A model generated the notes under the pieces. The model was not told the origin of the DNA, did no database searches, and saw only the letters and a list, made by a program, of their open reading frames with translations. Positions 1 through 31,187 of a stretch of DNA of 31,187 nt are shown one piece after another. The first letter of the stretch is position 1. Each line of letters opens with the position of its first letter. Source of the stretch: a virus. A program made the translations under genes and the position numbers. Location: positions 1-31,187 of IMG/VR virus record IMGVR_UViG_3300042988_001961; one strand, given 5' to 3'.

Positions 1-317
1 GGCTCGACTTGAACCATGGCGTTCGCGTCAAGGTCAAACCTGCCACGACTGCGCTGGTCATGGCAGCGCGCCATGCGGCGGCGGTCATTGACGGCAAAGA
101 CCATGCAGCAGCGGGGCAACGCACCGCTACTTTGATCACCGAACTTGCCAAGCTGGCTGTGTTGGCCTGGGAGGGCGTGGGCGATGAAAAGGGCAAGGCC
201 ACACCGGTGAGCCCAGAAGGCATTGAAGCCCTGATGGAGTTGTGGCCGGTTGCCGATGCCTTCGAGCGCGAGTATCTGGCAGCGCTCTATTTGCTGGATG
301 CTGAAAAAAACGCCTAA
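1..317 (+). CDS. Phage tail assembly chaperone (gpG-like), 5' partial
   Basis: The reading frame is open to the left edge (the residues before TTG at 9 read LD), so the real start probably lies outside the window. The visible ~104 residues are mostly helical and Ala/Leu-rich, with an N-terminal stretch GVRVKVKPATT and no membrane segment. Position just upstream of a tape measure gene, together with a slippery run at its 3' end, is the classic setting of lambda gpG, the chaperone that coats the tape measure protein during tail assembly. The frame-0 product stops at 315-317. Assignment rests on gene order and the frameshift signal more than on sequence likeness. Confidence 0.65.
   Translation, partial: LDLNHGVRVKVKPATTALVMAARHAAAVIDGKDHAAAGQRTATLITELAKLAVLAWEGVGDEKGKATPVSPEGIEALMELWPVADAFEREYLAALYLLDAEKNA
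305..311 (+). other. Programmed -1 ribosomal frameshift site, A AAA AAC
   Basis: In the chaperone frame the codons are GAA(303) AAA(306) AAC(309) GCC TAA. The heptamer A-AAA-AAC fits X-XXY-YYZ exactly: both tRNAs can re-pair one base back on AAA AAA. Slippage moves ribosomes into the frame that runs open to 643, two codons before the frame-0 stop. This mirrors lambda G/GT, where a small share of ribosomes makes the longer gpGT. No start codon (ATG, GTG or TTG) lies in the -1 frame between 305 and 401, so its first 32 codons can only be read by shifting. Confidence 0.75.
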
Positions 318-643
318 AGGCTCGTACCGAATGGCACTTCGGTGGCGGGCCAGCGTACTGCGAAGCCTGCGCAACAACATGCCCTGAATGTCCGTACCAA
401 GTGAATGCGCCCAAAACCCGAGAGGGGTGGGAGGCACTTTCGGTACTGGAGGTATGTGCGGGGCAGTTGCGTATGGCTCAAAACACAGTGATTGGCTTGG
501 ACTTCAACGCTTGGATCCAAGCCAGTGAGTCTTTAAATGCAGATGTCTGTGCGATGACGCACATATTCCCTGCGATTGAGGCGGGCATCACTGCTGCCAT
601 GAATTCTTCAAGCATCGCAACAACAGGTGACAGCCATGGCTGA
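305..643 (+). CDS. T extension of the tail assembly chaperone (gpGT-like), read by -1 frameshift
   Basis: This frame is open from 305 (preceded by TGA at 302) to the stop at 641. Its first part holds two CxxC pairs, YCEAC and CPECPY (about 359-397), like a small zinc ribbon, followed by TREGWEALSVLE and a GLDFNAW segment that recalls the DUF1799 phage family from memory. A separate start is possible only at GTG 401, which would lose the four-cysteine part and has no clear ribosome site, so fusion to the chaperone is favoured. By analogy with gpGT the extension would bind tail tube subunits and bring them to the tape measure. It overlaps the tape measure start by 8 bases. Confidence 0.7.
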   Translation, partial: KKRLKARTEWHFGGGPAYCEACATTCPECPYQVNAPKTREGWEALSVLEVCAGQLRMAQNTVIGLDFNAWIQASESLNADVCAMTHIFPAIEAGITAAMNSSSIATTGDSHG

Positions 644-3257
644 ACGCAATCTCGCAATTCGACTCTCGGTGGTGGATGTCGGCAAGGTCAAGGCAGAGCT
701 CTCCGATGTTGGAGAGGCGGGGGAAAAGTCTCTCAAGCGCATTGAGGCAGCATCGCAACCTGCATCAGCAGGATTGCAGATCGTTTCCAAAGCAGCCAAC
801 GATGCATTCGCGCAAATGGAAGATGCGACCTCGCGTCTTGGCCTCCTTGGGACGGTGCTGGGAAAACTCGGACCCGCAGGTTTGATTGCTGGAGCCTCCA
901 TCGCTGCAGCTGGTTACGGCATGCATCAGCTGATCGTGCCAGTGGCCGAAGTTGGTGAAGAACTCAACAAGCTATCCCAAAAGACTGCGGTGTCAGTAGA
1001 GGCCTTGTCTGCGCTGCTTTATGTCTCCGAGCTGTCTGATGTCAGCACGGAGAGTTTGACCAAGGCTTTGAAGTTCTTGTCGACCGCCATGTTTGATGCA
1101 AAAGTCAAAGGCGGCGAGGGCAGCGCTGCATTGCGCGCGTTTGGCATTTCGGCCTTAGATGCGAATAACCAAATCCGCCCGACCGAAGAGGTCTTGCTCG
1201 ATCTTGCCGACAAGTTTTCGGCAATGCCAGACAGTGCCGAAAAAGCTGCCCTTGCGGTGAAGCTATTTGGCAAGAACGGTTTGGACATGATCCCCATGCT
1301 CAACCAAGGGCGAGATGGGATCACAGCCATGATGGAAGAAGCCAAGCGCTTAGGCTTGGTGATGTCAGCGGATGCTGCACGGGCATCGGAAGAGTTCAAT
1401 GACAACCTGAAGCGGCTGCATGCGGTCAACGAAGGTGTGCAGCGTCAAATTGGCTCGGCCTTCATTCCGATCTTGGCCGATTTGACTGAACACATCTTTC
1501 TTGCCAAAACAGAGACTGGTGGTTTTAGCAGTGAGCTAATTGCAATAAGCAACAACCGCCAGCAAGTACTCAACTATCTTGAGGACGTTGCCAAGGGCCT
1601 TGGCTTCATCGCCGAGTCGGCGGTGTTGGCCAAGCGAGTGATCTCTCAGCCATTCGACAGTTTGTCGGTGGTGAGCAAGGACGTCGAAACATGGATGAAG
1701 AGCGACATGCTGCGCTCAATGAAGTCCATGGGCTACAACGAACAGCAGATTGATGCGGAGATTGCTAAGCTTCAAAGCGGACGCGACAAGTTCGTTGAAT
1801 CCGCCAACGAGCGACTAGCACGCATCAATGACAACCCCGGTTATGTGAACTCGATCGAGAAGTTTTTCGATGAGCAGCGTCGAACCGTTCGGGTGATGGG
1901 GCAGAAGTTTGTACTTGATACAGCTGAGCAAGCTGCACAGGTGCAAAAGATCTATGACGAGTTCTTGCCCAAGATGCCCAGAAAGGCTCCCACTGGGATG
2001 GACCTCTCAGGCTTCGACAAGAACAATGAAGGTCTGCAGTTCTTAAAACAACTCGAGCAACGCTCAATGCGTGTGACCGGTGGCGAAGCCGCTGAGCTCA
2101 GAGCCAAAGCGCTGGACTTGGAGAAAAAAGGCTACGCAGGTGTTCGAGCGGAGGCTGAGAAGTACATCCAGGTCATTGAGGCCATGGAGAAGCAAAAGGT
2201 CTCGGACAAGAAGTTTGACGAATACGAAAAAGAGCTCCAAAAGGTCCATCAGATCACCGAAGGCTACATCGGCAACAACCGACTCAAACAAGAGGAGCTG
2301 GTGCTCAAGCGAGAGATGCTAGATGTGGGGGATGTCGAACGTGCAAGCATGCAAGTGCGCTTCGATTTGGAGAAAGCTGCCTACGCTGCGCGCAGGCAAG
2401 CGGATCAAATCACTGACCCGGGACTCAAGGCTGAAGCCATCGAGCTCATCAATCATGCGTTGTCTCGTCAGTTGCCTGTGATTGTTGACTTGGCTCGTGC
2501 CAATGCGGAGTACCAACGCAGCTTTGATTACGGCATGCGCTCATCGGTTCGCAGCTATGTGGAGGATTCCATCAATGCCGCTAAGCAAGCTGAGCGGGCG
2601 GTAACTTCTGCTTTCAAAGGCATGGAGGATGCGCTCGTTCAATTTGTGACCACGGGCAAGCTCGACTTCACCAGCTTGGCCAACTCCATCATTGCTGATC
2701 TGGTACGCATTCAGATTCAGCGCATGGTCACTTTGCCATTGGCTGGATGGCTGGGAGGCTTGGGTTCAACCCCTGCGCCTGCCGCAGGAGGCAGCATCGT
2801 TCCGATAGGAGCAACCGATCTCGTGAATCCCCTGGTCGCTGTGGCGCACACGGGTGGTTTGATTGGATCGGACAGCTTGGCCTCCCGCTCTGTGGGGCTT
2901 CATAACTTCGCAGGTGCCACCCGTTATCACACGGGTGGTCTTGTCGAAGGTGAGGTTCCCATCATCGCGCAGCCGGGTGAGGCGGTGTTCACGCCCGGTC
3001 AGATGCGCGCATTGGGTGGGGCGCTTTCTTCTAAGAACCAGCCTCAAGTGCGCGTGGCTGTGAATGTGATCAATAACGCCTCGGGCGTGGATGCGCGTGT
3101 GCAGTCTTCTCAACAAGCGGATGGTTCCATGCGTCTAGACATCATCGTGGAGCAAATTGAAGCTCGCATGTCCCGATCGATTGGTCAGGGCACGGGGATT
3201 GCGCCAACTCTTGAGCGCCGCTATGGGTTGAATCCGGCTGCAGGAGCGATGCGATGA
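636..3257 (+). CDS. Tail tape measure protein
   Basis: An 873-residue protein that sets tail length and is thought to be ejected ahead of DNA. It has long helical, coiled-coil-rich stretches, an Ala/Gly-rich hydrophobic segment near residues 70-95 (LGKLGPAGLIAGASIAAAGY), and a C-terminal part with two HTGG motifs and GEVPIIAQPGEAVFTPGQ, the usual tail end of such proteins. ATG 636 is preferred over GTG 627 because AGGTGA (625-630) sits 5 bases before it. At the roughly 0.15 nm per residue known from lambda, the tail would be about 130 nm, fitting a siphovirus. It overlaps both neighbours, so translation is probably coupled. Confidence 0.93.
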   Translation: MAERNLAIRLSVVDVGKVKAELSDVGEAGEKSLKRIEAASQPASAGLQIVSKAANDAFAQMEDATSRLGLLGTVLGKLGPAGLIAGASIAAAGYGMHQLIVPVAEVGEELNKLSQKTAVSVEALSALLYVSELSDVSTESLTKALKFLSTAMFDAKVKGGEGSAALRAFGISALDANNQIRPTEEVLLDLADKFSAMPDSAEKAALAVKLFGKNGLDMIPMLNQGRDGITAMMEEAKRLGLVMSADAARASEEFNDNLKRLHAVNEGVQRQIGSAFIPILADLTEHIFLAKTETGGFSSELIAISNNRQQVLNYLEDVAKGLGFIAESAVLAKRVISQPFDSLSVVSKDVETWMKSDMLRSMKSMGYNEQQIDAEIAKLQSGRDKFVESANERLARINDNPGYVNSIEKFFDEQRRTVRVMGQKFVLDTAEQAAQVQKIYDEFLPKMPRKAPTGMDLSGFDKNNEGLQFLKQLEQRSMRVTGGEAAELRAKALDLEKKGYAGVRAEAEKYIQVIEAMEKQKVSDKKFDEYEKELQKVHQITEGYIGNNRLKQEELVLKREMLDVGDVERASMQVRFDLEKAAYAARRQADQITDPGLKAEAIELINHALSRQLPVIVDLARANAEYQRSFDYGMRSSVRSYVEDSINAAKQAERAVTSAFKGMEDALVQFVTTGKLDFTSLANSIIADLVRIQIQRMVTLPLAGWLGGLGSTPAPAAGGSIVPIGATDLVNPLVAVAHTGGLIGSDSLASRSVGLHNFAGATRYHTGGLVEGEVPIIAQPGEAVFTPGQMRALGGALSSKNQPQVRVAVNVINNASGVDARVQSSQQADGSMRLDIIVEQIEARMSRSIGQGTGIAPTLERRYGLNPAAGAMR

Positions 3258-3742
3258 CGAGTAGTTATCCACAGTTTCCGATTGAACGGATCCCTCTTCC
3301 TTCGGTGGATGGTTACACCATCTCGCCTGGTGAGGCTGTGATTCGAACGGACATGGAGTCGGGGGCGGCCAGATCGCGGCGACGGTTCAGTCAGACGCCT
3401 GCACGGGTGAGTGTTCGTTGGAACTTGCGTCCGCTGACCTATGCGATTTTTGAATCTTGGTTCAAACACGAAATCCTCGATGGCGCTGAGTGGTTTGAGT
3501 TGCCGTTGCTTGCGGGCATCGGCATGGCCACCACACAAGCGCGTTTCACCAAGGCTTATCAAGCCAAGCTGGTGCGACGCAACCAGTGGGATGTGAGTGG
3601 TGAGCTGGAGATTCGAAATCGTGCAGTCCTGACCCGTGATGCGCTGGGGGTTCTTGTGAACTCTGACTTTGAAGCTTTGGAGCTTTCTATCGACTCGCTC
3701 GAATACCTCGTCCAACACCAACTGCCCTCAGAACCTTGGTAA
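3254..3742 (+). CDS. Minor tail protein, gpM-position
   Basis: A 162-residue soluble protein whose ATG overlaps the tape measure stop as ATGA. The central part (RRFSQTPARVSVRWNLRP, FESWFKHEI, GAEWFELPL, then a WDVSGELEIRNRAVL segment) has the alternating pattern of a beta-rich distal-tail protein that often follows the tape measure gene in siphophages. In lambda the corresponding place is held by gpM, which joins the tip to the tube. I do not recognise the exact family; the function is inferred from gene order and general look. Confidence 0.65.
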   Translation: MTSSYPQFPIERIPLPSVDGYTISPGEAVIRTDMESGAARSRRRFSQTPARVSVRWNLRPLTYAIFESWFKHEILDGAEWFELPLLAGIGMATTQARFTKAYQAKLVRRNQWDVSGELEIRNRAVLTRDALGVLVNSDFEALELSIDSLEYLVQHQLPSEPW

Positions 3743-3773
3743 CTCAGGTCTGGGGGCTTTCTTTTGAGCTCCC

Positions 3774-6404
3774 ATGAACCTGCAAGAACGGTTAGAAGCG
3801 ACAGTCAACAAGGCTGAGGTCGATGTTTCCTTGTTGCACCAAGTGGTGCACGGAAACAATCAGACCGATGTGGTCACCGAAGGTGGACCTGTCAAAACGG
3901 TGGCCAAGGCCATCCATCAGGTTGAACTTGACTTGGCTGCCTCACGCACAGAGCTCACAGCTCAGGTGGGGGAGGCCACAAGGCAAGCAGGTATTTCCAC
4001 CAGCAATGCCAACCTCTCGACCTCCAAAGCCGCAGATGCAGCGGCAACGCTGGCAGAGGTCAAGGCTAGAGCGGATGCTGCAACCAGTGTAGTGGTGATT
4101 CCTACCAAGACATGGATGGGGAACGGCACACAGACAGACTTTTCGCTTGACTATGCGGTGGGTCACCCCGGTGCATTACAGGTCACGGTTGCCAGTGTGT
4201 TGCAAACGCCCGTGGATGCCTATTCGCTGTTTGACTCTAGAACCCTGAGGTTTGTGACGGCTCCCTTGAATGGCGTGAGCATCACTGCGCGGATGTTGGA
4301 CAAAGAGAGCCAGACGGGTGCAGCTGCTGCAATGGATTGGGCAACCAAGACCACAGGGCCTGTGCAGGGTGCTGAGTATTCAGCGAAATACCAAGCGCAG
4401 GCAGCAGCCAGCAGTGCGAACGCGTCAAGTGTTTCAGCTTCAGCAGCTGCAACCAGTGCTGCGGCTTCTGCCTCTTCTGCTTCCTCATCCAGTACCAAGG
4501 CCAGTGACGCTGCAACGTCTGCAAGCAATGCGGCGGCGTCTGCGTCAACTGCGACGACTCAAGCCAGTGCCGCTTCAGGCTCTGCCAGTGGTGCTGCTAC
4601 ATCAGCGACTGCCGCAGCGGGCTCAGCCAGTACTGCTTCTTCCAAAGCGACTGAGGCATCGAGCAGTGCATCCAGTGCCTCTGGTTCAGCGGGAGCTGCA
4701 GCAACGAGTGCCAATACTGCGCAAGACTGGGCAACCAAAACCAGTGCACCTGTCAGTGGCTCCGATTACTCGGCGAAGTATTACGCCCAGTCCATCACAG
4801 GATCTGCCGCGACGGCAAGTCAAAAAGCAAGTGATGCGGCGGCGAGTGCCACGGCTGCGGCTGGGTCAGCCACTTCGGCCACGACCAAAGCCTCGGAAAG
4901 TGCTGCTTCTGCTACTAGCGCTGCATCGTCAGCGACAACGGCAACAACACAGGCAACTGCATCTGCGACATCTGCCACCAACGCAAGCGCATCTGCAAGT
5001 GCTGCCGCTGGTTCTGCAAGTACCGCCAATACCAAAGCAAGTGATGCGGCTGCAAGTGCGACGGCTGCTGCAACCTCAGCAAGCAATGCTGGAGCGAGCG
5101 CAACGAGTGCTGCCGCATCCGCGAGCGCCGCAGCTGGGTCAGCGACTACAGCGACGACCAAAGCTTCGGAGGCTTTGACGAGTGCAAACGCATCGGCTTC
5201 GTCTGCCAGTGCTGCCTCAGCTAGTGCGACAAGTGCAGCGAGTTCTCTGACCTCTGCGCAAACCCAAGCAACCAAAGCGGCTGACTGGGCAGAAAAGACC
5301 GCCACCACGGTGGATGGAACGGGTTACTCAGCTAAGTACTGGGCGGCGCAAGCGGCGGGTTCTGCCGCTGCAGTGACGACCAACACCATCATTCCTGCGG
5401 AGACATTCACGGGCAATGGTGTGGCGACGGATTTCACGATCAGTCGTGGCGTGTCTTACCCGGGCGCTTTGTTGGTCACGGTTGCAGGTGTGCAGCAAGC
5501 GCCAGTGGATGCGTACACCACGCCCACGACAACCACGCTTCGATTCAGCTCAGCGCCGGGTAATGGCGTGCTTATCAGTGTTCGGTATCTGGATAAAGAG
5601 GCGCAGTCGGGTGCCGCTGCAGCGCAAGAGTGGGCGACGAAGACGACAGGCCCAGTTTCGGGATCGACGGAATACTCCGCCAAGTACCACGCAGGTGCAG
5701 CGGCTGCGAGTAGTGCTGTTGCGACCCAAAAGGCAACAGATGCTTCTGGGTCTGCGACCTCTGCTGCAGCTTCCGCCACAACGGCTACGACCAAGGCGTC
5801 TGACGCTTTAGGTTCTGCCAGTGCTGCGGCGAGTTCTGCAACGACCGCTACTACCAAAGCAAGCGAAGCATTAGCGTCGGCGACAAACGCGGGTGCGTCT
5901 GCATCTGCGTCAGCAACTTCTGCCACTGCCTCCGCTGGCTCTGCTGCCACGGCGACTACCAAAGCATCTGACGCAGCAACGTCTGCGGCAACAGCCACAA
6001 CCAAAGCGACAGAAGCCAGTGGTTCTGCAACTGGCGCTGCAAGTTCGGCCAGTGCAGCGAGCACGTCTGCCTCTCAGGCATCGACTTCGGCCACAAGCGC
6101 TGCGACCAGTGCAACAGCATCCGCAACTTCAGCCAGCAACGCTCAGACCTATGCCACGCAGGCACAAGCTGCGGCAGCCAGTGCGCAGGGCTCAAGCGTT
6201 GCTCCACAGGTGTTCACGGGAAATGGCAGTGCCACGGACTTTGCGCTCTCCACGGCAGCGGCCAGTGTGACCAAGCTCATGGTGATCGTGGCAAACGTCA
6301 TTCAAGACTCGCTAGATGCCTATGTGTTGGTCAATAGCGGCGCAACGTTGCGGTTCACATCTGCCCCCTTGAATGGGGTGCGCATTGTGGTTCGGTATCT
6401 GTAG
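3774..6404 (+). CDS. Long Ala/Ser/Thr-rich tail fibre protein with repeated modules
   Basis: An 876-residue side-fibre or tip-fibre subunit. Residues 1-50 resemble the particle-binding start of many fibres (VVHGNNQTDVVTEGGPV). Three copies of a beta module of about 65-70 residues follow at roughly 111-179, 542-610 and 811-876, each beginning (T/V)(W/F)xGNGxxTDF and ending LRFxxAPxNGVxIxxRxL. Four WAxKTxxPVxGxxYSAKY motifs occur near residues 190, 320, 505 and 620. The rest is low-complexity Ala/Ser/Thr with Lys spaced regularly (TTKASEA-type), like the trimeric coiled shaft of lambda Stf. There is no obvious receptor tip at the C-terminus, so the next gene probably supplies it. The repeated DNA makes length change by recombination likely. 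Confidence 0.88.
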   Translation: MNLQERLEATVNKAEVDVSLLHQVVHGNNQTDVVTEGGPVKTVAKAIHQVELDLAASRTELTAQVGEATRQAGISTSNANLSTSKAADAAATLAEVKARADAATSVVVIPTKTWMGNGTQTDFSLDYAVGHPGALQVTVASVLQTPVDAYSLFDSRTLRFVTAPLNGVSITARMLDKESQTGAAAAMDWATKTTGPVQGAEYSAKYQAQAAASSANASSVSASAAATSAAASASSASSSSTKASDAATSASNAAASASTATTQASAASGSASGAATSATAAAGSASTASSKATEASSSASSASGSAGAAATSANTAQDWATKTSAPVSGSDYSAKYYAQSITGSAATASQKASDAAASATAAAGSATSATTKASESAASATSAASSATTATTQATASATSATNASASASAAAGSASTANTKASDAAASATAAATSASNAGASATSAAASASAAAGSATTATTKASEALTSANASASSASAASASATSAASSLTSAQTQATKAADWAEKTATTVDGTGYSAKYWAAQAAGSAAAVTTNTIIPAETFTGNGVATDFTISRGVSYPGALLVTVAGVQQAPVDAYTTPTTTTLRFSSAPGNGVLISVRYLDKEAQSGAAAAQEWATKTTGPVSGSTEYSAKYHAGAAAASSAVATQKATDASGSATSAAASATTATTKASDALGSASAAASSATTATTKASEALASATNAGASASASATSATASAGSAATATTKASDAATSAATATTKATEASGSATGAASSASAASTSASQASTSATSAATSATASATSASNAQTYATQAQAAAASAQGSSVAPQVFTGNGSATDFALSTAAASVTKLMVIVANVIQDSLDAYVLVNSGATLRFTSAPLNGVRIVVRYL

Positions 6405-6416
6405 AGCATTCTTTTG

Positions 6417-6424
6417 AAAGGAGG
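6417..6424 (+). promoter_or_regulatory. Strong Shine-Dalgarno that fixes the GTG start of the fibre-tip gene
   Basis: AAAGGAGG lies 5 bases before GTG 6430. It is the best ribosome site in the tail region and stands in the short gap after the fibre stop, so the GTG start is well supported and high translation of the tip protein is likely. Confidence 0.8.
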
Positions 6425-6429
6425 CCGTT

Positions 6430-7029
6430 GTGCCTATTACCCAAATCCCACCCGAGGGGCTTAAAGACTCGGGTGTCTCTGCTGGAACTTATGGGTCAGC
6501 TTCACAAATCCCTGTCGTGACGGTCAACAGCAAAGGTCAAGTGACTTCAGCGGGTACAGCAGCGTTGGACTTGTCTACCAAGGTCAACAAAGCAGGCGAC
6601 ACGATGACGGGAACCTTGTCTCTTCCACGTTTGCAAGTCGCATCCACTGCGAACTACATCGACATGGTCGATACGGACTGGGGCACGCGCTCGTTTCATC
6701 ACAACCAAGGGCTCATGGGGTTTTTGAAATCCGATGGCAACTGGGACATGTACATGAATAACGGTGGTCAGATGTGGACGGCCAACTACGGCTGGCTGCA
6801 TGACTGTTTCTTCAACAACGTGAGTAATTGTGTTCGAGTGAATAACAACCCCTCAGCTGGTTGGCAAGGCGCACCTAATTGCCAAGTCACAGACAACTGT
6901 TACAACTGCGGCGATCAGCCAGTTGCAACGTACTACAACATGGTCACGTTGTTTGACCAGGGTGGAAATTTGCGCCTTGGAGCCTATGGCACTCGGTACA
7001 ACTGCAATTGCAACTGCGATTGTTGCTAG
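6430..7029 (+). CDS. Cys-rich fibre-tip protein, probable substrate of the downstream modifying enzymes
   Basis: A 199-residue protein. Residues 15-43 (GVSAGTYGSASQIPVVTV, then a GQVTSAGT tail) and GDTMTGTLSL (57-64) are standard phage fibre repeats; residues 76-125 (DMYMNNGGQMWTANYGWLHD) resemble distal fibre domains. The C-terminal third has ten cysteines at 126, 134, 151, 157, 160, 192, 194, 196, 198 and 199. Nine follow Asn or Asp directly, and the protein ends NCNCNCDCC. Metal binding, disulfides or thioether cross-links are possible. A radical SAM/SPASM enzyme and a probable 2OG oxygenase lie within 1.5 kb downstream in the same gene string, which makes this the likely target. The fibre repeats are seen; the modification is inference. 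Confidence 0.8.
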   Translation: MPITQIPPEGLKDSGVSAGTYGSASQIPVVTVNSKGQVTSAGTAALDLSTKVNKAGDTMTGTLSLPRLQVASTANYIDMVDTDWGTRSFHHNQGLMGFLKSDGNWDMYMNNGGQMWTANYGWLHDCFFNNVSNCVRVNNNPSAGWQGAPNCQVTDNCYNCGDQPVATYYNMVTLFDQGGNLRLGAYGTRYNCNCNCDCC

Positions 7030-7040
7030 GGGGTGAAAAC

Positions 7041-7883
7041 ATGAAACTTCACCTCACAACAAAAAACACACCTTTTGCGCTGGATGTCACCTTAGATGGT
7101 TCTGTGCTGTCGTTTCGAATTCGAAGTGTGATGCAACGAGAGTTTATAGGCGACCCAACACAAGACCATGAAAGCGGCGGCAAGTTCTTTGATGAATCGT
7201 TGATCACCGAGTGGCGAGGTGACTGGGGCATTTTTGAGGAGGGCGTTTATGAACGAACGCTGGACTTGCAAACACTCAAGTCACACGCGGAGTTCGGTGA
7301 CCATGCTTCCTTCATGTTGTATGCCCCTAAGGGATGGGCCTCAGAAGGCGCGCGCGAAAGTCTCTTTGATCACACGCCAAACCTGTACGTAGCCACCTTG
7401 GCAAGCAAGATGGATGCACAGGCATATCACGCGACCGTGGTTCAGGCACATCCCATCGGTCACATCTTGGTGCCATTCAAAACATCTGAAATGGCAGATT
7501 GGTTCCTTGGTTTCAATGTGTTCGATCCTGTTCTTGTCAAAACACAAGGGGACATCGATGCAGAGCCTTGTGTCACTCTGGCTTTGGCGCGTATGGAGTC
7601 TTTGCCTGTGGTTCGATTCATGCCCAGCGTTGAATCGGACGAAGGACTGGTTGTTAATTTCAGACTTGAAGAACCTGATGGCCAGCCAGTAAACAACCAC
7701 GACGCAGAAATCTATCTGGATTCAACCGCCGGGTTCTTACGTGACCGTCGTGTGATGACAGTTGATGGAGCAGGGAGCACTGTCTTTAAAACAGACGGCT
7801 TGAGCTCAGGCACACAAGTCAAGATCAAAGTTGGCTTCAAGTACTTCAGCGGTACAGATGATTTGGTGGTGAGTGTTCCATGA
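7041..7883 (+). CDS. Unrecognised tail-cassette protein with a C-terminal Ig-like domain
   Basis: A 280-residue soluble protein; ATG 7041 is chosen over an in-frame TTG at 7008 because AGGGGGTG precedes it and the TTG lies within the end of the previous gene. Residues 1-190 form an unknown mixed domain rich in aromatic and acidic residues. Residues about 195-280 look like a bacterial Ig-like beta sandwich (GQPVNNHDAEIYLDSTAG, then a VFKTDGLSSGTQVKIKVGF segment and a VVSVP end). There is no signal peptide. The stop overlaps the next start as ATGA. It could be a fibre-associated structural protein, a chaperone for the tip or a partner that presents the substrate to the enzymes; the sequence does not decide. 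Confidence 0.65.
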   Translation: MKLHLTTKNTPFALDVTLDGSVLSFRIRSVMQREFIGDPTQDHESGGKFFDESLITEWRGDWGIFEEGVYERTLDLQTLKSHAEFGDHASFMLYAPKGWASEGARESLFDHTPNLYVATLASKMDAQAYHATVVQAHPIGHILVPFKTSEMADWFLGFNVFDPVLVKTQGDIDAEPCVTLALARMESLPVVRFMPSVESDEGLVVNFRLEEPDGQPVNNHDAEIYLDSTAGFLRDRRVMTVDGAGSTVFKTDGLSSGTQVKIKVGFKYFSGTDDLVVSVP

Positions 7884-8491
7884 TCCTTGACCTTTTCCCT
7901 CTTAAAACAGGGATCTGGTCACTTGGGATGGATGCGGTGTTTGATCAAGGGCTTTATGAAGAGCTCTTGCAGTTGAACGCACGTATGCAAACAGGCGATC
8001 AGATCTGGGAGCGCAAAGACCACAACATCTTTGACGGTCATTCCCCACGTTGCCAGACATTGCAGGCGGCCGTTTTATCCAAAGTGCAGGAGCTTCTTGG
8101 TTCAAACGGGCGAGTGATGCATGTGCAAGGGCGAGAGGTCGTTCGTGCGAGTGGCGTCGAAATCATGCCCCACAACGACGAAGACGAATGTGATGTGCAG
8201 GCTGTCTATTTCCCATTCGGCCCCGAGCTTGATGATGACTTAGGTCTGATACCGCAAGTCAATCAATTCGCTCCCAACGGCTTTGCCATCTGTAACCCTG
8301 CTTGGCGATCGTCTGGGTTTGCTGGGTTGCTCATGCCTTGGGAGTTTCCATCCAAGTTTTGGATCAAACCTCATCGTGGTCTGTTGATTGCGTTTGATGC
8401 CAGAGCGATTCATTTTCAGAAACCCTACTTTGGGGAGCAACCGTTCATGAACATTCTTTTCAATATCAAAGTGGAGCGCATCCATGTCTGA
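7880..8491 (+). CDS. Probable 2-oxoglutarate/Fe(II)-dependent oxygenase
   Basis: A 203-residue protein with the outline of a prolyl-hydroxylase-type double-stranded beta helix: an HxD pair at His98-Asp100 (EIMPHNDEDE), then a distal segment GLLIAFDARAIHFQKPYFG with His178, followed by FMNILFNI, which matches the closing strand of this fold. These would be the three iron ligands. The Arg or Lys usually about ten residues after the distal His, which holds the 2OG carboxylate, is not at its usual place (residues 187-190 are QPFM), so co-substrate use is uncertain. Overlaps both neighbours (4 and 8 bases). Enzymes of this type hydroxylate side chains such as Pro, Asn or Asp; the Asn/Asp-Cys tip protein upstream is a reasonable target, by inference. 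Confidence 0.6.
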   Translation: MILDLFPLKTGIWSLGMDAVFDQGLYEELLQLNARMQTGDQIWERKDHNIFDGHSPRCQTLQAAVLSKVQELLGSNGRVMHVQGREVVRASGVEIMPHNDEDECDVQAVYFPFGPELDDDLGLIPQVNQFAPNGFAICNPAWRSSGFAGLLMPWEFPSKFWIKPHRGLLIAFDARAIHFQKPYFGEQPFMNILFNIKVERIHV

Positions 8492-9833
8492 GTTCCGTAT
8501 CTATGTGATCAAGCCTGATGGATCAGAGGACTCGCTGGTTTACAACAATCAAACTTCGAGCCTTGTGTGGAGCAACGGCCAGTCTGTCGTTCCCGTCAAA
8601 GCACGCGCTTGGCGCGATGCGACGGTTGTTTCCAAAGATCAACTCGGTCGCAAGGGCAATGTGCGAGTGCTCAAGATCAGCCTTGGTCTGCTTTGCAATT
8701 ACGCCTGCACTTACTGTTCACAAAGGTTTGTGTCCCATGCCGATCAAACCAATCCAGAAGACGTTGAGACTTTTCTTCACTCTCTGGTCGATGCGCTGAT
8801 TGAATCTCCAGAGCGCATTGAGTTCTGGGGAGGTGAGCCGTTGGTCTACTGGAAGACGTTGAAGCCTTTGGCTGAGCGGTTGAGGACTCTGTACCCCAAG
8901 GCACAGTTCAGCATGATCACCAATGGCAGTCTGTTGGATGCGGACAAGAACGCATGGATTGACCGTTTGGGATTCTCTGTGGGGCTGTCGCACGATGGCC
9001 CGGGTTATCACGCCCGAGGTGCTGATCCTTTAGACGACCCGCAAAAGCGCGCCGCCATCTTTGATCTGTACGCACGCCTCAAGCCTGGGGGTCGAATCAG
9101 TATCAACGCCATGATCCATGCAAGCAACCCAAGTCGCGCGCATGTGCAGTCATGGTTGCGCGAGCGTTTTGGTGAAGATGTGGTGATCGGTGAGGGCGCA
9201 TTCATTGACCCGTATGACGAGGGCGGACTGGCTTCCATGTTTCAGACTTCAGTCGAGCGGATCACTTTCAGTGCCTATGCGTTCAAAGAGTTGCGCGCAG
9301 GTGCTGTGAGTAGTTTTGACATTGCTCGCAAGAAGATCATGGACTTTGTGGAGTCTGTGGCACAAGGTCGTCCTGCCAGTGCGTTGGGCCAAAAGTGCGG
9401 CATGGACCGTACCGACAACCTAGCGGTCGATCTGAACGGCAATGTGCTCACTTGCCAAAACGTGAGTGCGGCGGCGGTGGCTCCAAATGGCGAGTCGCAC
9501 AAGATTGGTCACATCTCGCAGCTACAAGCAGTCAAGATGCGAAGCGCCACGCATTGGAGTAAGCGAGAAGAGTGTTCAAGCTGCCCTGTGCTTCAGTTGT
9601 GCAAAGGCTCCTGCATGTTCTTGGATGGTCCGTTATGGAAAGCCGGGTGTGATGCCTCGTATGCCGACAACGTGCCATTCTTAGCTGCTGGCATTGAGTT
9701 CCTCACTGGCTGTTTCCCGTTCTACATCGAGGGGGACTTCCCGCTGGAACGTCGAGACATCTTCGGTTTGGTCAGTGAGCACTCAGAAGTCAAAGAGCGT
9801 CGAGTCATTCCCATCAAGGTAGAACATGCCTGA
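8484..9833 (+). CDS. Radical SAM/SPASM peptide- or protein-modifying enzyme
   Basis: A 449-residue enzyme. C71-x3-C75-x2-C78 (LCNYACTYCSQ) binds the SAM-cleaving 4Fe-4S cluster, and FWGGEPL (114-120) holds the GGE SAM-binding motif. The C-terminus has a full SPASM pattern: C305-x13-G-x4-C324, then C364-x2-C367-x5-C373-x3-C377 and C389, which carries auxiliary clusters. This class includes sulfatase maturases, sactipeptide and ranthipeptide thioether synthases and QhpD, which cross-links Cys to Asp/Glu in a protein. Residues 1-60 are an extra N-terminal domain that could recognise the substrate. It starts inside the oxygenase gene and ends inside the next tail gene (8-base overlaps), so it is a fixed part of the tail string. 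Enzyme class is clear; substrate and reaction are not. Confidence 0.93.
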   Translation: MSEFRIYVIKPDGSEDSLVYNNQTSSLVWSNGQSVVPVKARAWRDATVVSKDQLGRKGNVRVLKISLGLLCNYACTYCSQRFVSHADQTNPEDVETFLHSLVDALIESPERIEFWGGEPLVYWKTLKPLAERLRTLYPKAQFSMITNGSLLDADKNAWIDRLGFSVGLSHDGPGYHARGADPLDDPQKRAAIFDLYARLKPGGRISINAMIHASNPSRAHVQSWLRERFGEDVVIGEGAFIDPYDEGGLASMFQTSVERITFSAYAFKELRAGAVSSFDIARKKIMDFVESVAQGRPASALGQKCGMDRTDNLAVDLNGNVLTCQNVSAAAVAPNGESHKIGHISQLQAVKMRSATHWSKREECSSCPVLQLCKGSCMFLDGPLWKAGCDASYADNVPFLAAGIEFLTGCFPFYIEGDFPLERRDIFGLVSEHSEVKERRVIPIKVEHA

Positions 9834-10368
9834 TGTGACGTTGAGTGACGCGTTGAAGGAGGCGTACGCGAGTTCACCTTCGGATGTGGTGATCCTGCAT
9901 ACCTTGGAGCTACGTCACCCAGACTTTAAAAATGAGTCAGGCGTGACAACTGCCATCCGGGTTGTTCGAGATCAACAAGACCTCTTTGCACGCCTCGAAC
10001 ACTCGGCTCCGCTGAACCCAAGTCAGATGGTGAGGTTTGTGGCCATGGGCTTTGATTTGGATTTGCCGCCTGTAGACATTGCACCGGTTCCTGAGGTCGT
10101 TCTGACCTTGGATAACGTCTCACGCGAGATCGTCAAACACCTTGATGCGGCGTCCGAGTCCGAAGCTTCCATCGAAGTCACTTATCGACCGTACTTGTCG
10201 AACGACATGGAGGGACCGCAGATGGACCCTCCCATCACGTTGGTACTGACCGAGGTAGAGGCGGATGTGATGCGAGTGACCGCAAGAGCACGAATGGTTG
10301 ATATCGGCAATAAGGCGTTTCCGGGGCGGCTGTACACCGCGACGGAGTTCCCGGGATTGGCTCGGTGA
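9826..10368 (+). CDS. DUF1833-type minor tail protein (gpL position)
   Basis: A 180-residue protein that matches from memory the phage DUF1833 family: an N-terminal helix (LSDALKEAYASSP), then beta-rich sequence (ILHTLELRHPDF, FVAMGFDLDLPP) and a RLYTATEFPGL-type end. These proteins lie just before the NlpC/P60 gene in many siphophages, where lambda has gpL, and are part of the tail tip. It overlaps the radical SAM stop by 8 bases, which shows the modification cassette is built into the tail operon rather than simply dropped between operons. Confidence 0.82.
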   Translation: MPDVTLSDALKEAYASSPSDVVILHTLELRHPDFKNESGVTTAIRVVRDQQDLFARLEHSAPLNPSQMVRFVAMGFDLDLPPVDIAPVPEVVLTLDNVSREIVKHLDAASESEASIEVTYRPYLSNDMEGPQMDPPITLVLTEVEADVMRVTARARMVDIGNKAFPGRLYTATEFPGLAR

Positions 10369-10378
10369 CGGAGATGAC

Positions 10379-10822
10379 ATGAAACCAACTGATAGTTACT
10401 GGGCGCACCGATACATAGGTCGTCCATGGATAGCAGGTGCACGAGGCCCCGAGTCATTTGACTGCTGGGGCCTTTTTTTATGGGTTCAAGGAAAGCACTT
10501 CGGACGTGAGCTTCCACTTATCCCCGTTGATGCGCTGAGTCTGCGTGTGGTGCTCAAGACATTCAACGATCACCCCGAGCGTAAACGCTGGCAGCGCGTG
10601 TCCGCCCCTAAGCATGGAGATGCTGTGCTGATCCGCCAGTCCAGATATCCGGTGCATGTCGGTGTTTGGCTGGACATCGACGGCGGTGCCGTATTGCATT
10701 GCGCGCAAAGCGTGGGTGTGGTGTTTCAGGACTTGTGGGCGCTAGACCGTCATGGCTGGCGTGTCGAAGGTTTTTATGCATTTCGAGGTGATCCATGCCA
10801 AGCAGCAATGACGGTGTCGTAG
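10379..10822 (+). CDS. NlpC/P60-family tail peptidase (gpK-like)
   Basis: A 147-residue cysteine peptidase of the tail tip, expected to cut peptidoglycan stem peptides during DNA entry. The catalytic Cys is C29 in ESFDCWGLF; His93 in PVHVGVW and His107 in AVLHCAQ complete the triad. ATG 10379 follows GACGGAG and leaves a 10-base gap to the previous gene; the longer open frame from 10298 would overlap it by 71 bases and adds no family-like sequence. The gene ends 28 bases inside the next one. A terminator-like hairpin lies within its coding sequence at the catalytic-Cys codons. Confidence 0.88.
   Translation: MKPTDSYWAHRYIGRPWIAGARGPESFDCWGLFLWVQGKHFGRELPLIPVDALSLRVVLKTFNDHPERKRWQRVSAPKHGDAVLIRQSRYPVHVGVWLDIDGGAVLHCAQSVGVVFQDLWALDRHGWRVEGFYAFRGDPCQAAMTVS
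10444..10479 (+). terminator. Terminator-like hairpin inside the NlpC/P60 coding sequence
   Basis: AGGCCCC (10444-10450) pairs perfectly with GGGGCCT (10467-10473). Inside it AGTC can pair with GACT. Seven T follow at 10473-10479. It has every part of an intrinsic terminator but lies within a gene, over the codons around the catalytic cysteine. It would lower J-like tip mRNA unless translation or antitermination suppresses it; activity is inferred. Confidence 0.45.
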
Positions 10823-13074
10823 TTTGGCTTCGAAATCCATTCGATCCCCACGAGCGGGACATCCACTATGTTCAGGGGAATCCAACCATCAGCCAATGGA
10901 TGAATCAAGAGCAGATTGTTTTTGAGCAACCAACGCTGGTGCTCAAGAACGGCAAGCCTGTACTCATGGCTGGGCGCGGTGTGACCCCCATCGATGCTGG
11001 AGATGTCATCGCCCTGGTGTCATTGCCGCAGGGGGGCGGAGGAGGGGGCAAGAATCCCCTGCAGACGGTTTTGATGATTGCCGTGTTGGTTGTGGCCAAT
11101 GCCTATGGCGCTGAGCTGGCCGCATCGTTTGGGTATTCAGGGGCTGTGGCTACTTCGGTGGCATCGACTGCAATTGCCGTGACGGGTTCCATCATCGTTA
11201 GCGCTTTGGTGCCGCTACCCAATCAGAGCCTGCCCAATGCGACCGCGAGTTCGTCCTCCCCAAGTCCTACCTATTCGTTGCAGGCCCGAGGTAACTACGG
11301 ACGGCTGTCGCAGCCAATTCCTGTTGTGTACGGTCAGCATCTGATTTATCCAGATTTGGCAGCGATGCCCTATACGGAGTACGTCAACAACGAGGAGTAC
11401 CTGCATCAGCTCCATGTAATTGGCATTGGGCACTTTCAATTTGAAGAGCTGTCGATTGATGACAGTCCGCTTGCATCGTTTGAAGAAGTACAGGCGCAAG
11501 TCATTGAGCCGGGCGGTCAAAACACCCTGTTCAACAACGATGTGGTGACGGCTGCTGAAGTGACAGGGCAGGAGTTGATTGCCGTCGCTGATACGGGGGG
11601 CAGCATCATTGGCCCGTTCGCACTTAATCCTGCAGGAACTCAGGTCAATCAGATTGGCATCGATGTTGTGATGATGCGTGGGTTGTATTACGCGAATGAC
11701 GGCGGGACGCTGGATAGCCGAACCGTTCAATGGCGGGTTGAAGCTAGAACCCTTAACGATGACGGAGACGCCACATCTGGATGGATTCATATTGCTGATG
11801 AGTCCTACTCTGCTGCGACCAACACGGCGCAGCGAAGAACCTACAAATATGGTGTGGGTATAGGGCGCTACGAGGTGCGTGTTCAAAGGCTAGACACCAA
11901 AGACGCCAGCACCCGAGCTGGGCATGAACTTCGGTGGGGGCAGGCCAAGGGCTATCTGGTCAATCCAACATTGCCCTCAGATTTGACCTTGCTGGCTTTA
12001 CGCATGCGCGCAACGGACAACTTGTCACAGCGGTCATCCCGCTTAGTTAACTGCTTGGTAACGCGCAAGTTGCCAGTTTGGTCAAAGACCACCGGTTGGA
12101 GTGCACCGCAAGCCACACGCTCGATTGCTTGGGCATTTGCAGATGCGGCACGTGCGACTTATGGCGCAGGTTTACCGGATTCAAAGATTGATCTCAATGC
12201 ATTGGCCCGGCTCGATGGCGTATGGTCTGCGCGTGGCGATACGTTCAATGGTGTGTTCGACCAGAACCTAACCGTCTGGGACGCCATGGGACAGATTGCT
12301 AGAGCGGGGCGTGCGGTGCCATTCTTGCAAGGTGGCATCGTGCGAATTGTTCGAGATGAGCCCAAGACCATACCTGTGGCTTTGTTCTCCACACGAAACA
12401 TCGTCCGAAGCAGTTTGAAGATTCAGTATGTGATGCCCGGCGATGCCACTGCGGATGCGGTCACAGTTGAATACTTCAACCCCAAGAGCTGGAAACCTGA
12501 CGAGATCACAGTCGCTCTTGCTGGTTCCACTTTATCCAAGCCTGCACGCTTGAAGCTCTTTGGTTGTACCGACAGGTCGCAAGCCGCACGTGAGGGAAAG
12601 TACATCGCCGCAGCCAATCGGTACCGCAGACGAATCATCACTTTTAGGACTGAGCTCGAAGGGTTGATTCCAACCTACGGCGACTTGGTGGCCATCAGTC
12701 ATGACATGCCCAGCTGGGGTGTAAGTGGTGAGGCCCTGTCTTGGGATGCCACATCAAAGATATTGTTCTGTTCTGAGCGCTTGCCTTGGCTGACGGGTGC
12801 AAATCACTACGTCGTGCTCAGACGCTTGGATGGTTCGGTCACTGACCCGATCGGTGTGACGCGCGGTGCGACTGATCGCCATGCGGTCTTGCAACAAGCG
12901 CCGAGCATTGGTGTCCAAACCGGGGGAGGTGAAGAGCGAACGCACTTTGCTTTTGGGGTGGGGCAGACCTGGGCCCAGATGGCGCGCGTAATGAGTGTCA
13001 AACCACGGGCTGATTTGGTGGAGGTGACCTGCGTGGCAGAAAGCCCTGCAGTTCACACCGCCGATCAAACATAA
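10795..13074 (+). CDS. Tail tip/host-specificity protein, J-like, short form
   Basis: A 759-residue central tip protein. Residues 1-85 form a small N-terminal domain ending in a Gly run (PQGGGGGGKN), followed by a hydrophobic Ala-rich stretch at about 88-135, typical of gpI/J-type tip proteins. Next comes the J core (ARGNYGRLSQPIPVVYGQHL and LHVIGIGHFQFEELSIDD) and later tail-hub segments (WDAMGQIARAGRAVPFLQGG, VTVEYFNP). Lambda J is about 1130 residues; here the long fibronectin-like and receptor-binding C-terminus is absent. Host recognition is therefore probably passed to the fibre cassette at 3774-7029. A terminator follows the stop. Confidence 0.88.
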   Translation: MPSSNDGVVVWLRNPFDPHERDIHYVQGNPTISQWMNQEQIVFEQPTLVLKNGKPVLMAGRGVTPIDAGDVIALVSLPQGGGGGGKNPLQTVLMIAVLVVANAYGAELAASFGYSGAVATSVASTAIAVTGSIIVSALVPLPNQSLPNATASSSSPSPTYSLQARGNYGRLSQPIPVVYGQHLIYPDLAAMPYTEYVNNEEYLHQLHVIGIGHFQFEELSIDDSPLASFEEVQAQVIEPGGQNTLFNNDVVTAAEVTGQELIAVADTGGSIIGPFALNPAGTQVNQIGIDVVMMRGLYYANDGGTLDSRTVQWRVEARTLNDDGDATSGWIHIADESYSAATNTAQRRTYKYGVGIGRYEVRVQRLDTKDASTRAGHELRWGQAKGYLVNPTLPSDLTLLALRMRATDNLSQRSSRLVNCLVTRKLPVWSKTTGWSAPQATRSIAWAFADAARATYGAGLPDSKIDLNALARLDGVWSARGDTFNGVFDQNLTVWDAMGQIARAGRAVPFLQGGIVRIVRDEPKTIPVALFSTRNIVRSSLKIQYVMPGDATADAVTVEYFNPKSWKPDEITVALAGSTLSKPARLKLFGCTDRSQAAREGKYIAAANRYRRRIITFRTELEGLIPTYGDLVAISHDMPSWGVSGEALSWDATSKILFCSERLPWLTGANHYVVLRRLDGSVTDPIGVTRGATDRHAVLQQAPSIGVQTGGGEERTHFAFGVGQTWAQMARVMSVKPRADLVEVTCVAESPAVHTADQT

Positions 13075-13092
13075 ACGAATGAGTTGTTCACA

Positions 13093-13126
13093 ACCCGCCT
13101 TGAAGCGATTCAGGCGGGTATTTTTT
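13093..13126 (+). terminator. Intrinsic terminator closing the tail operon
   Basis: ACCCGCCT (13093-13100) pairs with AGGCGGGT (13112-13119); after one bulged T the stem goes on for three pairs to a GCGA tetraloop of the GNRA type. ATTTTTT follows. It stands in the 64-base gap between the J-like gene and the lysis genes. Confidence 0.85.
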
Positions 13127-13138
13127 GGGAGTATTCAA

Positions 13139-13522
13139 ATGCCAGAACCTACTAGCAGCGGAGTGGCCGGAGCCGCCGCTGCATACAAAGCCTTTGGTGG
13201 AACGGCTGCTGCAGCAGCCAGTGGTGCCACGCTTGCCGCAGTCGTAGTCATGCTCATGACACCACCTCGCGATAAGCGCGAGTGGACAGTGGGGCTGATC
13301 AGTACTGTCGTATCGAGCATCTGCGGTGGGGCGATCACCATTGAGTATTTCCAGCTTCACCACTGGGCGTTTTCGACGATTGGCCTGTACGCCATGGGCG
13401 GGGTGATCTTTGCCTGTGGCTTGCCCGGTTGGGCATTGGTGCGTTGGATTTTTAACTTCATCGTGGAACGCCGCGATGCCTCAATTGATGAGGTGGCCAA
13501 AGAAGTGAAGGAGATGCTGTGA
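13139..13522 (+). CDS. Holin-like membrane protein
   Basis: A 127-residue protein with about three membrane segments (residues near 19-41, 50-70 and 78-106) and a charged C-terminal tail (ERRDASIDEVAKEVKEML). ATG 13139 follows GGGAGT; the longer frame from 13079 would run through the terminator. Position right before the endolysin and spanins, size and topology fit a class I-like holin that makes the inner-membrane holes for lysis. The family itself is not recognised with certainty. Confidence 0.72.
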   Translation: MPEPTSSGVAGAAAAYKAFGGTAAAAASGATLAAVVVMLMTPPRDKREWTVGLISTVVSSICGGAITIEYFQLHHWAFSTIGLYAMGGVIFACGLPGWALVRWIFNFIVERRDASIDEVAKEVKEML

Positions 13523-13983
13523 AACCACAAGACTTCATTGCCCTCATTGGGCCTGCCGCTCGGGCTTGTCACAAGGCTGTGGGTGTTCCAGCCAGTATCA
13601 CAGTGAGTCAAGCAGCACTTGAGTCTGGCTGGGGAGAGTCAGGGCTCACCAAGACGGCCAATAACTTGTTCGGGATTAAGGCAGACAGTTTGTGGCGCGG
13701 TGAAACCGTGACGCTTGACACCAAGGAGTTCATCCGAGGGCAGTGGGTCGTTGTACCCGCTAAGTGGCGCAAGTACCCGACATGGCAAGCCAGTGTGGAT
13801 GACCACGCCGCATTCTTGAAACGCAATCCTCGCTACAAAGATTGCTTCCTGTGTATATCGGGGCAGACCTTTGCGCGTGCGCTCCTCAAAGTAGGCTACG
13901 CCACGGACCCTGACTATGCGGACAAGCTCATCCGGTTGATTGGTACCTACAACTTGGGTTCGTTGGACGGGGAGGGGATATGA
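13519..13983 (+). CDS. Endolysin, glucosaminidase-domain muralytic enzyme
   Basis: A 154-residue lysozyme-like protein with the glucosaminidase/FlgJ-type signature: SQAALESGWGESGL (Glu35 as probable catalytic acid) and TANNLFGIKADS, followed by the aromatic RKYPTWQASVDDHAAFL segment and a YATDPDYADKLIRLI end. It cuts the glycan strands of peptidoglycan. GTG 13519 is supported by AAGGAG (13508-13513) and overlaps the holin stop by 4 bases. No signal peptide is present, so export would depend on the holin. Confidence 0.87.
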   Translation: MKPQDFIALIGPAARACHKAVGVPASITVSQAALESGWGESGLTKTANNLFGIKADSLWRGETVTLDTKEFIRGQWVVVPAKWRKYPTWQASVDDHAAFLKRNPRYKDCFLCISGQTFARALLKVGYATDPDYADKLIRLIGTYNLGSLDGEGI

Positions 13984-14474
13984 GCTGGATCCGTGCGTTC
14001 CTCGAATTGAATAAATCCTTGTTTCTCAAGGGACTGCTGCTACTCATGGCGTTTTTACTAGGCCTGCAGATGGGGCAATCCCGTCTGCAGCGTCAGTGGG
14101 ATGCTGAAAAGCAAACCGTGCAAATCGCACAAGCAAAGCAAGAGCAACACGTGGCCGATGTGGCTCGAGTTCAAAACCAAATATCTAAGGAGATCTCTGA
14201 TGACTATCGCAAGAAGTCTAGTTTGTTGGTTAGCCATGCTGTTGTGCATGAACGGGTGCTCGACAAGCCCGAAATCAGATCAGGCGATATGTCCGCCATT
14301 TCCACAACTCCCGAAGGAATTGCTGATGGCTCCCCCGACATTGCACCTTCTTCCTTCAGAGATGAGGTAGAGGCGCTAGGTTGTAGGCAACTTCGCCAAG
14401 ATGCAACCCAAACTACGCTAATGTTGGTTGAAATCCAGCGTTGGTATTGGCGTGCATATGGGGTAGAGAGGTAA
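13980..14474 (+). CDS. Rz-like inner-membrane spanin
   Basis: A 164-residue protein with one N-terminal membrane segment (residues about 16-32, FLKGLLLLMAFLLGLQMG), then a long charged coiled coil (RLQRQWDAEKQTVQIAQAKQ onward) and a C-terminal part ending RWYWRAYGVER. This is the layout of an i-spanin, which bridges the periplasm and joins the outer-membrane partner to fuse the two membranes in the last step of lysis. It overlaps the endolysin stop as ATGA. The nested lipoprotein gene at 14200 supports the call. Confidence 0.82.
   Translation: MSWIRAFLELNKSLFLKGLLLLMAFLLGLQMGQSRLQRQWDAEKQTVQIAQAKQEQHVADVARVQNQISKEISDDYRKKSSLLVSHAVVHERVLDKPEIRSGDMSAISTTPEGIADGSPDIAPSSFRDEVEALGCRQLRQDATQTTLMLVEIQRWYWRAYGVER
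14200..14370 (+). CDS. Rz1-like outer-membrane spanin lipoprotein, nested out of frame in the Rz-like gene
   Basis: A 56-residue product in a shifted frame wholly inside the Rz-like gene. AAGGAG (14187-14192) lies 7 bases before ATG 14200. Residues 1-19 are a lipoprotein signal (charged start, then VCWLAMLLCMNG), with Cys20 as the lipidated residue. The mature part is short and Pro-rich (CPPFPQLPKELLMAPP), as in lambda Rz1. It would be anchored in the outer membrane and pair with the inner spanin. Four cysteines, counting the two in the signal, are more than usual. The lipobox (MNGC) is not perfect but acceptable. Confidence 0.85.
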   Translation: MTIARSLVCWLAMLLCMNGCSTSPKSDQAICPPFPQLPKELLMAPPTLHLLPSEMR

Positions 14475-14582
14475 AGTTGCGTACTTAATTCAAAAAAATT
14501 TGTATCAGAAGGGACAGCCACTTTCGGTCCCCGTTACAGAGAGGTAGTTGTCTTTTTTGACTTTTGACGGTAAGTCTGGCAG

Positions 14583-15314
14583 ATGAAAGAATTCTTGAAA
14601 ATGAAAATATTAAGTTTGTGTAAATCAGAAATAAATCTTGTGTTTACTGGCATAAGCTGTTTCTTAAGCATAGCCTCACTTTTCGTCGCATACGAAAGCG
14701 CAAAGTCCAGCAATGAGATTGCGTTACAAGCACTTGCAACTGCGACTCAAGCTAATGAAATTTCTCTTGGAAGATTAAGAGAGCCATCTGCATTTCAGTT
14801 TGCAGATGGCGGTATCAAAGAGATTGATCTCAGGACGACGGCTACCTTAGAGCAAGAACTCCGGTTATACGTTGCTTTACAGAATGACGGTAAGAAAATT
14901 ATTGATGGAGCCGTTTTTGAGGCGATAGGGATCGAGGGGCTTACCTACGTTGAAGATGAATCAAATCTTGTCATTCGAGAATTGCCATCAGTTTTTCACA
15001 ATGCCACATTCAACTTAGCGGTACAACCAGCTGGGGTTGTTCATTACGATATTAGAAAGCTTGTTCTTCAGTATCTTCAGAGGTTGGCCGATAAAACTCC
15101 AAACAAAAATTTAACTTATAGAACCGTCATTAATGTAGTTGTCACGCCCAAGGCCTTAGGTGAGTCCATTCCTGTAGGTGCCCCTTCCAAATTGACTCCA
15201 AGAGATAGAGTTCTATTTACTGTCCAATTCAAGCCATCAGTTATTGAAACCGAGATGGCAAAAAAAATCTTGAGCGATTCTTTCGTTCCCAATAGGGTTT
15301 TTTCACCTCAGTAG
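14583..15314 (+). CDS. Small single-pass membrane protein, unknown (moron candidate)
   Basis: A 243-residue protein with one N-terminal membrane segment (about residues 17-37, INLVFTGISCFLSIASLFVA) followed by a soluble domain of about 200 residues, mostly beta. Its base composition is visibly more AT-rich than the tail genes (for example AAAATGAAAATATTAAG), which suggests separate origin. It lies after the lysis genes and before a defence pair. No family is recognised. A 108-base gap (14475-14582) with a short GGGAC/GTCCC hairpin (14511-14531) separates it from the spanin gene. Confidence 0.6.
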   Translation: MKEFLKMKILSLCKSEINLVFTGISCFLSIASLFVAYESAKSSNEIALQALATATQANEISLGRLREPSAFQFADGGIKEIDLRTTATLEQELRLYVALQNDGKKIIDGAVFEAIGIEGLTYVEDESNLVIRELPSVFHNATFNLAVQPAGVVHYDIRKLVLQYLQRLADKTPNKNLTYRTVINVVVTPKALGESIPVGAPSKLTPRDRVLFTVQFKPSVIETEMAKKILSDSFVPNRVFSPQ

Positions 15315-15394
15315 CCGTTTGGTGACTGCTGGATATTCGACGTAAGGCACTGCGTTACGATGCTTGGCATATTGAAGAACATTCGGAGCAGTTT

Positions 15395-17122
15395 ATGGCT
15401 AAGCTTTGCCATCTCTCAATCCAAAACTTCCGCTCGATACAAATGTTGTCGTGGGCTCCGTCCGCTGGCATTAACTGTTTGATCGGGCCAGGTGATAGCG
15501 GAAAATCGACCATCCTTGATGCGATAGATCTGTGTCTTGGTGCACGTCGCAGCGTCGCTTTCGGCGACACGGATTTCCACAATCTAGACGTTACCCAGCC
15601 CATTGTCATATTGGCTACTCTTGACGGTTTGCCTGACCAGCTTTTGAATCTTGATGTTTATGGCGATTTCTTGCGGGGGTTCAATCCGGATACGGGGCAG
15701 GTAGAGGATGAGCCAAGGAGTGGCATTTCGACTGTTTTGACGCTTTGTCTTACTGTGGCGGCAGATCTTGAACCTGTATGGAGTCTATATTCAGAGCGCG
15801 CCCAACGTGATGGAATAGAGCGCAGCCTAGCGTGGAAAGATCGTGCATTGCTTGCCCCAGCTCGCATTGGTAGTTTCGCGAACAGTAATTTGTCGTGGTC
15901 ACGCAATTCGGTACTCAATCGTCTGACGGAAGACCGAGCAGAATTAGGACCGCAGCTTGCTGCTGCGGCTCGACAGGCGCGAGCCAATTTTGGCGACAAG
16001 GCTGATGCTCAGCTTTCTGAGGCCCTGGCAACTGTGACCGTCGTGGCCAATAGATTAGGCGTTCCTGTTGGTGCATCTGCGCGCGCATTACTTGATGCGC
16101 ACTCGGTATCAATTGGCGATGGCGCTATAGCACTGCATAACGAAGCTGGGATACCCCTGCGCTCCCTTGGGACAGGATCATCGCGGCTGCTTGTCGCTGG
16201 TCTACAGCGCGAGGCTACGGAGTCGGCGTCAATTGCGCTTGTCGATGAAGTTGAGTATGGACTTGAGCCTCATCGCCTTGCGAGGTTATTAGACTCGCTT
16301 GGCGCAAAAGATGATGGCGAATCGCTGCAAACTTTCATGACAAGTCATTCTCCTGTCGCCTTACGGGAGTTGACCGCAGACCAAGTGTTTGTCGTGCGTG
16401 CACACCTTGATCGGCACCGAGTACGTCGAGTTGGGGCGGTAGACGATATTCAAGGGATGTTACGTAAGAATGCTGAAGCGTTTTTGGCAAAGTCTATTGT
16501 TGTATGTGAGGGCGCATCTGAAGTTGGATTTGGGCGAGGTCTTGATAATTACTGGAGCAGTAAGGGGCATATCTCATTTTTTGCTCTGGGAGGGGCCTAC
16601 GTGGATACCGGAGGTAGTGATCCGGATCGGTGTTTTGAGCAGGGCAGTGCACTTTTGAAAATCGGATATCGCGTGTTGGTCCTAGCTGACGCTGATAAGC
16701 CGCCTACCGCTGATGTGGTTCAAGCGTTTCACAATTCCGGTGGTGCATCTGTCACTTGGCGCCAGGGGCGTGCTCTTGAAGATGAGCTATTCCATAGTCT
16801 TTCAGACGTTGGTATTGATGCGTTACTTAATAAAGCCATTGATAACTTAGGTCGCGATTTGGTCGATGATCACATCAAGTCGAAGTCTGGTGGACAGGTG
16901 GACTTGAGTGACATTGAGTTAGAGCGAATTTTTGATGCATACACAGATGAGACCAAGACCTTGCTCGCGATCTCGTCTAAGACTAAAGGTAATGGCTGGT
17001 TCAAATCAATAACGGGATTTCAAGAAGTCGCAAATGACATTGTGGGGCCACATCTAGCTGAAGCTGATACGGACTTTCAAGTGTTGATCAATAACTTCCA
17101 AAATTGGATTCATGCCGCCTGA
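15395..17122 (+). CDS. OLD-family ATPase-TOPRIM nuclease, GajA-like
   Basis: A 575-residue protein. Residues 1-340 are an SMC-like ATPase: Walker A GPGDSGKST (31-39), signature-like LGTGSSRLL (258-266), Walker B SIALVDEVEYGLEP (279-292) and the TSHSP switch (316-320). Residues about 365-460 are a TOPRIM domain with Glu372 (VVCEGASE) and the Asp432/Asp434 pair (VLVLADADKPP). Size and domain order match Gabija GajA (about 580 residues) and class 2 OLD nucleases, which nick or cut phage DNA when nucleotide levels fall. The partner helicase starts 11 bases before its stop. Start ATG 15395 follows GGAG by 8 bases. Whether the system belongs to the prophage or the host is not settled. Confidence 0.87.
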   Translation: MAKLCHLSIQNFRSIQMLSWAPSAGINCLIGPGDSGKSTILDAIDLCLGARRSVAFGDTDFHNLDVTQPIVILATLDGLPDQLLNLDVYGDFLRGFNPDTGQVEDEPRSGISTVLTLCLTVAADLEPVWSLYSERAQRDGIERSLAWKDRALLAPARIGSFANSNLSWSRNSVLNRLTEDRAELGPQLAAAARQARANFGDKADAQLSEALATVTVVANRLGVPVGASARALLDAHSVSIGDGAIALHNEAGIPLRSLGTGSSRLLVAGLQREATESASIALVDEVEYGLEPHRLARLLDSLGAKDDGESLQTFMTSHSPVALRELTADQVFVVRAHLDRHRVRRVGAVDDIQGMLRKNAEAFLAKSIVVCEGASEVGFGRGLDNYWSSKGHISFFALGGAYVDTGGSDPDRCFEQGSALLKIGYRVLVLADADKPPTADVVQAFHNSGGASVTWRQGRALEDELFHSLSDVGIDALLNKAIDNLGRDLVDDHIKSKSGGQVDLSDIELERIFDAYTDETKTLLAISSKTKGNGWFKSITGFQEVANDIVGPHLAEADTDFQVLINNFQNWIHAA

Positions 17123-18524
17123 GCTCGATCTTTTTTCAGTTGACCGCGGATCTGTAACTGCACCTGCGGGCTGTGGTAAGACGCATCTCATCGCCTATTC
17201 GTTGTCGAAGCACGTTGGCCCCAAGCCTGTCCTTGTGTTGACCCACACGAATGCAGGCGCTGCTGCTTTGCGTCAGCGCATGAAGAAGGCTAGTGTCCAT
17301 TCATCAGTCTTCCGAGTCTCTACGATTGATGGTTTTGCCATGCGTCTTATCGCAATGTTTCCGATGCGTAGCGCCATCGACTTACGTATTCTTGAAATTG
17401 GTGACCCTCGGAACGACTACCCAACAATTCGAAATGCCGCCCTTGCTCTTTTGAAAGCAGGTCATTTATCCATTGCTTTGCGTGCTACATATGCGAGGGT
17501 CATCGTCGACGAATACCAAGACTGCAACCTTCTTCAACACAGCATCATCGATGCGTTGGCTTGTGAGCTGCCAACGGTCGTGCTTGGAGACCCCATGCAG
17601 GCGATCTTTGGTTTTGCGGGTAATCGATTAGTCAATTGGGTTCAAGACGTCGCCACTCGATTCCCCCCCATTGGCGAACTCGAGACACCATGGAGGTGGA
17701 TAAACGCTGGTACTGAGGAACTAGGTCGTTGGTTGCTGCATGCCCGAGCCGAACTGCAGGCCGGTCGTAGCGTTGAGCTGCATACTGCGGTGGCTGGGCT
17801 AGAGTGGGTCCAGTTGGACAGAGCTAATCTTGACGGGGGGCGTCGAAATGCTGCGCATACGCGACTTCAAGATGGAGAGGAGACCGTCCTTATCATTGGT
17901 GATGCTCGCAATCCCCGTGGACGACATCAGTTCACCAGTCAGACGCGTGGAGCCACATCCGTCGAGACAGTTGACCTCGGCGACCTGACCGTCTTCGCTC
18001 GCCGATTTGACCTGACTCGGGCTGACGCTCTTGAGTACTTGGTTAACTTCGCAGGAGACGTCATGACTGGTGTAAGCGCGACAACATATCTTGGTCGTAT
18101 CAAGACGTTGCAAGGCGGACGAGCTAGAAATTCTGCAACGGAGGCTGAAGAGGCTGCTCTGGCTTTTGCCAAGCATCCAACTTTCGGTTCGGCTTTGCAG
18201 GTGTTACAGCAGCTAGAGACGCAGCCAGGGGCGCGTGTTTTTAGACCAGAAATGTTTAATTGTTGCCTGTCTGCCATGCGCTCTGTATCTGGTGAAAAAA
18301 CCTTTTTGGATGCAGTTCTGCAAGCGCGTGAGAGGAATCGCCATCATGGACGCCCTGTTTCGCGTAGAGCGGTTGGGAGCACACTTCTTCTCAAGGGGTT
18401 GGAGGCAGATGTCGCTGTTATCTTGCAACCTGAGCAGATGGACGCATGCAACCTATACGTCGCACTGACTCGCGGTGCCAAACGTGTGTTGATTTGCTCA
18501 GAGCGCAGTGTGCTGAGTCCTTGA
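17112..18524 (+). CDS. UvrD-like superfamily 1 helicase, GajB-like
   Basis: A 470-residue helicase. Motif I APAGCGKTH (17-25), Ia LTHTNAGAAAL (43-53), II VIVDEYQDCN (130-139), III LGDPMQAIFGF (158-168), V LLKGLEADVAV and VI LYVALTRG (about 448-455) are present. It is shorter than UvrD (about 720), as GajB is (about 490). The gene overlaps the OLD-type gene by 11 bases, so both are made together. In Gabija the helicase-like subunit joins GajA in one complex and helps activate defence. Class 2 OLD-UvrD pairs and Gabija share this layout and cannot be parted from sequence alone. Confidence 0.87.
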   Translation: MPPELDLFSVDRGSVTAPAGCGKTHLIAYSLSKHVGPKPVLVLTHTNAGAAALRQRMKKASVHSSVFRVSTIDGFAMRLIAMFPMRSAIDLRILEIGDPRNDYPTIRNAALALLKAGHLSIALRATYARVIVDEYQDCNLLQHSIIDALACELPTVVLGDPMQAIFGFAGNRLVNWVQDVATRFPPIGELETPWRWINAGTEELGRWLLHARAELQAGRSVELHTAVAGLEWVQLDRANLDGGRRNAAHTRLQDGEETVLIIGDARNPRGRHQFTSQTRGATSVETVDLGDLTVFARRFDLTRADALEYLVNFAGDVMTGVSATTYLGRIKTLQGGRARNSATEAEEAALAFAKHPTFGSALQVLQQLETQPGARVFRPEMFNCCLSAMRSVSGEKTFLDAVLQARERNRHHGRPVSRRAVGSTLLLKGLEADVAVILQPEQMDACNLYVALTRGAKRVLICSERSVLSP

Positions 18525-18547
18525 TGAGAGGGCTTTGCATTTTTTTC
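18516..18547 (+). terminator. Weak terminator after the Gabija-like pair
   Basis: AGTCCT (18516-18521) can pair with AGGGCT (18529-18534) with one G-U pair; TTTGCATTTTTTT follows. It overlaps the end of the helicase gene. The stem is short, so efficiency would be modest. Confidence 0.35.
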
Positions 18548-18641
18548 AGCCGTGTAGTTTTATGGAATTCTGTCTAGCTGCAATTGACGGCATGACTGGA
18601 TTCGCGTTACTAACGACGGTCTTTTCTGATCGATCCCAAAC

Positions 18642-19868
18642 ATGCTTACTCCTAGACTGAACTCTGAATCGCGACGGCTTCTTTCGGATTTTCCTGGGGG
18701 ACTCATGGCTCTTTATTCGCCCGCTACGGATAAGCGAGTTTTAGTTGTCAAGTCGTCGAAAGAGATTCTGCTTGCCTCTAAGCTTCGTAAGGAGCTCAAG
18801 GTCTACCTAGTCACTTTTTCCTCTCAAGGTCAGAAAACGCTGGGCCTTGTTACTGCTGTTTTTGACGATCCAGATGAACCGTTATTCATCGGTACACCGC
18901 TCATAGCGGATGGCGCTTGCGAAGACCTGCGTGAAGCCCTGCTTCAACCTGAAATCGATATCCATTTTTTCGATGAACATGGCCGAGAGCTCCTTGGTTA
19001 CAGGGCCTCTGTGACCATGCCACAGGCTACGAGAACCCTATTAGAGACCTCTAGGTTTTTCTCCGGTACTGCCAACCTAATCCGCACGATGTGGGATGGT
19101 TTTGTGACATTCATGGGAGATCGGACGGCGGAGGATGATGAAGCAGCGGTAACCGTGAGCCTTTGTGAATCCATGGTTCCAGAGGACCTGTTCATCATGG
19201 AACTCAGGCCGGACAAAAATGCATTTCATGGCAGCCCAACAGTTCGGCATACCAGTTTGGTTCGACCTGAACCAGGGCAACTTCAAGAGTGGGACATCAT
19301 CGACCTGCTGCAGCGGTCGTTCGAGTCAAGTAGCATTTTTCACGGCCCGTTGAGGCCCGGTGATGGTCATGAAATTGCTGACGTGATTGTTGTTACCGAT
19401 AGTCATATCCTAACGGTACAGGCTAAAGATAGTCCAAATACTGAAGAAATTGCAAATAACAAATTAAGTCGAAAGCGGGCTGCTGCATTAAAAAACTTGA
19501 CTAAGGCACTTGCACAAGTCCGTGGTGCTGTTCGATATTTGCGAAGTACCCCTCAAATTTTGATTAGGTGCGGCGAAAAAGAGTTTGTCTTATCCACAGA
19601 CGGAAAAGCGCTGATCTCCTTGGTCATTAGTAAAGAATTGTTTTCAGATCAATATGACGAATACAGCAAGTTAATTGGAAGTGTCGCCATGGATACTGGA
19701 GTTCCGTGTATCGCGCTTGACTATATGGAGTTCATACAGTTCACCTCGCATGTTGTAGGGGCGGAGCCGTTTTTCGAGGTTCTCTACAGTATTCATACGG
19801 TTGCTCAAGAATGCGGGAGCTACCCAAGACCACGTTTCGGGATCGGGCCAATGACAAACGTTACGTAG
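18642..19868 (+). CDS. Unknown protein with a possible PD-(D/E)xK-like nuclease motif
   Basis: A 408-residue soluble protein. Residues 1-200 are an unknown mixed alpha/beta region. Residues 243-265 read HEIADVIVVTDSHILTVQAK: an Asp (247), a strand turn and then a strand ending Q-x-K (260-262), which resembles the active-site strands of Mrr/NERD-type nucleases, with Gln in place of the usual Glu. A helix with many Lys and Ala follows (KLSRKRAAALKNLTKAL), as in that fold. It stands 117 bases after the Gabija-like pair on the same strand and may be a separate defence gene. The ATG 18642 has no good ribosome site; ATG 18705 is an alternative. Confidence 0.55.
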   Translation: MLTPRLNSESRRLLSDFPGGLMALYSPATDKRVLVVKSSKEILLASKLRKELKVYLVTFSSQGQKTLGLVTAVFDDPDEPLFIGTPLIADGACEDLREALLQPEIDIHFFDEHGRELLGYRASVTMPQATRTLLETSRFFSGTANLIRTMWDGFVTFMGDRTAEDDEAAVTVSLCESMVPEDLFIMELRPDKNAFHGSPTVRHTSLVRPEPGQLQEWDIIDLLQRSFESSSIFHGPLRPGDGHEIADVIVVTDSHILTVQAKDSPNTEEIANNKLSRKRAAALKNLTKALAQVRGAVRYLRSTPQILIRCGEKEFVLSTDGKALISLVISKELFSDQYDEYSKLIGSVAMDTGVPCIALDYMEFIQFTSHVVGAEPFFEVLYSIHTVAQECGSYPRPRFGIGPMTNVT

Positions 19869-20157
19869 AACACGCAAAGAGCCCTGAGCTAAACATGGGA
19901 ATCAGCCGTAACGTTCAACTAACTCTCGTAACCTTTAGCGGATGAGCTCTGTTGGCTGCAGTTTTGCTCTAACAGAGAGTATTCCATTTCGGTTGAAATT
20001 TATTCTCGAAAACTAAGGATGGACACGGGTTCAAATCCAGAATCGCGATGCACAATATTGGTGCAATTTAAACGTTAAGGACCTGCCGTGTATTACCGCG
20101 CATTTACTTTTACTCACTAAGTAGTCGAAATAGCTGGTTAGTTATTTGTCAACCATC
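19869..20157 (+). other. Gene-free stretch between prophage-side cargo and the island
   Basis: No convincing gene on either strand. It holds a 7 bp inverted repeat, CTCTGTT (19947-19953) with AACAGAG (19971-19977), and then the first copy of the island-boundary repeat from 20028. The short segment GGTTCAAATCC at 20028 looks like a tRNA T-arm loop but has no tRNA around it. Confidence 0.6.
20028..20157 (+). repeat. Island-boundary direct repeat, copy A (attL-like)
   Basis: About 130 bp that match 30938-31070 in order: GGTTCAAATCCAG, CACAATATTGGTGCAATT, CGTTAAG, TTACCGCGCATT, ACTAAGTAGTCGAAATAGC (core 20116-20130) and TTGTCAACCA, ending where the HTH module begins at CACCACCA. A weaker copy is at 24885-24979. 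Long direct repeats at the two ends of an 11 kb gene group are what integration leaves behind; the recombinase is not in the window. Confidence 0.65.
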
Positions 20158-20226
20158 CACCACCACACAAAATTGGCCCTACCAAAGGGACAATGGGTAA
20201 TCAAGGGCGACAATAAGTCCCTATGT

Positions 20227-20264
20227 CCCCCAATAATTAACATTATTGGGGGATTTTTATTTTT
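20227..20264 (+). terminator. Strong intrinsic terminator at the left end of module copy 1
   Basis: CCCCCAATAAT (20227-20237) pairs perfectly with ATTATTGGGGG (20242-20252) around a TAAC loop; ATTTTTATTTTT follows. It stops + strand transcripts coming from the left, so it insulates the unit from outside promoters. The second module has the same at 25049. Confidence 0.85.
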
Positions 20265-20402
20265 AAAAGTCGTAATTTTTAGCTAGTTGTTTTTTAAAAA
20301 TTAATTCGAGCTTCTAACGCTCTAAAGTTCATTCTTAGTCAACTGTGACTGGCTATTTGTTCTGAACTTCCCACGTTTTTAAGAAAATCATTTGAAATCA
20401 AC

Positions 20403-20515
20403 AAGTTAGCCTTATGGACGCCCTTTAAGGCTAACTTCTCTAATGAGCAACAAATAGCTCGAACGTAGTGCAGTGCCTTGTGGACGTTTTTGACCTATTT
20501 CGAGCTAGTTGTTGC
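20403..20515. other. Structured non-coding stretch downstream of the HTH pair
   Basis: Two nested symmetry elements: AAGTTAGCCTTA (20403-20414) with TAAGGCTAACTT (20426-20437), a perfect 12 bp pair; and GCAACAAATAGCTCGAA (20447-20463) with TTCGAGCTAGTTGTTGC (20499-20515), 16 of 17 paired. The related AGCTAGTTGTT also occurs at 20281. On the - strand this lies in the 3' end of the HTH transcript and could form stems that stop or protect it. In copy 2 both pairs have uncompensated changes, so protein binding to DNA is also possible. Confidence 0.5.
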
Positions 20516-20895
20516 TATCTGTGAGGTCGAATCAGCGAGTTCTTTTCAAACTCGATGACGTCTTCCAATCTGTACAACACCTTGCTACCCATCTTTGTGT
20601 ACGGGATGCCAATTCCATGTGAGCGCCAGTACTGCAAACGAGAGGATGAGCAATGCCATCGTGACGCCAACATTTGCTCAGTGAGCAAATCTGGATCGGG
20701 TGGTGGTGGCGGTTTTCGTTTGGGCGGATTCACAAGGGCACGAATGGTTGCCTTATCAGGTAGCCATTCTTTGAGTTTGCTTTCGTACTCTGGATGTCTC
20801 AGTAAGTAGTCGAGGTTCATACGAAACACAAAGAGCTTGTCTTCTTGAAGTTTGACTCGGCGTCGTTCATTTATTTCATCTTCGCGCTTGGTCAT
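20515..20895 (-). CDS. Small DNA-binding protein with MerR-type HTH, module copy 1
   Basis: A 126-residue protein. Residues 1-60 are charged and helical; a Pro run follows (KRKPPPPPDPD); residues about 70-121 form a helix-turn-helix of the excisionase/MerR type (LLTEQMLASRWHCSSSRLQY, then WRSHGIGIPYTKMGSKVLYR and a DVIEFEKNSL end). Its ATG overlaps the stop of the 160-residue partner as ATGA. Such proteins act as regulators or as directionality factors for recombination. About 112 of 126 residues match the copy at 25337-25717 by hand count. Confidence 0.75.
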   Translation of the reverse strand: MTKREDEINERRRVKLQEDKLFVFRMNLDYLLRHPEYESKLKEWLPDKATIRALVNPPKRKPPPPPDPDLLTEQMLASRWHCSSSRLQYWRSHGIGIPYTKMGSKVLYRLEDVIEFEKNSLIRPHR

Positions 20896-21374
20896 TCAAC
20901 AACCCTAGAGTTGCGAAATTGAATGGCAGCTTTCATGAGCTCATGAGCGATCGATGTATTTTCAAATGCATACGGAATCTGTGCACTGCCATCACAAAGT
21001 GCGAAAGCCCAATTCCTAACTTCGGCAAAACTAAAGCGAATAAGCTTTTGGACTTTTGTGTGAGGCACTTTAAGTCCCTCTCGGATCTTCATGTTTGCGA
21101 AGATGTACAGAGGCAAGCCAGTGGCTTGGGCGGTTTGTTTCATGGATAGAAGGTCATCGCCGTAGGTTGTATAGATGTCACCTGGTCGTGACGATGTTGA
21201 GTCCCGCATCGATTTGTTTTCGAAGACCATGATCTCATCGATGGGGTAGCGCACGCATTTAGAAAATTTGAGGAAGTGAGGGCCTCGACCATCTGTTCGC
21301 CAGCGCTGTAATGTCTTGGGACTTAGGTCCCAGCGCAGTGCTAATTCGACTTCTGTGAAATATGCTTTTTCCAT
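20892..21374 (-). CDS. Two-HTH DNA-binding protein, module copy 1
   Basis: A 160-residue protein. Residues 5-52 are a MerR/excisionase-type HTH (TEVELALRWDLSPKTLQRWR, with RYPIDEIMVFE closing the wing). Residues about 73-122 look like a second one (LLSMKQTAQATGLPLYIF, then RFSFAEVRNWA). It is the first gene of the pair; the ribosome site AAGGAG lies in an inverted repeat just before ATG. Divergent from the cargo gene at 21623, with 248 bases between. About 149 of 160 residues match the copy at 25714-26196. Role: regulator or recombination accessory factor, by inference. Confidence 0.75.
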   Translation of the reverse strand: MEKAYFTEVELALRWDLSPKTLQRWRTDGRGPHFLKFSKCVRYPIDEIMVFENKSMRDSTSSRPGDIYTTYGDDLLSMKQTAQATGLPLYIFANMKIREGLKVPHTKVQKLIRFSFAEVRNWAFALCDGSAQIPYAFENTSIAHELMKAAIQFRNSRVVE

Positions 21375-21376
21375 TT

Positions 21377-21404
21377 CGTAACTCCTTTTGTTAATGGAGT
21401 TACG
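21377..21404 (-). promoter_or_regulatory. Inverted repeat covering the ribosome site of the HTH pair, copy 1
   Basis: CGTAACTCC (21377-21385) and GGAGTTACG (21396-21404) are perfect 9-base arms with a 10-base spacer. Read on the - strand, the arm next to the ATG contains GGAG of the ribosome site. It may be an operator bound by one of the HTH proteins, or an RNA stem that hides the site. It is fully conserved at 26199-26226. Confidence 0.65.
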
Positions 21405-21622
21405 GATTCAATACGGGATTGGCAGCCTTAGATTCATTCTCTAGATGGCTGTTTCAGGCTGATTGCAATCGCTCAGAGTTGGAACGCGAGTGTCTGCTTT
21501 TCCATGGACTCGCAGTCTAGCCTCTGCTTGCAAGCACCTGAAACTGCTATCAAGTACCTCCGAATACACTCGATTGCTGCGACCCAAGCATTGCAAAACA
21601 AAAACTATGTTCAGGAGGATTA

Positions 21623-22537
21623 ATGAACAGCCTTCGAAACGATATCCCTACGCGCCAGGCGACGGTGGAAAATAGGAGCCTGCTACGAGCCCGCCACCGC
21701 AATTACCGCACCGCCAAGATCACCCAGGGACTGTTGGTTCTGATGTCGATCCTTTTACCTGTCATGGGTGTCTGGATTGGTCCACAGATTCCGGAGATCC
21801 GGCCATACCTTGCCCTAGCCAGCTTGATCTTGCTGGTGATGGACACGGCATTGTTCGACCGGCTCCAGAAGGACCGACTCAAGCGCGGAGCTAAGCTGCA
21901 GGAGCAATTCGACACAGACGTCTTCGACCTGTCCTGGAACCGCTTCGTGACGGGCGCGCCAGTGGAGCATGAAGATGTCCGCAAACTATCAGCTAAGCTG
22001 CTCTCTAAGAAGCGCGAGGCGCACTTCCAAGCCTGGTACGAGGTGAGCATCGGTCGTCTGCCCCTGCACTTGGCTCGACTGATCGGCCAGCGTACTAACA
22101 TCAGCTACGACGCGCGACTCAGACGCAGTTACGGCGGCTGGCTGCTGATGCTCACCCTACTGTTTGGTGTTGCACTGCTGTACATGGGCTTGTACAGGGG
22201 GCTGCTGTTTCCAGATCTCATCATGACTTTGGTTGTACCGTTCCTGCCCGTGTTGACTTGGGCGCTAAAGGAGTACATGCAGCAGTCCAACGCTGCGATT
22301 TCACTAACCAACCTCAACGGCGAGTGGGACAAAATCTGGTCTAAGGCGCTTAGTGGTACCGATGCGGCGGCCCTCACGATTGAATCACGGTCATTGCAGG
22401 ACGCTATTTATCAGCACCGTGAGCGCAGCCCGTTGGTCTTCGACTGGGTCTACTTCGTATTCAGATCTGCGAATGAGGATGAGGCGCATCACGCGGCCGA
22501 GGATCTCGTGCGCAAGGCTGAGAAAGCACTTGATTGA
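21623..22537 (+). CDS. S-4TM-type pore-forming effector of a CBASS-like system
   Basis: A 304-residue protein with four membrane segments in two pairs: about 35-52 and 60-77, then 171-191 and 194-214, with a soluble linker of about 90 residues (KDRLKRGAKLQEQFDTDVFD) and a soluble C-terminal domain. This is the S-4TM pattern known next to cyclic-nucleotide synthases; binding of the signal would open a pore and stop or kill the infected cell. AGGAGG (21613-21618) lies 4 bases before ATG. The CD-NTase gene follows 11 bases after the stop. GC-rich sequence sets it apart from the AT-richer HTH module beside it. Confidence 0.82.
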   Translation: MNSLRNDIPTRQATVENRSLLRARHRNYRTAKITQGLLVLMSILLPVMGVWIGPQIPEIRPYLALASLILLVMDTALFDRLQKDRLKRGAKLQEQFDTDVFDLSWNRFVTGAPVEHEDVRKLSAKLLSKKREAHFQAWYEVSIGRLPLHLARLIGQRTNISYDARLRRSYGGWLLMLTLLFGVALLYMGLYRGLLFPDLIMTLVVPFLPVLTWALKEYMQQSNAAISLTNLNGEWDKIWSKALSGTDAAALTIESRSLQDAIYQHRERSPLVFDWVYFVFRSANEDEAHHAAEDLVRKAEKALD

Positions 22538-22548
22538 GGAGACAAGGC

Positions 22549-23982
22549 ATGAAGTTGGTCGATCAGTTCAAAACCTTCCTCAACGGTGAGGTCAACCTCA
22601 ACGACACACGCATTAGCCAGCTTGGAGCCAGTGTCGATGCGGTTCAGAGGGCGATCAAGGCCTCAAGCTGGGGGCCAAAGATTCTCGACTTTGCCAACCA
22701 CGGATCATGGGCTCACGGCACCATCATTAAGCCGCAAACGGACGGAGAGTTCGACGCTGATCTGCTGATGATTGTGAAAGTGGTCGAGGGCTGGGAAGCG
22801 AGGGACTATGTAAATCAGCTTGGGGCCTTCTTTGACGGTCACAGCACCTACAAGGACAAGGTGCACCGGTATTCGTACTGCGTGACCATCGAATACGCTG
22901 GCGAGCGCCGTATCGACATCGCACCGTGCGTCAAAGGCCGACAGGGTACAAATACGTACGAGGTTTGCAACCGGACCACAAACGAGTTCGAGACGACTAA
23001 AGCGCTCGATTACACCAACTGGGTTGTTGGCAGGAACGGCGTAGCGGGCGGCAACGATCTCAAGAAGGTCACGCGACTTCTGAAGTACCTGCGCGATATC
23101 AAGACGAACTTCACCTGCCCGTCCTTCCTGTTCACGACGCTTGTGGGAATGCACATCTACGACTCTGACAAGGGCACTGTGACCTTCGCAGACACGCCAA
23201 CCTGCCTAAAGACAGTGATAGATCGGCTGGATGACTACTTGCAGGCATACCCCACTGTGCCCGTCATTCGAAACCCAGTTCTGCCATCAGACATCCAAAG
23301 CAGCGTCTGGGATAAAACCCAGTACGGTAACTTCCGCGAGAAGATCAACCTTTACCGCACGTGGATCGACGAAGCGTTTGCCGAGGAGGACCACGACGAA
23401 TCCATCGGTAAGTGGCAGCGCGTCTTCGGCGACAGCTTTGCCGCAGGTGAGGCCAAGGAAGCTGCACGGCTCAGCGAGAGTGTGTCTAAGAGCGAGGCGC
23501 TGGTGGTCGCAGGACGGTTTAAGGATCTAGTCCAGCGTGTCATTGAGCGTGGTCGTGCAGCACTTCCAGAGCGCATCACTCGGCTACCCTATATCCGACG
23601 CCCAAAGTGGCGTATCGGGTCGCAGTCGTATCGCGTAAATGTGTCCGCTGAAATCTTGACCGAGAAAAAAGGCACGCGTCTAGGCAGGGTTACTTCTCTG
23701 CAACCGCTGCGGAAAGGCTGCTCAATTCGCGTCACGGGCGCCAATGCTGTTGGTATGCCGTTCGATTCGTCGTTCAAGGTGTTGTGGCGCATTACGAACA
23801 CTGATCAAGCAGCTTACGACGCAAACATGTTGCGTGGCGATTTTTATGCTTGTGACTTCGGCTTCTCGCGTGAAGAGGACCTGGCTTATCGTGGAGTGCA
23901 CTTCGTGGAAGCTTTCTTGATCGGCAAGACCGACAACCGCTTGTACGGAAAGTCGGATCCGTTCTATGTGGTGGTCGAGTGA
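22549..23982 (+). CDS. CD-NTase (SMODS) cyclic-nucleotide synthase with AGS-C sensor domain
   Basis: A 477-residue enzyme. HGSWAHGT (51-58) is the nucleotidyltransferase GS motif; FDADLLMIV gives Asp69 and Asp71, and RRIDIAPCV gives the third acidic residue, Asp123. These bind the metal ions that make a cyclic di- or trinucleotide. The C-terminus (about 385-477) matches the AGS-C sensor fold: KVLWRITNTD, MLRGDFYACDF, YRGVHFVEAFLI and a SDPFYVVVE end. ATG 22549 is preferred over the TTG 15 bases upstream because GAGGAG precedes it. With the S-4TM gene this is a two-gene CBASS, with no cap2/cap3 helper genes. Confidence 0.87.
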   Translation: MKLVDQFKTFLNGEVNLNDTRISQLGASVDAVQRAIKASSWGPKILDFANHGSWAHGTIIKPQTDGEFDADLLMIVKVVEGWEARDYVNQLGAFFDGHSTYKDKVHRYSYCVTIEYAGERRIDIAPCVKGRQGTNTYEVCNRTTNEFETTKALDYTNWVVGRNGVAGGNDLKKVTRLLKYLRDIKTNFTCPSFLFTTLVGMHIYDSDKGTVTFADTPTCLKTVIDRLDDYLQAYPTVPVIRNPVLPSDIQSSVWDKTQYGNFREKINLYRTWIDEAFAEEDHDESIGKWQRVFGDSFAAGEAKEAARLSESVSKSEALVVAGRFKDLVQRVIERGRAALPERITRLPYIRRPKWRIGSQSYRVNVSAEILTEKKGTRLGRVTSLQPLRKGCSIRVTGANAVGMPFDSSFKVLWRITNTDQAAYDANMLRGDFYACDFGFSREEDLAYRGVHFVEAFLIGKTDNRLYGKSDPFYVVVE

Positions 23983-24007
23983 CATAAGCGCCAGATTTTT
24001 CTAATAT

Positions 24008-24055
24008 CCACAAGACGACGGTATTTGGTTCCGATGTTTTGTGGCTTTTCGTTTT
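24008..24055 (+). terminator. Imperfect hairpin ending the CBASS-like cargo
   Basis: CCACAAGACGACGG (24008-24021) pairs with CCGATGTTTTGTGG (24031-24044) with one mismatch and two G-U pairs; CTTTTCGTTTTTCTG follows. Its sequence is related to the perfect hairpin at 29007-29060 after the second cargo. Confidence 0.7.
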
Positions 24056-24077
24056 TCTGAGCAATATCTTTGTCAAA

Positions 24078-24113
24078 CCTTGTCCGAAATATGTGTACAC
24101 ATTTCGGACAAGG
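24078..24113. repeat. Palindrome after the CBASS-like cargo
   Basis: CCTTGTCCGAAAT (24078-24090) and ATTTCGGACAAGG (24101-24113) are perfect 13-base arms; the spacer itself holds GTGTACAC. No T tract follows. A related palindrome stands at the same place after cargo 2 (29091-29124), so it is a shared part of the units rather than a chance stem. Confidence 0.75.
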
Positions 24114-24143
24114 CTGCAGTTCGTTATTGGGCATACAGGCTCA

Positions 24144-24190
24144 AAGACTCACCGTAAAGTTACATAAAGTGCAACCTTCCGGTGAGTCTT
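24144..24190. repeat. Inverted repeat between CBASS end and the next small gene
   Basis: AAGACTCACCG (24144-24154) and CGGTGAGTCTT (24180-24190) are perfect 11-base arms with a 25-base spacer. No T tract follows. It lies in the otherwise empty 322-base gap 23983-24304. Unit 2 has no clear counterpart. Confidence 0.6.
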
Positions 24191-24304
24191 GAAATCCGAA
24201 CGGACTTGATTGGCTTGCTTTGGGTATCCAAGTTCAATTCGTAGCTGCTACGTAAAATTTCCAAACTGGGGATTGCCCAGAGTAATTTGGGGAAGGGGGC
24301 AAAC

Positions 24305-24880
24305 GTGGATGCTCATCTACTTAGTTGGATTGGACTGAATTTAGACGACACCTTAAAAGTGCTTTCTTTAATGGGCACCTTTGTCGCTTGGCTGCTTGCC
24401 AGTCAGAGAAAGCCAAGGCTGGAAGCTTTTTTTATTCATGGATCGTCACATCCGATACCGCAGTCGCAGTTACCAATTCACACCCATTCGCTCGTAGTTC
24501 GAAACTCGGGTTCGTACACAGCAACCGGTGTTCGCATCAGCCATGCCTTTGTGCCGCAGAACACGGACATTCAGGTATATCCCGACAGACCCAAAACGAT
24601 CACGCCCTTTGGTCAGAATGGTTCAGAGATACTTATTGATCGACTGCGTCCACGTGAGTCACTGACACTTTCATACTTGTATCCAGGCCCTACGCTGCTG
24701 ACCCAATTTGGGACGAATGTGAAGTTCGATGATGGATTCGCAAGCTTTTCTGAAATGCAGCACGTACGGGTCATTGCACCTTGGGCGCGTGGACTTGTTG
24801 TTGGTTTGATGTTGGCGGGTTTTTCTCTTGTTTTGTATTTCGGTTTCAAGATTGCTCTGTACATCTTGAGAGCTCTGTGA
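24305..24880 (+). CDS. Membrane protein with two terminal TM segments, unknown
   Basis: A 191-residue protein. A membrane segment lies near residues 20-34 (LSLMGTFVAWLLAS) and another near 162-184 (GLVVGLMLAGFSLVLYFGF). Between them is a beta-rich domain with a pattern like an Ig or DUF11-type fold (LVVRNSGSYTATGVRISHAF). GTG 24305 follows GGGGAAGGGGG by 5 bases and is preferred over TTG 24287. It is the last gene of unit 1, after the cargo end signals, so it may be a separate passenger. No family recognised. Confidence 0.6.
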   Translation: MDAHLLSWIGLNLDDTLKVLSLMGTFVAWLLASQRKPRLEAFFIHGSSHPIPQSQLPIHTHSLVVRNSGSYTATGVRISHAFVPQNTDIQVYPDRPKTITPFGQNGSEILIDRLRPRESLTLSYLYPGPTLLTQFGTNVKFDDGFASFSEMQHVRVIAPWARGLVVGLMLAGFSLVLYFGFKIALYILRAL

Positions 24881-24884
24881 GCAC

Positions 24885-24979
24885 CAAACTGGTGCACCTT
24901 AGCATGCCTCGCATTTACTTGGATTTACGCTGATTTACTAAGTAATCGAAAGAGAAAGTTAGCCCTAAGGACAACTAAA
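24885..24979 (+). repeat. Island-boundary direct repeat, copy B (internal, diverged)
   Basis: It shares ACTGGTGCA, CTCGCATTTACTT and ACTAAGTAATCGAAA (24937-24951) with copies A and C, and ends at the same CACCACCA junction where the second module begins. The T-arm-like part seen in A and C is missing. The core is 42-43 bases before the module start in both A and B. Confidence 0.6.
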
Positions 24980-25048
24980 CACCACCACACAAAATTGGCC
25001 CTACCAAAGGGACAATGAGTAATCAGGGATGACAATGAGTCCCTATGT

Positions 25049-25086
25049 CCCCCAATAATTAACATTATTGGGGGATTTTTATTTTT
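25049..25086 (+). terminator. Strong intrinsic terminator at the left end of module copy 2
   Basis: CCCCCAATAAT (25049-25059) with ATTATTGGGGG (25064-25074), TAAC loop and ATTTTTATTTTT: identical to copy 1 while the surroundings have changed, which suggests selection. Confidence 0.85.
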
Positions 25087-25336
25087 AAAAGTCGTAATTT
25101 TTAGCTAGTTGTTTTTTCAAACTTAATTCGGGCTTCTAACGCCTTCAAGTTCATTTTTAGTCAACTGTGCCTGGCTATTTGTTTTGAACTTTTTACGTTT
25201 TTAAGAAAATCCTTTGAAATCAACGAGTTAGCCTTATGGACGGACCTTAAGGCTAACTTCTCTAATGAGCAACAAATGGCTCTAACGTAGTGCAGTACCT
25301 TGTGGACGTTTTTGACCTATTTCGAGCTAGTTGTTG

Positions 25337-25717
25337 CTATCTGCGAGGTCGAACCAGCGAGTTCTTTTCAAACTCGATGACGTCTTCCAATCGGTACAAA
25401 ACTCTGCCGCCCATCTTTGCGTACGGGATGCCAATTCCATGTGAGCGCCAGTACTGCAAACGAGAGGATGAGCAATGCCATCGTGCCGCCAACATTTGTT
25501 CCGTGAGCAAATCTGGATCGGGCGGTGGTGGCGGTTTGCGTTTTGGCGGATTCACAAGCGCACGAATGGTTGCCTTATCAGGTAGCCACTCTTTGAGTTT
25601 GCTTTCATGCTCCGGATTTCGCAGGATGTGGTCAAGATTCACACGAAACGCAAAGAGCTTGTCTTCTTGAAATTTGACTCGGCGTCGTTCATTTATTTCA
25701 GCTTCGCGTTTGGTCAT
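25337..25717 (-). CDS. Small DNA-binding protein with MerR-type HTH, module copy 2
   Basis: A 126-residue paralogue of the protein at 20515-20895 with 14 substitutions by hand count, most before residue 40 and in the wing region (YAKMGGRVLYR in place of YTKMGSKVLYR). The Pro run and the HTH helices are unchanged. Overlaps its partner as ATGA. Changes in the wing might alter DNA contacts, but both copies look intact. Confidence 0.75.
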   Translation of the reverse strand: MTKREAEINERRRVKFQEDKLFAFRVNLDHILRNPEHESKLKEWLPDKATIRALVNPPKRKPPPPPDPDLLTEQMLAARWHCSSSRLQYWRSHGIGIPYAKMGGRVLYRLEDVIEFEKNSLVRPRR

Positions 25718-26196
25718 TCAACAGCCCTTGAGTTGCGGAATTGAACGGCAGCTTTCATGAGCTCATGAGCGATCGATGTGTTTTCAAATGCATGCGGAAT
25801 CCGTGCACTGCCATCACAAAGTGCGAAAGCCCAATTTCTAACTTCGGCAAAGCTAAAGCGAATGAGATTTTGGAGTTTGGTGTGAGGCACTTTGAGTCCC
25901 TCTCGGATCTTCATGTTTGCGAAGATGTACAGAGGCAAGCCAGTGGCTTGGGCAATCTGTTTGATGGTGAGAAGGTCATCGCCGTAGATTGTGTAGATGT
26001 CACTTGGTCGTGAGGATGTTGAGTCCCGCATCGATTTGTTTTCAAAGACCATGATCTCATCGATGGGGTAGCGGACGCATTTAGAAAATTTGAGGAAGTG
26101 TGGCCCTCGACCATCTGTTCGCCAGCGTTGCAATGTTTTAGGACTTAGGTCCCAGCGCAGGGCTAATTCGACTTCTGTGAAATATGCTTTTTCCAT
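25714..26196 (-). CDS. Two-HTH DNA-binding protein, module copy 2
   Basis: A 160-residue paralogue of 20892-21374 with 11 substitutions by hand count. The first HTH (residues 5-52) is identical in the two copies; the changes gather in the second half, including the second HTH (LLTIKQIAQATGLPLYIF). An unchanged first HTH together with an unchanged inverted repeat before the gene suggests that both copies bind the same site. Divergent from the ATPase gene at 26404, with 207 bases between. Confidence 0.75.
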   Translation of the reverse strand: MEKAYFTEVELALRWDLSPKTLQRWRTDGRGPHFLKFSKCVRYPIDEIMVFENKSMRDSTSSRPSDIYTIYGDDLLTIKQIAQATGLPLYIFANMKIREGLKVPHTKLQNLIRFSFAEVRNWAFALCDGSARIPHAFENTSIAHELMKAAVQFRNSRAVE

Positions 26197-26198
26197 TT

Positions 26199-26226
26199 CG
26201 TAACTCCTTTTGTTAATGGAGTTACG
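26199..26226 (-). promoter_or_regulatory. Inverted repeat covering the ribosome site of the HTH pair, copy 2
   Basis: Same perfect 9-base arms CGTAACTCC and GGAGTTACG as at 21377-21404, with the same spacer. Candidate operator or ribosome-site stem in front of the HTH pair. Confidence 0.65.
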
Positions 26227-26403
26227 GATTCGATACTGTTTTACTTTCTGGATCGAGATGTGTTTTATTTCGAAATCATCAAAACACGTATGGTGTTAAA
26301 GAGTTTTGGATCTAACGGTGATACATTGCTTAAAAAAATAACCTTTCAAAGCTCGCTTGAGCGGCACGGCATAAAGATTACCTATTAAAAATTGGGGGAT
26401 TCA

Positions 26404-28071
26404 ATGGCAGGCAAGATCAAAGTCAAATCGCTGACATTCGGAAAACCACCGTTCCGCAAGCTTGGCAACTTCGATATTCCATTCGCTGAAAGACTGACTC
26501 TTATCGCCGGGCATAACGGTATTGGAAAATCGACAATCTTGGGATTAGTTGCTAATACGTTTGGCATCACAGCAAGCGGACACAAGACTTATTTGGGCGA
26601 TCCGTTCTACGCAAACATTGAGCAAATTATCTACTTAGCATTAGATGAAGTAGTGCAAGCTCAGAAAGACACGGCATCCGCGCCTGTGGTGATTGCCAAT
26701 GTAGATGGTGTCGAGGTCAAGAAGCGATGCTCTATGACTCAGCGCACACAGTGGCAGAGGGCCAGGGTCGTCCCACGGACCATAGACAAAGCAGAAGGCG
26801 ACACTGTCGGACAAGATGCGAAAGTACCGCTGCCGACGATATACCTTGGAATGAAGCGTCTTGCTTCAGCTGGGGAAGCCGAAGAAAAGGATATCAGCAG
26901 CGCCAAGCTGGATATGCACGCGGACGACAGCGCTCTCATGAGAGAGTTCGTCAGCGCCGTGATACTAGGTGCTGCATTGACTAATGACGTGAATCATCAA
27001 TCCATCAAGGGTGCGCGAAAGAAATCGGCTCAACCGGGTTATGAAAAACATGGTCCGTTCGCAGTTTCAATGGGGCAAGACAGTCTCGGCAGCATCGCCA
27101 CTGCATTGGCATCGTTTAGCAAGCTGAAGCGCGAAATGGGTGACGACTATCCAGGCGGATTACTGGTTGTCGATGAAATGGATGTTGGCTTTCATCCACA
27201 TGCCATTGAACGTCTGGTCAAGTCGTTGAAATCTTGCGCGAATCGCCTTGATTTGCAAATCATCGCGACCACACATTCACCAAGGTTGATCGAAGCTGTG
27301 CATCCCGACGGCGATGGGAATGAAAAATCTCCCGACAGCGTGGTCTATTTGCTCGATACGAAACATCCCCGCATTGCCAAAGACCAGTCGCTTCGCGCCA
27401 TCCTCAACGACATGGCCTTGCTTCCGGACGATGACAAGCCAGCCCGGAAGGCTAAGCCTACGTTGGCAATCTACTTTGAAGATGAAGAGGCTATTGATTT
27501 TTGCAGTGGCCTGATTCCGGCGGCTAAGAAAATGGCACTAGCCAAGAAATATAGTGTTCGAATAAATTGGATCCCGCTAGGTGTTGGGGGGTCGAATTTG
27601 CTAGGCTTCCCCTCCAAAGACCCACTTTTTTTAAACCGAGTTTTGGTCGTCGATGCGGATACGTCCATTCCAAATGAAGCTGCAGCACGCGGTAATGCCG
27701 TCAAATTACCCTGCGTGGCAGGCTCTGCCGGGACTGCTAGATCGTCGGAAAATACGGTGAAGAAATTTTTGCGAGATATTTCAGATGCAGGCGATGGAGC
27801 CCTCCACGATGCCTTGTTGAATCTCAACATCACAAATCCGACAAGCGACAGAATTCAGGCTGTCTTTTTTGAGAATGGCGCGGGCAAAAGCACTAAGCGA
27901 GACAGCACAAAAAACTGGTGGACAAAAAACTGGCCTAAATTGAAGAAATGGGGAGTGGTCGAGCGGTGGGCGGAAGTTTACAAAACCGAGGCGACAGAGT
28001 TCGAAGCGGCTTTCGAACTGGCAATATCGCGTACTGTTGATAGGCTTAAAAAGGCCGATGAGGTAAGCTAG
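26404..28071 (+). CDS. OLD-like ATPase with C-terminal TOPRIM-like domain
   Basis: A 555-residue protein. Walker A GHNGIGKST (36-44), signature-like SMGQDSLGS (222-230), Walker B GGLLVVDEMDVGFHP (251-265) and TTHSP (289-293) define an SMC/OLD-type ATPase. The C-terminal part has the outline of a TOPRIM domain: Glu359 (AIYFEDEEA), GVGGSNLLG (393-401) and Asp417/Asp419 (VLVVDADTS). ATG 26404 follows GGGGGA; the TTG at 26392 is less likely. A D12 methyltransferase starts 17 bases after the stop. It has no helicase partner, unlike the pair at 15395. A likely anti-phage nuclease-ATPase paired with a DNA methylase; I know no firmly named system of this make-up. Confidence 0.78.
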   Translation: MAGKIKVKSLTFGKPPFRKLGNFDIPFAERLTLIAGHNGIGKSTILGLVANTFGITASGHKTYLGDPFYANIEQIIYLALDEVVQAQKDTASAPVVIANVDGVEVKKRCSMTQRTQWQRARVVPRTIDKAEGDTVGQDAKVPLPTIYLGMKRLASAGEAEEKDISSAKLDMHADDSALMREFVSAVILGAALTNDVNHQSIKGARKKSAQPGYEKHGPFAVSMGQDSLGSIATALASFSKLKREMGDDYPGGLLVVDEMDVGFHPHAIERLVKSLKSCANRLDLQIIATTHSPRLIEAVHPDGDGNEKSPDSVVYLLDTKHPRIAKDQSLRAILNDMALLPDDDKPARKAKPTLAIYFEDEEAIDFCSGLIPAAKKMALAKKYSVRINWIPLGVGGSNLLGFPSKDPLFLNRVLVVDADTSIPNEAAARGNAVKLPCVAGSAGTARSSENTVKKFLRDISDAGDGALHDALLNLNITNPTSDRIQAVFFENGAGKSTKRDSTKNWWTKNWPKLKKWGVVERWAEVYKTEATEFEAAFELAISRTVDRLKKADEVS

Positions 28072-28088
28072 ACGCTACCCCCGTATTT

Positions 28089-28958
28089 ATGTACTCCAAT
28101 AAGCTCTACACCCCACTGCGCTACCCAGGCGGCAAAGCGCGCTTTTCGCCTTTAATCGCTAATGTGATTGCGGACAATAACCTCACAGGCGGGCATTACC
28201 TTGAGCCGTATGCGGGTGGTGCTGGGGTTGCCTTGACCCTACTGATAGACGGTATTGTTGAGCATGTCCACATCAATGATGCCGATCCGGCAATTGCTGA
28301 TTTCTGGCGTGCTGCCACGCAGCAGTCAGATAAATTGGTGTCCATGGTCGCGTCGGAGCCCATCGACATGGATGCATGGCACCATTGGCGCGGTGTGATG
28401 CTTGGTACTGTTGAGGGATCAGCGCTCGAGCGCGGGTTCGCCACGCTATTTATGAATCGGACTAATCGGTCGGGCATTCTCAAGGGGGGCGTGATCGGCG
28501 GGAAAGCTCAGGTAGGCGACTACAAGATCAATGCAAGGTTCATGCGAGAAGAACTTTGCTTACGCTTGGAGCGGATTGGAACGCACGCAGATGCGATTCA
28601 TGTGTACGAAGAAGACGCTCATGAACTGCTATTGCGGTGCCATCAGTTTTTGCCCGCAAAATCACTTGTGTATTTGGATCCGCCTTACTATGTTAAAGGG
28701 GCGGGGCTCTATCGCAATTTTTACAAGCATGAAGACCACGTCCGAATTGCGAAGCTACTTGGTAGCGATCGCTTTAGACGGCCTTGGGTCGTGTCGTATG
28801 ACAACGCAGACGAAATCAAGGAAATGTACGCGTACGCCACGCCGTATGCGTATGGCTTAAATTACACGGCCCAGAGACGCTATACCGGATCAGAGGTGAT
28901 GTTTTTTAGTAATCGCATCGACGTGCCGTTGCTATCCATGGAGAAAATTGCAGCTTAG
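28089..28958 (+). CDS. D12-class (Dam-like) DNA N6-adenine methyltransferase
   Basis: A 289-residue methylase of the alpha/D12 class. LRYPGGKARF (10-19) is motif X, LEPYAGGAGVAL (38-49) motif I for SAM binding, and LDPPYY (196-201) the catalytic motif IV; MNRTNRSGILKGG (122-134) is also typical. It would methylate adenine in a short site and mark host DNA. It is co-oriented with the OLD-like gene, 17 bases apart, so the two may work like a modification-restriction pair or a methylation-guarded defence. The target site cannot be read from sequence. A perfect 22 bp terminator hairpin follows. Confidence 0.9.
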   Translation: MYSNKLYTPLRYPGGKARFSPLIANVIADNNLTGGHYLEPYAGGAGVALTLLIDGIVEHVHINDADPAIADFWRAATQQSDKLVSMVASEPIDMDAWHHWRGVMLGTVEGSALERGFATLFMNRTNRSGILKGGVIGGKAQVGDYKINARFMREELCLRLERIGTHADAIHVYEEDAHELLLRCHQFLPAKSLVYLDPPYYVKGAGLYRNFYKHEDHVRIAKLLGSDRFRRPWVVSYDNADEIKEMYAYATPYAYGLNYTAQRRYTGSEVMFFSNRIDVPLLSMEKIAA

Positions 28959-29006
28959 AAATTGCAACGAATTAAAAGCGTAGTTCATAACTGCTAGATC
29001 GATCTG

Positions 29007-29060
29007 AAAAGTCACAAAACGTCGGTACATGTTGATAAGTACCGACGTTTTGTGACTTTT
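29007..29060. terminator. Perfect 22 bp hairpin ending cargo 2
   Basis: The arms at 29007-29028 (AAAAGTCACAAAACGTCGG start) and 29039-29060 (ending TTTTGTGACTTTT) pair perfectly around a 10-base loop. T-rich tails on both strands make it a likely two-way terminator between the + strand methylase and the - strand regulator. It is related in sequence to the hairpin at 24008. Confidence 0.88.
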
Positions 29061-29090
29061 TATATTTGTTGGTCAGTTTCTTTGTTATGA

Positions 29091-29124
29091 CTTATCCGAA
29101 ATATGTATGCATATTTCGGATAAG
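29091..29124. repeat. Palindrome after cargo 2
   Basis: CTTATCCGAAATATG (29091-29105) and CATATTTCGGATAAG (29110-29124) are perfect 15-base arms with a 4-base spacer. It shares TCCGAAATATG with the palindrome at 24078 and has the same position, 31-34 bases after the cargo hairpin. Confidence 0.75.
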
Positions 29125-29162
29125 GTTGCTCCGCACTCGTTACTACCTTAATTTCCTAATAC

Positions 29163-29486
29163 TTAGAGTGTGCAACTTTGCTTAATGATCTGATCTTCTG
29201 AGACCCCAAAGTCAGGCCGCTTGGTTGGTTTTCGATTGCTTAACTTGTGTGGCTGCACTTTTTCTGTTGGTTCAGATAGGCCGGCAAGGTCAAGGCTGAG
29301 TCCTAAGCCCGTAATGAGTCTGACCATCTTGCCAAGGCTGCAGTTTTCGGGATTAGCTTCTGCATCTCTGATGAAAGAAGCGCTTACATCACACACAGAT
29401 GCGGCTTCTTCCCGAGAAAGCTTTTGACGCTTGCGTTCGGCTTTTAAGGCTTTTGCCAACTCAGTGAGTAGGGGTGTCTCAATCTT
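29163..29486 (-). CDS. XRE/HipB-like HTH regulator
   Basis: A 107-residue protein; the HTH (about 17-65) reads LKAERKRQKLSREEAASVCD, then SASFIRDAEANPENCSLGKM and VRLITGLGLSLDLAG, very like HipB-type antitoxin regulators. A basic tail follows (HKLSNRKPTKRPDFG). ATG 29486 is preferred over the TTG at 29519 because AAAGG lies 6 bases before it. No hipA gene follows to the left; the nearest same-strand gene is fic upstream, 61 bases away. It may control fic or be an orphan left from a toxin-antitoxin pair. Confidence 0.78.
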   Translation of the reverse strand, partial: KIETPLLTELAKALKAERKRQKLSREEAASVCDVSASFIRDAEANPENCSLGKMVRLITGLGLSLDLAGLSEPTEKVQPHKLSNRKPTKRPDFGVSEDQIIKQSCTL

Positions 29487-29492
29487 CATTTT

Positions 29493-29508
29493 TGACCTTT
29501 GGGGGTCA
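29493..29508. promoter_or_regulatory. Candidate operator over the ribosome site of the XRE gene
   Basis: TGACC (29493-29497) and GGTCA (29504-29508) form a 5-base inverted repeat with 6-base spacing, overlapping the ribosome site 7 bases before ATG 29486. XRE dimers usually bind such sites, so self-repression is likely. Confidence 0.45.
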
Positions 29509-29547
29509 TATTCAAGCAAAAATTACCTTTTACTGAATAATTTGTTC

Positions 29548-30699
29548 TCATGAGGTCAATTTCTGTGGCCCAACTGCATCTGTATTTGAATTCAGCTCGT
29601 AGCTCGTATTGCGTCCAGCTGTTTCAGTACGACGTAGCACCCCGCGCGCAATCAAATCGTTGATATCTCTCAGCGCAGTGTCAGATGAGCATTTGCCAAT
29701 GGCTGCCCATTTCTTGTTGGTTAGCTTGCCATCAAATCCATCGAGCATGCGATTGAGCACTTTGATCTGTCGCTCGTTGAGTGGCGTGCCTGCCCACTGA
29801 CGCCAGAAGTTGGCTTTCACCAAAACACTTGTGAGGACTTGATCAGCCTCTTGCAGTGCGCGCAGCAAACAGGACAAAAACCAAGACAGCCACTCAGTGG
29901 CATCTAGATTTCCTTTTTGAGTTTTCTCTAGCAAGTCGTAGTAGTCTTTGCGTTCTTTTTGAATCTGAGCAGACAGACTGTAAAAACGTTGTTTGCTTTG
30001 ATCTGCGCGGGCCAAGGCCATGTCACCAATGGCGCGTGCAATACGACCGTTACCATCATCAAACGGATGGATGGTCACAAACCATAAGTGAGCAAGGCCA
30101 GCTTTTACCAAGGGATCAACTTCTTGATAGGTCTCATACCAAATCAAAAAGTCAGTCATCTCTGCAGACAGCAAATGTGCTGGTGGTGCTTCGTAATGGA
30201 CACGACGTCGGTGCATCGGCCCAGATACAACTTGCATAAGGCCGTCTGCATCATCGCGCCAAGTGCCCACACGAATGGTGGTCAATCCACTTCGACCCGT
30301 TGGAAACAATGCAGCATGCCAAGCTGCCAGTCTTTCGGTGGTGAGAGGCGTGGCGTGCAAGCTTGTGGCGTCAAGAATCATTTCCACGACACCGTCCACG
30401 TGACGGTCGGCAGGCATGAGTGCCCCAACATCTACGCCAAGCCTTCTTGCGATAGACGAGCGAACGGTTTCTGCATCAAGATGCTCACCTTCGATTTCGC
30501 TTGTTTTGAGGACATCCGCAGTCAGAGCTTCAAGGGTGGCTTGATCTTGTGAGCTCATTCCTTGGTCGCGCATGCGTCCCATCAAGTGCCCTAAGGTTTG
30601 ATGTACTTGGGCGAGCAATGGCATCAGGCTTTCGGCGTTGTATTGCCAATGGGGCCAGTTTTTGCTCTGCCAAACGTATAGTTTATCGCCGCTTTTCAT
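29548..30699 (-). CDS. fic: Fic-family AMP-transferase with inhibitory helix and C-terminal winged HTH
   Basis: A 383-residue protein (388 from the GTG at 30714). Counting from GTG, HPFDDGNGRIAR (216-227) is the full Fic motif with catalytic His216, and the flap is earlier, near GLTTIRVGTWRDD. TSEIEGE (71-77) fits the (S/T)xxxE(G/N) inhibitory motif placed N-terminally, as in class II Fic proteins, so the enzyme would be auto-inhibited. Residues 11-50 (VWQSKNWPHWQYNAESL) match the DUF4172 start seen in such proteins. The C-terminus is a winged HTH (WAAIGKCSSDTALRDINDLI). All key residues are intact. It transfers AMP to a target protein; the target is unknown. Neither start has a good ribosome site. 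Confidence 0.87.
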   Translation of the reverse strand: MKSGDKLYVWQSKNWPHWQYNAESLMPLLAQVHQTLGHLMGRMRDQGMSSQDQATLEALTADVLKTSEIEGEHLDAETVRSSIARRLGVDVGALMPADRHVDGVVEMILDATSLHATPLTTERLAAWHAALFPTGRSGLTTIRVGTWRDDADGLMQVVSGPMHRRRVHYEAPPAHLLSAEMTDFLIWYETYQEVDPLVKAGLAHLWFVTIHPFDDGNGRIARAIGDMALARADQSKQRFYSLSAQIQKERKDYYDLLEKTQKGNLDATEWLSWFLSCLLRALQEADQVLTSVLVKANFWRQWAGTPLNERQIKVLNRMLDGFDGKLTNKKWAAIGKCSSDTALRDINDLIARGVLRRTETAGRNTSYELNSNTDAVGPQKLTS

Positions 30700-30717
30700 G
30701 CGGCTATTAGACACCCA

Positions 30718-30780
30718 ATTCGCCGTATGGTCAACTTAATCGCCGTAAAAAAAGCGGTAAATATAGAAATAATCGCCGCA
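30718..30780 (-). promoter_or_regulatory. Repeated A(A/T)TCGCCG(T/C)A motifs upstream of fic
   Basis: ATTCGCCGTA (30718-30727), AATCGCCGTA (30739-30748) and AATCGCCGCA (30771-30780) stand in front of the fic gene, and ATCGCCGCTT lies just inside it (about 30683-30692). Repeated spacing before a gene that encodes its own winged HTH suggests operators for self-control. Confidence 0.5.
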
Positions 30781-30822
30781 TGGATTTCTCCCATGACTGT
30801 CTTTGGCTGGTGAGAGTGGGGC

Positions 30823-30902
30823 GCGAAATTAGCGAAATCAGCGAAATTAGTGTCGAGACAAGGACTTGCGCTTCAAACTGGTTTGCGAAATTAGCGAAAT
30901 AA
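30823..30902. repeat. Five 9-bp GCGAAATTA repeats in 3+2 arrangement
   Basis: Tandem copies at 30823, 30832 and 30841 (GCGAAATTA, GCGAAATCA, GCGAAATTA) and again at 30885 and 30894 (GCGAAATTA, GCGAAATAA). Equal 9-base unit length looks like iterons or an operator array. The gene-free stretch 30715-31129 holds this array, the fic motifs, boundary repeat C and a terminator. Confidence 0.7.
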
Positions 30903-30937
30903 TCTCCGCCTAGTTTGGGACTTAAGGTGTGGACTGC

Positions 30938-31078
30938 GGTTCAAATCCAGAGTTACATCTGCGCACAATATTGGTGCAATTATGTCGTTAAGTTCTTACC
31001 GCGCATTCACGCTCATTTACTTTTAATTACTAAGTAATCGAAATAGCAAGTTCGTAAATTGTCAACCAATCACCACCA
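30938..31078 (+). repeat. Island-boundary direct repeat, copy C (attR-like)
   Basis: It matches copy A (20028-20157) over its whole length: GGTTCAAATCCAG, CACAATATTGGTGCAATT, ACTAAGTAATCGAAATAGC (core 31029-31043) and TTGTCAACCA, then CACCACCA, after which the match to the modules stops. A and C would bound an island of about 11 kb. Confidence 0.65.
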
Positions 31079-31089
31079 TATGCAACGAC

Positions 31090-31124
31090 AAAAGCCGCTA
31101 GGTTTCGCAACCTAGCGGCTTTTT
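31090..31124. terminator. Strong two-way terminator at the right edge of the island
   Basis: AAAAGCCGCTAGGTT (31090-31104) pairs perfectly with AACCTAGCGGCTTTT (31109-31123) around TCGC, with T runs on the + side and A runs on the other. It serves the - strand gene ending at 31130 and closes + strand transcripts. Confidence 0.9.
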
Positions 31125-31129
31125 GTTAT

Positions 31130-31187
31130 CTAGATGTTTATGTTTTGTAGCGCTTTATGGACCACGTCTTGTGTGAGTTGCATAGTG
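31130..31187 (-). CDS. C-terminal end of a - strand gene running in from the right
   Basis: On the - strand one frame reads MQLTQDVVHKALQNINI and stops at TAG (31132-31130), six bases before the terminator. Only about 18 residues are visible, too few to identify. Another frame ends ATHTRRGP, so the choice of frame is not certain. It may be a host gene next to the island or the missing recombinase. Confidence 0.35.
   Translation of the reverse strand, partial: TMQLTQDVVHKALQNINI

Follow-up and report, generated by a model that had tools for sequence, protein, structure and literature searches.

A tail protein ending in an (Asn-Cys)n tag and a SPASM-type radical SAM enzyme form a conserved pair within phage tail operons, and this pairing is strongly supported by co-occurrence in both directions. 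The pair was analyzed in IMG/VR record IMGVR_UViG_3300042988_001961, of which the 31,187 nucleotides examined are referred to here as the window. Because the tail protein ends in an Asn-Cys tag beside a dedicated radical enzyme, of a type known to alter peptide antibiotics chemically, many bacterial viruses probably tailor the chemistry of their tail tips in this way, which to our knowledge has not been described previously. A full-text literature search, with bioRxiv and most subscription journals outside its scope, returned no description of phage tails being modified by radical SAM enzymes.

In the window, the cassette consists of four tail-operon genes on the plus strand (6430–9833), encoding a fibre-end protein, a beta/Ig protein, a 2OG-oxygenase-like protein and the radical SAM/SPASM enzyme. 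It is preceded by a gene for an Ala/Ser-rich tail fibre with a T7-fibre N-terminal-domain motif (3774–6404, plus strand; Pfam PF03906, 7.6e-7, and PHROG tail fibre matches). The 199-residue tip protein (6430–7029), the proposed substrate, was assigned from its ORF, fibre PHROG matches, cysteine contexts and relatives in IMG/VR and prophages. An 11-base gap separates its gene from that of the 280-residue beta/Ig protein (7041–7883). The genes for this protein, the 203-residue 2OG-Fe(II) oxygenase family protein (7880–8491), the 449-residue enzyme (8484–9833) and a DUF1833 minor tail protein (9826–10368, plus strand; PF08875, 1.4e-42) overlap successively by 4, 8 and 8 bases, confirming the overlap of the last three cassette genes and the following tail gene described in an earlier note on this DNA. 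An NlpC/P60 gene (10376–10822) and a short J-like tip protein of 759 residues (10795–13074) complete this stretch, with PHROG matches to phrog_396, phrog_329 and, for the J-like protein, phrog_31. The alignment to phrog_31 stops at position 849 of 1565, consistent with the absent C-terminal part that the same note had described.

Co-occurrence of the cysteine-rich tail with the SPASM enzyme, proposed in the earlier note as a check, was found in both directions. In the forward test, 62 enzyme loci had 4.2 kb or more of upstream DNA, and a tag ORF was present there in 59 of them. In the reverse test, a DNA scan for the pattern NCNCNCxC, 43 ORFs with a terminal tag or a tag plus Hint domain had 3 kb or more of downstream DNA, and every one was accompanied by the enzyme; 36 pattern matches outside any motif-bearing ORF were left out, and a distinct family of small proteins that carry CKNCNCNCHC at the N-terminus, fit the DNA pattern and are not accompanied by a radical SAM enzyme was set aside. 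Tag ORFs are concentrated upstream of the enzyme on the same strand (172/2562, compared to 4/2762 elsewhere on that strand and 10/5702 on the other), so the pairing is not due to chance. Among 68 enzymes sharing less than 70% identity, 49 were associated with a terminal tag, and seven with a tag plus Hint domain; three cases were truncated and nine were scored as having none, although tag proteins lie close by in two of these nine (L106 and L112). Two exceptions (L038 and L051) are probably rearranged or cut, and another two (L273 and L223) are without explanation. Wide occurrence of the enzyme without any Cys-rich protein, which the earlier note considered damaging to its proposal, was not seen in phage lineages and applies only to a minority of non-phage relatives in YcaO/ABC-exporter peptide clusters. 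Mean column identity was 41% for the enzyme versus 17–20% for its partners, indicating that the enzyme is the constant element while the fibre bodies vary. We regard the enzyme–tag pairing as highly probable. Phages often carry cargo genes, and weak matches of the enzyme to pVip (viperin) at 47 bits would suit a defence or metabolic gene inserted into the tail operon with no relation to the tag. Such an origin is scarcely credible given that tag and enzyme co-occur in both directions among tail proteins of unrelated type and in different gene orders; viperins also lack the SPASM domain present here, and viperin-like cargo was rejected. The system is carried by the isolated Achromobacter phages JWF (a siphovirus) and 2-1 and is therefore directly testable. 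Its distribution is patchy, as a survey of 201 genomes from the family to which Limnohabitans parvus belongs found the enzyme in only two, L. parvus itself being one.

The tag of the tip protein, NCNCNCDCC, forms its last nine residues (7000–7026, plus strand; read from sequence and codons), and nine of the ten cysteines of the protein are preceded by Asn or Asp. Tags of this kind were found in 166 unique proteins near the enzyme. These constitute at least 16 body clusters, ranging from 67 to over 600 residues, that have the tag in common. Of the cysteines outside the tag, 219/312 (70%) directly follow Asn, against an Asn background of 7.6%; Asn-Cys thus looks like the target of the enzyme and is very likely the unit acted on. 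A direct-repeat artefact was ruled out as the origin of the tags, since synonymous codons are mixed within them (both Asn codons in 54/72 tags and both Cys codons in 43/72). The C-x-C-x-C alternation is also what an inward-facing strand would need, and metal-binding HxH motifs are established for phage tips such as those of T4 gp37 and P2-type spikes. The unmodified tag could accordingly hold iron or zinc between the cysteines of a trimer, with the radical SAM enzyme acting elsewhere to make another, minor modification. We consider this unlikely, because HxH spikes do not depend on a radical SAM enzyme, whereas the tag is tied to one in every case of the reverse test, and because simple metal binding leaves the strict placement of Asn before Cys unexplained.

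The enzyme itself scored 31.2 bits against Radical_SAM PF04055 (cut-off 29.5), 38.4 bits against SPASM TIGR04085 (cut-off 27) and 7e-58 against phrog_1802; its Pfam SPASM match was under the cut-off. The three cysteines of the CX3CX2C cluster motif (C71, C75 and C78; 8694–8717, plus strand) and SPASM cysteines 305, 324, 364, 367, 373 and 377 are invariant in 50 relatives, and C389 is kept in at least 90% of them. These seven SPASM residues (9396–9650, plus strand) satisfy the pattern C-x(n)-GX4C ... CX2CX5CX3C ... C, and the earlier description of a radical SAM enzyme with a complete SPASM set was upheld. Membership in the radical SAM superfamily follows from the cluster motif, PF04055 and a TIM-barrel-like fold. 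Fold comparison of the AlphaFold model (pLDDT 92.6) gave anSME, CteB, ChlB, TigE and SuiB, so that the nearest folds, as predicted, are peptide-modifying SPASM enzymes. The radical SAM epimerase EpeE/YydG was also among the matches and, together with the strict two-residue repeat, would accommodate inversion of alternate residues to yield a D/L-alternating tip, resembling the polytheonamide beta-helix and able to enter membranes. The epimerase matches were weaker and partial (TMq ~0.34 compared to 0.54 for anSME), while sulfur chemistry is favoured by the abundance of cysteines and the completeness of the SPASM domain, making epimerization very improbable. The best NCBIfam match was PapB (NF047865) at 64.8 bits, against an equivalog cut-off of 340. 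As the enzyme is far under every NCBIfam equivalog cut-off, its chemistry is not readable from its family. An RRE/PqqD-like leader-binding domain is common, though not universal, among RiPP radical SAM maturases; none was detected in the enzyme by profile search, and the N-terminus of the model comprises three strands only.

We think it likely, at slightly lower confidence than for the Asn-Cys unit, that the tag is the distal end of a fibre. Its role there, in host contact or in trimer locking, is hypothetical. The tail fibres of Pseudomonas phages Itty13 and Dolphis share the fibre segment YDTDWG..LHSNGGLVGFL with the tag proteins but end in a Peptidase_S74 chaperone at the place of the tag and have no Cys tag, and a search of both phages for a radical SAM relative found none. 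At one locus (L247), moreover, a collagen-like stretch runs directly into the tag. A matured (Asn-Cys)n end could then join or register three fibre chains in the manner of a C-terminal folding chaperone or a collagen cystine knot, with no receptor contact. This possibility is doubtful, although it deserves more weight than metal binding: the shortest tag proteins (67–96 residues) and the three encoded in tandem at L177 are unlike long trimeric fibres, and the Asn-Cys sites scattered through the bodies would not be needed for a lock. Receptor contact by the tip, also hypothetical, is given somewhat less than an even chance. Chemical hardening of the tip and a shift of host recognition to it from the J-like protein, both suggested in the earlier note, are likewise hypothetical.

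Nine proteins, including that of Achromobacter phage JWF, continue beyond the tag into a putative intein-like Hint domain. CFPAGT or CFVAGS lies exactly at the junction in all nine, and the first Hint cysteine continues the repeat (...NCSC|FPAGT), an arrangement implying self-cleavage that would expose the tag in JWF-type relatives. The domain matched PF05203 with E values of 9.5e-7 and 1.9e-6, yet under the curated cut-off. In the alignment, CFPAGT falls on position 1 of PF05203, immediately after the tag; compared to Hedgehog/intein Hint domains, the putative domain is distinct in being joined to a phage tail tag, and its cleavage is hypothetical.

The 203-residue protein had no Pfam match alone. 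PF13759 (2OG-FeII_Oxy_5) was matched by 30 of 36 family members (best 5e-22), homologues include 3bvc and 2rg4, and H98 of the HxD iron motif (H98–D100; 8171–8179, plus strand) and the second histidine, H178 (8411–8413), are invariant in the 36 relatives, in support of its identification as a probable Fe(II)/2OG oxygenase. This enzyme occurs in only 16 of 37 lineages, in one to three copies per locus, and on this count was rejected as a core partner; its presence brings no clear change in tag composition. The earlier proposal of a RiPP-like fibre tip that is both crosslinked and hydroxylated thus survives in its tag–enzyme pair, backed by reciprocal co-occurrence and the Asn-Cys signature, but hydroxylation is not among its essentials. 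Left unexplained in that note, the beta/Ig protein accompanies the pair more consistently, in 26 of 37 lineages of an HMM survey. Its AlphaFold model has a pLDDT of 91, Big_1 was matched by three of 41 relatives, and Foldseek gave a partial Ig-like match only in the PDB and uncharacterized phage proteins in BFVD, which lends weak support to the Ig-domain call. It is possibly a tag adaptor or a fibre assembly protein.

A RiPP maturase is expected to have, in a neighbouring gene, a substrate whose modifiable motif is conserved; the reciprocal co-occurrence and the Asn-Cys signature point to the tag protein as such a substrate. Because tag protein and SPASM enzyme occur together so consistently as part of tail operons, the cassette is best read as a system for RiPP-like maturation of the tail fibre tip, and this reading is probably correct. 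The co-transcribed enzyme would be made in the infected cell alongside the tail proteins and, as we infer from knowledge of its family, would modify the Asn-Cys units of the C-terminal tag and those scattered in the body. The likeliest products would be thioether bonds from Cys sulfur to a backbone or side-chain carbon of neighbouring residues, a hypothetical bond type to which we give slightly less than an even chance. The presumably trimeric fibre would acquire a rigid, crosslinked C-terminal end, which the 280-residue protein may present or cap; 2OG oxygenases may add hydroxyl groups in some phages, and in gene products that extend past the tag, the Hint domain would cut itself off to expose it. 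The complete proposal, that phages of Beta- and Alphaproteobacteria touch or penetrate the host surface with this crosslinked tail-protein end, which Hint self-cleavage would present by another route, would amount to a new type of virion chemistry and is tentative. If true, virus particles bear enzyme-made, non-genetically-encoded chemistry where the host is contacted, and radical SAM peptide maturation takes a structural protein of the virion, not a secreted peptide, as its substrate. It would help to account for the stiffening, folding or arming of fibre tips in some phages, reveal receptor-binding ends missed by sequence-based or AlphaFold models, and supply an Asn-Cys repeat plus one enzyme as a new portable modification tag.

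Among known systems, the closest non-phage relatives found for the enzyme (36% identical) belong to YcaO (TOMM) and C39-exporter RiPP clusters of Variovorax, Ramlibacter and others, adjoining YcaO/nitroreductase and C39-ABC exporters; neither tail genes nor an (NC)n protein was found in these clusters. The best fold match is anSME, a name that one GenBank record also applies to the JWF homologue. The Aux I cluster of anSME is fully ligated (motif CGMNGTCTC), whereas here, by alignment to 4k36/4k37, the second Cys is absent and Gln replaces the Asp, catalytic in anSME, that follows the next one. The tag also has no sulfatase-type site, and anSME function was rejected on the ligand pattern. The absence of this Aux I cysteine is shared with CteB, one of the two best folds, which has an open Aux I site (PMC6231123). 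With PapB and CteB, ranthipeptide/sactipeptide maturases that form thioethers, the enzyme shares the radical SAM domain, a complete SPASM set and a short Cys-rich substrate region encoded next door. It differs from both in having no detected RRE and a score far under the equivalog cut-offs, and in its proposed substrate, the terminus of a tail protein in the virion instead of a leader-plus-core peptide.

The window comes from IMG/VR as a virus record. The cassette lies in a tail operon that runs from a tape measure protein (627–3257, labeled by position and length) through a minor tail protein (3254–3742) and an Ala/Ser fibre (3774–6404) to the tip protein (6430–7029), which has fibre-type PHROG matches and ends in NCNCNCDCC. 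A 280-residue protein (7041–7883), a 203-residue protein (7880–8491), the radical SAM enzyme (8484–9833) and a DUF1833 tail protein (9826–10368) follow, and then an NlpC/P60 protein and a short J-like protein. The ORF coordinates match the gene overlaps described in the earlier note, and both the radical SAM motif and the complete SPASM Cys set were present in the enzyme. The 203-residue protein, called there a probable Fe(II)/2OG oxygenase, is placed by its relatives in that group, in the family PF13759. Because the genes overlap, the enzyme would have to work within the infected cell while the tail is synthesized.

The predicted co-occurrence of the Cys-rich end (tag) with the SPASM enzyme was borne out in both directions. 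Searching IMG/VR with the window enzyme gave 372 relatives; among the best 80, there were 62 loci with at least 4.2 kb upstream, and in 59 of these an ORF upstream on the same strand ended in the tag. One of the three misses, L058, carries a looser tag (...ACNCAGGACDCG), and the other two (L038 and L051) are without a normal tail region upstream. In the reverse direction, a blind DNA search for codons of NCNCNCxC yielded at least 83 loci with a motif-bearing ORF. Among the matches listed, all 43 loci with a terminal tag or tag-then-Hint (an intein-like autoprocessing domain) and at least 3 kb downstream had the enzyme family nearby on the same strand, and where it was lacking, the contig was cut, the ORF was spurious, or the motif stood at the N-terminus of an unrelated small protein. 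This protein, MxKCKNCNCNCHC...EECETCQ, is virus-encoded without a radical SAM gene (L199, L092, L191 and others) and is a separate Cys-rich family. Tag ORFs made up 172 of 2,562 upstream ORFs, compared to 4 of 2,762 elsewhere on the same strand and 10 of 5,702 on the other strand; as loci are partly akin, raw counts inflate independence, and the figures of 68 enzyme lineages and 16 body clusters are safer.

Scanning 84,980 species genomes for the enzyme revealed prophage-like loci with the tag in Limnohabitans, Rhodoferax, Polynucleobacter, Burkholderia, Paraburkholderia, several Rhodobacteraceae, Magnetospirillum and Bradyrhizobium. Thalassobacter stenotrophicus (L258 and L260) has three enzyme copies in one genome, two on one contig. 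Among named phages, no enzyme match at high similarity across most of the length was found beyond two Achromobacter phages. A tree of 68 enzymes (<70% identity), built quickly and rooted arbitrarily so that the direction of phage/cell transfer is not readable, comprised 49 with a terminal tag, seven with tag plus Hint, three truncated and nine scored none. Two of the nine (L106 and L112) have tag proteins after all, six lie outside tail operons in two subclades neighbored by peptide-antibiotic machinery, and only L273 is left without explanation. A YcaO-nitroreductase fusion adjoins the enzyme relative in a Variovorax and Ramlibacter pair (L274, 3391–7302; L281, 3342–7293), apparently an uncharacterized peptide-antibiotic cluster; a C39-peptidase ABC exporter and HlyD lie alongside the relative in L241, and an ABC exporter in L261.

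Between the Cys of the run, 166 unique tag proteins most often had Asn (64%), followed by Asp (14%) and Ala (11%), and Asn directly preceded the run in 152. Excluding the terminal run, 219 of 312 other Cys in 76 non-redundant proteins directly followed Asn, compared with a background Asn frequency of 7.6%. Before Cys in control ORFs, Asn was outside the six commonest residues. In the window tip protein, nine of ten Cys follow Asn or Asp. Lenient linkage grouped the tag protein bodies into no fewer than 16 clusters. Many tags use both codons for Asn and both for Cys, so selection acts at the protein level. From these patterns, we infer that Asn-Cys is the unit the enzyme acts on.

The AlphaFold model of the enzyme was confident (pLDDT 92.6) and nearest to anSME and CteB among solved folds, followed by ChlB, TigE and SuiB. 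Where anSME has the Aux I ligand pattern CGMNGTCTC, the aligned window enzyme is cut down to CGMD, and the missing second Cys makes it like CteB, in which the Aux I site is open and can be occupied by a substrate Cys, whereas the anSME clusters are fully ligated (PMC6231123). The best NCBIfam match was PapB, which links Cys to Asp or Glu through thioethers, with 0 to 6 residues allowed in between (PMC9413430). Thioether formation is therefore the favored candidate chemistry at the tag.

The run formed the last residues before the stop in 74 of 157 unique non-Hint proteins and lay a few residues from the end in nearly all others. In nine proteins, among them those of Achromobacter phages JWF and 2-1 and of a prophage in Burkholderia paludis, it passes into CFPAGT or CFVAGS, with which a Hint domain of 170–214 residues begins; JWF gp28 is already annotated in GenBank as a Hint-family protein. 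As the Hint profile matches score below curated cut-offs, we only infer that this domain may cleave itself after the tag. Hint forms occupy several separate branches of the tree. Short tag proteins also occur: L177 (6202–7114) has three in tandem (95, 92 and 109 residues), each NC-repeat-ended, ahead of one enzyme, and in L106 (3051–10408), L192 (240–5579) and L151 (7139–9354), tag proteins of 67–83 residues, which in L106 and L192 contain HTHIFxDDYSTACNCNCNCNC, have two to four radical-SAM-like genes nearby.

Two compatible readings of the tagged protein remain in contention. It may be a tip in contact with the host; the temperate siphovirus JWF has been described as relatively broad in host range (PMC3899368), which proves nothing on the tip. 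Alternatively, it may lock the fibre trimer in place of a Peptidase_S74 chaperone. Pseudomonas phages Itty13 and Dolphis share a fibre segment with tag proteins, but their fibres end in Peptidase_S74 without the tag, and in L247 the tag directly follows a collagen repeat, recalling collagen cystine knots.

Among the 37 non-redundant lineages that had a tag and context, 26 carried the 280-residue family and 16 the 2OG family. Of the Hint lineages, at least four (L082, L229, L276 and L277) lack the 280-residue gene, and L248 has it. The AlphaFold model of the 280-residue protein was confident (pLDDT 91) but resembled only uncharacterized phage proteins over the whole protein; an adaptor or cap is our guess. 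In L069 (633–2493), three consecutive oxygenase-like genes, two matching the profile of the 203-residue protein, lie between the 280-residue gene and the enzyme.

Past the tail and lysis-side genes, the window encodes a complete Gabija-like pair at 15395–18524 (GajA, 1.5e-233; GajB, 4e-187) and a CBASS-like pair at 21623–23982 (S_4TM effector, 9.7e-94; SMODS cyclase with AGS_C sensor, 7.4e-40). Together with a second AAA_21 ATPase (26392–28071), a D12 adenine methyltransferase (28089–28958) and a Fic protein (29548–30714), the CBASS-like pair makes the right half of the window look like a defense island, perhaps at a prophage end.

The cassette is RiPP-like by parts and logic, as the earlier note had proposed, and stands outside assigned membership of any named RiPP class. 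The proposed modification would be a variant of SPASM peptide maturation, itself already known, and we found no precedent for virion tail tips as its substrate class.
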